Below, piece by piece: positions 1 through 64,000 of a stretch of 64,000 nucleotides of DNA. The DNA comes from an uncultured Endomicrobiia bacterium (GTDB taxonomy: Bacteria > Elusimicrobiota > Endomicrobiia > DTEH01). A program made the position numbers and the translations under genes. How positions within the stretch are numbered: the first letter of the stretch is position 1; each line of letters starts with the position of its first letter. The notes beneath the pieces were generated by a model that did not search any database, was not told the origin of the DNA, and saw nothing but the letters and a program-made list of their open reading frames with translations. The stretch covers positions 41,549 to 105,548 of the forward strand of contig CALFVX010000006.1 in assembly GCA_937928765.1 (NCBI GenBank), given 5' to 3'.

Positions 1-72
1 TCATTAAAATTTTGTTTTTACAAAGATAAATATTATTTTTATTTACTAGCTTAAAAATTAAAGGAGACAAAA

Positions 73-1110
73 ATGACTACTGTAATACTTATAATGTTTG
101 CATTTGGTATTTTGATATTTATTCATGAATTAGGACATTTTATTGCAGCAAAAATTTTAAAAATTAAAGTTTTACAATTTTCTTTAGGTTTTGGAAAAGA
201 AATTTTAGGTAAGACAGTTAATGAAACAAGATATTCTTTGTGCATGTTACCTATAGGTGGTGCAGTGCGGCTTAAAGGAGAAAATATTGAAGAACTTGAT
301 TTAGAAGAAAACAGTTTTTTTGGTAAAAAATGGTATCAGAGAATTTTTGTAGTTGTTATGGGACCTGTGATGAATTATGTTTTGGCTGTTTTGATATTTA
401 CTTTTTTAGCATACTTTTTTGGTGTAGCAACATTTACTGGTGAACCTGTAATAGGTGAAATTTTAGAAGGTAAGCCTGCATATACTGCTGGTTTGAAAAG
501 TAAAGATAGGATTGTTTCAATAAATGGACAACAAATTACTACATGGACACAAATGGCTGAAATTATTAATTCTTCTGTAGATAAAAAATTAGTTTTAGAA
601 ATTTTAAGAGGAGATGAAAAACTAAAAATTGAAGTAACACCACAAAAAGATACTAATACACAACGAGGAATTATAGGTATTACTCCTGGATATGAAATTA
701 AAAAAGTAGGATTATTAGAGTCATTATATATAGGCATAAGCCAACCTATAGTGTTAAGTATATATTCTGTTAAATATCTATTCGATAAACTTATAAAATT
801 ACAAAGACCTGAAGTTGCAGGTCCGGTAGGTGTTGTGGAGGTTTTGTCAAAATCTGCAAAAAGTGGAATTGAAAGTTTTCTTTATACTTTGGGAGTAATC
901 TCTGCAATGTTAGGATTGTTTAATCTTTTTCCTGTGCCAATACTTGATGGTGGACATATATTTTTTGCTTTCATAGAAGGATTGATAACAAAAAAAATTC
1001 CTTCTAAAAAAGTTTTTGAAATAGCAAATATGATAGGATTAAGTATTGTATTATTTTTATTTTTTTTCGCTACATATAGTGATATATTAAGAATAATAAG
1101 CAAAAAATGA
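73..1110 (+). CDS. rseP: RIP-type site-2 zinc metalloprotease (M50, PDZ)
   Basis: HELGH motif near N-terminus, PDZ region, NLFPVPILDGGH motif near C-terminus. Confidence 0.95.
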   Translation: MTTVILIMFAFGILIFIHELGHFIAAKILKIKVLQFSLGFGKEILGKTVNETRYSLCMLPIGGAVRLKGENIEELDLEENSFFGKKWYQRIFVVVMGPVMNYVLAVLIFTFLAYFFGVATFTGEPVIGEILEGKPAYTAGLKSKDRIVSINGQQITTWTQMAEIINSSVDKKLVLEILRGDEKLKIEVTPQKDTNTQRGIIGITPGYEIKKVGLLESLYIGISQPIVLSIYSVKYLFDKLIKLQRPEVAGPVGVVEVLSKSAKSGIESFLYTLGVISAMLGLFNLFPVPILDGGHIFFAFIEGLITKKIPSKKVFEIANMIGLSIVLFLFFFATYSDILRIISKK

Positions 1111-1889
1111 AAAAAAATTTTGTTAAAGTTTTAGCAGTAATACCTGCAAGATATGCTTCTAAGAGGTTAAAAGCAAAACCTTTAGCTTTGATAAATAATA
1201 AACCAATGATACAATGGGTTTATGAAAATGTAAAAAAATGTGATTTAATAGACAAGGTAATTGTTGCAACTGACAATGAACAAATATTTAATATTGTAAA
1301 GAATTTTGGTGGCGAAGTTATGATGACTTCAAGAAAACATAGAAGTGGTTCTGACAGAGTAGCAGAAGTAGCAAAAAAAATTAATTCAGAGATTGTGTTA
1401 AATGTTCAAGGTGATGAACCAATGATAAGTAATCACATACTAAAAAAAGTTATTTTAGAATTTTATAAAAATAAATTTTTAAATATAGTCACTCCTATAT
1501 GTAGAATAAAATATTTTTCTGAACTTTTTGATACAAATTTTGTAAAAGTTGTAGTTGATAAAAATTGGTTTGCATTATACTTTAGCAGGTCAGTTATACC
1601 ATTTGTAAGAGACAAAATTGAATTTAATAAACAAAATTTTATAATAAAAAATAATGAGATATTAAATCAAAATATATTCTTTAGACATATAGGAGTTTAT
1701 GGATACAGAAAAAATTTTTTGTTTAAATTTTTATCATTACCTGAAGGGAAACTTGAAAAATTAGAAAAACTTGAACAATTAAGAATCTTAGAGTATGGAT
1801 ATAAAATAAAAACAGTTTTAGTTAATGAAAATCCTATTTCTGTAGATACGGAAGAGGATCTTAAAAAAGTAATAGAAATATTAAGATAA
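1107..1889 (+). CDS. kdsB: 3-deoxy-manno-octulosonate cytidylyltransferase
   Basis: VIPARYASKRLKAKPL N-terminus, NVQGDEP motif; overlaps rseP stop (ATGA). Confidence 0.93.
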   Translation: MKKNFVKVLAVIPARYASKRLKAKPLALINNKPMIQWVYENVKKCDLIDKVIVATDNEQIFNIVKNFGGEVMMTSRKHRSGSDRVAEVAKKINSEIVLNVQGDEPMISNHILKKVILEFYKNKFLNIVTPICRIKYFSELFDTNFVKVVVDKNWFALYFSRSVIPFVRDKIEFNKQNFIIKNNEILNQNIFFRHIGVYGYRKNFLFKFLSLPEGKLEKLEKLEQLRILEYGYKIKTVLVNENPISVDTEEDLKKVIEILR

Positions 1890-1914
1890 AAAATAATAAA
1901 AGGGTAGAATTTTT

Positions 1915-2736
1915 ATGAAAACTGTAGAATTATGCAATATAAAAATTGGTGAAAACGAACCTTTAGTTTTAATTGCAGGACCTTGTGTTATAGAATCAGA
2001 AAAAATAGTGATGCTAGTTGCAGAAAAAGTTAAAAAAATTACAGAGAAATTTAAAATTAATTATATTTTTAAATCTTCATATGATAAATCAAACCGTTCC
2101 TCAGTAGAAAATTATCGTGGTCCAGGATTAAAAAAAGGACTTGAAATTTTGGCTAAGGTTAAAAAAGAATTTGATGTTCCAGTTTTATCAGATGTGCATT
2201 GTAAAACAGAGATACCTTATGCAGCAGAAGTTTTAGATATTATACAAATTCCAGCATTTTTATGTATGCAGACAGATATTGTTGTAGAAGCAGCAAAAAC
2301 TAAGAAAGTTATAAATCTTAAAAAAGGACAGTTTATGGCTCCATGGGATATGAGAAAAGTTGTTTTGAAAGCACTTTCTGTAGGAAATGATAAGATTTTG
2401 TTAACAGAACGTGGAAGCGTTTTTGGATATAATAATATGATTTTTGATATTAGAAGTATCCCAATTATGCAACAAATAGGTTTTCCAGTTATAGTAGATG
2501 TTACACATATTGTTCGTATCCCTGGGCCTACTTCAAAAGAGTCTTCTGGAGGACAACCAGAATATATTTCTTTGTATAGTTATTCAGCTATAGCTGCAGG
2601 TGCAAACGGTTTGTTTATAGAAACACATCCTCAACCACAAGATGCGTTATGCGATGCTGCAAGTATGTTAAAGTTGGACTATCTTGAAAATATCCTTGAA
2701 AAAGTTTTAAAAATATATAAAATAGTAAAAAGTTAA
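1915..2736 (+). CDS. kdsA: 3-deoxy-8-phosphooctulonate synthase
   Basis: LIAGPCVIES, FKSSYDKSNRSS, TERGSVFGYNN motifs. Confidence 0.95.
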   Translation: MKTVELCNIKIGENEPLVLIAGPCVIESEKIVMLVAEKVKKITEKFKINYIFKSSYDKSNRSSVENYRGPGLKKGLEILAKVKKEFDVPVLSDVHCKTEIPYAAEVLDIIQIPAFLCMQTDIVVEAAKTKKVINLKKGQFMAPWDMRKVVLKALSVGNDKILLTERGSVFGYNNMIFDIRSIPIMQQIGFPVIVDVTHIVRIPGPTSKESSGGQPEYISLYSYSAIAAGANGLFIETHPQPQDALCDAASMLKLDYLENILEKVLKIYKIVKS

Positions 2737-2771
2737 GTTAATAAAAGATTTTTAAAAAATAAGGAGGATTT

Positions 2772-3692
2772 ATGAGAAAAAAATTTTTTGGTGTCATATT
2801 TTTAATTTTTACTTTTTTGTTCATAAATTTGTCTGCACAGATAGAACAACAAACTAAAAGTTCGTCTAATATAGAAGTTGAAACGATGAAAATGGGAACA
2901 TTACCTGTTGTAGCTAAAGTTGGTAAAAGAAATATTACATATCAAGATTTATTTAATAGATTGTGGAAAACAAACGGATACCAAGTTCTTAATCAGATGG
3001 TTTATGAAATTCTTATTGAAGAAGAAGCAAAAAATTTAAATATTAAAGTAGATCAAAAAGAAATGAATGAACGCTTAGAAGATTTTAAAAAACAATTTAG
3101 AGATGAACAAGCATATAATTTGTGGTTAACACAAAATTCTATCACAGAAGAAGATTTAAAAAAACAAATTGAATTTCATGTTTTACAAGAAAAACTTATA
3201 ATCAAAGCAAAAAAAATTTCTGTTTCAGAGAAGGAAATAAAAGATTTTTTTGAATCAAACAAAGAGAATCTTGCAGTTCCTGAACAGATAAAATGTAGGC
3301 ATATATTAGTTAAAACAAAAGAGCAAGCAGATGATATTTTGTTGTCACTTCGTGCTGGAGCTGATTTTTCTGTTATAGCTAAAGCAAAATCAGAAGATAT
3401 TGCAACTAAAGAAAAAGGTGGTGATTTAGGTTATATTACTAAAGGCATTTTATTGCCAGAATTAGAAGAGATTGTTTTTAAATTAAAAGTTGGTGAAATA
3501 ACCGAACCAATAAAAACAAATTTAGGTTATCACATACTTAAAGTAGAAGATAAAAAAGGTAAAATAGAAGCAAAGTTTGATAAACAAATAAAAGAAAAGA
3601 TATCAAAATTTTTGTTCCAACAAAAAATTTCTTCTCAGTTACCCTCATATATAGAAGAATTAAAAAACAAAACAGAAATAATTGTATATTAA
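2772..3692 (+). CDS. Periplasmic SurA/PrsA-like peptidylprolyl isomerase (parvulin)
   Basis: signal peptide, SurA-like N-terminus, parvulin motif IKCRHILVKTKEQADDILLSLRAGADFS and GGDLGYI. Confidence 0.9.
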   Translation: MRKKFFGVIFLIFTFLFINLSAQIEQQTKSSSNIEVETMKMGTLPVVAKVGKRNITYQDLFNRLWKTNGYQVLNQMVYEILIEEEAKNLNIKVDQKEMNERLEDFKKQFRDEQAYNLWLTQNSITEEDLKKQIEFHVLQEKLIIKAKKISVSEKEIKDFFESNKENLAVPEQIKCRHILVKTKEQADDILLSLRAGADFSVIAKAKSEDIATKEKGGDLGYITKGILLPELEEIVFKLKVGEITEPIKTNLGYHILKVEDKKGKIEAKFDKQIKEKISKFLFQQKISSQLPSYIEELKNKTEIIVY

Positions 3693-3694
3693 TA

Positions 3695-4642
3695 ATGACT
3701 GTATACGAAAATAATAAAATAAAAAAAAGTGGTATAAAACCGGCAAACAATGTTTTAGAACTTATCTTTAACACTCCCATTGTGAGATTAAATCGTATTG
3801 TAGAACCTGATATGGCAAATGTTTATGCTAAATTAGAATTTTTCACACCAGGAGGAAGTCTAAAGGATAGAATCGCACTTGCAATGATTGAAGATGCAGA
3901 AAAAAAAGAACTTATAAATTCTCAAACAGTTATTGTAGAAGCAACAACTGCTAATACAGGCATTTCTACTGCATTAGTTTGTGCAGTAAAAGGATATAAA
4001 TGTATTCTTGTAATGCCAAAATCTATGAATATTGAAATAAAGAAAATTTTTGAGATATTTGGTGCAGAGGTTGTTTTAACTTCAGAAGAAGAAGGTATAC
4101 AGGGTGCTGTTAAAAAAGCAGAAGAAATTTCTAAAAATACTAAAAATAGCTTTATGTTGCAACAATTTAAAAATTCTACAAATCCAGAAATTCATAGAGA
4201 AACTACTGCACAAGAAATTTTGTCTTCTATGAGTGGTGAGATAGATGCTTTTGTTGCAGGTATTGGTACAGGAGGAACTATTACAGGCGTAGGCGAAATT
4301 CTTAAAAGAAAGAATAATAACATAAAAATTATAGCTGTAGAACCTGAAAATTCTGCAGTTTTATCTGGCAAAGAACCAGGAACACATAAAATTCAAGGTA
4401 TAGGCGCAGGATTTATACCTGAAGTGTTGAATAGATCAATAATAGATGAAATAATAACTGTTTCAGATGAAGATGCTTACCAAACAGCTAAAAAACTTGC
4501 AATTTTAGAAGGCGTTTTTTGTGGTCCTTCCTCAGCAGCTGCATGTTTTGCTGCTTTAAAAATAGCAAAAGAGTTATCTAAAGGTAAAAAAGTTGTCACA
4601 ATCTTTCCTGATAAAGCTGAAAGATACATAAGTATGCTATAA
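3695..4642 (+). CDS. cysK: Cysteine synthase (PLP-dependent)
   Basis: NTPIVRLNRI, GGSLKDRIA (PLP lysine), GTGGTITGVGE. Confidence 0.92.
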   Translation: MTVYENNKIKKSGIKPANNVLELIFNTPIVRLNRIVEPDMANVYAKLEFFTPGGSLKDRIALAMIEDAEKKELINSQTVIVEATTANTGISTALVCAVKGYKCILVMPKSMNIEIKKIFEIFGAEVVLTSEEEGIQGAVKKAEEISKNTKNSFMLQQFKNSTNPEIHRETTAQEILSSMSGEIDAFVAGIGTGGTITGVGEILKRKNNNIKIIAVEPENSAVLSGKEPGTHKIQGIGAGFIPEVLNRSIIDEIITVSDEDAYQTAKKLAILEGVFCGPSSAAACFAALKIAKELSKGKKVVTIFPDKAERYISML

Positions 4643-4664
4643 AATTAATGTGAGAAAATTTTTA

Positions 4665-4714
4665 TGTGATTTTAGTCACTTTATGTTGTCTTTTAATCTA
4701 AAATGTTTTATATA
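4665..4714 (+). promoter_or_regulatory. Promoter with CRP/FNR-like box upstream of FecR gene 1
   Basis: TGTGATTTTAGTCACT at 4665-4680, TTGTCT at 4686-4691, 17-bp spacer, TATATA at 4709-4714; same layout at two other loci. Confidence 0.65.
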
Positions 4715-4913
4715 AAAAATTAGAAGAAACATTTAAACTTTTTAGTTTGATTTTATTAAACTTTGATAGCCTTCTATCAAGATCTGATAAAATTATGTGT
4801 ATATAAACATTTTAATTTATAAATTCTTAATATGATGGAATTTATTAGAGATTTTATTGATAGTAGAAATTTAAAAAAGTTAACAGAACTTTTGATTTTT
4901 GGAGGTGTTAAAA

Positions 4914-6419
4914 ATGAGTAAAAAAATAAGTTTTTTTATAATTGTTTGTTTTATTTTTAACTTATATTATTTATCTTTTGCAGAAGAAAAAAAAATGGCT
5001 GTTATACAAAAAATTTATGGCAAAGTTGAAATATATAGTGATGGCAAATGGCAAAATGCAACTGTTGGAAAAGTTTTGTTGATGAGTGATATTATAAAAA
5101 CAGATAAATCTGCTTTTTGTATTATTCTTCTTGAAGATGGACATATTGTGAAAATTTCTGCTAATTCAGAAGTTTCAGTTTCTTTTTTATTATCTGAAAA
5201 AATAGAAATTAAATTAATAAATGGTAAACTACGTGCTAAAGTTTCAAAATTACAACCTAAAAAAGAATTTAATGTGATTACTCCTACATCTGTTTGTGCA
5301 GTAAGAGGAACAGATTTTTTAGTTGAATATCAAGATGGCATTACAAAAGTTGAAGTTTATGAAGGTTTTGTTGAAGCCAAAGAAGTATATACTGCGATAG
5401 GTGTTTTGATTAAAGAAGGTGAGTTTACTGTTATTGAACCAAAAAAAGCTCCAGAAATACCAGCTGAAATTCCTCAAGAGAGAAAAAAAGAAATACAAAA
5501 AGAAGATATTTCTTTAGATACGCAAGAAGAAAAAGATATTCAAACTAAAATAGAAGTTGAAAAAGAAATTTTTTATGATATTTCAAAAGAAGCAGTAATA
5601 AAGCGTGCCAATAGAGAGATTAAACTTGCTGAATATCAACAAGGTAAATCAATAATAGATGTTTTTGGCAACAGAGTACGTATTGAAGAATATATAGTAA
5701 GACAACAAAAAAATCAGTTTAAATATGTAGTTTTGAATTCTCGTGAAAATAGGTTTGATTTTGGCAAAATTATTTTTACTTTTAATAAAAATTTACCAGA
5801 AGATTTGTCAACTGTGGCAAAAAATATGTTTGAACATTACGGTAGTCAAAAGCCAGAATATGTGCTTAAAGAGATTCATTCTGTAGTATCTAATACTGTT
5901 GATCAGATAAATGAAACAGCTTTTGGAGGAGATATGTTTGCAGACAATCCTTCAAATCCGTCTTATTGGAGACATTATTTTAAAGAATATAATTTTTATA
6001 TAAACAATAAACTTAGATGGAATTATACTTCTGTAGTAAGCGGTGATAGAATTACAAAAATTAAATTTAGTTATTTTGATATAAACGGTAATACTATCTC
6101 AGCGCCAGAGTCAATTTTTGAGATGCCATCAGGAGATAATTTTTTTCATTTTAGAGAAAAAAATACATATTCTGATAGAGTATGGATTTCAAAAGATACA
6201 TATATAATTGATGACAACGGCAAGATTTTAACAACAGAAAATTTGCAAGAATGGTCATCTGAAAATATTAATCAAAAAGCAAAAGAATTAAATTTTGAGT
6301 TAGTATATAGATCAAACGAATTTAATGGGTTGGACAATAAAATTGATTTAGTATATTCTTCTAAATTACTAATTGATTCTGGTATTTTAAACTTACCTGC
6401 GCCAAAAGAAAAAAAATAA
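4914..6419 (+). CDS. Exported FecR-domain protein (paralog 1)
   Basis: signal peptide; FecR-like segment VITPTSVCAVRGTDFLVEYQDG. ATG 4914 with GGAGG upstream preferred over TTG 4899. C-terminal half related to ORF 46526-48163. Confidence 0.8.
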   Translation: MSKKISFFIIVCFIFNLYYLSFAEEKKMAVIQKIYGKVEIYSDGKWQNATVGKVLLMSDIIKTDKSAFCIILLEDGHIVKISANSEVSVSFLLSEKIEIKLINGKLRAKVSKLQPKKEFNVITPTSVCAVRGTDFLVEYQDGITKVEVYEGFVEAKEVYTAIGVLIKEGEFTVIEPKKAPEIPAEIPQERKKEIQKEDISLDTQEEKDIQTKIEVEKEIFYDISKEAVIKRANREIKLAEYQQGKSIIDVFGNRVRIEEYIVRQQKNQFKYVVLNSRENRFDFGKIIFTFNKNLPEDLSTVAKNMFEHYGSQKPEYVLKEIHSVVSNTVDQINETAFGGDMFADNPSNPSYWRHYFKEYNFYINNKLRWNYTSVVSGDRITKIKFSYFDINGNTISAPESIFEMPSGDNFFHFREKNTYSDRVWISKDTYIIDDNGKILTTENLQEWSSENINQKAKELNFELVYRSNEFNGLDNKIDLVYSSKLLIDSGILNLPAPKEKK

Positions 6420-6497
6420 TTTAAAATCCTTCTTTTGTATTTTGTTATTTTTTGGTTAAATTAAAAAATATTTAATATTTTAAAAAGGGGGAATGAT

Positions 6498-7730
6498 GTG
6501 AAAAATAAAGTTTATATAATAAGTTTAATTTTGTTATTTTCAAATATTTTGTTTTCTGAAATAAAAATTGTTCCTATAATAAAAAGTAGTCTTCTTTTAG
6601 GACAGTATTTTTTTGAAAATGAAAATGGTTCTTTAGGTGGTAATATAAATTTTTTTATTTCTCCCACTATAAACTTTTCAGAAAACATAGCAATTTTGCC
6701 AATGATTTCGCTGGATTATTCTACAACAAAAGATGTTAGAGAACTTGTTGGCGGAGGAACTTTAACACAGGAAAATTTAAGTTTGGGCCCTTTTAATATA
6801 AAATTTGTGTATAAAATATCTTCTGATTTAAAATTTAAATTAAAAACAGGATATAAGATTGAATATATAAAAGAAACTAAAGATGAAAAATGGCAAAAAG
6901 GTCTTTTTGATTATAATAAATTTATATCAGGTGCTGAAGTTGAAAAAGTTTTTACAAAAAAAATTTCTTTCCGAGGGAGTTTTGATTATTATATTATAAA
7001 GTATCCAAACTATCAAACATTAGTTTCTCAAAATGAATATCAGGTTTCTTTAGATACTACAACTTATAGTGAGATTTCTAAAAATGCAGGAAAAAATGTT
7101 CTTGATTATGACACAATAGATATTCTTTTGGAATCATCTTTATTTTTTACACAAAATATCATTAGTAAGATTTTTTATAATTTTTCATTAAAAAATTTTT
7201 CTGACCAACATATTGTCCAAAATAACGGAAGTTTTAGTAATGAATTAAGAAAGGATTTAAGTAATATTTTAGGTTTAAATATAAATTTTGATTTTGAAAG
7301 AATAAAAATATTTTTTGTTAATTATATTAAGATTTATTCTTCAAACCAGAATTCTTATGATGTGTCATTTGTAAAATTTATTCCTCGTTCTTATGATTAT
7401 TTTGAAAACACATTTTCGCCATCATCAAGTTTTTATTTTGGCAGAAATCCTTATATGATATTAAATTTATATTTTGATATTTCTTACAGATTATATTTAG
7501 AACGGCTTGCACAGGATATTTCGGGTAATTATACTTTAGATAAAATCTGGCAAACAGAAGATGTTTTTGGTTTTAATTTTTGCTACCCGTTAGAAAATTT
7601 TGTTAAAGGATTATCAGCTAAATTGAGTTGGAATCATAATTTTGTGTCATCAAATATGAAATACGAAAAGTTTTATAAGTATAACTATACCGCATATAAT
7701 TATTTTTTAGGTTTTGAATACAGATTTTAA
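6498..7730 (+). CDS. Outer-membrane beta-barrel protein (paralog 1)
   Basis: signal peptide, alternating beta-strand pattern, C-terminal FLGFEYRF; related to 49294-50487 (SSNMKYEKFYKYNYTAYNYFLGFEYRF vs SSNMKFEKYYPYNYSAHYFGIKFSYSY). Confidence 0.7.
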   Translation: MKNKVYIISLILLFSNILFSEIKIVPIIKSSLLLGQYFFENENGSLGGNINFFISPTINFSENIAILPMISLDYSTTKDVRELVGGGTLTQENLSLGPFNIKFVYKISSDLKFKLKTGYKIEYIKETKDEKWQKGLFDYNKFISGAEVEKVFTKKISFRGSFDYYIIKYPNYQTLVSQNEYQVSLDTTTYSEISKNAGKNVLDYDTIDILLESSLFFTQNIISKIFYNFSLKNFSDQHIVQNNGSFSNELRKDLSNILGLNINFDFERIKIFFVNYIKIYSSNQNSYDVSFVKFIPRSYDYFENTFSPSSSFYFGRNPYMILNLYFDISYRLYLERLAQDISGNYTLDKIWQTEDVFGFNFCYPLENFVKGLSAKLSWNHNFVSSNMKYEKFYKYNYTAYNYFLGFEYRF

Positions 7731-7736
7731 AATTTT

Positions 7737-7815
7737 TGTGGTTTTTATCACAATATAAAATTTTCTGTGATAAATATCACATAAAATTGATTTTTTTGAA
7801 TATGATATTTATATA
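7737..7815 (+). promoter_or_regulatory. Tandem CRP/FNR-like boxes plus promoter upstream of the 1603-aa exported protein
   Basis: TGTGGTTTTTATCACA (7737-7752), TGTGATAAATATCACA (7766-7781), TTGATT (7787-7792), 17-bp spacer, TATATA (7810-7815). Confidence 0.68.
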
Positions 7816-7863
7816 TTATAATTGTAGATTAAAAATTTTTCAATAAGGGGGTTTAAAAATTTT

Positions 7864-10800
7864 ATGAATAAAAAGATTCTGTGTTTAATAATATTGTTTT
7901 TATCAAATATTATGTTTGCAAAAATTTTAAAAATAAAAGTAATAGATGCAACTAACAATCAACCACTTAGTGATGTTGAAGTTATGGCTGTTGGTTTTAT
8001 TGAAGGTAATGAAGAACCATTATTTCACCTTTGTGATGTTCAAAAAACCGGTGCTTCAGGAGAAGTAGTTTTTAATTCTAATAAACTTGTAGATTTAGAT
8101 CCTGTCAGTGGTTCAGCTGTAGTTTATAAAATAGGTTTTTCAAAAAACAGATATCTACCTACAATAAAACAACAAATTGTTGGAAATTTACTTATAGAAG
8201 TAAAATTTTCTTTTTCAAATAATGAAATAGATTTAACAAATACTCCTTTTGTGATGTTTCCTGCACCACAGAATTTTCAATCAGGCGAGTTAGAATTAGA
8301 TATATTTGGTTCTAATAATCAACCAATAACTTCTTCGTTAATAGGTATACTAGAGTTAAAACATAGCATTACTCAAGAAATAGAAGCATTGAATATATTT
8401 GTTTCAGATGGTAGTAACCCTGTTAATATTCAAAATGTTCCTCCAGCAGAAACAGGGGTTTATAAATTATCAGTTTATGTACCTTCAACAAATGAAGGTG
8501 CAGAAGTAATAGTTTCAACTGCAGTTTATAATGGTAAAAAAACAAAAAATCCTACTCCAATATATCTTGGTTATATAACTAGCACAAGGTCTGATACAAC
8601 ACAGCCATTAAACACACCATCAAATGTTGCATTTGAAGGTATTGTTTTAGATACTTCAAGTAGACCAATTTCAAATTGTTATGTTAAAGTTATAAGTTCG
8701 AACCCTCAGCAATCTTTTATTACTAACACAGATTCTTCAGGAAGATTTTTTGTTCCTTCTTTAGCAGTTATGTCGTCAACTTTCTCTGTTTTAATCTCAA
8801 AATTAGGATATATTGCAAAGTTAGATACAAACAATTATTTAGGATATTATTATGACGGTATAAATCGTGTTGTTTTACCAAAATATTTTCTTGAAGAAGC
8901 AAATGGTGTAGTAAAAGGTAAGATATGGATTAAAAAACCATCAGATCCCACAAATATGAGCAAGGGATTTCCTGATTTAAAGGTTGTTTTGATTCCAGAA
9001 AATTATATGTTGTGGCAAGGACCTTATGTCTCAAAAGATGCAAGCGGATTTTATACTACAGTTTCTGGAGGTAATGGATTGTTTGAAATTAAAGGTGTAT
9101 CTCCAGGACAGTATAATTTGTTAATATTACATCCGCTTTTAGCTAAAAATACATCTTATTGGAAAGGAAGTGGTGAAGCAGATCCTAAACAAATATGGAA
9201 TTATAGCTATGAGTATAATTTAGGAGAAAATCAAAAATTAGAAGTAAGTGGTTCAGGTTATCGTATAGGAGATGATCTAAGAATTGTTATTACTTCTGAT
9301 ACAATGAAATTAAAGGTGTTTAATGTTAATGGTAGTACTGTTGATTTTGATTATTCTTGGAATGATGAAAAAATACATATTTATTTAAATATAGATGTTT
9401 CATCTAACGCTGTTATAAAAGGAAATTTTTATTTCCCAACAACTGTAAGTATACCAGAAGAAGATGCAATAAAAGTTATTGCATATCCATTTAACCCACT
9501 TACAAGAAATTTTCTTGATTGGTCTTCTGAAGGTACAATATTTTTTGCAGACCCAAATGGTCTTTGGGGAGATGGTAATCATAAACCAATTTATATTGAA
9601 GTTTCGACTGGCAGTTATTATGTAGAGGTAAAATCTAGCAAATGGGTGCCAGTAAAAAATTATAACCCTGTAGTTATAGTTTCTACACCTGCTAGTGTGG
9701 TAACTCTTCCAGATATATATCTTACTAAGGGTGGTAGAATTGAAGGTAAAATTAAACTTCCTGATGGTAGTTATTTCCAATCAAGAAAATTTCCTGATGG
9801 TAGTTGGTTGGAAGGAGAGATAGAAATTAGAGGCGTAAATGTTGATTTTAATAAACATTTTAGGATGGATGAATACTTACCAGAGCCTACAAAATTTGAG
9901 TTTGATATTTTACCACCTGGAATGTATAATCTTATAGTGAGAATAAATAAAGGTTTACCACAAGAAAAAAATGTTAAAGAATTTTATCCAGCCTCTGTAG
10001 TATCAAATGTTAGGGTTTATCCTGAGCAGACAACATATGTAGAAGCAGTGGTTAAAGATGGTGTTATGTGTGAAGCTTTATCTCCTATACCACCTGATAA
10101 ACCTGAAGTAGATTATTCAAAAAAAGCAGCAAAAGATCTACCACCTAATTATGGTATTGTAGGTTTTCCAACAGATATTCCGCTTAAAGGACAAACTTTG
10201 CAATATGTAATTAACAATCAGGGAGTTTTAGAAAATGTTCAGATTCCAGTTTTATATTTTGATAAAACAACCAAAACTTGGCCTCCAAAAAAAATTCTTA
10301 CTGGAAAGTATAATTTTTATTTAGTTCTTATAAGATTTTTTGGTACTGAAATTGATAAAAATTCAGGACCAGATGAGTATATTACAGTTTTAAGTAAAGC
10401 AGAAAATGTTGAGATAAAAACAGAAGATCTTATTAAAGAAAGTACTTTTCAAATATATATGGGTGCAGGAGTTATGGGATCAGGCGTTATTACTGGAAGA
10501 ATAAAAGGTAATATGATGTTAACTTTACAAGATAGCCAAAAAATTAGAAATAATTTTAGAGAATTTCTTGAGTATATTCCTACTTTAATGATTTATGATA
10601 TGGATGGCAACTGGCGAGGTTATTCTGCAGCAAGACCTAAACTTGAAGATTTGTCTAAATGGGAGGTTGCTATTAATAACGGTGATGTTCAGATAATAAA
10701 CAATATGATAAATAGTGATGATGAAAATATTGCTTCACATATATATTATTACATAGACAACTTGCCTTTAGGTAAATATGTTGTTGTTTGTGAAACAAAA

Positions 10801-12675
10801 AATTATCCTATAGTGACAAAAGTTGTAGAAATTTCTACAGGTATAACAAAACTAGATATAGATTTTGATAAAGATGCTACTTTAGGGTTAAAGTTAACAG
10901 GTTATATTAAAGATGAAGATGGAAATCCGATACCTAATGCTAATGTTGTTATAACACATAGATTAACTAAAAAGAAAACTACTACAGATCAAGATGGTAA
11001 ATTTGAAATTTTTGGTTTACCTCAAGGAATTATGAAAGTTGATGTTTTAAAAGATGGATATGCAATTGCTGGCGAAAAAATTTCTTTAGGTAGAGAAGAT
11101 AAAGAAGTGAATATAAAACTTAAAAAAGCAGGTGGTAAAATTTTAGGTAAAGTTTATATTCGTGAAAGTAATTGGAGTAGGAAAAATATTTATTCAGGTG
11201 CTAAGATTGTTGCTTATAACGAAACAGAAAATGTTTTAAATCCTGCTAAATATCTTCCTTCTGTGGTGGTTAAATCGCAGGATGACGGTAGATATATTAT
11301 ACCAGATGTTATAGTAGGTAATACTTATTATGTTTATGCTTTTGTTCCAGAAAGGCCTGTATATTATAGATTAGTTTATGTTAGTACAGATACGGTTTCA
11401 AATATAGATTTTGATATAAAACCTTCGACACCAACTTTGAAAGTGACAATGAAAAGAACAGGAAATCCTTATGTTTTCAGGTTTATTATAGAATCTCCAA
11501 GACCTTTAGCAAATGTTCCAGAATGTTATTATTCAGAGGGAAGTTATTTTAATCCTGATAAAAAAATTCGTGCTTTACCCTCCAAAGGTGCTAAAAATAC
11601 ATTTAATCTTGATATTGAAATACCAAGAAATAGTAATGAAGAAAATTACACACTTTATATAAAAGCTCAGTATGGTGTTAAAGAATATATTACAGAAACA
11701 ATTACTTTTAGTCAAAAATCAATGATAGACACTAAAAAAGAAATTTCAGAAGAACTTGCAGAAGGCGGTTCTTTATTAATTGATGACGAACGATCTGATA
11801 ATACAGAAGCGCAGATTGATCCAGGAACTTTTACACCTGAAGAATTTGCTTCTATGCCAATAGGCGGATTTTTATCTTCTTTGCCAACTTTAAAAATGAC
11901 AAAAACATCAAAACAGATAATATCTTCTTTTAAAGGGAAATTAGAAGATATTATTGCAAGTGATACTTATGAAATAAATCTTTCTAAAACACAGGTTAAC
12001 AAATCGTTTTCAATTGCTTTAAGTTATATCAGAGAAAAAGTTTCTGAATCAGAACTTCAGAATTTAAGAATTTACTATTATGACGAAAATGATAAACACA
12101 ACCCATGGAAACCTATTGCAGGGACAGTAACAATTGATCCTCTTACAGCAACAGTGTCAGTAGAAACTGAAACTCTTGAACCAAAAAGTAATACAATTAA
12201 AACAAAAAGTGTTGGGAAATCTGTAATTCGTAATGGTGTTTATGCGTTTAATCCACAAACATCAACAAGTCAAACAGGTATTTTTGCTGTATTTAAAGTA
12301 GATCCATCCTCTGCTGGTGTATATAAAGGTAGCGAATTTAAAATCTATAATTTCCCAAATCCATTTGATTTAAAAGAAAAAAACGTTTATCTTTATGATG
12401 CTGTAGTACAAAATCAAACTACAAAAGGAACTATAATAAAATATTTCTTACCAAAAGGTAAAGATGGTGAATTAAAGTTTTACATTTACAATCTTGCAGG
12501 AGAGCTTGTAAAAATAATAGATGTTGGTGAAAAAACAAGTGGACATTTTTATTATACTGAATGGGACGGAACTAATCAAAAAGGTGAGAAATGTGCATCA
12601 GGAGTATATTTCTTAGTTGCAAAACTTAAAGGTGAGAAATTAAACAAACCATATAAAATAGTAATATTGAAATAA
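7864..12675 (+). CDS. Large exported protein with carboxypeptidase-regulatory-like repeats and C-terminal FlgD-like/T9SS-like domain
   Basis: signal peptide; repeats such as GYIKDEDGNPIPNANVVITHRLTKKKTTTDQDGKFEIFGLPQG; C-terminus YNFPNPF...LKFYIYNLAGELVKIIDVGEKTSGHFYYTEWDGTNQKGEKCASGVYFLVAKLKG. Confidence 0.85.
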   Translation: MNKKILCLIILFLSNIMFAKILKIKVIDATNNQPLSDVEVMAVGFIEGNEEPLFHLCDVQKTGASGEVVFNSNKLVDLDPVSGSAVVYKIGFSKNRYLPTIKQQIVGNLLIEVKFSFSNNEIDLTNTPFVMFPAPQNFQSGELELDIFGSNNQPITSSLIGILELKHSITQEIEALNIFVSDGSNPVNIQNVPPAETGVYKLSVYVPSTNEGAEVIVSTAVYNGKKTKNPTPIYLGYITSTRSDTTQPLNTPSNVAFEGIVLDTSSRPISNCYVKVISSNPQQSFITNTDSSGRFFVPSLAVMSSTFSVLISKLGYIAKLDTNNYLGYYYDGINRVVLPKYFLEEANGVVKGKIWIKKPSDPTNMSKGFPDLKVVLIPENYMLWQGPYVSKDASGFYTTVSGGNGLFEIKGVSPGQYNLLILHPLLAKNTSYWKGSGEADPKQIWNYSYEYNLGENQKLEVSGSGYRIGDDLRIVITSDTMKLKVFNVNGSTVDFDYSWNDEKIHIYLNIDVSSNAVIKGNFYFPTTVSIPEEDAIKVIAYPFNPLTRNFLDWSSEGTIFFADPNGLWGDGNHKPIYIEVSTGSYYVEVKSSKWVPVKNYNPVVIVSTPASVVTLPDIYLTKGGRIEGKIKLPDGSYFQSRKFPDGSWLEGEIEIRGVNVDFNKHFRMDEYLPEPTKFEFDILPPGMYNLIVRINKGLPQEKNVKEFYPASVVSNVRVYPEQTTYVEAVVKDGVMCEALSPIPPDKPEVDYSKKAAKDLPPNYGIVGFPTDIPLKGQTLQYVINNQGVLENVQIPVLYFDKTTKTWPPKKILTGKYNFYLVLIRFFGTEIDKNSGPDEYITVLSKAENVEIKTEDLIKESTFQIYMGAGVMGSGVITGRIKGNMMLTLQDSQKIRNNFREFLEYIPTLMIYDMDGNWRGYSAARPKLEDLSKWEVAINNGDVQIINNMINSDDENIASHIYYYIDNLPLGKYVVVCETKNYPIVTKVVEISTGITKLDIDFDKDATLGLKLTGYIKDEDGNPIPNANVVITHRLTKKKTTTDQDGKFEIFGLPQGIMKVDVLKDGYAIAGEKISLGREDKEVNIKLKKAGGKILGKVYIRESNWSRKNIYSGAKIVAYNETENVLNPAKYLPSVVVKSQDDGRYIIPDVIVGNTYYVYAFVPERPVYYRLVYVSTDTVSNIDFDIKPSTPTLKVTMKRTGNPYVFRFIIESPRPLANVPECYYSEGSYFNPDKKIRALPSKGAKNTFNLDIEIPRNSNEENYTLYIKAQYGVKEYITETITFSQKSMIDTKKEISEELAEGGSLLIDDERSDNTEAQIDPGTFTPEEFASMPIGGFLSSLPTLKMTKTSKQIISSFKGKLEDIIASDTYEINLSKTQVNKSFSIALSYIREKVSESELQNLRIYYYDENDKHNPWKPIAGTVTIDPLTATVSVETETLEPKSNTIKTKSVGKSVIRNGVYAFNPQTSTSQTGIFAVFKVDPSSAGVYKGSEFKIYNFPNPFDLKEKNVYLYDAVVQNQTTKGTIIKYFLPKGKDGELKFYIYNLAGELVKIIDVGEKTSGHFYYTEWDGTNQKGEKCASGVYFLVAKLKGEKLNKPYKIVILK

Positions 12676-12695
12676 TCTATAATATAGATTTTTTA
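12674..12695 (+). terminator. Possible rho-independent terminator after 1603-aa gene
   Basis: AATCTA-TAATA-TAGATT hairpin followed by TTTTATTTTA; short AT-rich stem. Confidence 0.4.
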
Positions 12696-12740
12696 TTTTA
12701 GTTTTGAAAAATTAAAATAAAAGGAGGTTAAAAAGTTATT

Positions 12741-13682
12741 ATGAAAAAAAATTATTTTATATTTTTGATTTTTACATTTCAATTTTTAGTTTCTAATTTA
12801 TTTTCTGGTGTAGGAACTACTACTGCACAGTTTTTAAAGATTGTTCCTTCAGCAAGAGCTGCTGCTATGGCAGGAAGTTTTGCTGCAATAAGTGATGATG
12901 TTTATTCGATACATTTTAATCCTTCTGGACTTTCAGAATTGCAAAAAACTCAGGTTGCTTTCACATATTTAAAATATTTTGCAGATGTTAATTACGGATT
13001 TCTTGGTTATGCAACACCTAATACAAAATTTGGCAGTATAGGATTTGGATTAACATATTTAATTGTTGATAATATAGAAGCACGCACTGCAATTGAACAA
13101 TCAAGCGGATTTAACGAACCCGAACGATATTTCAACGCTAAAGATCAATCATTTATTTTTTCTTATGCGAAAAGAAATTCATTTCCAAATTTGTTAGAAG
13201 GAGTTAATTTAGGAGGTAATCTACGCTTGATACAATCAGAAATTGATCAGGTTGTTGGTTATACTTTGAGTTTAGATTTAGCTGCAATGTATTCTCCTTT
13301 AGAAAAAATAAAAACAGCACTGGTTATACAAAACATTTCTTTTGGTATGAAATTTAGAGAAGAAACTGATCTTTTACCTTTAGATATTAAATTTGCTTTT
13401 TTGTATAAACCAATTGAAAAACTTAATCTTGTTTGTGATATCGACGAATATATAATTGATACAAAATTTTATGTTTCTTTTGGAGTAGAATATTGGGTTA
13501 TAAAAAATCTTGCTTTAAGAAGTGGCTATAGGTTTGGTTATGACAGCGAATCTTTAGGCAAAATAGCAGGATTTTCTTGTGGTTTAGGATTTTGTATATG
13601 GAATATAAATTTGGACTATGCATTTGTCCCTTTTGGTATATTAGGTGATACACACAGAGTGAGTATTATAATCAAATTGTAA
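12741..13682 (+). CDS. PorV/UPF0164-family outer-membrane protein
   Basis: VGTTTAQFLKIVPSARAAAMAGSFAAISDDVYSIHFNPSGLSEL matches the PorV N-terminal pattern; beta-rich barrel. Confidence 0.85.
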   Translation: MKKNYFIFLIFTFQFLVSNLFSGVGTTTAQFLKIVPSARAAAMAGSFAAISDDVYSIHFNPSGLSELQKTQVAFTYLKYFADVNYGFLGYATPNTKFGSIGFGLTYLIVDNIEARTAIEQSSGFNEPERYFNAKDQSFIFSYAKRNSFPNLLEGVNLGGNLRLIQSEIDQVVGYTLSLDLAAMYSPLEKIKTALVIQNISFGMKFREETDLLPLDIKFAFLYKPIEKLNLVCDIDEYIIDTKFYVSFGVEYWVIKNLALRSGYRFGYDSESLGKIAGFSCGLGFCIWNINLDYAFVPFGILGDTHRVSIIIKL

Positions 13683-13837
13683 ATTTATACTATTGTAAAA
13701 TTTTGAAAAATCTTAGATACACATTAGTGTGGTATTAAAATTTTATTATTCTTACCCAAAAAATTATTCTTCAATATTGAAAAGAAAGCTAATAATATTG
13801 TAAAAAATTAAAAAAATTTCTTTGGAGGAATAATATT

Positions 13838-14182
13838 ATGTCAAAAATAAAAGAAGAAATAGAAAAAATAAATAAAGAAATTCACAAAGTAATACTTTCT
13901 TCAAAATATGATAAATACAAAATAGTTCCATATATAGCACGATGGGCCGCAGAACTAAAATATAAAGAAGAATATAAAGATTTACTTGATAGTGAGAGAA
14001 TAAATATAGCAATAAATGATGTTTTAACAGGAAAAGTTTCTATTGAAGATATTAAAAAATTACCTCCCCTAGAAACAAGAAAGAAGCTAAGTATCTTGCA
14101 AAATGTCATAGCTGATAGTAGCGAAACAAAAGAAACTGAAAAAGACACTTCTTCAAAATCTTCTAAAAAAAATAAAAAATGA
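13838..14182 (+). CDS. rpoZ: RNA polymerase omega subunit-like protein
   Basis: YKIVPYIARWAAELK-like omega motif, position before coaC/coaB and priA. Confidence 0.6.
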   Translation: MSKIKEEIEKINKEIHKVILSSKYDKYKIVPYIARWAAELKYKEEYKDLLDSERINIAINDVLTGKVSIEDIKKLPPLETRKKLSILQNVIADSSETKETEKDTSSKSSKKNKK

Positions 14183-14724
14183 GTAAAAACATTCTTTTAG
14201 GGTTAACTGCTGGTATTGCAATATACAAAGTATGTGAACTAATAAGGATCTTAAGAAAAAAAGGATATAACATAAAGTGTATAATGACAAAAGATGCTAC
14301 AAAACTTATCTCTGCTTTACTTATTGAAGAATTATCTGGCAGTCAAGTTTATGTTGATATGTTTGAAAAATATGATTATTCTACGATACATACATCGTTG
14401 TCAGAATGGTCTGATTTAGTTTTAGTTGTTCCATGTAGTTGTAATACTATAGCAAAACTTTCTTGTGGTAAGACAGAAGATTTGTTGACATGCACGATTT
14501 ATGCTTGTGATCTTAAGAAGACAAAAGTTGTACTTTGTCCTTCAATGAACACTAATATGTGGTCACATCCTATAACAAAAAAAAATATTAAGTTGTTAGA
14601 GGAGATAGGATACAAAATTATCCAGCCTGAAAGTGGGGAATTGTTATGTGGTAAATCTGGTGTAGGAAGGTTGCCTGAAATAAAAAAAATTGTCTCTTAT
14701 ATTGAAAAGATGTTGAAGAAATAA
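14179..14724 (+). CDS. coaC: Phosphopantothenoylcysteine decarboxylase (CoaC half of CoaBC)
   Basis: LLGLTAGIAIYKVCELIRILRKKG, CPSMNTNMWSHP. Confidence 0.9.
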   Translation: MSKNILLGLTAGIAIYKVCELIRILRKKGYNIKCIMTKDATKLISALLIEELSGSQVYVDMFEKYDYSTIHTSLSEWSDLVLVVPCSCNTIAKLSCGKTEDLLTCTIYACDLKKTKVVLCPSMNTNMWSHPITKKNIKLLEEIGYKIIQPESGELLCGKSGVGRLPEIKKIVSYIEKMLKK

Positions 14725-14727
14725 AAG

Positions 14728-15384
14728 ATGCATAAACACACTAAAACAGTTCTCATTACTGCAGGTCCTACCAGAGAGTTTATAGATCCTGTAAGATACA
14801 TTTCAAACCTGTCTTCGGGTAAGCTCGGGTATATAATTGCAGAAGAGTTTGTTTCTTTAGGATATAGAGTTATTTTAGTAAGTGGACCAGTATGTGTTAA
14901 AACTTACAAAAAAATAAAAATTTTAAAAACGACTACTTCAGATGAAATGTTTTACAAGGTAAAAAAGTATTTTGACAAATCAGATATTTTTGTTTCAGTT
15001 GCAGCAGTGTGCGATTATAAATCTAAATTTGTTTATAAACAAAAGATTAAAAAATCTAAAAATTTTAATTTAAAATTGATACCTACAAAAGATATTCTAA
15101 AATATTTCGGTAATAAAAAAAAAGATGGACAAATAGTTGTAGGGTTTGCTCTTGAAACTGACAAAAAAAATTTTTTTAAATATGCTATTAAAAAACTTAA
15201 AGAGAAAAATCTTGATTTTATAGTTTTAAATTCGTCTGAAACATTTAATAGTGAATATATAAAACCAACTATTATTTTTAAAAATACTAAAAAAATATTT
15301 TTTAAAAAAATTAAGAAAAAAAAGTTTGCAAAAATTTTAGTGTCAATAATAAAAGAATATGAACAAAATAAAAGCATTACTTAG
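14728..15384 (+). CDS. coaB: Phosphopantothenate-cysteine ligase (CoaB half of CoaBC)
   Basis: VLITAGPTREFIDPVRYISNLSSGKLGY; same frame as coaC, separated by one TAA. Confidence 0.9.
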   Translation: MHKHTKTVLITAGPTREFIDPVRYISNLSSGKLGYIIAEEFVSLGYRVILVSGPVCVKTYKKIKILKTTTSDEMFYKVKKYFDKSDIFVSVAAVCDYKSKFVYKQKIKKSKNFNLKLIPTKDILKYFGNKKKDGQIVVGFALETDKKNFFKYAIKKLKEKNLDFIVLNSSETFNSEYIKPTIIFKNTKKIFFKKIKKKKFAKILVSIIKEYEQNKSIT

Positions 15385-16057
15385 ATTACATAAAGAAGTT
15401 TATAATATAGATGGATTATACTTAGAAATTTTCAAAAATGTAAGTGTAAAAGATAATATTAAAGAAAACAATAAGCAATCTTCATTGAATATTCTAAAAG
15501 AAAAAATAAAAAATTGTAAAAATTGTCCTCTATGGGAAACACGAACTAACACTGTTTTTGGTGAAGGTAATATAAATGCTAAAATTATGTTTGTAGGTGA
15601 AGGTCCTGGATATGAAGAAGATAAACAAGGCAAACCTTTTGTAGGACCTGCAGGTGAGCTGTTGACAAAAATAATTAATGCTATGAGTATGAAGAGAGAA
15701 GATATATATATAACAAATATTGTAAAATGTCATCCTTTAAGAATCCCGGATCCTAAATTAAGAAATAACGATCGGCCTCCTAATGATGAAGAAATTTCAA
15801 AATGTATTAGTTATTTAGAGAAACAAATAGAAATAGTTATGCCTGAAATAATTTGTTGTTTAGGAGCAACTGCTACAAAGATTTTAACAAAAAATGACTT
15901 GCGAATATCAGAGTTAAGAGGAAAAATTTTTGATTATTATGCAAACAATAAAATTAAAGTTTTGCCAACATATCATCCAGCTGCACTGTTAAGAAATCCT
16001 TCCTTAAAACCGCTTGTATGGAAAGATATGCAGTTGATAATGAAATTGATAAGCTAA
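15359..16057 (+). CDS. Uracil-DNA glycosylase, type 4-like
   Basis: [51 protein letters not shown]. Confidence 0.93.
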
Positions 16058-16089
16058 TATTAATTTAATAATTCAAATTTTTATTCTAT

Positions 16090-17952
16090 ATGTACAAAAA
16101 AAACATTTATTGTGAAATAGCTTTTGCAATTCCGTTAAAACAAAATTTTACTTATAAATTTAATTCTTTTCCTTGTTGGATTAAAAATCTTTCTGACTTA
16201 ATAGGCATGCGTGTTGTAGTTGATTTTGGACAACAAAAAAATAAAGTAGGTGTTATTGTTGATGTTAAGAAAAAAGTTGAGAATTTAACTTCAGAGATTA
16301 AATCAATTAAAACTTTATTAGATAAATCACCACTTTTTAATAAAGAACAGATTAAAACTGCAAAAGAACTTTCAAGATTATATTTTGTATCTATTGGCGA
16401 ATTTTTAAATCAGTTTTTCCCAATAGAAGTTGAATACGAAATTACCCAAGCTTTAGTTTATGAAAATAAAGAAAAGAACTTTGATTTTTCTTTTGAAATA
16501 GATAAAGAATTTGTTAATATAATAAAAAGAAAAAAAATATTTTTTATACCAAAAGATATAAAAGAAAAATTTGATTTTTATAAAAATCTTGTTTTTTATT
16601 CTTTGAAAGAAAATTTGCAAACTATAATTTTATTTCCTTCAAATTATTATCTTAACGATTTTTATAATTATATTATTTCTTTGAACATTAATACAGATAT
16701 CTTGAATAAAAAAATAGCAGTTTATAGTGGAGAAAAAAGTTTGAATGACAGATACAAAATATGGTATCTTGTAAAAAATAATCTGTTAAATGTAGTTTTG
16801 TGTAGCAGGATTGGAGCATTTTTACCTATAGAAAATGTATCATATGTTTTAATAGATGAACCTGATTCTAAAGGATTTATAAATGATTCTGCTGCAATGT
16901 ATAATGTTTATGATATAATTAACTATCGGTTTAAAACAAAGAATATAATATACACTTCTTTTGTTCCTTCTGTTAAACTAATGTATGAAAATAAAAAGTT
17001 TTTAGTTGAAAGAAAAAAAGAGTTGACAACAAAGGTTTATTTTGTAAAGAAAAAAGTTGGCGAAATAATAAAAAAAGAGTTTTATAAATTTAAAAAAGTA
17101 ATAATTTTTTTTCCATATAAAGGATATTCAAGATATTATATTTGTAGTCGGTGTGGGACAGTATTTTATACTCATAAATTGAACAAAAAAAATAAAAAAT
17201 TTTTATGTGATAAATGTAAATCAGATAGATTTATAAATTATGGAGTTGGTATAGAAAAGTTTGTTGAAATTATAAAAAAAATTTTACCGCAAGAAATAAA
17301 CATAGTATATTTTGATTCTAATTTTAAAGAAAATCAAATTACTGAAATAATTAACGACTTTAATAATAATAAAATTGATGTTATAGTTTCAACATATGAA
17401 ATATTTAATTATATTTACAGAATGGATTTTTCTAATGTTGGAAGTATATATTTTGCATATTTAGATGCTTTATTAAACAAAATAAATTATTTAAGTTATG
17501 AAAATGCATATAGGATGATAGAATTATTCAAGATAATATTAGCAAATAGTTTAAACACTAATATATATCTTGAGATTTTTAATAAAATTAGTGATAAAGA
17601 AAGATTACTTTATCCTTACGAAAAATTTTATAAAACAGAGTTAAATCTAAGGAAAGAATTGGTATATCCACCTTTTTGTAAAACATTAAAAATTGATATA
17701 TTTTATACTTTAAGTTTGGAACAAGTAATAAGAAATCTAGTTGAAGATTTAAAATCTATAGAAAAAATTGAATGTTATGAATTAAATTTTGGCAAAGAAG
17801 TTTATAAAGAAAAAAAAATCAGAACTACTTTGTTTATAAAAATCATAGATGATGAAAAAAAATTAAATAACAAAATTATAGAAGTTTTAGACAAAAATAT
17901 TAAAAATAATCTTGAGGTTATGGTGTATATACAATTTGATCCTAAAGATTGA
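16090..17952 (+). CDS. priA: PriA-like primosomal protein N', apparently lacking ATPase motifs
   Basis: N-terminal 3'-binding-domain-like start, CSRCGTVFYTHK zinc motif, GVGIEKFVEIIKKILP, LRKELVYPPFCKTLKI; operon position. Confidence 0.8.
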   Translation: MYKKNIYCEIAFAIPLKQNFTYKFNSFPCWIKNLSDLIGMRVVVDFGQQKNKVGVIVDVKKKVENLTSEIKSIKTLLDKSPLFNKEQIKTAKELSRLYFVSIGEFLNQFFPIEVEYEITQALVYENKEKNFDFSFEIDKEFVNIIKRKKIFFIPKDIKEKFDFYKNLVFYSLKENLQTIILFPSNYYLNDFYNYIISLNINTDILNKKIAVYSGEKSLNDRYKIWYLVKNNLLNVVLCSRIGAFLPIENVSYVLIDEPDSKGFINDSAAMYNVYDIINYRFKTKNIIYTSFVPSVKLMYENKKFLVERKKELTTKVYFVKKKVGEIIKKEFYKFKKVIIFFPYKGYSRYYICSRCGTVFYTHKLNKKNKKFLCDKCKSDRFINYGVGIEKFVEIIKKILPQEINIVYFDSNFKENQITEIINDFNNNKIDVIVSTYEIFNYIYRMDFSNVGSIYFAYLDALLNKINYLSYENAYRMIELFKIILANSLNTNIYLEIFNKISDKERLLYPYEKFYKTELNLRKELVYPPFCKTLKIDIFYTLSLEQVIRNLVEDLKSIEKIECYELNFGKEVYKEKKIRTTLFIKIIDDEKKLNNKIIEVLDKNIKNNLEVMVYIQFDPKD

Positions 17953-18036
17953 TAAATTATAAACACTTGACAGATAGATTGAAATTTAATATTTTTAAAA
18001 ATCTATTAAAATTTTAAAATAGAAGGAGATAATTTT

Positions 18037-18303
18037 ATGATTTCTGTTCCTCAGCAAAAAAGATTTATCCCTAAATTAGGGAAAGATGTAACTAAAAAAA
18101 ACATAAAATGTCATTTTTGTGTCACTAACAGTGAACCAGATTATAAAAATATAGCACAACTTAAAAGTTTTATATCAGAAAAATTTAAAATCTTATCTAT
18201 AAAAACAACAAGACTTTGTGCTAAACACCAGCGCAAAGTTGCTAAAGAAATTAAATATGCTCGTATGTTAGCACTACTACCTTTTGTGCCAAAGTATAAG
18301 TAA
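18037..18303 (+). CDS. rpsR: 30S ribosomal protein S18
   Basis: YKNIAQLKSFISEKFKI...TTRLCAKHQRKVAKEIKYARMLALLPFV. Confidence 0.95.
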   Translation: MISVPQQKRFIPKLGKDVTKKNIKCHFCVTNSEPDYKNIAQLKSFISEKFKILSIKTTRLCAKHQRKVAKEIKYARMLALLPFVPKYK

Positions 18304-18332
18304 ATTTTTTATTATTAAAAGGAGTTTCAAAT

Positions 18333-18797
18333 ATGAAAGTGATACTTATACAGAATGTAGAAAAATTAGGAAATTTTGGTGATATAAAAGAAGTTGCTGA
18401 CGGCTATGCAAGAAATTATTTAATACCTAAAAAATTTGTATTACCATTTAATAAAGAAAATCTAACATATGTTGAAAATTTAAAAAAAGATTTAGAAAAT
18501 AAAAGACAAAAAGAAAAAGATATTATTTCAGATTTAAAACATCAGCTTGAAAAAAATACTATAAATATTTCTGTTAATTTAGGAGCAAAGAACAAATTCT
18601 ATGGTTCAATTACAAAAGAAGATATCACAGATGCAATACAAAAACAAACAGGAATTAAAGTAGACAAACACAATATCTTAATAGATAAACCAATAAAAGA
18701 AATTGGTTTGTTCGATGTAAATATAAAACTTCAATCAAAAAAATTCCCTGATATAACTGATAAAGCAGAAGTTAAAGTTTGGGTTGTAGGTAGATAG
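18333..18797 (+). CDS. rplI: 50S ribosomal protein L9
   Basis: MKVILIQNVEKLGNFGDIKEVADGYARNYLIPK. Confidence 0.97.
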   Translation: MKVILIQNVEKLGNFGDIKEVADGYARNYLIPKKFVLPFNKENLTYVENLKKDLENKRQKEKDIISDLKHQLEKNTINISVNLGAKNKFYGSITKEDITDAIQKQTGIKVDKHNILIDKPIKEIGLFDVNIKLQSKKFPDITDKAEVKVWVVGR

Positions 18798-18836
18798 AAT
18801 TTTTTTTCTACTATTCTATATTATAGACATATCTTT

Positions 18837-20237
18837 ATGAATACAAAGGAAAAAGAAATCTTAGATAAACTTCCAGAGCGACTTCCTCCTTATTCTCAAG
18901 AAGCAGAGATTGCAGTTTTAGGTGCTATGTTGATTGATAAAGATGTTATACCTAAAACTATGGAAATGTTAAATAAAGAAGATTTTTACAGCGAAACTAA
19001 TGGTATAATTTTTGAAACAATTTGTGATATGAACTTAAACAATGTTGTGGTTGATTTTATTACATTAACAGAATATTTAAAAAAGAAAAAACTTTTAGAA
19101 AAGATTGGTGGTGCAGGATATATTACTTCATTAGTTGAGTTAGTTTCAAGTTCTGCAAATATTGAACATTATATAAATCTTGTCAAAGAGAAATCGTTGT
19201 TAAGAAAACTTATAAAAATGTCTGCAAATGTTATTGAAGAAAGTTATTCTAATCATAAAAGTGCTAACGAGATTTTAAATTATGCTTCAGAACAAATTTT
19301 TAGATTAGCAAAAGAACAGGATAGGTCAGGTTGTTTTGTTCAAGTAAAGCAAACATTAGATGAAACAATGACAAGGATTGAAAAAATGTTGAAAAGACCT
19401 TTAGAAGTTGGTATTATTCCTACTGGATTTAAAAAACTTGATGAATTACTTGCTGGTGGGTTGCAGAAGTCTAATTTTATAATAATTGCTGGAAGGCCAG
19501 GAATGGGAAAAACATCTTTTGCAATGAACATTGTGGCTAATGTTGCTATAAGGAAAAAAATTCCTGTAGGAATTTTATCTCTTGAAATGACTTCAACAGA
19601 ATTAGTTTTTAGACTTTTATGTTCAGAGGCAAAGAAAGATTCTAATTTAATCCGAAAAGGAATAATAAAACCTAAAGAATGGGTTGATCTTACCACGCAC
19701 GCAGGAATAATAAGTGAGTCGCCGATATACATAGATGACAGTTCTGACTTAAATGTTATTGAATTAAGGACAAGAACAAGAAGGTTAGCTCATGAGTTAA
19801 GAAGTAAAGGGTTTCAATTGGGATTGTTAGTAGTAGACTATATTCAAAGAATGAGAGGTGTTAGTACAAGAGATACAAGACAACAAGAAATTGCGGATAT
19901 TTCCAATTCTATGAAAAGTTTAGCTAAAGAGTTGGAAATACCTGTTATTGGGATCTCACAGCTTTCTCGAAAGCCAGAGGAAAAAGATCGCGACAAAAGG
20001 CCAAGGTTGTCTGATTTGCGTGAGTCAGGTGCATTAGAACAAGATGCTGATGTAGTAATTTTTATTTATACTCCGGAAAGTAAAAAGTCTGAACAACAAG
20101 AAGAAATAGAAAAAACTGTTGAAGCAAAATTATATGTAGCAAAAAATAGAAATGGTCCTACTGGAGAGTTATCAATGATGTTTATTAAAGAATATACAAC
20201 TTTTGCTGAAATAGAACACGGTTATGAAGAAGTTTAA
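18837..20237 (+). CDS. dnaB: Replicative DNA helicase
   Basis: LPPYSQEAEIAVLGAML, GRPGMGKTSFAMNI, VDYIQRM, SQLSRKPE; no intein. Confidence 0.97.
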   Translation: MNTKEKEILDKLPERLPPYSQEAEIAVLGAMLIDKDVIPKTMEMLNKEDFYSETNGIIFETICDMNLNNVVVDFITLTEYLKKKKLLEKIGGAGYITSLVELVSSSANIEHYINLVKEKSLLRKLIKMSANVIEESYSNHKSANEILNYASEQIFRLAKEQDRSGCFVQVKQTLDETMTRIEKMLKRPLEVGIIPTGFKKLDELLAGGLQKSNFIIIAGRPGMGKTSFAMNIVANVAIRKKIPVGILSLEMTSTELVFRLLCSEAKKDSNLIRKGIIKPKEWVDLTTHAGIISESPIYIDDSSDLNVIELRTRTRRLAHELRSKGFQLGLLVVDYIQRMRGVSTRDTRQQEIADISNSMKSLAKELEIPVIGISQLSRKPEEKDRDKRPRLSDLRESGALEQDADVVIFIYTPESKKSEQQEEIEKTVEAKLYVAKNRNGPTGELSMMFIKEYTTFAEIEHGYEEV

Positions 20238-20242
20238 TTTCT

Positions 20243-21403
20243 ATGATTAATGATACCTTTATAGAAACAAAACCTTTTTTTTCACGTTCTACTTTAATAG
20301 AAATTAAAACATCTGCATTAATAAAAAATGTCTTATCTTTAATTAAATATATAAATGGAAAAAATAAAAAAGTAAAAATTTGTGCTATTATAAAAAGTAA
20401 TGCTTACGGACACGGACTTTTGCAAGTAGCAAAAGTTTTAAATAAATTATCAAATATAGAATTTTTTGGGATAACTTCTATTGAAGAAGGAATTTTATTA
20501 AGAAAATATGGTATTAAAAAGAATATATTGTTGTTAGGTAGTATCTATCCTTTTGAAAATTTTAAAGAAATTATAAATTATAACATAACTCCTACTATAT
20601 CAAGCATTTTAGTAATGAAAGAATTTGATAAATACTTAAAAAAAATTAACAAAAAAATAAATTTTCATTTAAAAATTGATACAGGTATGGGAAGGATAGG
20701 AATTTTGCCAGAAAGTGTGCTTAAATTTGTTGAACAATATAAAAAGTTAAATAATTTATATTGCGAAGGATTATATACACACTTTTCTTCAGCTTCAGAT
20801 GATAAAGAGTACACTATTTATCAACTTCAACAATTTAAAAAATTTTTTAATATTTTACTTTCTTATAATATAAAACCTAAATATCTACATACAGCAAATT
20901 CTGCAGCTGCTATTTTATATCCAGAAACTTATTTTAACCTTATAAGACCAGGATTGATAATTTATGGATTGAAACCTTTTTCAAAAGTTGAAAAAATTTT
21001 AGAAATAGAACCGGTTCTTTCGCTTAAAAGTAAAATTGTTTTTCTAAAAACTTTGCCTAAGAATAAGTATATAAGCTATTCTAAAACATACAAAACAACA
21101 AAAAAAACAAAAGTTGCAACAATACCAATAGGATATGCAGACGGGTTTTTAAGAAAAATGTCTAACAAAGGAAAAGTTTTAATAAAAGGTGAGTTTTGTA
21201 ATATTATAGGTAGGGTTACAATGGATATGATTATGGTTGATGTAAGCAATATTAAAGATGTTTCAGTAGGAGATGAGGTTATTTTAATAGGCAAACAAAA
21301 TGATAAAATAATTACTGTAGAAGAAATTGCTGAACTTTGTGAAACAATAAATTATGAGATTACAACAATTTTATCTCAAAGAATACCGCGGATAGTTGTA
21401 TAA
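20243..21403 (+). CDS. alr: Alanine racemase
   Basis: CAIIKSNAYGHG PLP motif, RPGLIIYG, IPIGYADGF. Confidence 0.95.
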   Translation: MINDTFIETKPFFSRSTLIEIKTSALIKNVLSLIKYINGKNKKVKICAIIKSNAYGHGLLQVAKVLNKLSNIEFFGITSIEEGILLRKYGIKKNILLLGSIYPFENFKEIINYNITPTISSILVMKEFDKYLKKINKKINFHLKIDTGMGRIGILPESVLKFVEQYKKLNNLYCEGLYTHFSSASDDKEYTIYQLQQFKKFFNILLSYNIKPKYLHTANSAAAILYPETYFNLIRPGLIIYGLKPFSKVEKILEIEPVLSLKSKIVFLKTLPKNKYISYSKTYKTTKKTKVATIPIGYADGFLRKMSNKGKVLIKGEFCNIIGRVTMDMIMVDVSNIKDVSVGDEVILIGKQNDKIITVEEIAELCETINYEITTILSQRIPRIVV

Positions 21404-21408
21404 AAATT

Positions 21409-22164
21409 ATGAAAAAGTCAATAATAGGTTTGGGCAGATATTTTTTGTTAGTTTATGACAGTTTTTTAAATTTGTTTTCTTCACCGTTTGAAAAAGAAAT
21501 TTTAATCCAACAGATATATGAAATTGGATTAAGATCTTTACCTGTGTGTCTTATGACAAGTATTGCAGTGGGGATGGTTTTAGCTTTACAGACAGGTATG
21601 GCTTCGATGGCTGTTTTAAACGAACCAGCATATATTGGTACTGTTGTTTCTTATTCTTTAATCAAAGAATTAGGTCCTATGTTGACTTCAGTTGTTTTAG
21701 TAGGACGTATTGGTGCTGCAATTACTGCAGAAATTGGTACTATGAGGGTAACAGAGCAAATTGATGCTATGTATACTTTAGGTACAGATCCTATAAAATA
21801 TCTTATAATTCCAAGGATAATAGCATTTACTATTGTGTTACCTATTTTAACATTATTAAGTAATATTACTGGGATGATAGGTGGAGGGATAATAAGTTAT
21901 TTAAAATTTAATATACCATCAACTATATATATAAGAGATAGTCTAGATTATTTATATTTAGACGATTTTTTTCATGGCTTGATAAAATCAGTAATTTTTG
22001 GTATTATAATTTCTACTATTGCTTGTTATAAAGGTTTTTATACAGAAGGTGGAGCAGAAGGTGTTGGTAAAGCAACTACTGGTTGTGTTGTAATGTCTGT
22101 TACAACGCTGCTTATAGGAGATTATTTTCTTTCTTCATTATTAATATCTTTAGGTATTGGATAA
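21409..22164 (+). CDS. mlaE: MlaE-family ABC transporter permease
   Basis: ELGPMLTSVVLVGRIGAAITAEIGTMRVTEQIDA. Confidence 0.93.
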   Translation: MKKSIIGLGRYFLLVYDSFLNLFSSPFEKEILIQQIYEIGLRSLPVCLMTSIAVGMVLALQTGMASMAVLNEPAYIGTVVSYSLIKELGPMLTSVVLVGRIGAAITAEIGTMRVTEQIDAMYTLGTDPIKYLIIPRIIAFTIVLPILTLLSNITGMIGGGIISYLKFNIPSTIYIRDSLDYLYLDDFFHGLIKSVIFGIIISTIACYKGFYTEGGAEGVGKATTGCVVMSVTTLLIGDYFLSSLLISLGIG

Positions 22165-22168
22165 TTTT

Positions 22169-22903
22169 ATGATAAAAATAATTAATCTTTACAAATCGTT
22201 TAACCAAAAACCAGTATTACAAGGAATAAATCTAGAAATCTACGATGGTGAAACTTTAACTATAATGGGTGGTAGTGGCCAAGGTAAAACTGTGCTTTTA
22301 AAAAATATAATTGGTTTGATTAAACCAGATAAAGGTAAAATTTATGTTGATGATATAGATATTACTTCGGCAAGTAAAGAAATATTACAAAAAGTTCAAA
22401 GTAAATTTGGATATTTATTTCAAGGTTCAGCATTGTTTGATTCTATGACTGTATTTGAAAATGTTGCATTTGGACTAAGACATCAAAATATTTCTTTTGA
22501 AGAAGTTAAAAAAAGAGTAGAGCTATATTTAAGCTATGTTGAGTTAGAAGGTGTTGAGAATATGTATCCTTCAGAACTTTCAGGCGGGATGAGAAAACGT
22601 GTTGCATTAGCTCGTGCTGTAGCTTATAATCCGCATTATATTTTGTATGATGAGCCGACAACAGGTTTAGACCCGCAAACTGCAGAAACAATTACTGATT
22701 TAATCATAAGTTTACAAAAAAAACTTAATGTTACATCTGTTGTTGTTACACATGATCTAAAAGCTGCGCTAAAAGTTTCTCAGCGGATTGCTTTTTTGTA
22801 TAAAGGTAAGATTGTCACTGTTGAAGAACCAAAAAAAATTTTGAATACAAATATTAGTTTTCTTAAAGAATTTATTTCTTATGCGATAATGAATCCAATA
22901 TAA
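22169..22903 (+). CDS. mlaF: MlaF-like ABC transporter ATP-binding protein
   Basis: GGSGQGKTVLLK Walker A, LSGGMRKRVALARA, YDEPTTGLDPQT; ATG 22169 preferred over TTG 22157. Confidence 0.93.
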   Translation: MIKIINLYKSFNQKPVLQGINLEIYDGETLTIMGGSGQGKTVLLKNIIGLIKPDKGKIYVDDIDITSASKEILQKVQSKFGYLFQGSALFDSMTVFENVAFGLRHQNISFEEVKKRVELYLSYVELEGVENMYPSELSGGMRKRVALARAVAYNPHYILYDEPTTGLDPQTAETITDLIISLQKKLNVTSVVVTHDLKAALKVSQRIAFLYKGKIVTVEEPKKILNTNISFLKEFISYAIMNPI

Positions 22904-22908
22904 TAATT

Positions 22909-24219
22909 ATGAAAAAAGAATTTGTAGTAGGACTTTTTTTATTTTTAGGACTTATAGCTTTTGTTTTTTCAATTTTTGTTATTAAAGATATAAAATTAGA
23001 AAAAGGTTATAGATTGTATTTATATTTTGATGATGTAGGTAATTTATCAGAACGTGCGTGGGTGAGAATGCGTGGTGTTACTATAGGAAGAGTAGAAAAA
23101 ATAGATATTGAGGATAGCAAAGCAAAAGTTAAAATATGGATAAATAATAAAATAAAACTTTACAAAACGGCTAAAGCAAAAATTTCTTCCACTGGTGTTT
23201 TAGGAGTAAAATATGTTGAGATTTTGCAAGGAGAACCTACAAAAGAATATTTTTTAAATGGAGATAATTTTTATAATACAGAAAGTATAGTTTCTATAGA
23301 TGATGCTATTTCTGAAGGAATATATACTTTAAGAAAATTTGGCGATGTTTTAACAGGCGTATCAGAAGAAAAAAATTTAGCTAATAGATTAGACTTCATT
23401 CTTAATAACATAGAAAATATCACACATAAATTAAATTCTTCCTTAGAAGAACAACAAATTAAAAAAACTATTAAAAATATAGAAGTTGCAGGAGAAAATT
23501 TAAACAAATTTTTATATGATACAACAGATGATTTTAAAAATACTGTTTTAACTTTAAAAAATATTTCAGAAAAAATTAATGTATTTATAGAAAATTTTAA
23601 TTCAACACAAACAATTGTGGGACAAGTTTTTATAGATAAAGATTCGGGTAAAAAAGTTGCTCAGACAATCTCTTCATTAGTACTTGTTGCAGAAAAAGCA
23701 GATAAAACATTAAACAGAATCAATATGTTTACTACATATTGGAACTATAACTTTAGATATGATACAAAAAATAATTTTTATAAAAACGACATAGGTATTG
23801 AAGTATATCCTAAGCCTACAAAGTTTTATTATCTTAATGTTAATAATATATCTTCTGAAGAAGAAAATATTAAAGAAAAAAGCAACACAATATCTTTAGG
23901 TATTGGTGGTAATTTTTATGATAAAATAACATTGTATGCCGGATTGATTAAATCGTATGGTGGTGTTGGGTTAAAGTTGTTTCCTTTAGGATACAAAACA
24001 AAACTTTTAGAATTTAATGTTGAAGCATATAATTTTTCAAAATTACGTTCTTCTACACAGATTGATATAGCTCTAAGTATGAGGTTAACAAAATGGTTGT
24101 TTTTGGGTGCGAGGTATGAAGATGTTGCTTTGTCAGAAATTTTCAATGCGTTTTTAAATGTGAAATTTGAAGATGAAGATATTGCTTATCTTTTAGGATT
24201 AATAGGTCTTACAAGATAG
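22909..24219 (+). CDS. mlaD: MlaD/MCE-domain protein with C-terminal beta-rich extension
   Basis: N-terminal TM, MCE motif GNLSERAWVRMRGVTIGRVEKI, coiled-coil region, beta-rich C-terminus. Confidence 0.88.
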   Translation: MKKEFVVGLFLFLGLIAFVFSIFVIKDIKLEKGYRLYLYFDDVGNLSERAWVRMRGVTIGRVEKIDIEDSKAKVKIWINNKIKLYKTAKAKISSTGVLGVKYVEILQGEPTKEYFLNGDNFYNTESIVSIDDAISEGIYTLRKFGDVLTGVSEEKNLANRLDFILNNIENITHKLNSSLEEQQIKKTIKNIEVAGENLNKFLYDTTDDFKNTVLTLKNISEKINVFIENFNSTQTIVGQVFIDKDSGKKVAQTISSLVLVAEKADKTLNRINMFTTYWNYNFRYDTKNNFYKNDIGIEVYPKPTKFYYLNVNNISSEEENIKEKSNTISLGIGGNFYDKITLYAGLIKSYGGVGLKLFPLGYKTKLLEFNVEAYNFSKLRSSTQIDIALSMRLTKWLFLGARYEDVALSEIFNAFLNVKFEDEDIAYLLGLIGLTR

Positions 24220-24224
24220 GTGAT

Positions 24225-24331
24225 AGTAAGAAGGTAAAAGAGTGAAAGAATGAAAAAGTTTATCAGGTTATAGTTTGTAGTGTCAGTATGCAATGAAAGA
24301 GTTAAATAGTGAGAAAGTTATATAGTAAAAA
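24225..24331 (+). repeat. Degenerate 8-bp-phased AGT-rich intergenic repeat
   Basis: AGTTAAAT AGTGAGAA AGTTATAT AGTAAAAA at 24300-24331; related phased units AGTAAGAA GGTAAAAG AGTGAAAG AATGAAAA AGTTTATC AGGTTATA at 24225-24272. Confidence 0.55.
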
Positions 24332-24486
24332 AATTGTTTAAAAATTTTTAAATTTTTTCAAGATGTCAAGATTTAACCAAACATTTTTGATATATAATCG
24401 GCATTCGATAATAAAATCATATGATTATAGTTAGCAATTGATAATTTATAAATTTGATATAAAAAAATAGAAAGGATTAAAAATTT

Positions 24487-25461
24487 ATGATATTTTTTGA
24501 AACAATGCCAATGGAAGCAAAACTTATAGTTTTAGGTATAGTAAGTTTGTTGTGGGTAATTTTATACAAAATTTTAAAACCTCAAAAAGAAGATAGAAAT
24601 TATAAAATAAAATTTATCATTTTACATACACTTTTTGGTTTTGTTGCAGGATTAATTTTAGGTTTAGTTTTAAGTACTTTTAGTGGACAAATCGATGTTC
24701 AGACAAATTATTCTTTAAAAGGAGGAATAATCTTAGCTTCAATATTTTTAGTTTACTCTTTTTTTATTAAAAACGAAAATATTAAAAAAGTTTTAATTTC
24801 AGATTTTGACTGGGCAGAAACAGGATGGGTTTCTTTAATTATTGCTGCAGCTGTTATGTATTGTTTTATACAAGCATTTAAGATCCCTTCTGGTAGTATG
24901 AGAATGACTTTAGTAGAAGGGGATCATCTATTTGTTAATAAATTAATCTATGGTATAAAGATACCTTTTACTGATAAAAGAATTTTACAAATAAAAGAAG
25001 TTAAACACAGAGATATTGTTATATTTGATTGTCCTGATGTTGCTTTATCTTATGAAGAAAGAAAAAAAAGAATACAAAAAGATTTTATTAAAAGATGTGT
25101 GGGTTTGCCAGGAGATAAAATAGAAATAAAAAATAAAGTTCTTTATATAAACGATGTTCCTCAACAAGAACCTTATGTAAACTTTGAAGATGAAAATATA
25201 TATCAAACACAGAAAATTTTTAATTCACAACAAGAATATCAAACAGCTTGGCAAGAAGGAAGGTTTACCGAAGCTCCAGCTATTTTTATAAGAGACAATT
25301 TTGGTCCTGTAATAGTTCCTCAAGGACATTATTTTGTTTTAGGAGACAACAGAGATAGATCTTTTGATTCACGTTTTTGGGGTCCTTTAAAAAAAGAATA
25401 TATAAAAGGTGCACCACTTATAGTTTATTGGCCTCCAAAAAGAATAAGAATTCCCAAGTAA
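24487..25461 (+). CDS. lepB: Signal peptidase I with extra N-terminal membrane segments
   Basis: FKIPSGSMRMTL, KRCVGLPGDKIEI, YFVLGDNRDRSFDSRFWG. Confidence 0.95.
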   Translation: MIFFETMPMEAKLIVLGIVSLLWVILYKILKPQKEDRNYKIKFIILHTLFGFVAGLILGLVLSTFSGQIDVQTNYSLKGGIILASIFLVYSFFIKNENIKKVLISDFDWAETGWVSLIIAAAVMYCFIQAFKIPSGSMRMTLVEGDHLFVNKLIYGIKIPFTDKRILQIKEVKHRDIVIFDCPDVALSYEERKKRIQKDFIKRCVGLPGDKIEIKNKVLYINDVPQQEPYVNFEDENIYQTQKIFNSQQEYQTAWQEGRFTEAPAIFIRDNFGPVIVPQGHYFVLGDNRDRSFDSRFWGPLKKEYIKGAPLIVYWPPKRIRIPK

Positions 25462-25497
25462 AAAATTTTTATAGCGAATGTTAAATTAACAAATTTT

Positions 25498-25926
25498 ATG
25501 GATATAAAATGGATAGTAGTTGCTTTGTTATTTTTTATTATAGAAATTTTAACTCCTGGAATTTTTCTTTTTAGTTGTTTTAGTATTGGTGCAATTTTCG
25601 CATTTATAATAAATATTTTTAGCAATTCATTATTTTTACAATGCATAATTTTTGCTTTAAGTTCAGTTTTATCTATATATTTTTTAAAACCAATACTTAT
25701 GAAAATTCTTGTACCTTTTACAGTAAAATCTAATGTTGAAAGTTTGATTGATAAAGAAGGTGTTGTTGTTGAAAAAATACATGGAAGAAAATCTATGGGT
25801 ACAGTAAAAGTTAACAACGAATTATGGCGTGCGGTTTCTGAAAATGATGATATTATAGAAAAAGATGAAGAAATAATTGTTTTAAAAGTAGAAGGAGTGC
25901 ATTTGGTAGTTAAGAAAAAAAATTGA
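25498..25926 (+). CDS. NfeD-like membrane protein
   Basis: short membrane region plus OB-fold-like C-terminus with GVVVEKIHGRKSMGTVKVNNELWRAVSEN. Confidence 0.8.
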   Translation: MDIKWIVVALLFFIIEILTPGIFLFSCFSIGAIFAFIINIFSNSLFLQCIIFALSSVLSIYFLKPILMKILVPFTVKSNVESLIDKEGVVVEKIHGRKSMGTVKVNNELWRAVSENDDIIEKDEEIIVLKVEGVHLVVKKKN

Positions 25927-25930
25927 TATT

Positions 25931-27355
25931 TTAAAATTTTATATTTAATTTATGTAAAATACTTTTTGCAGCTTTTTTACCCATACCCATAGCTTCTATT
26001 ATTGTTCCTTCACCACCAACAATATCTCCGCCTGCGTAAACTTTTGGAATAGATGTTTCCATAGTTTCGGAATTTACTTCTATATCACCCCATTTGTTTA
26101 TTTTTAATTCTTTTACTGTATCTTGCAATGTTTTATTTGCTTTTAACCCAATAGCTACTATTACTAAATCTGTTTCTATTAAAAATTCCGAGCCTTTGAT
26201 AGGTATCGAACGCCTTCTAGCAGATTCGTCAGGTTCGCCAAGCTCGCATTTTAGACAAACAATACCTTTTACTTTTTTGTTTTCGTCACCAACAAATTTT
26301 ACCGGTTGAACTAAAAATTTAAATTCTATTCCTTCTTCTTTTGCATGTTCTATTTCAATTTTTCTTGCAGGCATCTCATCTTCTGTCCTTCTATACAATA
26401 CAGTAACTTTTCCATCTATATTATTAATTTTTTGCATTCTTAATGCTACACGAGCAGCATCCATTGCAGTATTACCACCACCTATGACTACTATATGATT
26501 TCCTACATTTATTGGGGTGTGATATTGAGGAAATCTATAAGAATGCATTAAATTTACTCTTGTTAAATATTCGTTTGCAGAATAGATGTTTACACAACTT
26601 TCGGCTTCAATGTTTAACCATACTGGAGCACCTGCACCTGTTCCTATAAAAATTGCGTCATAATTTTGTTGCAACTCTTTAAAGAATATACTTTTTCCAA
26701 CAATTACTCCTGTATAAAATTCTACTGAATATTTTTTTAACAAATTTATTTCATAATACAAAATTTCTCTTGGCAACCTAAATGTTGGAATACCATAGCA
26801 TAAAACTCCACCTAAAGAATGTAATGCTTCAAAAACATCTACTTTTATACCATACCTGCTTAACTCGCCTGCAACAGTTAAACTTGCAGGACCAGAACCT
26901 ATACATGCAACCCTGTATTTGTTAAAATCTGTAGTTTTTTTTTTGTTATGTTCAAAAGTTAAATTATCTTTAGCGTAATCACCTGCAAAGCGTTCTAACA
27001 ACGGAATATTTATAGCGTTTTCAGAAGCATATAAAGATTTTTTTGGTGTAAAAACACATGATTTCCTACATTGATATTCAGCAGGGCAAACTCTACCACA
27101 AATTGATGGAAATCTATTTTTTTGAAAAATAGTTTCATAAGCTGATTTATAATCTTTTTGTGTCAACTGATAAATAAATTTTTTAATATCAATTCCAACC
27201 GGACAGCCGCAAATACAAGTAGGATTTTTACATTGAATACAACGAGATGCTTCTTCTAACATTTCTTCTTCAGTATAACCAAATACAACTTCATCAAAAG
27301 ATTTTATACGATTTTCTATAGTTAGTTCTTTAGATTTTACTATTGTTTTTTTCAT
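25931..27355 (-). CDS. gltD: NADPH-dependent glutamate synthase small subunit-like oxidoreductase
   Basis: CIQCKNPTCICGCPVGID cysteine motif, VACIGSGPASLTVAGELSRYG, VVIGGGNTAMDAAR. Confidence 0.9.
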   Translation of the reverse strand: MKKTIVKSKELTIENRIKSFDEVVFGYTEEEMLEEASRCIQCKNPTCICGCPVGIDIKKFIYQLTQKDYKSAYETIFQKNRFPSICGRVCPAEYQCRKSCVFTPKKSLYASENAINIPLLERFAGDYAKDNLTFEHNKKKTTDFNKYRVACIGSGPASLTVAGELSRYGIKVDVFEALHSLGGVLCYGIPTFRLPREILYYEINLLKKYSVEFYTGVIVGKSIFFKELQQNYDAIFIGTGAGAPVWLNIEAESCVNIYSANEYLTRVNLMHSYRFPQYHTPINVGNHIVVIGGGNTAMDAARVALRMQKINNIDGKVTVLYRRTEDEMPARKIEIEHAKEEGIEFKFLVQPVKFVGDENKKVKGIVCLKCELGEPDESARRRSIPIKGSEFLIETDLVIVAIGLKANKTLQDTVKELKINKWGDIEVNSETMETSIPKVYAGGDIVGGEGTIIEAMGMGKKAAKSILHKLNIKF

Positions 27356-27366
27356 TATTAAATTGG

Positions 27367-27585
27367 TTATTTATTTTTTCTTCTTTCACCCATTCTTCTT
27401 TCAGCTTTTCTTCTGTCAATAATGATATTTTCTTCATTAAATAATTTGCTCATCCATCGGCGGTCTGTTCCACTTCTTCTTTCAGTTTTTCTTTGGTCAG
27501 TTGTAAATTGTTTGTTATTTTCTTTTTTATTTTTTGCAATACAGGGAAAAATTTTTTTAAATTTTTTTGTCAATTTTTTTATCAT
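27367..27585 (-). CDS. Small basic protein with repeated RR/ERR motif
   Basis: DQRKTERRSGTDRR and DRRKAERRMGERR tandem motifs; 11 bp downstream end-to-start spacing relative to gltD-like gene. Confidence 0.55.
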   Translation of the reverse strand: MIKKLTKKFKKIFPCIAKNKKENNKQFTTDQRKTERRSGTDRRWMSKLFNEENIIIDRRKAERRMGERRKNK

Positions 27586-27713
27586 AAATTTCCTCTTTAT
27601 ATGAAAATTTTTTATATACTATATTTTTTTAGGAAAAAAATCAATGTTTTTTTAAATTTTTTATAATTTTAATATACAAAGTAAAATTTAAAATTTGTAT
27701 AAATTTAAATATT

Positions 27714-29855
27714 ATGAGACATTTAAACATACAAGTTAAGTTCTTAAAAACAGTTGGTAAAAAAAGGAGTTATTATCTATCACAACTAGGGATATATACA
27801 ACAGAAGATTTATTATATTACTTTCCTGTAGAGATACAAGATAGAAGAAATCTATCCTTTTTGTCATCAGAAAAATACTTGTATGTTAAAGAAAAAGTTT
27901 GTGTAATAGGAAAGATTGTTGCTTTTGATATTTTGCAAGTTAGAAAAAATTTGGGTATTTTCAAAGCTGTTATAGAAACAGGTTTAAATAAATATCCTTT
28001 ATTGACTTTAGTTTGGTTTAAAAAAATAACACACAGATATGATGTTTTTTCTGCTTTAAAAAAGAATATATTAAAAGATAAGTATATAATAGCCTATGGA
28101 AGAGTGTCAGATGTTAAAACACATTTTTTGGAAATAAATGTTGAAGAATATGAAGTTGTAGATAGTCTTAACCAAGACTCTATCCATACAAATAGGTTGG
28201 TACCTGTATATAGGTTGAAGGAATCGTTGTCTCAACAATGGTTTCGTCAATTAATTTATAATACAATTAATAGTTACAGGTTAGAAGAATATTTACCACA
28301 AAAAATTTTGTATATAGAGAAATTTTTGGATATAAATACAGCAATAAAAAACATTCATTTTCCAGATACATGGCAGTTATACTATGAAGCTAAAAAAAGG
28401 TTAGTTTTTGACAAATTTTTGTTTTTACAAATTGGTGTTTTAAAAGTTAAAAAAGATATTTTATCTAAACCAAAAGTTGGAAAGTATAAAATAAAAAAAT
28501 TTCTGCTTACTCCGTTCAAAGAAAAACTTAAAAGTTTAATACCAAATTTTAATTTCACAAAAGCACAAAAAAGAGTTATCAATGAACTGTTCAAAGATAT
28601 GTTGTCAAATAAAGCAATGAACAGGTTGTTGATAGGCGATGTAGGCAGTGGTAAAACAATTGTTGCAATAAGTTGTGCTTTGTTAGCTGTAGAAAATGGC
28701 TATCAAGTAGCTTTTATGGTTCCAACAGAGATCTTAGCAGAACAACATTATTATAATTTGCTAAACTATACACATGGATTGCTTAATTATCAAACAAATA
28801 AAAATGTTAAAGTGGAACTATATCTTGGTAAGACACCAAAAAAACAAAAAGTAAAAATTTTAGCTGAATTAAACTCAGGAAATATAGATATCCTAATCGG
28901 TACCCACTCATTGATAGAAGAAAAAGTAAAATTTAAAAATTTATCTTTAGTTGTAATAGATGAACAACATCGTTTTGGTGTAATACAAAGAAAAAAGTTG
29001 TATGAAAAATCTGTTTTAGCTGATATTTTAATAATGACAGCAACACCTATACCAAGAAGTTTAGCAATGACACTTTATGGCGAACTTGATATTTCAATTA
29101 TAGATGAGCTGCCTTATGGAAGAAAACCCATAAAAACTTTTTTTTATGATATTTACTCTTACGATTACAGATTAGTTTTAGAAAGATTAGAAAATAATGA
29201 AAAAATTTATATAGTGTATCCTATAATAGAAGAGACGAAACTTGAATTAAAAACATTACTTGATGAATACAACAAGTTGTCTTCTACAATATTTAAAAAT
29301 TATCCTTGCGGATTGTTGCATGGAAAGATGAGTTATAAGCAAAAAGAAGAAACAATGAAAAAATTTAGAGAAGGTTTCTATAAGATTCTATTTTGTACTA
29401 CAGTTATAGAAGTTGGTATAGATATATCTGATGTTACAGTCATAGTTATTAACCACGCAGAAAGATTTGGGTTAGCACAACTGCATCAGTTAAGAGGTCG
29501 TGTAGGAAGAACCGATAAACAATCATATTGTATTCTTTTAGGTGAGATTAAAACAGAAGAAGCTAAATTAAGAATAGAATCTTTTCTTGAAACTAACGAT
29601 GGATTTAAAATCGCGAATCAGGATTTGTTAATAAGAGGTCCAGGACAAATTTTTGGGACATTACAGCATGGTAGGACAGAGATTGATTTTAGTGAGGTGT
29701 TAAAATATCCTGAACTGCTAAATAAAGCTAAAGAATATGCAAAAAAAATTGTGTTTTTAAACGAATATAAAGAGACAAAAGAAATAAAAATCTTATCTGA
29801 AAAATTTTATAATAATATTTATAATAAAAGTTATGATTTAAGCAAAGTAGGATGA
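27714..29855 (+). CDS. recG: ATP-dependent DNA helicase RecG
   Basis: LIGDVGSGKTIVA, VIDEQHRFGV, TATPIPRSLAMTLYGELDIS, QLRGRVGR. Confidence 0.96.
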   Translation: MRHLNIQVKFLKTVGKKRSYYLSQLGIYTTEDLLYYFPVEIQDRRNLSFLSSEKYLYVKEKVCVIGKIVAFDILQVRKNLGIFKAVIETGLNKYPLLTLVWFKKITHRYDVFSALKKNILKDKYIIAYGRVSDVKTHFLEINVEEYEVVDSLNQDSIHTNRLVPVYRLKESLSQQWFRQLIYNTINSYRLEEYLPQKILYIEKFLDINTAIKNIHFPDTWQLYYEAKKRLVFDKFLFLQIGVLKVKKDILSKPKVGKYKIKKFLLTPFKEKLKSLIPNFNFTKAQKRVINELFKDMLSNKAMNRLLIGDVGSGKTIVAISCALLAVENGYQVAFMVPTEILAEQHYYNLLNYTHGLLNYQTNKNVKVELYLGKTPKKQKVKILAELNSGNIDILIGTHSLIEEKVKFKNLSLVVIDEQHRFGVIQRKKLYEKSVLADILIMTATPIPRSLAMTLYGELDISIIDELPYGRKPIKTFFYDIYSYDYRLVLERLENNEKIYIVYPIIEETKLELKTLLDEYNKLSSTIFKNYPCGLLHGKMSYKQKEETMKKFREGFYKILFCTTVIEVGIDISDVTVIVINHAERFGLAQLHQLRGRVGRTDKQSYCILLGEIKTEEAKLRIESFLETNDGFKIANQDLLIRGPGQIFGTLQHGRTEIDFSEVLKYPELLNKAKEYAKKIVFLNEYKETKEIKILSEKFYNNIYNKSYDLSKVG

Positions 29856-29861
29856 TATATT

Positions 29862-30629
29862 ATGAAAATTTTGTGTGATATAGGGAATACTTTTACTACG
29901 ATATTGTTTATCTCTAAAAGAAGCACAAAGTTAAAAAAAGTTTATACAAAAAAATTTATAGAATATATAATAAAATACAAAAATGAAGAATTTTATTTCT
30001 CCTGTGTTGTTAACGAAGTTGAAGAAAAGATTTATAAGAATTTTAAAAATATAAAGTTTATAAATAACAGAGATTTGTTAAAATACATTCAAGTAGAATA
30101 CAATCTAAAAAATATTGGCTCAGATAGATTGTTAAACTCTTTTTTTGTAAAAGAAATTTTTGGAGATAAAAGTTGCATTATTTCTTTAGGCACAGCAATT
30201 GTTATAGATTATATTGATGAAAAATATAAATATATTGGAGGTGAAATTTTTCCAGGTATAAAAATTCTAACTAAAGGATTGTATGAAAATACTTCAAAAC
30301 TTCCACTTATAAATATTAATAATTTAGATATAAAAATACCTAATAATTTATTAAATTTAGTTGGAAAAAATACTAAAGATTGTATAAAAAAAGGTATAAT
30401 AAATTTTTGTTTTTCTGGTATAAAAAATTTTGTTAAGGTTTTAAAACCAAAAAATTTAATTATAAGTGGTGGTGATGGAAAAATGTTTTTTAATATTTTG
30501 AAATTTGATAATACAATAAATGTTATATTTATAGAAAATCTTGTAATTTTAGGTGTTATTTTATGGTGTTATTATGAAAAAATTTTGTCACAAGAAGAAT
30601 TTTATAATAGTGTTGATATAATTTTGTAA
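29862..30629 (+). CDS. coaX: Type III pantothenate kinase
   Basis: CDIGNTFTTILF N-terminus, GSDRLLNSFF, ISLGTAIVIDYI, GGEIFPGIKI. Confidence 0.88.
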   Translation: MKILCDIGNTFTTILFISKRSTKLKKVYTKKFIEYIIKYKNEEFYFSCVVNEVEEKIYKNFKNIKFINNRDLLKYIQVEYNLKNIGSDRLLNSFFVKEIFGDKSCIISLGTAIVIDYIDEKYKYIGGEIFPGIKILTKGLYENTSKLPLININNLDIKIPNNLLNLVGKNTKDCIKKGIINFCFSGIKNFVKVLKPKNLIISGGDGKMFFNILKFDNTINVIFIENLVILGVILWCYYEKILSQEEFYNSVDIIL

Positions 30630-30806
30630 AATTTTATTTTTTGTATAATATTGACTTGATAAAAAATTTTTTATATTTTTGAAACCTGATTTAAATTTTT
30701 GCATCTATAATTAAAAAAGGAATTCTTATCTTTATTAATTCTTCATAGGGTTTGAAACAATTTTAAAAATTTTAATTTTATCATAATATAAGGAGGGGGT
30801 GATTTT

Positions 30807-31097
30807 ATGAAGGTAAAACCATTAGGTGATAGAATCATAATAAAACCATTAGAAGAAAAAGAAGTTAAAAAAGGTAACATAATAATACCAGATACAGCAA
30901 AAGAAAAACCTCAACAAGGAGAAGTCGTTGCTGTTGGTAAAGGTAAAATGACTGATGATGGTAAATTAATTCCTATGGAGGTAAAAGTTGGGGATAAAAT
31001 TTTATATGGTAAATATTCTGGTACAGAGATTAAAATTGATGGTCAGGAATATTTAATTTTGCATCAGGACGATGTTTTAGGGATAATTGAAGAATAA
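30807..31097 (+). CDS. groES: Co-chaperonin GroES
   Basis: [46 protein letters not shown]. Confidence 0.97.
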
Positions 31098-31134
31098 AAT
31101 TAAAAATTTATTTTAAAAAAGGAGGTAATAAACT

Positions 31135-32754
31135 ATGGCAAAACAGATTATATATTCAGACGATGTTAGAAAAGCAGTAAAATCTGGTGTTGATAAACTT
31201 GCAAATGCAGTGAAAGCAACATTAGGACCAAGAGGAAGATATGTTCTTTTAGAAAAAAAGTTTGGTTCACCAACTATAACAAATGATGGTGTTACTATTG
31301 CAAAAGAAATTGAATTAGAAGATCCTAACGAAAACATAGGTGCACAGCTTGTTCGCGAAGTATCATCAAAGACAAACGATGTTGCAGGAGATGGAACAAC
31401 AACTGCTTGTGTTTTAGCACAATCAATTATTAATGAGGGGTTAAGAAATATTGCTGCTGGTGCAAATCCTATGCATATTAAAAGAGGAATAGATAAATCA
31501 GTATCAGCGATAGTAAACGAAATAAAAGCAATGGCAAAACAGGTAAAAACTAAGGAAGAAATTGAACAAATTGCTACAATTTCTGCAAATGATAAAGAAA
31601 TTGGTAAACTTATAGCAGAGGCAATGGATAAGGTTGGTAAAGACGGAGTGATTACTGTAGAAGAAGGAAAGTCTGCAGAGACGACTCTTGAAGTAGTAGA
31701 AGGTATGCAGTTTGACAGAGGTTATATATCTCCATATTTTGTTACTGACGCAGAGAGAATGGAAGCTGTTTTAGAAGATCCATATATCATAATTACAGAT
31801 AAAAAGGTTTCTGCAATGAATGATCTTTTGCCTTTGCTTGAACAAATTGCACAATCTGGTAGATCATTTTTATTAATTGCTGAAGATGTTGAAGGAGAAG
31901 CACTTGCAACTTTAGTTGTTAACAAGATAAGAGGAACATTAAGATGTTGTGCAGTAAAAGCACCGGGTTTTGGTGATAGAAGAAAAGAGATGCTACAGGA
32001 TATTGCAATTTTAACTGGCGGCGAAGTTATCTCTGAAGAAAAAGGTGATAAACTTGATAAAGCTACAATTGACAGATTAGGTACTGCAAAAAGAGTTGTT
32101 ATTGATAAGGAAAATACTACTATAGTTAATGGTGGTGGCGATAAGAATGAAATTAAGAAAAGAATTGCTCAGATTAAAAAACAAATTGAAGAAACCAAGT
32201 CAGATTATGACAAAGAAAAATTACAAGAGCGTCTTGCAAAGCTTGCAGGTGGTGTTGCTGTAATAAATGTTGGTGCTCCAACTGAATCTGCAATGAAAGC
32301 AAAGAAGTTTAAAGTAGAAGATGCGATGCATGCAACACGTGCTGGTGTTGAAGAGGGCATAGTTCCAGGCGGAGGAGTTGCTTTATTAAGAGCAAGAGAA
32401 TTTGCTAGAACAAAAGTTAAAGCTGAGGATCCAGATGAACAAACAGGTATGAATATTGTTTGGAGAGCAGTAGAAGAACCAATAAGAACGATTGCTACAA
32501 ATGCTGGATTTGAAGGTTCTATTATTGTAGAAAAAGTTCTTTCTGAAAAAAATATAAATTATGGTTTTGATGCGGAAAAAGGTGAATTTGTAGATATGCT
32601 TAAGGAAGGAATTGTTGATCCTGCAAAAGTAGTACGTTCTGCGCTAGAGAATGCTGCAAGTATTGCTGGATATTTGTTAACTTCTGAAGTTATAGTGACT
32701 GAAATTCCTGAAAAGAAAGAAAAGTCTATGCCTCCGATGCCACCAGAATATTAA
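31135..32754 (+). CDS. groEL: Chaperonin GroEL
   Basis: [45 protein letters not shown]-terminal MPPMPPEY. Confidence 0.98.
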
Positions 32755-32797
32755 GATATACAATAAAAATTAATATTTGTAAGACATATTATAACAT

Positions 32798-32836
32798 AAA
32801 GCGGGGTTATTTTTAAAAATAACCCCGCTTTTTTGT
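32798..32836 (+). terminator. Rho-independent terminator after groEL
   Basis: 34-bp perfect palindrome AAAGCGGGGTTATTTTTAAAAATAACCCCGCTTT followed by T-rich tract. Confidence 0.9.
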
Positions 32837-32956
32837 TTTTAATTTATTCTATTTTTTGTTTATTTTTGCCATTTTTAAAATTATATTTTTATCTTGTTTT
32901 TTAATTTTATATTTAGTAAAAAATCAAAATAATTTTTAGTAAATTATTTATTTTTC

Positions 32957-33976
32957 ATGAGATATCCGTTAACTTTTCTATTAACTTTTTTATTATCTTT
33001 TTTATTAACACCATTTTTTAGATTTTTAGCTGTTAAATTTTCAATTTTAGATCATCCTGTGTCAGACATAAAAACTCATAAAACGCCAGTTCCATATTTA
33101 GGTGGTTTAGCAATAGCAGTAAGTTTTTATATTGCATTATTTTTAGTAAGGATTAACACAAACTTTCCTACAGGAACTTTGAGATCTTTAAGAGGAGTAA
33201 TTCTAGGAAGTTTTATAATTTTAATAATAGGATTAATTGATGATTTTAAATATAAAGGAATGCATTTTACTACAAAATTTTTAGGAGAAATAATTGCAGC
33301 TTTAGTAGCAGTATTTTACGGAATAAAAGTTGAGTTTATATCGCCTGAATGGTTTTCTGTTTTATTGACAATAATTTGGATAGTTGGTATTACAAATGCT
33401 ATAAATTTGATTGATGTGATGGATGGTTTATCTGCTGGGGTAAGTTTTATTTGTTGTGTTAGTTTTTTTATAATAACAAATTTTATTGAAGAAGAGATTT
33501 ATATAAGCTATGCTGTGGTATCTTTAGCTGCTGCAATATTAGGATTTTTACCTTTTAATTTATCTAAAAGATATAAAATTTTTATGGGTGATACTGGTGC
33601 TTTGTTTATAGGATTTGTGATTTCTAATATCGCTTTGGGTGGGAAATATTCTGTTAATAATCATCTTGGTGTTGTTTCTCCCTTAGTGGTTTTGTTAATA
33701 CCTATCTATGAAACATTTTTTGTTAGTACTATAAGGCTACTTCGTGGTGATTCTCCATTTTTAGGTTCTAAAGATCATTTTTCATTAAGGTTAGAATCTG
33801 CTGGATTAAAAAGAAATAAAATTTTAATTCTAACATATTTGGTAGGTTTAGCCCTTTCTGTTTTTTCTGTATTAATTGTTATATCTAATAACATCTTTTT
33901 GCCATTAATTATTTTATTTTTGATTTTTTTATTTGTTGTTGAAATCACAAAGCATCTTGTAAGAATAAGTGTATGA
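32957..33976 (+). CDS. WecA/MraY-family undecaprenyl-phosphate sugar-1-phosphate transferase
   Basis: HKTPVPYLGG, LIDDFKYKG, NAINLIDVMDGLSAG, FMGDTGALFIGF. Confidence 0.92.
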   Translation: MRYPLTFLLTFLLSFLLTPFFRFLAVKFSILDHPVSDIKTHKTPVPYLGGLAIAVSFYIALFLVRINTNFPTGTLRSLRGVILGSFIILIIGLIDDFKYKGMHFTTKFLGEIIAALVAVFYGIKVEFISPEWFSVLLTIIWIVGITNAINLIDVMDGLSAGVSFICCVSFFIITNFIEEEIYISYAVVSLAAAILGFLPFNLSKRYKIFMGDTGALFIGFVISNIALGGKYSVNNHLGVVSPLVVLLIPIYETFFVSTIRLLRGDSPFLGSKDHFSLRLESAGLKRNKILILTYLVGLALSVFSVLIVISNNIFLPLIILFLIFLFVVEITKHLVRISV

Positions 33977-35286
33977 TAATAATTTTAGGTGGTGGATTAA
34001 CAGGATTAACTTCTGCTTATCAATTAGAAAAAAATAGGAAAAATTATTTGTTGTTTGAAAAAGAAAATGTTTTAGGAGGATTATGTAGATCCGTAGAAAA
34101 AAATGGTTTTGTTTTTGATTATACCGGACATTTTTTACATTTTTCAGAAGAGCAGAGAAGTGTAAAAGATTTTGTTTTTAATTTGCTAAAAAATGATTTA
34201 TTAAAAATTCATAGAAATGCTAAAATATATACAAAATATTCTGAAACAAAAGATAAGTTATTACCTTATCCATATCAAGCAAATATTAAATTCTTGTCTA
34301 AAGAAATAAGAAAGAATTGTTTACTACAATTGTTAAATTCGCAGTTGTTATTAAAAACAAAAAAAATCTTTAATTTTGAAGACTATCTTATAAAAAATTT
34401 TGGTTCAAAGATTACCAAGTATTTTTTTAAACCATATAATGAAAAACTTTGGAAAGAAAAAATATATAATATAACAACTTCATGGGCAAAAAAATTTGTC
34501 CCAATTCCTGACTTAGAAGAAATATTGGATAGTTTTTTAAAAAAAAGGTTAAAAGATTATGGTTATAATACATATTTTTATTATCCAAAAAATTATGGTA
34601 TTCAAAAACTCATAGATGAAATAAAATCAAGATTAAACAATAAAAAGATTTTAACTTCACTCGAAGTTATAAAAATTGATTACAAAAAAAAAGAAATATT
34701 TTTTAAACATGGAAATACTTATCATACTATAAAGTATGATAAATTAATCTCTACAATCCCATTACCTGAGTTGTTAAAAATTACAAATTTTTCTTCTCAA
34801 ATTAAAAATGTTTCATATAATTTAAAGTATTCAAGTGTTTTGTGTTTTAATATTGTATTAAACAAACCTGTCTTAAAAGGAATTCATTGGATTTATTTCC
34901 CAGATAAAGATGTAATCTTTTATCGTTTAGGATGTTATCATAATATATCTAAATTTTTAGTTTTACCCAATTATGGTTCATTGTATGTTGAAGTTGGTTT
35001 TAAAAAAAATCAAAAATATGATGAAAATAAAATTTTTAATCAAGTAGTAAAAGATTTAATCAAAACAAAGATAATTTTTTCTGAAAAACAAATTGTGTTT
35101 TATGATATATTAAAAATTCCTTATGCATATGTGATTTATGATTTTTATAAAGATAAAGTCGTTCCTTATATTTTGAAGTTTTTAAAGAAAAATGATATTT
35201 ATTCTATAGGTAGATACGGTGAATGGAAGTACTCTTATATGACAGAAAATATTCAAGATGCAATAAATACTGTTAATATTTTGTAG
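33973..35286 (+). CDS. FAD-dependent amine oxidase/UDP-galactopyranose mutase-like protein
   Basis: ILGGGLTGLTSAYQLE, LFEKENVLGGLCRS, DYTGHFLH; C-terminal SIGRYGEWKY. Confidence 0.75.
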   Translation: MIIILGGGLTGLTSAYQLEKNRKNYLLFEKENVLGGLCRSVEKNGFVFDYTGHFLHFSEEQRSVKDFVFNLLKNDLLKIHRNAKIYTKYSETKDKLLPYPYQANIKFLSKEIRKNCLLQLLNSQLLLKTKKIFNFEDYLIKNFGSKITKYFFKPYNEKLWKEKIYNITTSWAKKFVPIPDLEEILDSFLKKRLKDYGYNTYFYYPKNYGIQKLIDEIKSRLNNKKILTSLEVIKIDYKKKEIFFKHGNTYHTIKYDKLISTIPLPELLKITNFSSQIKNVSYNLKYSSVLCFNIVLNKPVLKGIHWIYFPDKDVIFYRLGCYHNISKFLVLPNYGSLYVEVGFKKNQKYDENKIFNQVVKDLIKTKIIFSEKQIVFYDILKIPYAYVIYDFYKDKVVPYILKFLKKNDIYSIGRYGEWKYSYMTENIQDAINTVNIL

Positions 35287-35296
35287 TAAAAAATTT

Positions 35297-36508
35297 ATGT
35301 ATAAAAAAAAGATAAAGGTTTTACATATAATCACAAAATTAGAGTTAGGTGGTGCACAACAAAATACACTTTATACTGTAGAAAATATTAATAAAGAAAA
35401 ATTTGATGTTTACTTAATTACAGGTTGTGGTGGAATATTAGATGAAAAAGCAAAATTTATTTCTAAAAAAAAAGATGTAAAACTTTTTTTTGTAAAAAAT
35501 TTGGTTCGCGAAATTAATCCTATAAAAGATTTTATTGCTTTAGTAGAATTAATTATTTTGTTGAGCAAAATAAAACCTGATGTTGTTCACACGCATTCTT
35601 CAAAAGCAGGTATTTTAGGACGATGGTCTGCTTTTTTTGTTGGTTTAATTTGTAAAATAATAAACAAAAAAATTATAAAAATAATACATACATTTCATGG
35701 TTTTGCATTTAGTGCTTATCATAAATTTTTTGTTAGGTGGTTTTATGCTTTTTTAGAATTTTTTACTGCAATTATTTCAGACAAACTTATTTTTGTTTCA
35801 AATGACAATATAAAAACAGCAAAAATGTATAAAATAGGAAATCTTAAAAAATATATTCTTATAAGAAGTGGGATAAAAATTAGCAATTTTTATGTTTCAG
35901 ATAAAGACAAAAATTTAGGATTTTTAAAAAAGAAAGAATTTGGAATATTAGAAGAAGATAAAGTTATAACTACAATAGGTCCGTTTAAACCGCAAAAAAA
36001 TTTGTCTGATTTTATAAAAATGGTAAAAATTATAAATGATAAATTGTCAGAGATGAAAATAGGATTTTTAATTATAGGTGATGGAGAACAAAGAAATTTT
36101 TTAATTTCTTTGTCTAAAAAATTAAATGTAGAAGAAAAAATAAAATTTCTTTCATGGCAGAAAAATGTTAAAGAATTTTTTGTTATCACAGACATTTTTG
36201 TGATGACATCTTTATGGGAAGGACTACCAAGATCTGCAGTTGAAGCGTTGGTATGTGGTATTCCTGTTGTTGCTTATTCTGTTGACGGACTAAATGATAT
36301 AATTAAATCAGGAGTAAACGGATTTTTAGTAAAACCCAAAGATGTTTTTTCTTTAGCAGAAAAAGTCATTTTTTTGTTAAAAAATAATGAAATTTATAAT
36401 AATATCAAAAAAAATACTACACAAACTATTGACAAATCGTTTGATATTGATTATATGGTATTACAACAAGAAAATCTCTATTTTGAGTTAACTTCCATAA
36501 TTAATTAA
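35297..36508 (+). CDS. GT4-family glycosyltransferase
   Basis: KVLHIITKLELGGAQQ, VHTHSSKAGILGR, TSLWEGLPRSAVEALVCGIPVVAYSVDG. Confidence 0.9.
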   Translation: MYKKKIKVLHIITKLELGGAQQNTLYTVENINKEKFDVYLITGCGGILDEKAKFISKKKDVKLFFVKNLVREINPIKDFIALVELIILLSKIKPDVVHTHSSKAGILGRWSAFFVGLICKIINKKIIKIIHTFHGFAFSAYHKFFVRWFYAFLEFFTAIISDKLIFVSNDNIKTAKMYKIGNLKKYILIRSGIKISNFYVSDKDKNLGFLKKKEFGILEEDKVITTIGPFKPQKNLSDFIKMVKIINDKLSEMKIGFLIIGDGEQRNFLISLSKKLNVEEKIKFLSWQKNVKEFFVITDIFVMTSLWEGLPRSAVEALVCGIPVVAYSVDGLNDIIKSGVNGFLVKPKDVFSLAEKVIFLLKNNEIYNNIKKNTTQTIDKSFDIDYMVLQQENLYFELTSIIN

Positions 36509-36550
36509 AAAATCTTTTTAAAATTTTAAATCGTTAGGAGTTTAATTTTA

Positions 36551-37603
36551 ATGAAGAAATATAAAGTTACTTTAATACCTGGAGATGGTATAGGTCCAGA
36601 ACTTGTAGAAATTGTAAAGAATGTTGTTAAACATACAGGTGTAGAAATTGATTGGGAAGAGGTGGAAGCAGGAGAGGTTGCTTTAGAAAAATATGGTAAT
36701 GTTTTGCCAGACGAAGTTTTAAACTCAATTAAAAGAAACAAAGTGGGACTTAAAGGACCTATTACAACACCTATAGGTAGTGGATTTAGATCTGTAAATG
36801 TTGCTTTAAGGCAAGAGTTAAATTTATATGCTTGTGTACGTCCGTGCAAATTGTATAAAGGAGTGAAAACAAAATATGAAAATGTAGATTTAATTATTAT
36901 AAGAGAAAATACTGAAGATTTATATGCAGGAGTTGAATTCAAACCCTTTAGTGAAGAAGCAAAATATATAATTGGAAAATCTCAAGGAAAGATTTCTAAA
37001 GATGCGGCAATATCTATAAAACCAATTTCTACCACTGCAACAAAACGTATTGCAGAATTTGCGTTTAAGTATGCAATAAATAATAATAGAAAAAAAATTA
37101 CTGCTGTAACTAAAGCAAATATAATGAAATATACAGATGGATTATTTTTTGAAGTTTGTCGTGAAGTAGCAAAAAATTATCCACAAGTTGAATACGAAGA
37201 AAAGTTGGTAGATAATATGGCGATGCAACTTGTGCAAAAACCTGAGACCTATGATGTTTTGTTGTTGCCTAATTTATATGGTGATATAATTTCTGATTTA
37301 TGTGCAGGATTAATTGGAGGATTAGGTGTTGCACCAGGAGCGAATTTTGGTGATGAATATGCATTATTTGAAGCTGTACATGGATCTGCACCAAAGTATA
37401 AAGGATTGCACAAAGTAAATCCAACAGCTTTACTACTTTCAGCAAAAATGATGTTAGAATATTTAGCTGAAAAACAAGCAGCAGAAAAATTAGAAAAGGC
37501 GATTTCTGAAGTGATTAAAGAAGTTAAAGTTGTAACATATGATCTTGGTGGTAGTGCAAAAAATATTGAGATGGCTGAGGAAATAATTAAAAAAATGGTT
37601 TAA
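36551..37603 (+). CDS. NAD-dependent isocitrate dehydrogenase-like protein
   Basis: [74 protein letters not shown]. Confidence 0.9.
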
Positions 37604-37616
37604 TGAAAATTTTATT

Positions 37617-38786
37617 ATGAATATATTAGTTTTAAATTGTGGTTCTTCAAGTATAAAATTTGCATTTTTTGATGAAGAAAATCGTATTTTAAAAGGAATA
37701 ATAGAACGGATAGGTTTTCATGATGCAAAAGTTTATTATATTTTTATACCTAACAATGATAAAGAAGAGTATATAGAAAGTATATTAGATCATCAAAAGG
37801 CATTAAGAATTTTGTCTAATATAATTGAAAAATATGATTTTAGGATTGATGTTATAGGACATAGAGTTGTTCATGGAGGAGAAAAATTTGTAGAACCAGT
37901 AATAATAGATGAAAAAGTAAAAGAAGATATAAAAGAGTGCATACCTCTAGCTCCTTTACACAATCCATATCATCTAATAGGTATAGAAATTTCACAACAA
38001 ATTTTTTCTGAAGCAAAAAATGTTGCTGTTTTTGATACTGCATTTCATAAAACAATTCCTGAAGAGGTAGCGATTTATCCTATACCTTACGAATATTATG
38101 AAAAATATAGAATAAGAAAATATGGATTTCATGGAACTTCACATTTTTATTTAATGTTAAAAACAGCAGAGGTTTTAAATCAACCACTGCAAAAATTAAA
38201 ACTTATAACCTGTCATTTAGGAAACGGAGCAAGTATCACTGCTATAAAATATGGTGAGAGTGTAGATACATCTATGGGATTTACTCCTGAGGCAGGTTTA
38301 ATGATGGGAACAAGAGCAGGTGATGTTGATCCTTCTGCTTTGATATATTTACAAAAAATGGAGAATCTTACACCAAAAGATATTGATTATATATTAACAA
38401 AAAGAAGTGGACTATTAGGTATTTCTAATTTAAGTTCGGATATGAGAGAAATAATATCTTTAAAAGACAAGGACCGTAAAGCAAATTTAGCTTTTAGAAT
38501 GTATTGTTATAGAGTAAAAAGATATATCTCTTCTTATATAGGTGTTTTAAACGGTTTAGATTGTATTGTTTTTTCAGCTGGTGTAGGAGAAAATTCTCCT
38601 GTTGTAAGAGAAGAAGTTTTAAAAGATATGGATAATTTAGGAATTTTGATAGATAAAGAAAAAAATTATTCTACAATAGGTAAAGATGGATTTATCTCTG
38701 CTGAAGATTCTAAAATAAAAGTTTTAGTTTTAAAAACAGATGAAGAAATGATGATTGCAAAAATTGCTAAAGAAATTATAAAATAA
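37617..38786 (+). CDS. ackA: Acetate kinase
   Basis: LVLNCGSSSIKFAFF, GHRVVHGGEKF, FDTAFHKTIPE, TCHLGNGASITAIKYGESVDTSMGFTPEAGLMMGTRAGDVDP. Confidence 0.97.
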   Translation: MNILVLNCGSSSIKFAFFDEENRILKGIIERIGFHDAKVYYIFIPNNDKEEYIESILDHQKALRILSNIIEKYDFRIDVIGHRVVHGGEKFVEPVIIDEKVKEDIKECIPLAPLHNPYHLIGIEISQQIFSEAKNVAVFDTAFHKTIPEEVAIYPIPYEYYEKYRIRKYGFHGTSHFYLMLKTAEVLNQPLQKLKLITCHLGNGASITAIKYGESVDTSMGFTPEAGLMMGTRAGDVDPSALIYLQKMENLTPKDIDYILTKRSGLLGISNLSSDMREIISLKDKDRKANLAFRMYCYRVKRYISSYIGVLNGLDCIVFSAGVGENSPVVREEVLKDMDNLGILIDKEKNYSTIGKDGFISAEDSKIKVLVLKTDEEMMIAKIAKEIIK

Positions 38787-38802
38787 ACAAAGGTCTTTTT
38801 TA

Positions 38803-39225
38803 ATGAAAATATCTATAGATAGGATAAAAAAAGAAAAAAAAGTTTTTTTAGAGTACGAAGATGAACAGTTTAAAGATAAAAATCTTCGGGAGTCAACTAA
38901 AAAACCTTTATTTGTTAGTGTAGTTTTGTCATTGATAGACAACAACGATGTTAGAGTAAAAGGCAGAATTTTAGGTGAATTTATTTTGGTATGTGATAGA
39001 TGTTGTGATAAATTTGTTCAAAATAAAGAGGTTGAAATAGATGAAGTTTTTGAGTTAGAAAAAAAAGAAATTTCTGAAAGAATGTTTTATCTTGATAATA
39101 GAATAAGAGATGTTGTTTTGGCACAGTTTCCTATTAAGTTGTTATGTGCAGAAGATTGTAAAGGTATATGTATTGGTTGTGGAGTAAATTTAAATAAAAG
39201 CGAATGTAAATGTAAAAATTTTTAA
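38803..39225 (+). CDS. DUF177/YceD-family protein
   Basis: CDRCCDKF, CAEDCKGICIGCGVNLNKSECKC; upstream of rpmF. Confidence 0.85.
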   Translation: MKISIDRIKKEKKVFLEYEDEQFKDKNLRESTKKPLFVSVVLSLIDNNDVRVKGRILGEFILVCDRCCDKFVQNKEVEIDEVFELEKKEISERMFYLDNRIRDVVLAQFPIKLLCAEDCKGICIGCGVNLNKSECKCKNF

Positions 39226-39267
39226 TAATTAAAGATATAATTTTGTTTAGTAGGATAAATTATTAAA

Positions 39268-39307
39268 AGTGAAAAAGTCATAAAGTAAGAAAGTTAAAAA
39301 GTTTATT
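39268..39307 (+). repeat. 8-bp-phased AGT repeat, five units
   Basis: AGTGAAAA AGTCATAA AGTAAGAA AGTTAAAA AGTTTATT, contiguous. Confidence 0.6.
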
Positions 39308-39366
39308 TTGGCAAAAGAGATAAACAGTGGTTATTAATATAAATAAATTTTCTAGGAGGAAAACAT

Positions 39367-39573
39367 ATGCCTAATCCTAAAAAACATCATACTCATTCAA
39401 GAACACGTATGCGTAGAGGTCAGTGGATAATTTCAGTACCAAATTTGGTTCGTTGTCCTCAATGTGGAAGTTATAAATTGCCACATAAAATTTGTCCTAA
39501 TTGTGGATATTATAAAGGTGAACTTTGGGTAACCAAAAAAGAAAAGGTTAAAAAAGAAGCAAAAACTAAATAA
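39367..39573 (+). CDS. rpmF: 50S ribosomal protein L32
   Basis: MPNPKKHHTHSRTRMRRGQW, CPQCGSYKLPHKICPNCGYYKG. Confidence 0.95.
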   Translation: MPNPKKHHTHSRTRMRRGQWIISVPNLVRCPQCGSYKLPHKICPNCGYYKGELWVTKKEKVKKEAKTK

Positions 39574-39598
39574 ATTTTTTCTTTTATATATGATAAAT

Positions 39599-40630
39599 AT
39601 GAGAATAGTAGTTGATGCAATGGGTGGTGACATAAATATTCCTGATATAAACATAGAAGGTTCATTGTTAGCAATAAAAGAATATCAAGATTTAAAAATT
39701 ATATTAGTGGGTCCTGAAAAAGAAATAAAAAAGTATATAGATAAAAAAAAACGTCGTTATTCTTTGAAAGAAGTAGAAAAAATTGAAATAATAAATACTG
39801 AAGAATTTATTACAATGGAAGAACAGCCATCAAAAGTTTTAAAAACTAAAAAAAATTCTTCTGTTGCAATAGGAATAAAAATTTTAAAAGAAAACAAAGC
39901 AGATGCGTTTGTTTCAGCAGGAAATTCTGGTGCTGTAGTTGCATTTTCTTTAGTACATATTGGTACTGTGAAGAATGTTGATAGACCAGCTATTGCAACA
40001 GTTTTGCCTACTATTAAATCTCCTTGTTTGTTGTTAGATGTTGGCGCAAATGTTGATTGTAAGCCAAAGCAATTAATAGATTTTGCATATATGGGTAAAA
40101 TTTATAGTGAATATGTTTTAAATAAAAAAAATCCAACAGTAGCTTTACTGTCAATAGGTAGTGAAGAAAGTAAAGGCAACAACCAAATTTTGGAAACATA
40201 TCAAATTTTAAAACAATATAGAGGTTTAAATTTTATAGGTAATATTGAAGGTAAAGACATACCTTTTGGTGTTGCAGATGTTGTGGTTACTGACGGTTTT
40301 GTAGGTAATATAATATTAAAATTTGGTGAAGGAGTTGCTGAAATGTTGTTGTCGCTCATAAAACAATCTTTGAAAAGACATCCTTTTGCATGGTTTTCTT
40401 TGCCTTTTGTATGGAATGCTATAAGAGATTTGAGAAAAAAAGTTGATTTTACAGAATATGGTGGAGCACCATTGCTGGGATTAGAGAAAGTTTGTATTAT
40501 TTCCCATGGTAGGTCTAATGCAAAAGCTATAAAAAATGCCATAAAAGTAGCAAAACAAATGGTAGAAAAAAATGTTAACTCAATAATTTCTAATTCAATG
40601 GAAGGAATTTTTTATGAAGAAAAAAGTTAA
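39599..40630 (+). CDS. plsX: Phosphate acyltransferase PlsX
   Basis: IVVDAMGGD, SAGNSGAVVAFSL, LLDVGANVDCKP, VVTDGFVGNIILK. Confidence 0.96.
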   Translation: MRIVVDAMGGDINIPDINIEGSLLAIKEYQDLKIILVGPEKEIKKYIDKKKRRYSLKEVEKIEIINTEEFITMEEQPSKVLKTKKNSSVAIGIKILKENKADAFVSAGNSGAVVAFSLVHIGTVKNVDRPAIATVLPTIKSPCLLLDVGANVDCKPKQLIDFAYMGKIYSEYVLNKKNPTVALLSIGSEESKGNNQILETYQILKQYRGLNFIGNIEGKDIPFGVADVVVTDGFVGNIILKFGEGVAEMLLSLIKQSLKRHPFAWFSLPFVWNAIRDLRKKVDFTEYGGAPLLGLEKVCIISHGRSNAKAIKNAIKVAKQMVEKNVNSIISNSMEGIFYEEKS

Positions 40631-41609
40631 AATTTTATCTACGGGGTCGTATCTTCCAGCTAAAATATTGACAAATTTTGATTTAGAAAAAATGGTAGAT
40701 ACTTCTGACGAGTGGATTAGTACAAGAACTGGTATAAAAGAAAGAAGAATTGTAGAAGAGAATGTTGCAACAAGTGATATTGCTGCAGAAGCTGCTAGAG
40801 TATGTCTTAAAAAAGCAAATTTAACTGCAGACGATGTTGATACAATTATTGTTGCTACCATAACACCTGATATGTTTTTCCCTTCTACAGCATGTATGGT
40901 GCACAAAAAATTAGGTGGGAAAAACGAGCCAGCAGCGTTTGATATCTCTGCTGCATGTAGTGGATTTATATATGGACTAACTTTAGCAGAGGATTTGTTG
41001 ATATCAGGAAAAAGTAAAAATTTGTTATTGATAGCAGCAGATACAATGTCAAAATTTACTAATTGGAAAGACAGAAATACTTGTGTATTGTTTGGTGATG
41101 GAGCAGGTGCTATGTTGTTAACCTCAACTGAAGATGAAAATGAAGAAAATTCTATATTATCTACCTGTTTGGGAGCAAACGGTAACTATGACGAATTATT
41201 ATATATTCCAGCTGGTGGGTCAAGAATGCCTGCTTCTTTAGAAACTGTACAAAAAAATTTGCATACTGTAGTTATGAGTGGTAAAGAAGTTTTTAAAGTT
41301 GCTGTAACTAAGATGGTTGAGACAGCATTAAAAGCGTGTTCATTAGCAAATATTTCTCCACAACAACTTGATCTTTTAATTCCTCATCAGGCAAATTTAC
41401 GTATTATTAATGCTGTAGGAGAAAGATTAGGTGTGGATTTGTCAAAAGTTTTTATTAATGTGCACAAATATGGTAATATGTCAGCAGCAACTGTTATTGT
41501 AGGTTTAGACGAAGCAATTTCTCAAGGCAAAGTCAAAAAAGGTTCTATTTTAGAATTAGTTACTTTTGGTGGAGGTTTTACTTGGGGTGCGGCAATAATT
41601 AAATTGTGA
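40614..41609 (+). CDS. fabH: 3-oxoacyl-ACP synthase III
   Basis: ILSTGSYLPAKILTN, DEWISTRTGIKERRI, ISAACSGFIYGL, LIPHQANLRI. Confidence 0.97.
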   Translation: MKKKVKILSTGSYLPAKILTNFDLEKMVDTSDEWISTRTGIKERRIVEENVATSDIAAEAARVCLKKANLTADDVDTIIVATITPDMFFPSTACMVHKKLGGKNEPAAFDISAACSGFIYGLTLAEDLLISGKSKNLLLIAADTMSKFTNWKDRNTCVLFGDGAGAMLLTSTEDENEENSILSTCLGANGNYDELLYIPAGGSRMPASLETVQKNLHTVVMSGKEVFKVAVTKMVETALKACSLANISPQQLDLLIPHQANLRIINAVGERLGVDLSKVFINVHKYGNMSAATVIVGLDEAISQGKVKKGSILELVTFGGGFTWGAAIIKL

Positions 41610-41626
41610 TATGGAGGATTTTTTAT

Positions 41627-42004
41627 ATGATAGATTTCGTAGAAGAAAGAAGAAAAAGTATAAGAAAAAAAGTTTTTCTTCAAGGTGAAATAAAACTAAA
41701 AGATATTAAAAAAAATTTGCCTGTATGGATTAAAGATATCTCTAAAGATGGTATGAGGTTAATATTTTTTAAAATGTTTTACTGTAACAAATGTCCTAGA
41801 TTAAAAGATATTTTACATTTAAAATGTGATGAAAAACAAAAATGTAAAATTTATAATTTTGAAAATTTACCTGAGATTTTTTCTAATGGTGAAGTTTTTG
41901 CTAACATTGAAGGAAATGATATAAATAAAAAGTATACTATTAGATGGTACAAATCATTTATAGATCTTAATACAATAGAGTTTGGTATAGAATTTTTAAA
42001 TTAA
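41627..42004 (+). CDS. PilZ-domain protein with inserted Cys cluster
   Basis: RRKSIR motif and DISKDG (DxSxxG) PilZ signature; YCNKCPRLKDILHLKCDEKQKCK. ATG 41627 preferred over 41606. Confidence 0.8.
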   Translation: MIDFVEERRKSIRKKVFLQGEIKLKDIKKNLPVWIKDISKDGMRLIFFKMFYCNKCPRLKDILHLKCDEKQKCKIYNFENLPEIFSNGEVFANIEGNDINKKYTIRWYKSFIDLNTIEFGIEFLN

Positions 42005-42041
42005 AATTTCATTGTTTATTATTAATAGGAGAGATCGTATA

Positions 42042-42992
42042 ATGAAAAAAATAGTTTTTTTATTTCCAGGTCAAGGAAGTCAATTTGTTGGCATGGGAAA
42101 AGATTTTTATGATAGTTTTGATTATGTAAAAGAGTTTTACAAAAAAGCAAACGAAATTTTAGGTTATGATATAACAAAAATTATTTTTGAAGGACCGCAA
42201 GAAAAACTTATTCAGACAGAATATACACAACCATCTATTTTTTTAACTTCATATATAATTTTTGAAGTTTTTAAAAATAATTATCCTAAAATATTAGAAG
42301 ATACATCTTTCGTCGCTGGACATAGTTTGGGAGAATATACTGCTTTGTGTGTTTCAAGCGCTCTAAGTTTTGAAGATACAATGAAAGTTGTGAACCTAAG
42401 AGCTAAAATTATGAAAGAAGTTGGACAAAAAATTCCAGGAGGGATGATCGCTGTTTTGAATATAGACAAAGAAGAGTTGAAAAATTATTGTAACGAAATA
42501 AAAAATTTAGGATTTATAGTCGAACCTGTAAATTTTAACACTCCACAACAAATTGTTGTAGCGGGCCATATAGAGGCAATAAATAAATTGCAAAGTTTGT
42601 TAAATGAAAAGAAAATTAAAAATATAAAACTTAATGTTTCGGGAGCATTTCATTCTTCATTGATGGATGATGCACAAAAAATTTTTTCTAAGACTCTTGA
42701 CAATTTAAATATAAATAATGCAAATATACCAATCGTTATGAATTATGATGCAAAACCGCATATTGAAAAAAAGGAGATTGTTGAAAATTTAAAATTGCAA
42801 ATTAACCACCCAGTTTTATGGGAGGATACAATAAAATATATTTCAGAAAACGGTGGAGAAATTTTTATAGAATTTGGTCCTGGAAAAGTTCTTTCAAGTA
42901 TGATAAAAAAAATTTTAGTCAATAAAGATATAAAAATTTTTAATATAGAAAAGATAGATAATTTAAATTCAACTCTTGACAATTTAAAATAA
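42042..42992 (+). CDS. fabD: Malonyl CoA-ACP transacylase
   Basis: FLFPGQGSQFVGMGKD, VAGHSLGEYTAL, GAFHSSLM; ATG 42042 with AGGAGA upstream. Confidence 0.96.
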   Translation: MKKIVFLFPGQGSQFVGMGKDFYDSFDYVKEFYKKANEILGYDITKIIFEGPQEKLIQTEYTQPSIFLTSYIIFEVFKNNYPKILEDTSFVAGHSLGEYTALCVSSALSFEDTMKVVNLRAKIMKEVGQKIPGGMIAVLNIDKEELKNYCNEIKNLGFIVEPVNFNTPQQIVVAGHIEAINKLQSLLNEKKIKNIKLNVSGAFHSSLMDDAQKIFSKTLDNLNINNANIPIVMNYDAKPHIEKKEIVENLKLQINHPVLWEDTIKYISENGGEIFIEFGPGKVLSSMIKKILVNKDIKIFNIEKIDNLNSTLDNLK

Positions 42993-43013
42993 TTTTTTTA
43001 AAAGGACAAAATT

Positions 43014-43766
43014 ATGAGTGAAAAGAAATTATTAAATAAAGTTGCAATAATAACTGGTGCAGCACAAGGAATAGGCAAAAGTATTGCTAAAAAACTTGCT
43101 TCAGAAGGTGCTAACTGTGTAATTGTAGATGTGGATTTACAAAATGCAGAAAATACTACAAAAGAAATTGTTTCAGAATTCGCTGTTGAAACTTTAGTGT
43201 TTAAAGTTGATGTTACAAATTTTCAAGAAGTACAAAGTTGTGTTGATGAAACAATAAAAAAATTTAACAAAATTGATATTTTAGTAAACAATGCTGGAAT
43301 TACAAAAGACAATCTAGTAATTAAAATGACACAAGAAGAATGGGATAAAGTTTTAGATATTAATCTTAAAGGATGTTTTAATTTTATTAAAGCAGTGTCA
43401 AAATATATGATGAAACAAAGAAGCGGAAGAATTATAAATATAGCTTCTGTAGTTGGACTTATGGGCAATCCAGGACAAGCAAACTATTCTGCTTCTAAAG
43501 GAGGACTCATTGCTTTAACAAAAACTGTTGCAAAAGAGCTTGCAGCAAGAAATATCTTAGTAAATGCAGTCGCTCCAGGATATATAAAAACTAGAATGAC
43601 AGATGCGTTATCTGAAGAACAAAAAAAGAGATTACAAGAGTATATTCCTTTAAACAGGTTAGGTGAACCAGAAGATGTTGCAAATGCGGTATGGTTTTTA
43701 TCAATAGAAGAATCAAGTTATATCACAGGACAGGTAATTTCTGTAAATGGTGGTATGTATATGTAA
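43014..43766 (+). CDS. fabG: 3-oxoacyl-ACP reductase
   Basis: AIITGAAQGIGKSIA, NNAGIT, YSASKGGL. Confidence 0.96.
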   Translation: MSEKKLLNKVAIITGAAQGIGKSIAKKLASEGANCVIVDVDLQNAENTTKEIVSEFAVETLVFKVDVTNFQEVQSCVDETIKKFNKIDILVNNAGITKDNLVIKMTQEEWDKVLDINLKGCFNFIKAVSKYMMKQRSGRIINIASVVGLMGNPGQANYSASKGGLIALTKTVAKELAARNILVNAVAPGYIKTRMTDALSEEQKKRLQEYIPLNRLGEPEDVANAVWFLSIEESSYITGQVISVNGGMYM

Positions 43767-43810
43767 ATAAACTTTTAAAAAGGTTATAATAAAAAGGAGG
43801 ATAAAAATAT

Positions 43811-44053
43811 ATGACAGAAGATATTGCAGCAAAAGTAAAATCTATAGTAGCAGAATCTTTAGGAGTTGACATAAATGAAGTTACAGAAAATGCATCTTTT
43901 GTAAATGATCTAGGTGCAGATTCTCTTGATACTGTAGAATTAGTAATGACTTTAGAAGAACAATTTGGTATTGAAATACCAGATGAAGATGCAGAAAAAA
44001 TTCAAACAGTAGGACAAGCAATTGATTATATTAAAACAAAAATAAGCAAATAA
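43811..44053 (+). CDS. acpP: Acyl carrier protein
   Basis: [15 protein letters not shown] phosphopantetheine site. Confidence 0.98.
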
Positions 44054-44080
44054 ATTTTAAAAATATAAAGGCATATTATT

Positions 44081-45319
44081 ATGAAGAAAAGGGTTGTTAT
44101 TACAGGGTTAGGTATAATTTCTCCTATAGGAATTGGTAAAGAAAATTTTACAAAATTGTTGAAAGAAGGATTTAGTGGAGTTGATTTAATTTCTTCTTTT
44201 GACACTTCTGGATATACTACAAAAATTGCTGCTGAAGTGAAATATTTTGATCCTGAAAGTTATATAGAGAGAAAAAAAGCAAGACGAATGGATAGGTTTT
44301 GCCAATTTGCATTTTCTGCTGCAAAGATGGCTATTGAAGACTCACAATTAAAATTAGAAAATGAAGATTTGTCGCGAATTGGTGTAATAGTGGGTTCTGG
44401 CATAGGTGGTATTTCAACAATAGAACGTGAGATGCGTATTTTGGTAGGGAAAGGACCTTCAAGAATAAGTCCGTTTCTTATTCCTATGGAAATAATAAAT
44501 ATTGCTGCAGGAGAGATTGCTATAGAGTATGGTTTTACTGGGCCTAATTATGGTGTTACTTCTGCTTGTGCATCATCAAATCATGCATTAGGTGATGCAT
44601 TAAGAATATTAAGATATGGAGATGCGGATGTTATAATTGTTGGTGGTTCTGAAGCAGCCATTACTCCTTTAGGATTGGCAGGATTTTGTGCTGCAAAAGC
44701 TTTGTCAGAAAGAAATGATGAACCTAAAAAAGCATCAAGACCGTTTGATAAAAATAGAGATGGTTTTGTTATGGGCGAAGGTGCTGCTTTTTTTGTTTTA
44801 GAAACACTCGAACATGCTTTAAAAAGAGAAGCTAAAATTTATGCAGAACTTGCTGGTTATGCTGCAACAGATGATGCATACCACATAACTGCACCAAGAG
44901 AAGATGCTACAACTCAAGCATTGTGTATGAAGCGAGCATTAGAAGATGGGGAGGTTAACATACAAGAAGTAGACTATATAAATGCTCACGGAACATCTAC
45001 GCCACTTAACGATAAATATGAAACATTGGCAATAAAAAAAGTTTTTGGTGAATATGCTTACAAAATTCCAATATCTTCAACAAAATCTATGACAGGACAT
45101 CTTTTAGGTGCTGCTGGTGCAGTAGAACTTGCTGCTGTTTTAACTTGTATGCAAAACAATTTTATTCATCCGACAATAAATTATGAAACACCAGATCCTG
45201 AATGTGATCTTTTTTATGTTCCAAATAAACCAATTGAAAAAGAAATAAATGTTGCAATTTCAAATTCGTTTGGTTTTGGTGGACATAATGCAGCGATTGT
45301 TGTAAAGAAATATAAATAA
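44081..45319 (+). CDS. fabF: 3-oxoacyl-ACP synthase II
   Basis: RVVITGLGIISPIG, TSACASSNHALGDA, NAHGTSTPLND, KSMTGHLLGAAGAVE. Confidence 0.97.
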   Translation: MKKRVVITGLGIISPIGIGKENFTKLLKEGFSGVDLISSFDTSGYTTKIAAEVKYFDPESYIERKKARRMDRFCQFAFSAAKMAIEDSQLKLENEDLSRIGVIVGSGIGGISTIEREMRILVGKGPSRISPFLIPMEIINIAAGEIAIEYGFTGPNYGVTSACASSNHALGDALRILRYGDADVIIVGGSEAAITPLGLAGFCAAKALSERNDEPKKASRPFDKNRDGFVMGEGAAFFVLETLEHALKREAKIYAELAGYAATDDAYHITAPREDATTQALCMKRALEDGEVNIQEVDYINAHGTSTPLNDKYETLAIKKVFGEYAYKIPISSTKSMTGHLLGAAGAVELAAVLTCMQNNFIHPTINYETPDPECDLFYVPNKPIEKEINVAISNSFGFGGHNAAIVVKKYK

Positions 45320-45325
45320 TTTTTT

Positions 45326-46024
45326 ATGGAAAAAATAGACGAACTACAAAATATATTAGGTATAAAATTTAAAAACAGAGAACTTTTAAAAGCAGCACTT
45401 ATACATAAATCCTGGTCAGTAGAAAATAAAAATAAAATTAATAATGAAAGATTAGAATTTTTAGGTGATAGTGTATTAGCAGTGATTGTTGCAGAGTTTT
45501 TGTATGAATCATATCCTACAAAAGATGAAGGTGAATTATCAAAATTAAAATCTGTTTTAGTTTCAAAGCAACAATTGTCAAAATGGGCTAAAGATATACA
45601 TCTAGATAAATATATATTAATAAGTACATCAGAAGAAACTTCTGGTGGCAGAAAAAAAGATACTATTATAGCAGGAAGTTTTGAGGCAATACTTGGTGCT
45701 ATTTATTTAGATCAAGGAATTGATAAATGTCGTGATTTTGTTAAAAAAAAATTTTTATCTAAAGGGATAGAGATAGAGTTAAAAGATTATAAAAGTATAC
45801 TTCAAGAAATATTACAAAAAGAATTTAAAACCTTACCTCAATATGAAATAGTAAAAGAAACAGGACCTGATCATAACAAAGAATTTGATTGTATAGTTAA
45901 GTTGGACAAAGAATCGTTAGGTTATGGTAAAGGAAAAACAAAAAAACAGGCACAACAAAATGCTGCAAAAGAAGCTTTGAAATATATAGAGAATTTAAAA
46001 TTAAAGAAACGAAAGAATAAATAA
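45326..46024 (+). CDS. rnc: Ribonuclease III
   Basis: NERLEFLGDSVLAV, GSFEAILGAIYLD, C-terminal dsRBD. Confidence 0.96.
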   Translation: MEKIDELQNILGIKFKNRELLKAALIHKSWSVENKNKINNERLEFLGDSVLAVIVAEFLYESYPTKDEGELSKLKSVLVSKQQLSKWAKDIHLDKYILISTSEETSGGRKKDTIIAGSFEAILGAIYLDQGIDKCRDFVKKKFLSKGIEIELKDYKSILQEILQKEFKTLPQYEIVKETGPDHNKEFDCIVKLDKESLGYGKGKTKKQAQQNAAKEALKYIENLKLKKRKNK

Positions 46025-46034
46025 TAATATTTTT

Positions 46035-46109
46035 GCCCCCATCGTCTAGCCTGGTCTAGGACACGGGTCTTTCAAGCCCGCAGCAGGGGTTCAAATCCCC
46101 TTGGGGGCA
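46035..46109 (+). tRNA. tRNA-Glu (TTC anticodon)
   Basis: GCCCCCA/TGGGGGC acceptor stem, anticodon loop CTTTCAA, T-arm AGGGGTTCAAATCCCCT; CCA not encoded. Confidence 0.95.
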
Positions 46110-46233
46110 ATTTGTAAGCTTTATAAAAATATATTCTACTTTTTATCCTGTCGTATTTTCTATAAAATATACCTTACCAAATAAGTATTTTTTAAATTTT
46201 TTGTTTCTCAATATTTTTTGTAAAATAATCAAA

Positions 46234-46283
46234 TGTGATTTTTGTCACTTTATGTTGACATTATAATGAATTATTTATATATA
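46234..46283 (+). promoter_or_regulatory. Promoter with CRP/FNR-like box upstream of FecR gene 2
   Basis: TGTGATTTTTGTCACT at 46234-46249, TTGACA at 46255-46260, 17-bp spacer, TATATA at 46278-46283. Confidence 0.72.
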
Positions 46284-46525
46284 AACAAATCAGTAGAACT
46301 AAATTCAGGTTATGTAAATTTTTTTTTAAAAATTATTCTAGAAAGTGAAAAATTAAGAAAGATAAAATATATTTGAAAGATATGAAGTAGTTATTAATTG
46401 AATTATTAGTTTTATTTTTATTTTTTTCATTAAGAGTAGATTAAGTGATGTTTTATATCGCATATAAAATTTAAATTTTCATAAAGAAAGTTAACAAAAC
46501 TTATTTCAAAAGGAGGTAATAAAAA

Positions 46526-48163
46526 ATGAAAAAGATAATCATCGCATTGAGTATATGTATTTTATCTTTAAGTTTTGTTTTAAAAGCAGAAGAAGTTGTA
46601 GTAGCAAACTATACTGGAAATGTTTTATTTTGGCAAAAAAATCAATGGGTAAATATTGATAAAGGTATGATATTAAAAGAAAAAGATAAGATAAAAACAT
46701 TACAAAAAAGTAAAGTTGTGCTTGTTTTTCCTAACGGAAGTACTATAACTTTAGCAGAAAACACACAGATTACAATAGAACAACTTTTAAACAAGATATC
46801 TGTTTACTTAGAAGAAGGGAAAATAAAAAGTAAAGTTAAAGAGTTGCAAACATCACAAATTTTTGAGGTAAAGACAGCAGTATGTGTTGCATCAGTTCGT
46901 GGTACAGAATTTGTGTTAAGTTATATATATAACCAAGCTGAACTTTTAGTTATAGAGGGTAAAGTTCTATTTAGCGACAATTTTGGTTCCTATTTAGAGG
47001 TTTTACAAAACGAATTTTGTAATTTAACCCAACAAGGAACTTTAAAAGAAAAATCTTTTGCTGGTGAAGATAAAATAAATAGTTTATTGGAAGAATTTAA
47101 AGATGTAGAAGTTGAACAGAAAGATGAAACTGAAAAAGCAAAAAAGGAAGAAAAACAACTGCAACAAAGAAAAAAAGAAGATATTGAAAAAGAAAATATT
47201 GTAAGATTAAAAGAGGAATTACGAAATTTTATAAATGAGACAAGGTTAGAAAAATATTATATTAATGAGATAGTCCAACAAACCAAAGATGCAGACTTTC
47301 AATCAGGAAGAACATTAAGAGATGTTCACGGAAACCTAACCCGTGTAGAACAGGTTGTTTCAAGAAATAAAGATAATACAGTTGAATTTATAAATATTAC
47401 AAAAAGAGATATGTACAAATATAGAGGATATTATAAAGATTATGCTGATGAAGTGAATTCTGAAAAACCACGAGTTGATATTCTTAAAGTAGGAATAGAA
47501 TTTAACCAACCTTTGCCAGAGAAAATTTCTGAATGGCCAAAATATATTACTGAAAAAAATAAAAATGATAGATTAGATTTTTATCCTACAAGAATGTATT
47601 GCGAACTTTCAAATAATTATAAAGATAGTTTACTTCAGGAAGTAAATTTTAATAAAACATTTAAAGATTCAAAAGAGAAACTTGATGGTAAAGTTAATAT
47701 ATATATTTCAAATGGTAACGAAAAATATCAAGTTGATATAGACTATGATGAAGATATAAAAGGTAAATTGCCTGAAAGTAAAAATAAGAGTGAAGATGAT
47801 ACTAAATTATGGGCTTGGGCGTATGGTCCTTTGCCTGTTACAAAAGATATTAATAATGATGGTAAAGTTGATAACAAAGATATTTTATGGATGAAAAATG
47901 AAGCATATCTAATAAACAACAACGGTAATATTTTAACTACTTCATATTTTACTTCTGGTGGTTCTAAAGATCCATTTACTATTCTTAAAGAAATTGCAGT
48001 TGAAAGTATAATATTTGTAAGGAGAAATAATAATAATTCTCCAGCAGATAATTTTTTTAATCGTAATATAGATCTTGTTTTAACAGCAGATATTGTTATA
48101 GCTTTAGTGAAACAAATTGCACCTTCTATGAGTGATATAAAAATAGAAAAAAATAATGATTAA
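46526..48163 (+). CDS. Exported FecR-domain protein (paralog 2) with EF-hand/dockerin-like motif
   Basis: signal peptide; VKTAVCVASVRGTEFVLSY; RDVHGNLTRVEQVVSR aligns with DVFGNRVRIEEYIVRQ of paralog 1; DINNDGKVDNKDILWM. Confidence 0.8.
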   Translation: MKKIIIALSICILSLSFVLKAEEVVVANYTGNVLFWQKNQWVNIDKGMILKEKDKIKTLQKSKVVLVFPNGSTITLAENTQITIEQLLNKISVYLEEGKIKSKVKELQTSQIFEVKTAVCVASVRGTEFVLSYIYNQAELLVIEGKVLFSDNFGSYLEVLQNEFCNLTQQGTLKEKSFAGEDKINSLLEEFKDVEVEQKDETEKAKKEEKQLQQRKKEDIEKENIVRLKEELRNFINETRLEKYYINEIVQQTKDADFQSGRTLRDVHGNLTRVEQVVSRNKDNTVEFINITKRDMYKYRGYYKDYADEVNSEKPRVDILKVGIEFNQPLPEKISEWPKYITEKNKNDRLDFYPTRMYCELSNNYKDSLLQEVNFNKTFKDSKEKLDGKVNIYISNGNEKYQVDIDYDEDIKGKLPESKNKSEDDTKLWAWAYGPLPVTKDINNDGKVDNKDILWMKNEAYLINNNGNILTTSYFTSGGSKDPFTILKEIAVESIIFVRRNNNNSPADNFFNRNIDLVLTADIVIALVKQIAPSMSDIKIEKNND

Positions 48164-48291
48164 ATTTGAGTATTGCTAGAAGAGTATTTCTTCAAACAAA
48201 AATCTTTTCTTATTTTTATTTGATTTATTCATTATAATTTTATATAATAATTGCAAAAAATGTATTTTAGATTTTTTATAAGGAGAAGAAT

Positions 48292-49056
48292 ATGAAAAAA
48301 TTTTTCTTATATATTTTTTTTATATTTTTTGCAGTTTCATTGTATAGCATCTCCTCTTACGCTATTGATTTAACACAAGAAATAATAGATTTAGGTTTAA
48401 ATTTTATAGAAAATCCTGCAGATTTGTTTTTTAATCTACAACAGAATATAGAAGATTGCTCACCAATTCCTGCAGGACAAATTGAAGGGTTAAAAAAGAA
48501 ATATTTTGGTTTAAGAACTAATGTATTTCCAACTTTGTTTCCTACATCTTTAGTAAATATTTCTTTTAAAACAAGATTTAATACTGAAACAAAATATATT
48601 CCTCAGATAGGTTTAATTGGTGGTGTTGGTAGAATTATCGCTTTAAGTTTAATACCGTCAACAAATTCAAATGGAGAAGAAATTCCTAAACCTGAAAATA
48701 ATGTTTATTATTATGGTTTGATTTTTTCTAAAACATTTGAGAATACAATTTTATATTTTGGTACAAAATATTCAGAATTTTTTCTAAAAGTAAAACTTCC
48801 ACAAGAAATAGATTTTTATGGCAGCACATTAAATGAGATAAATTTTATTGTGAATGATACTTTTTTGTTTACGGGTATAATGCTTCCAGTTGATATCAAA
48901 AAAACAATTGTTGCACAGATGTCTTATGGAATAAAATATAAAAAAATTGTAGGACGGTTAGGTGCTGAATATAATCATTTGCAAATAGGTGTTGACATAT
49001 TTCCTGAGGGACTTTTAGTTTTACATCCATATATAGCATACAAATGGCAGTTTTAA
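48292..49056 (+). CDS. Exported probable outer-membrane protein
   Basis: signal peptide, beta-rich, terminal aromatic LHPYIAYKWQF. Confidence 0.55.
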   Translation: MKKFFLYIFFIFFAVSLYSISSYAIDLTQEIIDLGLNFIENPADLFFNLQQNIEDCSPIPAGQIEGLKKKYFGLRTNVFPTLFPTSLVNISFKTRFNTETKYIPQIGLIGGVGRIIALSLIPSTNSNGEEIPKPENNVYYYGLIFSKTFENTILYFGTKYSEFFLKVKLPQEIDFYGSTLNEINFIVNDTFLFTGIMLPVDIKKTIVAQMSYGIKYKKIVGRLGAEYNHLQIGVDIFPEGLLVLHPYIAYKWQF

Positions 49057-49293
49057 AATAAGTTTTTTAAAAGTTATAGCTTTTTAATAATCTTTAAGAA
49101 ATAAGAAAAACTGAAAATTATTTTTATCTTAACTTTATCAAGATGTTATTAAAGGTTCTGTATATAAAAATCTACACTAGCCTTAATTAATAGAATTGAG
49201 GTTTAAAAAGTAAATTAGGTAGTAGTCAGTAAAAGTAGATGGTAGTTATATATAAATAAAAAATTTAATAAAGCTTTTAAAAAGGAGTAAAAT

Positions 49294-50487
49294 ATGAGAA
49301 TTGTAAAGGTTTTATTTTTTTTATTACTTTATTTTTTATTTATAGCTAGGATCTTTGCAGAAAAATGGTTGCCTTATTATTTGTTTGATTTTTCAGAAGG
49401 TATATATTTACCATCTAAAGGTAAATTGGGATTTGCTACTGTGCTTTTAAACGATATAGGTTTTATTTTAAAACCTATTGATGAACATACTGGAATTTTT
49501 TATTATCAGTTAAAATACGAAGGTCCTGGACTTAAACGTCAGGAGGGAGAAAAATTTGAACAAAGAATGATTGGCCACAGTTTAATCTTACAACATAGCT
49601 ATAAATACAAATTTTTTGTTTTTAAAACAAAATTTAATTATGGATATGATTTTTTACGCAGTGGAACAAACGAGCTTTGGGGATTAGGATTGTATGATAA
49701 TGAAAGAATTGGTTTATTAGAAGAAGTTGAGTATAAATTTTTAGAAGATTTTAAATTAAAAGGACAAATAGGATATAATTTTATAAAATTTCCTAATTAT
49801 ACAAGTTTAATTGAAGAATATATTTCAGGTGCCGAAGAAACAACTGCTGGAAAACAAGACAACCATATGTTTTTAGCAAACTTAAAATTAAATTACAAAA
49901 TTAATAATTTTGGTATTTTGTCTATAATTCAAAACTATATAAACCAACAAGTTTTAGACGAAACAGCTACATATTCTAACGAAAAACAGAAAGATTTTTC
50001 TTTAGAAATAAATTACTATATTGAAACTCTAAAATTGACAAAGTTTCTTTCTTTTTCTCCATATACAGCTTTTAAATACAAAGATTCAAATCAAGCATTT
50101 TTGTATTTAATTTCGTATGATATCACAACTTCAACACCACAGGTTGTAAAAGATTATTATGATTATACAAAAATTATATTTTCTTTCCCATTTAATTTTT
50201 ATCTTACAGAAACAAAAATTTTAAGTTTTATTCCAGAATTTGAGATAACATCTTATTTATTTCGCCAACCGAGAGATGAAAATAACAACTTTATAGAAAA
50301 CGAAAAACAAAAAAATTTCTTAGCTTTGTATTCTTTGATTTATACATCACAAAGTTTTGACAAACACAGAAAAGTTTCTTTATTTTATACTTATCAACAA
50401 CAAAGTTCTAACATGAAGTTTGAAAAATATTATCCGTATAACTATTCAGCACATTATTTTGGTATAAAGTTTAGTTATAGTTATTAA
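49294..50487 (+). CDS. Outer-membrane beta-barrel protein (paralog 2)
   Basis: signal peptide; barrel-like; shares FPNYTSLIEEYISGAE and the SSNMKFEKYYPYNYSA-type C-terminus with 6498-7730. Confidence 0.7.
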   Translation: MRIVKVLFFLLLYFLFIARIFAEKWLPYYLFDFSEGIYLPSKGKLGFATVLLNDIGFILKPIDEHTGIFYYQLKYEGPGLKRQEGEKFEQRMIGHSLILQHSYKYKFFVFKTKFNYGYDFLRSGTNELWGLGLYDNERIGLLEEVEYKFLEDFKLKGQIGYNFIKFPNYTSLIEEYISGAEETTAGKQDNHMFLANLKLNYKINNFGILSIIQNYINQQVLDETATYSNEKQKDFSLEINYYIETLKLTKFLSFSPYTAFKYKDSNQAFLYLISYDITTSTPQVVKDYYDYTKIIFSFPFNFYLTETKILSFIPEFEITSYLFRQPRDENNNFIENEKQKNFLALYSLIYTSQSFDKHRKVSLFYTYQQQSSNMKFEKYYPYNYSAHYFGIKFSYSY

Positions 50488-50527
50488 CTATCAAATGTAT
50501 GTTCTATAATATAAATATAATTTATAA

Positions 50528-52141
50528 ATGAAAATTAATAAAATTATTTTATTTTTTATATTTTTTACTTTTTTATCTTCTTCACTTCTTTACTCAGTGG
50601 CACCACATATTTCTGAAAAGTATTATAAAAACAGACCAAAAATAAAACCGAAATCTTTAGTTGATGTTTCTTATCTTAAACTTAAAGCTGCTCCAAGAAT
50701 AGAAATCGCTAAAGCTTTGGGTTCTGTTGGGACAAAAAAAGTTGCTGTGATTTTAGTGGATTTCCAATCTGTTCAATTTACAAATTTAAAAGAAGCAAAT
50801 ACTACTTTTAATAAATTAAAAGAATACTATAAAGAAGTTTCTTATGGCCAACTTCAGCTTGATATAACATTTTTTTATCAAGGCGGTTCTACAAAAACAT
50901 TAACAGGTTTAGAAAGTCCATATAGAATGCCTAATGATATTTCTTATTATTCTAAAAACACAGAGTATTCTCTTTCTCAACTTGTTAAAGATGCTGTTTA
51001 TAAATCTGGAGTTTCTAAATCAAACTATGACTGTGTTATGGTTTTACATGCGGGCTATGGTGCAGAATCTATGAACCCACCTGATGGTCATATATGGTCT
51101 GTTTATGTTAATTGGGATGATGTTGTTGTTAATGGATTTACTGACGGAACTATAGTCCCTGAGAAGGAAAGTAATAATTATTCGCCATTAGGTGTTATAG
51201 CTCATGAGTTTGGACATCAATTGGGATTGCCGGATTTGTACTATCCAGCAGAAGATGGCAGTCAATATAGTATAGTGGGTGTTTGGTGTTTAATGGATTA
51301 TGGATGTTGGTTAGGAAATCCTTATGGTTCACAACCTGCACATTTATCTGCTTGGTGTAAAGATTTTTTAAGTTGGGTTGATTTAGAAATTGTGTCTTCT
51401 ACAAAAAGAAATGTTCAACTTCCTTATGTTGAATTATCTTCTTCTGTAATAAAAGTTGAAATTCTTACTGCCGATAATCCAAAAAAAGAATATTTTTTGT
51501 TAGAATATAGAAGAAAAACACTTTTTGATTCTTCTTTGCCAGGTGAAGGAGTTTTGATATGGAAAATTGATGATAATATTGCTAAAGATCCTTATAGGTT
51601 AATGATGAACAATATAAACTCTGGTAAACCATATTATGGTGTTGACTTAATTGAAGCAGATAGCACTCCTGCTGGTTTAAATTATGACAATTCAGGCGAT
51701 CCGTTTCCTGGTAGCAAGAATATTGTAAAATTTTTGCCTTCAGATTATAATTTAGTTGTTTCTAATGGTGAGATTATACCTATCTATATAACTGAGATTA
51801 GTAATAATTCAACATTTGCAAGTTTTAATATTTTGTGTGAGTTAGAAATAAAAAATCTTGTCCAAGGTGAGGTTAAAATTGGCAATAACTATACATATGC
51901 AGGGAAATTGATGACTTTAGGGTTTAATCTATTAGAACCTTCAGAAATTGAAATCTTAGTTTACAATTTATCAGGCAAAGTGGTGAAAAATTTTGGTAAA
52001 ATGTATTTTACAGCTGGTAAACATACTATCCAGTGGTATGCAGTTGATGATGAAAATAAAAATTTATCTTCTGGTTTGTATTTTTTAGTATTTAAAGGGA
52101 AAAATATTCACAAAGTTGAAAAGTTTATAATAAAAAAATGA
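50528..52141 (+). CDS. M6-family metalloprotease with C-terminal FlgD-like/T9SS-like domain
   Basis: VIAHEFGHQLGLPDLYYPAEDGSQYSIVGVWCLMDYG zinc site; C-terminus EIEILVYNLSGKVVKNFGKMYFTAGKHTIQWYAVDDENKNLSSGLYFLVFKG...VEKFIIKK. Confidence 0.9.
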   Translation: MKINKIILFFIFFTFLSSSLLYSVAPHISEKYYKNRPKIKPKSLVDVSYLKLKAAPRIEIAKALGSVGTKKVAVILVDFQSVQFTNLKEANTTFNKLKEYYKEVSYGQLQLDITFFYQGGSTKTLTGLESPYRMPNDISYYSKNTEYSLSQLVKDAVYKSGVSKSNYDCVMVLHAGYGAESMNPPDGHIWSVYVNWDDVVVNGFTDGTIVPEKESNNYSPLGVIAHEFGHQLGLPDLYYPAEDGSQYSIVGVWCLMDYGCWLGNPYGSQPAHLSAWCKDFLSWVDLEIVSSTKRNVQLPYVELSSSVIKVEILTADNPKKEYFLLEYRRKTLFDSSLPGEGVLIWKIDDNIAKDPYRLMMNNINSGKPYYGVDLIEADSTPAGLNYDNSGDPFPGSKNIVKFLPSDYNLVVSNGEIIPIYITEISNNSTFASFNILCELEIKNLVQGEVKIGNNYTYAGKLMTLGFNLLEPSEIEILVYNLSGKVVKNFGKMYFTAGKHTIQWYAVDDENKNLSSGLYFLVFKGKNIHKVEKFIIKK

Positions 52142-53025
52142 AAAAGTATATATTTTTAACTTTTATATTTTTTAACAAAATTTTACTTTTAGCTAATCAG
52201 ATTGAAATAATTAACCTACCTTTAGCAAAAAGTTTATCTTTAGCATCAGAAACATCTTTGGTAGACAACAGATCTTTTAATGTGTTGACAAATCCTTCAA
52301 TGTTATACAGAATTGATTCTGGTTACAGCTTAGAGTTTAATAAATTATTTTACTATGCAGATTCAGGATATAATTTGTTAGGATTTTCAGTTAAAGAAGG
52401 TGAGGGTAATATAAGCTTTGTTTTTGGCAGATTTTCTTCAGGAGAGTTGAAAGTTTTTGATATAGAAGGTAATCAAACAGTAGAAGTTGCAGAATATTCT
52501 GTTTCTTTGCTGGCAGTTGGATTTTCCTCTAAAATTAATTCATCTAAAAATTATAATTTATATTTAGGTTTAAGTGGTTATGGTATATTTGAAAAAATTA
52601 ATATAGAATCACAATATTGGGGTTCTAACATAGGTTTGGTTTATGAAAGAGTATTTAATAGTAAAATTTTTAATTCTTTTTGTGTTGGTGGTGTGATAAA
52701 AGGTTTAGGTATGAATAATAATTTGATGCATAACGAAGCAATTTATTTTGATATTAAAAGAATAAAAGTTATATTTGGTTATCAAAATTATTATCCTGAA
52801 AAAGTTGAAGATAATTATAAGTTGGGTATATCTGCAACGATTTATAAATCAAAAAATAACAACTATAATATAATATTAGATTTAGGTTATAATTTTGGAG
52901 TTTATAATGAAAGTATTAGTTGTGGATTTGAAATAAGAATAAAGAATATTTTAATTAATTATTCTTTTGTAAATCATAGTTATCTTACTAGTTTACATAA
53001 TATTTTTTTAAGCTTTAAGTTATAA
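52138..53025 (+). CDS. PorV/PorQ-like outer-membrane protein (divergent)
   Basis: ATGA overlap with M6 protease; PLAKSLSLASETSLVDNRSFNVLTNPSML resembles the PorV start pattern; beta-rich. Confidence 0.6.
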   Translation: MKKYIFLTFIFFNKILLLANQIEIINLPLAKSLSLASETSLVDNRSFNVLTNPSMLYRIDSGYSLEFNKLFYYADSGYNLLGFSVKEGEGNISFVFGRFSSGELKVFDIEGNQTVEVAEYSVSLLAVGFSSKINSSKNYNLYLGLSGYGIFEKINIESQYWGSNIGLVYERVFNSKIFNSFCVGGVIKGLGMNNNLMHNEAIYFDIKRIKVIFGYQNYYPEKVEDNYKLGISATIYKSKNNNYNIILDLGYNFGVYNESISCGFEIRIKNILINYSFVNHSYLTSLHNIFLSFKL

Positions 53026-53031
53026 TTTTTC

Positions 53032-54117
53032 TTAAACATATCTCACATATAAAAACACTCCAATAATAAAAAATAAAATGTTTGGTATCCAAACAGAAAT
53101 TATCGGATTTATAATATTTAATTCTCCTAATGTTCTTAAAAAAGATAATAAAACCCAGTAAATAATCAATGCTAAAATAGTATATATAAAACTTGTAAAC
53201 TTTCCATATTGCGAATATATATTTTGTCCTAAAGATAAAGATAATAAAATTAAGATAAAATTTAAAAAAGCAATAGAATATCTAAAACTTATCTCAGATA
53301 AAATTCTTGCTGAATTTTGTCCTCTTAGTTTTAAAGTTTTTAAAATATTTTTTAATTCTTTTAAGTTTAAAAAATCTAGCTGTAGTGAAGAATAGTCATA
53401 CTGAAATTCTTCAATACCTATTAATAGAGGATATTCATATCTCAAAACCGATTTTTCTTTTAAAAATTTGTTATCTTTAAATTCTCGGATTATACAGTTT
53501 TCTAAAATTAAAATTTTTTCATATTTTTTAGCATATGGTGAGATAATTTGTTTGTTTAAATTATTTTGGTTGTCATATTTTTCTATAATTATATTTTTTG
53601 CTTCAAAAGATTTGTTGTTATATTCTTTTATAAAAACAAAACAACTGTTTATGTCGTCATAGTAAAATAGATCTTTTAAATCTTCTATTTGTGAAGGTTG
53701 GTTTTTAATTTTTTCATTAAAAATTTTTTGTGAAATTAAAAATCCTTTTGTAGCTAATTTATCGTTTATTAAAAATGCTGAAATACTTATTAAAAGACCA
53801 ACAATTAACCATGAAATAAAAAATTTTTTTAAGTTTACACCTAATGTTTGGATAGATATAAGTTCTTTAGTGTACATAAAATTATTAATTGTAATCAATG
53901 ATGATAACATTACTGTAATAGGTAGTGTTTGCACAAACCATAATGGTATAAGTGTTGATAAATAATATAATATAATTCTCAAGTGAGGTTTAAAATGTAA
54001 AAAATCTGGTAGTCGCCAAAAAAATTCTGATGATGCAAAGATTAAAATTAAAAATAACGAGATTGGAAAAAATAATTTTAAAAATTCAGTTAATAAATAT
54101 TTTTGTAGTGTTTTCAT
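53032..54117 (-). CDS. LptF/LptG-family (YjgP/YjgQ) LPS export permease
   Basis: six-TM topology, TKELISIQTLGVNLKKFF motif. Confidence 0.85.
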   Translation of the reverse strand: MKTLQKYLLTEFLKLFFPISLFLILIFASSEFFWRLPDFLHFKPHLRIILYYLSTLIPLWFVQTLPITVMLSSLITINNFMYTKELISIQTLGVNLKKFFISWLIVGLLISISAFLINDKLATKGFLISQKIFNEKIKNQPSQIEDLKDLFYYDDINSCFVFIKEYNNKSFEAKNIIIEKYDNQNNLNKQIISPYAKKYEKILILENCIIREFKDNKFLKEKSVLRYEYPLLIGIEEFQYDYSSLQLDFLNLKELKNILKTLKLRGQNSARILSEISFRYSIAFLNFILILLSLSLGQNIYSQYGKFTSFIYTILALIIYWVLLSFLRTLGELNIINPIISVWIPNILFFIIGVFLYVRYV

Positions 54118-54127
54118 AAAAAATCGA

Positions 54128-55228
54128 TTAGTTGTTTGAAAAAATGTTTAGTATGAAATAAACAGCAAATAGTGTGATATTAGGTATTTGTAAAATTAAA
54201 AATGTTAAAATAAAAGAAACAGTAATTTTTATATTTTCTATTACTGATAAACTTGTAGATAACAAAAAATAATATATAATTATAATTAAGATAGAGTAAA
54301 CAAAACTTAACGGTTTTGCACTTTTTTTGATTTTCAATGATAAAACTATACTTAAAAGTGTAAAAACAACTATACTTATAGATATTGAATATCTTAGGAA
54401 ATATTCAGAAAGTATTCTTATTTTATAGCTGTCATTTTTAGAATAGTTGTATTCATTTATTAACTCTTTGTTAGTCATTTCACGAAATGTTTTTGTTTCA
54501 TTGAAAAATTTTGTTATTTTTGAGTTGTGGATTATAAATATATATTTTTCAAATATTATATGGATCAAATCTTTAAAGTTGTTTGTATTAATAGTTGTAA
54601 TTTTACCATTGTATAGTTCAAATATTATATTATCATTTATATCATTTGAAACTTTTGCAGATTTTGCAAAAATTGTCTGTATTAAATTTTCTTCTTTTAA
54701 AAAAGTTTCAATAAAAACATTTTGTAATTCATTGTTTTTGGCTGATTTTATAAAAATTTTTTTGTTGTCTAATTTAAGTAGTGAATTGTCTGAAAATTTC
54801 ATATACGGTTTTGATAAAATAAAATTAAAATACAAAGATTTAAAACTTTTATAACTTTTAGGTATTAAGTCAGTATTAAAATAAAATAAAAGAAAAGAAA
54901 ACATAAGTGATAAAAATATAACATTTTTAGTATAAAAAAATTTTTTTAATCCCATAGTTTGTATTACTGTAAGTTCTTTTGATTCGTTTAATGTAGAAAA
55001 TGTCAACAAAGTAGAAACAAGAAATGTTGTAGGTAATGCAAGCGGAATAATACTAGGAAATAAAAATAGAAATAATTTTATTACTACAAATATATTAGGT
55101 TTGCGTGTGAGGATTGGATTAATAATCTGATATATATAATTTAAATAAAACAAGGTTGACACAAGACAAAAATAAATAAAAAAATTTGATAAAAAATTTT
55201 TTAATATGTATCTGTTGATTGTTTTCAC
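54128..55228 (-). CDS. LptF/LptG-family (YjgP/YjgQ) LPS export permease
   Basis: PLALPTTFLVSTLLTFSTLNESKELTVIQTMGLKKFF; tandem with the other permease. Confidence 0.87.
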   Translation of the reverse strand: MKTINRYILKNFLSNFFIYFCLVSTLFYLNYIYQIINPILTRKPNIFVVIKLFLFLFPSIIPLALPTTFLVSTLLTFSTLNESKELTVIQTMGLKKFFYTKNVIFLSLMFSFLLFYFNTDLIPKSYKSFKSLYFNFILSKPYMKFSDNSLLKLDNKKIFIKSAKNNELQNVFIETFLKEENLIQTIFAKSAKVSNDINDNIIFELYNGKITTINTNNFKDLIHIIFEKYIFIIHNSKITKFFNETKTFREMTNKELINEYNYSKNDSYKIRILSEYFLRYSISISIVVFTLLSIVLSLKIKKSAKPLSFVYSILIIIIYYFLLSTSLSVIENIKITVSFILTFLILQIPNITLFAVYFILNIFSNN

Positions 55229-55325
55229 AAAATAAAATTTCTTATAAAATGTAGAAAATTTTTTATATTTTATATAATTATACTAAATAGTTTAAAAAAT
55301 AACAATAAATTTTTGAAAAAATAAT

Positions 55326-58300
55326 GTGAACAAGAAAAAATTTTTTATTTTTCTATTAACTATTATTCATATAAATATCTTTGGTAATTTTGTTTATTCT
55401 CAGCAAGAAAAATTTGATGAAAATGATTATATAATTTCAAAAAGTAGCGATACTTTTGATAAACAAAAATTTTTTAGGTTTGATCAAAAAAAATGGAATA
55501 AAATAAGGAATCGTATTGAACAAAACTTACCTTTATATGAAGAAAAAGTTTCTACAACTACTATTCCACCTGTATTAACTCCTACAACTATAGAATTTAT
55601 TGAAGGAACACAACTTACAATCAGTGGTAGGAAGCTTATTGGAATACAAGTTAAATCTGTAAAGTATCCTGAGAAAAAAGAATATGACAGAACTGATATT
55701 AGTATGAATCAGGAATTACAAGTAGCGATACGTGGTAAAGTTGGCAACAATGTTGATGTTAACATAGATATTGATGATACCCAACCTGATAAAAGAGATA
55801 TTTTAATTTTATATCGTGGAGAAGGAGTAGAAGCGCAACCCGGTGCTGTAGGATATAAAGCTAAACCTGGTGCTTTTATACAAGAAGCAGCTTTTGGTGA
55901 TATACAGCTAAGTTTACCCAATACAGAATTTGTAGGTTATTCAAGACAGGTTTTTGGACTAAAAGTTACAGCACAGTATAACCAAGCAAGGTTGTATCTT
56001 ATAGCTTCTCAGTCAAAAGGTAATTTTGAGACAAAAAGGTTCACAGGTAAAACAGAGTTTGAACGAAAAATTTTATTTGATACTTCTTATAAAAGAAGAA
56101 AGTACTATGATCTTTCATTTAATGGGAAATATAAACCTAAAAGAGATACTGTTGAAGTTTATTTAGATACATTAGATCCATCTAGAGACCCATTTACTTT
56201 AAAAACACTTACTGGTGTTGGTTTTAATGTTTCTACTTTTACTTATACTGGGAAATTTGAAAAATTAGCATTAGGTAGAGATTATACAGTAGATTATGCT
56301 AAAGGAATTATTACTTTTAATATACCTAATAAAATTATTCAACCAAATTGGGTAATTGTTGTAAACTATGTTGATTATCAGACAGATTCAACTTTGAGTA
56401 GTTTGTTAGGAACAACAAATTATATTATTTTGAAAGATAAAGATGAAACAGAAACAATTAACTGGGAATTAAAAAATAGATATGAAATTGGTAGAACAAA
56501 TATAGTAAGAGATGATTCTACAGGAAATTTTTTATTAAAAATTACAGACAAAAGTAATCGTATATTAGATCCTGCAGTTGATAAAATTCAACCTGGAGAT
56601 AAACCAGTTCCTGTGTATCAATCAGTTAATGCAGCAGATATAATAGTAGATTTTGAAAATGGCGAATTTTATTTTCTTTCTTTGAAACCTTTTGCTGAAG
56701 ATTGTTATTACAAAACATCAATAAGTAGATACAACATTCTTGTTGAATACAGATATAGGTCTAAAACATATTTCTTAAAACCGTTTATAGTTCCATATTC
56801 AGAACAGGTTACAATTAATGGAAAACTAAAACAGAGAAATGTTGATTATTGGATTGATTATGATTCTGGTTTTATTACATTTTTAAAAGAAGAAGAAATT
56901 ACAGAAACTTCTATAATTGAGGCAAGTTATGAATATAGTATGTTAGGATTGCAAGCTGGCGAAACGATAGCTGGAGCAAGGTTAGAACTTCCTTTAGCAA
57001 GTAAGTTGTTTGTTGGAAGCAGTTGGATTGGTAGCATACCTTCAAAAGGAGGGAATGTTCCTGATGTAAGATCAACTCCAAGTTCTCTAAATGTATGGGA
57101 GGCGGATACTAGATTAGTTGATTTCAAAATACCACTTTTACCGTTTAAGATAAATTCTTTCTCAGCAGAATATGCTGAAAGTGAAAAAAATCCTAATATT
57201 TGGGATAAAGCAATTATTGAAAATATGGAAGGGATTACTTTAGAAGATAACATTTCAACTTACAAACACATGTGGTATTACTCTTCATGTAGTGATATTT
57301 ATATTCCTGGAACATATGATGTTGGTTCTGACAAAATTATAGGCGGTGAACTTAATTGGGAAAATGAAGATTTAAAATCTACAGATATAAATCCTAACAA
57401 AACAACAACAGTTGATAAACAGCAGGTTTTAAAGATTAATTACAATTTATATCATTCTTCTGAAGTTGCAATGGTGTATCAATTCTCAAAGATAGGTTTA
57501 GATTTCACAAAAAAACTTTATATTGAAGCAGAGATTTACAGCGATGCTAAAGGTGGACAGTTATATTTAGATTTAGGTCAATTAAGTGAAGATATCGATC
57601 AAGATGGTATATTAGATACAGAAGATAAGAATAAAAATGGTGTATTAGATTTAGATGAAGATACAGGTTTTGAGTATAATTTAGGAAATAGCAAATATTA
57701 TATAAATACCGGCAATGGTAAGTTAGATACTGAAGATTTAGATGGTGATAATGCTTTAAACACTGTAGATAAGTTAGCAGGAAGTTATAAACTAGCAGAT
57801 TTAGATTTTAATGGTTGGATTTCGACTCGTGTTGTTGTGGAAGTTTCAAATAAAATACTATGGAGTTCTGTAAAACATTTAAGGTTAAGAATTAAAGGAC
57901 ATAAAAAATCTGGTGTTATAAAGATTGCAAAAATCTCTGTTGTAGGCAATAAATTTGAAGTATTAACATCTACTACTACGAAAATCTATGCTGTTAATAA
58001 TGAAAATGATAAAGAATATCAGAAACTCTCAGAATTAAAAGATTATTCTTCTATTTATGGAACACAATTTGAAGAAAAAAATTTTGAACAATCATTAGCG
58101 ATAGAATATAATTTTAATGCAACCAACTCTTCTTCTGTGGTAAGTTTGTTGTATAGCAGAGCAATAAATTTTACATATCATCACAAACTTAATTTCTTTT
58201 TATTTAACAAAACAGCAAATGATGTTGTGTTTAAATTTCGTGCTTATACTGATAACAATAACTATTTTGAATATTCTACAACTACTTTAAAACTGCCATT

Positions 58301-60560
58301 GAATAAATGGGTTAAGTTTACTATTGATCAGGTTGATTTAAATTATGATAATATTCCAGATGAATGGGATATTAAAGATGATAATAATTCCTCAGGTTTA
58401 TGTAAACGGATAGGAAATGCAAATTTGCAAGCAATAACTAAGATTGAGATAATTATAGAAAATACATCCTCTTTACCACAAAAAGGAATAATTTATGTTA
58501 ATGATATCTATCTTTCAGATAGTTGGAAACGAAAAGGTATTGCAAGAAAGTTAGAACTAAATATGTCAATTCCTGGCTGGATAAATTTTGGTGGTAAAAC
58601 AAGAAGCGTAGACAGAAATTTTGAAACATTTAGTTCTGCTATAACAAATCAGGATAACATTACAAACGCTGGATATTTAGATTTTGTGAAACTAAAATTT
58701 GTTCCGATGAATTTTCAAGGAAAACAAGAACAGACAATAACTCCTTCTGCTATAGAATCCGGAGATTTAGTTTCTACTATTGAGGAAGGCAAGAAAATAT
58801 ATACTGAAGGAAGTTTTAATACAACTATTAATATTTCAAAATTACCTAGGTTAGGTTTTAATTATACAAAATCTTTAAGTTCAACTACTGCATTAGCAAG
58901 GACTGATATGAAGGATGGTTATTGGACAACTTTAAGTTATACAAATCCTGTTTCAAAGTACATACCATTAGAAAGCATTTCTGTTAAATATGGAGAAGAA
59001 AAATTTTTACTTTATCCATGGAAGATTAATTTTTCTACATATACTATTAATTCTAATGTAGATAACACAAGAAATATTAGTGTTAATTTTCCGTTTAATT
59101 TTTGGAATTTGCTTAATTTAAATCTTTCTTTAGGGACAGCACATACTTTTACTGAATTAAGAATTTTTAACAAGAAAATAGATGAAGATTTAATAGTTCC
59201 ACAACTTTCTAATAACGATCTTTGGGATTATTATAATAAATTAACTTTTTTTTCTTTTTATAATTTACAAAAAACATATGAAATTTATTATACCTCCTAC
59301 TCTGTAGTGATAAGTTCTTATGAGAAGCGTACAGAATGGAATACAGATTTAAATTCTACAATTAACATACTAACATTTTTTAAACCTAATTTAGGTTATA
59401 AAATTAATGTAGTCGAAGATTATAATTATTCTGCGTCTACACGAACTAAAGATGTTTTACGTAATGCAACAGGTTCTTTAGGAGTAAGTTTTATGCCTAA
59501 GGATGTGCTAAATATAAAACATATACAAAGTTTAAGATTGTATTATAATTTTTCTCTTACTGCTGCAGATAAATATGAAAAATTACCAAAAGATTTTCCA
59601 ATGATAGATTTTTATAATATGAGAAATTTAAATTTGTTATGGTATAAAACAGATATAGCAACAATTACAGTTTTTAGAACAAAATTTTTTGAACGAAAAG
59701 AACAGAAATTGCAAAGTGGTTGGAAGTTTTTTGAAGGTATCCCTTTTAAAGGGCCGGTTTTTTTCCTTAGTAAAACAGATTTGAATTTATCCTACTCTGA
59801 TGCTATAGAAGAAAAAGAAGAAACACAGACAAAAACTTATACTTACACAAAAGTATGGCCTGATTTTACATTGTCATTTTATGATATAGAAAATATTGCA
59901 GAATATATTGTTAAAAAACAAAGTGTTGTAAAAGATACAAAACTTGATATAAATTATACTTATAGAACTACCGAGGTAAAAAAAATAAGTTTTGAAAGAA
60001 CTATAAGACATAAAGAGATGTTAAGCTTTAGTTTGTTTAAAGAATACCAGATTTTGTCAAGTTATGAAAATATTTTTTCTGATGTATATAGTCACATTTT
60101 AGATCTTATTACTTCTAAATCGTATACTGATATTATAGGTTTGCAAGTAGGATTGCCATTTTTTGGTCAAAGGTTAACACCAAGATATGAATATAGAAAA
60201 GACTATGCTGAAGATTCTCGCAAATTGCCAACAAAAGATCTTACAACACATACTTTTGCTGTTTCATATTATGCAGATATTGTTCCACAACAAGGAATAA
60301 ATTTTTTTGGTAAATTATTACCTTTAAAAAATAGATTAAGGATAAATTCTACTCTACAATATGTTAGAAAAGAAAGTCCTATTGATATAAATAAAACAAA
60401 TACAGACAAAATTTCGATTTCATCAAAACTAGATTATGATATATCAAGATATATAAATATTTCTTTATCCTTAGGTGGTGATGCAAATGTCAACCGTGTG
60501 GTCAAAACAGAGACAAATTATAGTTATTTTTTAGGAGCAGAGGTTATAATAAGATTCTAA
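55326..60560 (+). CDS. SprA-like giant outer-membrane (type IX secretion translocon-like) protein
   Basis: signal peptide; LTISGRKLIGIQVKS...QELQVAIRGKVGNNVDVNIDIDDTQPDKRDILILYRGE...QEAAFGDIQLSLPNTEFVGYSRQVFGLKV; very long beta-rich protein ending FLGAEVIIRF; GTG start. Confidence 0.85.
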   Translation: MNKKKFFIFLLTIIHINIFGNFVYSQQEKFDENDYIISKSSDTFDKQKFFRFDQKKWNKIRNRIEQNLPLYEEKVSTTTIPPVLTPTTIEFIEGTQLTISGRKLIGIQVKSVKYPEKKEYDRTDISMNQELQVAIRGKVGNNVDVNIDIDDTQPDKRDILILYRGEGVEAQPGAVGYKAKPGAFIQEAAFGDIQLSLPNTEFVGYSRQVFGLKVTAQYNQARLYLIASQSKGNFETKRFTGKTEFERKILFDTSYKRRKYYDLSFNGKYKPKRDTVEVYLDTLDPSRDPFTLKTLTGVGFNVSTFTYTGKFEKLALGRDYTVDYAKGIITFNIPNKIIQPNWVIVVNYVDYQTDSTLSSLLGTTNYIILKDKDETETINWELKNRYEIGRTNIVRDDSTGNFLLKITDKSNRILDPAVDKIQPGDKPVPVYQSVNAADIIVDFENGEFYFLSLKPFAEDCYYKTSISRYNILVEYRYRSKTYFLKPFIVPYSEQVTINGKLKQRNVDYWIDYDSGFITFLKEEEITETSIIEASYEYSMLGLQAGETIAGARLELPLASKLFVGSSWIGSIPSKGGNVPDVRSTPSSLNVWEADTRLVDFKIPLLPFKINSFSAEYAESEKNPNIWDKAIIENMEGITLEDNISTYKHMWYYSSCSDIYIPGTYDVGSDKIIGGELNWENEDLKSTDINPNKTTTVDKQQVLKINYNLYHSSEVAMVYQFSKIGLDFTKKLYIEAEIYSDAKGGQLYLDLGQLSEDIDQDGILDTEDKNKNGVLDLDEDTGFEYNLGNSKYYINTGNGKLDTEDLDGDNALNTVDKLAGSYKLADLDFNGWISTRVVVEVSNKILWSSVKHLRLRIKGHKKSGVIKIAKISVVGNKFEVLTSTTTKIYAVNNENDKEYQKLSELKDYSSIYGTQFEEKNFEQSLAIEYNFNATNSSSVVSLLYSRAINFTYHHKLNFFLFNKTANDVVFKFRAYTDNNNYFEYSTTTLKLPLNKWVKFTIDQVDLNYDNIPDEWDIKDDNNSSGLCKRIGNANLQAITKIEIIIENTSSLPQKGIIYVNDIYLSDSWKRKGIARKLELNMSIPGWINFGGKTRSVDRNFETFSSAITNQDNITNAGYLDFVKLKFVPMNFQGKQEQTITPSAIESGDLVSTIEEGKKIYTEGSFNTTINISKLPRLGFNYTKSLSSTTALARTDMKDGYWTTLSYTNPVSKYIPLESISVKYGEEKFLLYPWKINFSTYTINSNVDNTRNISVNFPFNFWNLLNLNLSLGTAHTFTELRIFNKKIDEDLIVPQLSNNDLWDYYNKLTFFSFYNLQKTYEIYYTSYSVVISSYEKRTEWNTDLNSTINILTFFKPNLGYKINVVEDYNYSASTRTKDVLRNATGSLGVSFMPKDVLNIKHIQSLRLYYNFSLTAADKYEKLPKDFPMIDFYNMRNLNLLWYKTDIATITVFRTKFFERKEQKLQSGWKFFEGIPFKGPVFFLSKTDLNLSYSDAIEEKEETQTKTYTYTKVWPDFTLSFYDIENIAEYIVKKQSVVKDTKLDINYTYRTTEVKKISFERTIRHKEMLSFSLFKEYQILSSYENIFSDVYSHILDLITSKSYTDIIGLQVGLPFFGQRLTPRYEYRKDYAEDSRKLPTKDLTTHTFAVSYYADIVPQQGINFFGKLLPLKNRLRINSTLQYVRKESPIDINKTNTDKISISSKLDYDISRYINISLSLGGDANVNRVVKTETNYSYFLGAEVIIRF

Positions 60561-60634
60561 AAATGTTGAAAATATTTATAGATTTGTTGTAAAATTAAAC
60601 ATTTTAATTTAAAAAGAAAGGAGAAATTAAAAAT

Positions 60635-61306
60635 ATGAAGTTATTTTTAGATTCAGCAAATATAGAAGAAATAAAAAATATAAAAGAGTTAGGTATTCTT
60701 AATGGTATTACTACAAATCCAACTTTGCTTGCTAAGCAGCTTTTAAATATTACATCAGATCCGTTTAAAGAATCAAAAAAAGTTTTAGAAGAAATTTGTA
60801 AAATCATAGATGTAGAAATTTTAGCAGAACCTGTATCTACAGAATACAAAAAAATTGTTGAAGAAAGTTTACAATTGCTAAAAATTTCGCCAAAACAAAT
60901 TGTAGCTAAAATACCTTTAACTTCTGAAGGATTAAAAGCAGTAAAAGAATTAAAACAAAAAAATTTTAAAACAGCATTTACTTTAATATTTTCTTTAAAC
61001 CAAGCGTTAATTGCAGCAATGGCTGAAGTTGACTATATATGCCCGTTTGTAGGAAGATTAGACGATATTGGACAAATAGGAACAGATCTTATTAAAGAGA
61101 TAATGCAGGTTTATAAATTATATAATGTAAAAACAAAAGTTATTGTTGCTTCAGTAAGAAATGTTGAACATATAAAAAAATCAGCACAATACGGCGCTGA
61201 TTTTGTAACAGTCCCTTATAAACTTATATATGAGATGTTATCACATGAGCTTACAACAAAAGGTATACAAAAGTTTATAGATGATTGGAATAAAGTTTTA
61301 ATATAA
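60635..61306 (+). CDS. Fructose-6-phosphate aldolase/transaldolase (TalC/FSA type)
   Basis: MKLFLDSANIEEIKNIKELGILNGITTNPTLLAK, VAKIPLTSEGLKAVK, CPFVGRLDDIG. Confidence 0.95.
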   Translation: MKLFLDSANIEEIKNIKELGILNGITTNPTLLAKQLLNITSDPFKESKKVLEEICKIIDVEILAEPVSTEYKKIVEESLQLLKISPKQIVAKIPLTSEGLKAVKELKQKNFKTAFTLIFSLNQALIAAMAEVDYICPFVGRLDDIGQIGTDLIKEIMQVYKLYNVKTKVIVASVRNVEHIKKSAQYGADFVTVPYKLIYEMLSHELTTKGIQKFIDDWNKVLI

Positions 61307-61447
61307 GTTAGTTTTAGTATAAAAGCAACAATTTTTCTTTTTTTGACTAATGAAGAGTTTTATTTTTTAGATATTTTTAAAATTTTTGGTTTAGAAAATT
61401 GAAAATTTAATCCGGCTGTGTGTATTTGTAAAAATCTTTACCCTGTT

Positions 61448-61548
61448 AAATTTGCGTAGCAAATTTTTTCGAGGCGAACCGATTTTATTAACGGATTTTG
61501 CGTTTGGACTTTCCACATAACATTTCTTTCGCAGGCTTTGCGCGAAAG
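61448..61548. repeat. Structured intergenic element with two hairpins
   Basis: AAATTTGC-GTA-GCAAATTT at 61448-61466; CTTTCGC...GCGAAAG at 61526-61548; richer in G+C than flanking DNA to the left. Confidence 0.5.
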
Positions 61549-61583
61549 TGGAAGTGAAAAGGACGATTTTGAGTTTTTCTAAT

Positions 61584-62090
61584 TTAATACAGCCAGCTTT
61601 TATACTCTGCTGTGGCATCTTTCATATCTTCATAAAGCCATACCATACGGTCAGCAAACCAAAGTTTGCTTATAACAAGAACAACACCGCCAAAAATAGT
61701 AAAACATAAATCCAAAATTATTACACCCAGAACAAAGAAAATTCCTCCAATTGCTGCCACAAGGGAAAGAATATTAGGAACATATCGATGATGAGTTGGA
61801 ACCGGTACGATTTTGCGGTTCATCCAGACCCATTCACCGAGAACAACTTTTGATGCCCAGTTATTTGTGTTTTTTGGTTCTGGGAAAATTCTGGGGTTAA
61901 ACCAAAGCCATAAAACCACAATAACTATCGGAATAAGCGAATAGTAGCCTAGCCAAATTCTACTCCAAAAAGCCAATCCTAAAAGCGGCACCATTGAGAA
62001 ACGAGAGTAAACACTCAAAGGATTGGAATGCCGTCTGCGTGTTTTCTCATCCATTTTGAATACCTTGGCTATTTTTTGTTCAAGAGTCAT
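61584..62090 (-). CDS. DUF6653-like membrane protein
   Basis: HSNPLSVYSRFSMVPLLGLAFWSRIWLGYYSLIP...VLGEWVWMNRKIVPVPTHHRYVPNILS; ATG at 62090 preferred over the upstream TTG. Confidence 0.65.
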   Translation of the reverse strand: MTLEQKIAKVFKMDEKTRRRHSNPLSVYSRFSMVPLLGLAFWSRIWLGYYSLIPIVIVVLWLWFNPRIFPEPKNTNNWASKVVLGEWVWMNRKIVPVPTHHRYVPNILSLVAAIGGIFFVLGVIILDLCFTIFGGVVLVISKLWFADRMVWLYEDMKDATAEYKSWLY

Positions 62091-62271
62091 AAAATATTTT
62101 TTCTTGCGGAATATCAATAATTTTTTTGATAAGGTTAGAGACAGTGCCTTTTGCGTCAATGCCTAAAATTTTCGCTAACTCTTTTAGCGCGATTATTAAC
62201 CATATTTTTAACTAAAATACTTTTTAGTATTAAACCGTCTCTGTTTAGTACTTCCTGCATTGTCATAAATC

Positions 62272-62961
62272 CTAGTGGAACCCATTCGGAATTTGTGTAT
62301 TTATCACTATAACCCATTGATAGTTAGTAGTTATATCAGCCATAACCCATTCGGAATTTGTGTATTTATCACCAATCACAACAGCCAAATAATGCTTTCT
62401 TTCAAGTAAATCTAAAAAGTTAGAAACAACATCACCAAAAAGTTTTAAAAAATCCTTTACCGACTTGGCATTGCTTAAATCATCTGGTCTGTTGCTAAAT
62501 TTGATAATATCGTGGTAGGGTGGATGCATTATTATAAATTGAACGCTCTGTCTTCCATAAGATTTCAAAATTTCATCAACTTTTTGTCTAGTTTCGTTTT
62601 TGGTACTATCTGCAACTAATACTTCAGTAAAAACTTTCGTATCAAATAATGATTCCTGATTAACTCTTTGCTTTGCTATTTCTGCGACTTCCGGCAATAA
62701 TTCAATACCGATTCCATTTCTTCCTAATCTTTTACATTCAATCAATGTTGTCCCACTTCCTAAAAAGGTATCCAAAACAACATCACCCTTTTTAGTAAAT
62801 CGCCTCATTAGTTGATTTGGTATTTGCGGGACAAAGTTTCCGTGATAATCGCCTCTGTGGGCACCGGATTTATCACGCTCACCGATAATCCATAAACTGT
62901 CAGTTATGATATCTTGATATTCTTTCCAATTATTTAGATTTAAATCGTTTATTTTTGACAT
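62272..62961 (-). pseudogene. N6/N4 DNA methyltransferase, C-terminus frameshifted by a 65-bp duplication
   Basis: VLDTFLGSGTTLIECKRLGRNGIGIEL SAM motif, IIMHPPYHDIIKFS catalytic-type motif; C-terminal sequence recoverable out of frame. Confidence 0.8.
62279..62372. repeat. 29-bp direct repeat flanking a 36-bp spacer
   Basis: AACCCATTCGGAATTTGTGTATTTATCAC at 62279-62307 and 62344-62372, offset 65 bp. Confidence 0.97.
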
Positions 62962-63367
62962 ATATTAACCTTTCTTAATTTCTCTTCACACTCTATGTAA
63001 ATATAATTTCCTTGAGGAAATGGCTTATTCATTATTTTTATTGTTTTATAATCGTCAAAATCAATTACTATATTTACAAATAAATTACTGCCTTTGCTTA
63101 CACTCGTACACATTCATTACAAATTTCAGTTAATTAGTTTTTTAGGAACATTGTTTTTATACTCTGCATATTTTCACTTTATTGAGTTCTCAATATTTAC
63201 CAGCTGGCGGTGCCTTTCAAATTATATTAGAACTTTTGCTATGAAAAATTATACAAACTTAAAGATGTAAAATCAAGATTAGAAACTTGAATATAATATT
63301 TTAAGGAAGGAGAAAACAAGAATATATTATCTCACACTTTGCTTAAATAAAAATGTATTGCTTTTTA

Positions 63368-63991
63368 TTAAATTTTTTCAATCAAATCATTATTATATTT
63401 AACCAGTTCAGAAATTTTATTCTTGTTTAATATACAATAGTTAGTTATATTTATACTTTCCTTACTTACAGGATCTACTAAAAATAACTTGTTCTGTGAC
63501 CAGACTATTTTCACAAAAGTATTATTCCGAGGTATTTTAGAATGGATTTTATTAGAAATATATATTAGATTTTTGTGGTTATCAATAAGTTCTAAATCTT
63601 TTCTTGATGTAGCATAAGAAATTGGATAAATATGGTGTAGTTGATATCCATCTTTTTTAGAAACGTTATGATAGTCAAAATATAATTCTCTTTCTCTCTG
63701 ACTCCTTGTGGCTACAAACTCTAAAATTTCCTGTGAAATACTTAACATCAAAATGGTTTTTCGAAAGGTTTTGAAATATATTGTTTGATTTAACAAATTA
63801 AACACCTGAAGAGATTCATTATACCAATTCATAAAATCCCGTTTTTCTGTCTTATTTTTTGCTTTCTTGTTAATTTCTTTAAAAGTTTTTTGAATATCAG
63901 TAAGTATGCTTGCTTGCTGTATTTTTTTTAACTTTCTATATTCTTTAATAAGATTTACTTTTTCATTAGTAGTTAAATTAGGATCGGACAA
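63368..63991 (-). CDS. HNH-endonuclease-like protein, possibly continuing past the window edge
   Basis: YQLHHIYPISYATSRKDLELIDNHKNLIYISNKIHSKIP HNH-like core; frame stays open to position 64000. Confidence 0.7.
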   Translation of the reverse strand: MSDPNLTTNEKVNLIKEYRKLKKIQQASILTDIQKTFKEINKKAKNKTEKRDFMNWYNESLQVFNLLNQTIYFKTFRKTILMLSISQEILEFVATRSQRERELYFDYHNVSKKDGYQLHHIYPISYATSRKDLELIDNHKNLIYISNKIHSKIPRNNTFVKIVWSQNKLFLVDPVSKESINITNYCILNKNKISELVKYNNDLIEKI

Positions 63992-64000
63992 GATAAATGT

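What the first reader, a model, noticed from the sequence alone, without database searches (positions are those of the whole stretch)
46234..60560. Candidate type-IX-like secretion regulon: SprA-like translocon, PorV-like barrels and C-terminally tagged cargo
Seen: a 1744-aa SprA-like protein (55326-60560); two PorV-like proteins (12741, 52138), each directly downstream of a large exported protein (1603-aa repeat protein; M6 metalloprotease) whose last ~90 aa share a FlgD-like pattern (YNLAGELVKI...W.G....G...SGVYFLVAKLKG vs YNLSGKVVKN...WYAVDDENKNLSSGLYFLVFKG). The M6 protease stop overlaps the PorV-like start. Established: in Bacteroidota the T9SS uses SprA as translocon and PorV as cargo shuttle, and cargo carries C-terminal sorting domains. 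Inference: here cargo and a dedicated shuttle are encoded as pairs, beside LPS-export genes. The GldKLMN-type motor is not in this window, so the system could be a variant.
Basis: partly seen in the sequence, partly recalled or inferred. Interest (0 to 1): 0.85.

Follow-up and report, generated by a model that had tools for sequence, protein, structure and literature searches.

The report
SprA-type secretion system outside Bacteroidota
[quoted passage not shown] this occurs across Elusimicrobiota, a phylum outside the group to which published surveys confine the system, and the usual motor and sortase were not found.

Summary
The 1744-aa protein (55326-60560) is a SprA homologue: a profile of 16 relatives hits F. 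johnsoniae SprA at E=1e-26 in four collinear blocks, and an AlphaFold model of residues 95-1240 has the four SprA structures as top hits (8e-52; next 2e-7). The 12741 gene passes the PorV-family cut-off; 52138 matches no family, but matches a PorV profile built without it and its model's best PDB hits are PorV. Both upstream proteins end in type-IX-like sorting domains. The genome (Endomicrobiia, Elusimicrobiota) has 13 such proteins, 11 directly followed by a PorV- or PorP-like gene; the pairing is class-wide (30 downstream, 1 upstream, 0 opposite). SprA is in 215 of 249 Elusimicrobiota genomes (170 of 178 good ones). No GldL, GldM, GldN or PorU catalytic region was detected in 41 genomes, though no positive control in a T9SS-bearing genome was possible. 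Best reading: a type-IX-like export and display system with dedicated shuttles, several fused to OmpA, LysM or TPR modules, energised by an unknown or very divergent motor. A 2024 paper states T9SS genes are absent outside FCB phyla. New variant of a known kind.

The parts
55326..60560 (+). SprA-family outer-membrane translocon homologue, 1744 aa
   Evidence: TIGR04189; profile vs PDB SprA E 1e-26; fold match E 8e-52
50528..52141 (+). M6 metalloprotease cargo with intact HEFGH motif and C-terminal sorting domain (about residues 458-537)
   Evidence: TIGR03296 154 bits; TIGR04183 26.7 bits over cut-off 23; motif
52138..53025 (+). Divergent PorV-type shuttle barrel, start overlaps the protease stop by 4 bases
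   Evidence: Held-out PorV profile E 1.2e-7; model best PDB hits PorV
7864..12675 (+). 1603-aa exported protein with carboxypeptidase-regulatory-like domains and FlgD-like C-terminal sorting domain
   Evidence: PF13620, FlgD_ig over cut-off
12741..13682 (+). PorV/PorQ-family shuttle barrel
   Evidence: NF033709 165.9 bits
4899..6419 (+). Exported FecR/LipL45-like protein opening the first module; paralogue of 46526 (true start probably a few codons downstream)
   Evidence: NCBIfam; paralogy E 2e-26
6498..7730 (+). Exported protein of unknown family in the first module; paralogue of 49294
   Evidence: paralogy E 9e-19
46526..48163 (+). Exported FecR-domain protein opening the second module
   Evidence: PF04773 61.5 bits
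48292..49056 (+). Exported protein of unknown family in the second module
   Evidence: no family; orthologues at the same place in L023, L024 and L052
49294..50487 (+). Exported protein of unknown family in the second module; paralogue of 6498
53032..54117 (-). LptG-type permease, conserved neighbour
   Evidence: PF03739 200.8 bits; synteny
54128..55228 (-). LptF-type permease, conserved neighbour
   Evidence: PF03739 174.8 bits; synteny

Best explanation
This is a type-IX-like outer-membrane secretion and surface-display system of Elusimicrobiota. Exported cargo crosses the inner membrane by Sec (inferred from signal peptides). Its C-terminal sorting domain is recognised and the cargo passes through a SprA-family pore (homology and fold shown; transport inferred). 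It leaves through the pore's side opening bound to a PorV- or PorP-type barrel encoded by the next gene (pairing shown; binding inferred). The shuttle probably stays as the surface anchor, because no PorU-type catalytic region was detected to cut the tail. In several pairs the shuttle is itself fused to OmpA, LysM, TPR or HHH modules (shown); the OmpA and LysM fusions would fix cargo to the cell wall, as PorE does for PorP in P. gingivalis (inferred). The GldLM motor was not detected, so the energy source is unidentified or very divergent.
For: SprA by profile and fold; PorV by family, held-out profile and fold; tails over curated cut-offs; 11 of 13 own tails followed by a shuttle gene; class-wide pairing 30 downstream, 1 upstream, 0 opposite; all 8 loci chosen by tail alone have PorV next; tail-PorV pairs beside SprA in many lineages; SprA in 215 of 249 Elusimicrobiota and co-occurrence with tails; shuttle fusions.
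Against: No secretion has been shown for any of these proteins. SprA is below the NCBI equivalog cut-off. GldL, GldM, GldN and PorU catalytic part not detected. Some gut lineages keep SprA with no tail at E<=1e-4, and 6 SprA-negative genomes have tails. Co-loss in endosymbionts is confounded by genome reduction and incompleteness.
Confidence: 0.74

Rival explanations
1. It is a complete, ordinary T9SS whose motor and ring (GldKLMN) are present but too divergent for the profiles used.
For: SprA itself reaches only 66 of 200 bits with the Bacteroidota profile, so shorter parts could be missed; no T9SS-bearing genome served as a positive control.
Against: No credible GldM, GldL or GldN hit in 41 genomes; no PorU catalytic region in genomes rich in tails; no GldKLMN-like cluster beside SprA.
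Confidence: 0.35
2. The SprA homologue is a lipid or LPS exporter (an LptD substitute) working with the adjacent LptF/LptG permeases, not a protein translocon.
For: LptF/LptG are a phylum-wide neighbour of SprA; LptD is reported absent from all Endomicrobiaceae (PMC11257099); PF04453 gives no hit in the own genome.
Against: LptD-like ORFs of about 700 aa occur in SprA-bearing genomes, one confirmed by an LptD model at E 9e-17; in five loci LptFG is replaced by a tail-PorV pair beside SprA; SprA co-occurs with tails.
Confidence: 0.07
3. The tails are Ig-like cell-surface domains and the PorV-like barrels are ordinary porins, with no link to SprA; pairing reflects some other shared role.
For: Most pairs are not next to SprA; some lineages keep SprA with few detectable tails, and 6 SprA-negative genomes have tails.
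Against: Tails and SprA co-occur; an M6+tail and PorV pair is a conserved neighbour of SprA; in Bacteroidota the same three parts form one complex (PMC10994853).
Confidence: 0.1

Closest known systems
Type IX secretion system of Bacteroidota (SprA/Sov translocon, PorV carrier, Type A tails, TIGR04183)
   Same: SprA homologue with the same fold, PorV-family barrels, Type-A-like tails, one Type-B-like tail and a PorP-like barrel
   Different: Different phylum outside FCB; no GldL, GldM, GldN or PorU catalytic region detected; 10-40 PorV genes per genome in many relatives, paired with cargo, where F. johnsoniae uses one PorV for all Type A cargo (PMC12618676)
Type B cargo with dedicated PorP/SprF shuttle in Flavobacterium johnsoniae (PMC12618676)
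   Same: Shuttle gene directly downstream of its cargo gene; private shuttle per cargo
   Different: Here the pairing is mostly between Type-A/FlgD-like tails and PorV-family barrels
PorE-PorP-PG1035 anchor of P. gingivalis (PMC9143113)
   Same: A shuttle barrel linked to a peptidoglycan-binding OmpA-type domain and TPRs
   Different: Here the modules are fused into the shuttle polypeptide itself: PorV-OmpA, PorV-TPR, PorP-like-LysM

Membership tests
Canonical type IX secretion system | SprA/Sov translocon | tested here: met
   Profile E 1e-26 and fold E 8e-52, though 66 bits against the equivalog cut-off of 200
Canonical type IX secretion system | PorV-type carrier barrel | tested here: met
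   NF033709 over cut-off for 12741; fold match for 52138
Canonical type IX secretion system | Cargo with C-terminal sorting domain | tested here: met
   TIGR04183 and TIGR04131 over cut-off
Canonical type IX secretion system | GldL/GldM motor | tested here: inconclusive
   Not detected in 41 genomes; no positive control, profile sensitivity unknown
Canonical type IX secretion system | GldK/GldN ring | tested here: inconclusive
   GldN not detected; GldK not tested
Canonical type IX secretion system | PorU sortase of the attachment complex | tested here: not met
   All listed PorU-profile matches lie within positions 863-1095, its own tail region; some Bacteroidota also lack it (PMC7323717)
Canonical type IX secretion system | Tail-dependent secretion through SprA | not testable with these tools
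   Needs experiments
PorV/PorQ family (NF033709) | Score over the family cut-off | tested here: met
   12741 yes (165.9 against 90); 52138 no family hit, membership by held-out profile and fold only
LptD-type LPS exporter (rival) | LptD family match of the 55326 protein | tested here: not met
   No LptD match for 55326 or its relatives; separate LptD-like ORFs occur in SprA-bearing genomes

The most novel reading that the evidence does not exclude
Elusimicrobiota run a SprA-based protein secretion pathway with no GldLM-type motor and no sortase, in which almost every cargo has a dedicated PorV/PorP-type shuttle that stays with it as the surface anchor, some shuttles being fused to peptidoglycan-binding modules; it would be either an older, simpler form of type IX secretion or a mechanistically separate branch.
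Probability: 0.38. Interest if true: 0.88.

Novelty: new variant of a known kind. Interest (0 to 1): 0.76.

Why it matters
Reviews treat type IX secretion as specific to Bacteroidota or at most FCB phyla; a 2024 paper says its genes are absent from all others (PMC11285876). A SprA homologue in 170 of 178 good Elusimicrobiota genomes changes that distribution and gives outgroups for asking which parts are ancestral. A version without a detectable GldLM motor makes the question of how SprA transport is powered testable by comparison. The dedicated cargo-shuttle pairs give dozens of natural pairs for learning how tails are read, and shuttle fusions to OmpA or LysM suggest a direct way of anchoring secreted proteins to the cell wall.

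Tried and rejected
Pfam SprA_N (PF14349) found nothing in the genome, and single-sequence phmmer against PDB found only chance hits; only the profile worked. PorU-profile hits looked like a sortase at first but cover only its tail region. GldL hits were noise that also rang in unrelated control genomes. SprA as a replacement for LptD was considered because of the LptF/LptG neighbours and the reported lack of LptD; LptD-like ORFs in SprA-bearing genomes argue against it. A promoter/terminator scan gave counts equal to shuffles, so no regulon evidence. The conserved genes downstream of SprA (a ComF-like gene, then what read as gapA and pgk from their N-termini) look like ordinary neighbours. Literature searches for T9SS in Elusimicrobiota found no paper that describes it; one further search was badly formed and counts for nothing.

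Full report
What is there. The window lies in a 1.54-Mb, 47-contig genome. Its named relatives are Endomicrobia and Elusimicrobia MAGs, and one class member, G019, is a single 1,588,979-bp contig, the size I recall for Endomicrobium proavitum (from memory). The 1744-aa ORF at 55326-60560 begins with a signal peptide (by eye) and ends in ...AEVIIRF. NCBIfam SprA (TIGR04189) matches it at E 1.1e-18 but 66 bits, well below the equivalog cut-off of 200; all 16 aligned relatives match that family.

SprA test. A profile from 16 Endomicrobiia homologues (A1) finds only F. johnsoniae SprA in the PDB (E 1e-26), in four blocks in the same order in both proteins. An AlphaFold model of residues 95-1240, made from 66 sequences (pLDDT 84.7, pTM 0.58), has the four SprA structures as its top hits (E 8e-52 to 4e-39, TM up to 0.52 normalised to the query); the next hit is a phage baseplate protein at 2e-7.

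Shuttles. 12741 is a PorV/PorQ-family protein over the curated cut-off. 52138 matches no family. A PorV profile built from eight clear members without it finds it at E 1.2e-7, and its AlphaFold model (pLDDT 80.1) has PorV from 8gl6 and 6h3i as best PDB hits; that its alignment contained PorV-like rows is a caveat. In L071 the position equivalent to 52138 is held by a PorV that aligns with 12741.

Cargo and pairing. The genome has 12 Por_Secre_tail matches and 12 PorV-family matches. Reading the stretches with local profiles gives 13 tail-bearing proteins, 11 immediately followed on the same strand by a PorV- or PorP-like gene. Cargo types include an M6 protease, a GH2-type glycosidase, a PLD-like protein, a sortilin/BNR protein, an fn3/Kelch protein and small proteins that are little more than signal peptide and tail. 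One tail passes the Type B cut-off (TIGR04131), and the shuttle after the 1901-aa protein on contig C18 matches the PorP/SprF family (E 2e-10, below its cut-off) and ends in a LysM-like stretch. Class-wide, among the listed matches (both lists are truncated), 30 tails have a PorV within 400 bp downstream, 1 has one upstream and none on the opposite strand; all eight loci chosen by best tail match alone have a PorV gene next (L126-L133). The same pair types recur across families: tail mini-protein with PorV-OmpA (L138, L161, L162, L164) and tail mini-protein with PorV-TPR (L137, L159, L168).

Two modules in the window. FecR protein, exported protein of unknown family, tail-bearing cargo and PorV-type shuttle occur twice in the same order: 4899-13682 and 46526-53025. 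The FecR proteins (E 2e-26) and the unknown exported proteins (E 9e-19) are paralogous.

SprA neighbourhood. Across Elusimicrobiota loci a recurring order is M6 protease with tail, often with PorV on one or both sides, then LptG and LptF on the other strand, then SprA; in five Endomicrobiellum-type loci a tail-PorV pair lies directly upstream of SprA instead. In many other loci only LptFG is conserved.

Distribution. SprA is in 215 of 249 Elusimicrobiota genomes and in 170 of 178 of good quality. Tails (TIGR04183, E<=1e-4) are in 156 of 249. By my reading of both tables, 150 of 215 SprA+ and 6 of 34 SprA- genomes have tails (Fisher 1e-8); most SprA-negative genomes are small Endomicrobiaceae, so genome reduction, shared ancestry and incompleteness are confounders.

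What is missing. GldM, GldL and GldN profiles gave nothing credible in 41 genomes. All listed PorU-profile matches cover only its tail region (positions 863-1095). No T9SS-bearing genome could be searched as a positive control, and SprA itself is remote, so absence of the motor is possible but not proven.

Mechanism. Shown: SprA fold, PorV fold, tails, adjacency, shuttle fusions. From established knowledge: in F. johnsoniae PorV sits at the side opening of SprA and takes Type A cargo (PMC10994853); Type B cargo has its own PorP/SprF shuttle, commonly encoded directly downstream (PMC12618676); in P. gingivalis PorP holds cargo and PorE, a TPR and OmpA-type protein, ties it to peptidoglycan (PMC9143113); cargo staying bound to PorV where no sortase exists was suggested for Sphingobacteriia (PMC7323717). 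Inferred: here most cargo uses a private shuttle that stays with it, and in several pairs the shuttle carries its own wall-binding module.

Comparison and verdict. Parts and layout are type-IX-like, but a defining part (PorU) was tested and not met, and the motor is undetected. I therefore do not file this as a canonical T9SS; on the evidence at hand it works like one. A 2024 paper allows T9SS in FCB phyla and says its genes are absent from all others (PMC11285876). I found no paper in the held library describing it in Elusimicrobiota; subscription papers and preprints were not searchable.

Noticed in passing
G000 contig C1:74403-132467 (outside the window; L149-L151, L142): An uninterrupted ORF of 19,354 codons (about 2 MDa) with a signal-peptide-like start and a type-IX-like tail at its end; similar tails end other giant ORFs in relatives, e.g. 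a 7312-codon frame in G039, where a tail mini-protein and a PorV-TPR gene follow.
   Followed up: partly
window 4899-13682 and 46526-53025: Two paralogous modules with the same order: FecR protein, exported protein of unknown family, tail-bearing cargo, PorV-type shuttle. The role of the FecR protein is unexplained.
   Followed up: partly
L024:6309-7670: The orthologue of 52138 in a related genus has a C-terminal CsgG-like extension.
   Followed up: no
Gut Elusimicrobium-type genomes (genus g37): SprA is kept in nearly all, yet no tail reaches E<=1e-4; either tails are few and divergent or SprA serves something else there.
   Followed up: no
G000 contig C17:24058-29777 (L138): A tail protein and a PorV-OmpA fusion lie beside what look like TonB/TolA-, CpoB- and Pal-like genes (by eye); a possible hint about energy supply or wall anchoring.
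   Followed up: no
G034, G126, G171, G216: SprA is interrupted or split in several genomes, two with an in-frame stop, in keeping with decay in endosymbionts or with assembly faults.
   Followed up: no
window 62272-62961 and 63368-63991, minus strand: A DNA-methylase-like ORF and an HNH-like ORF at the right edge, possibly part of a restriction-modification locus (by eye).
   Followed up: no
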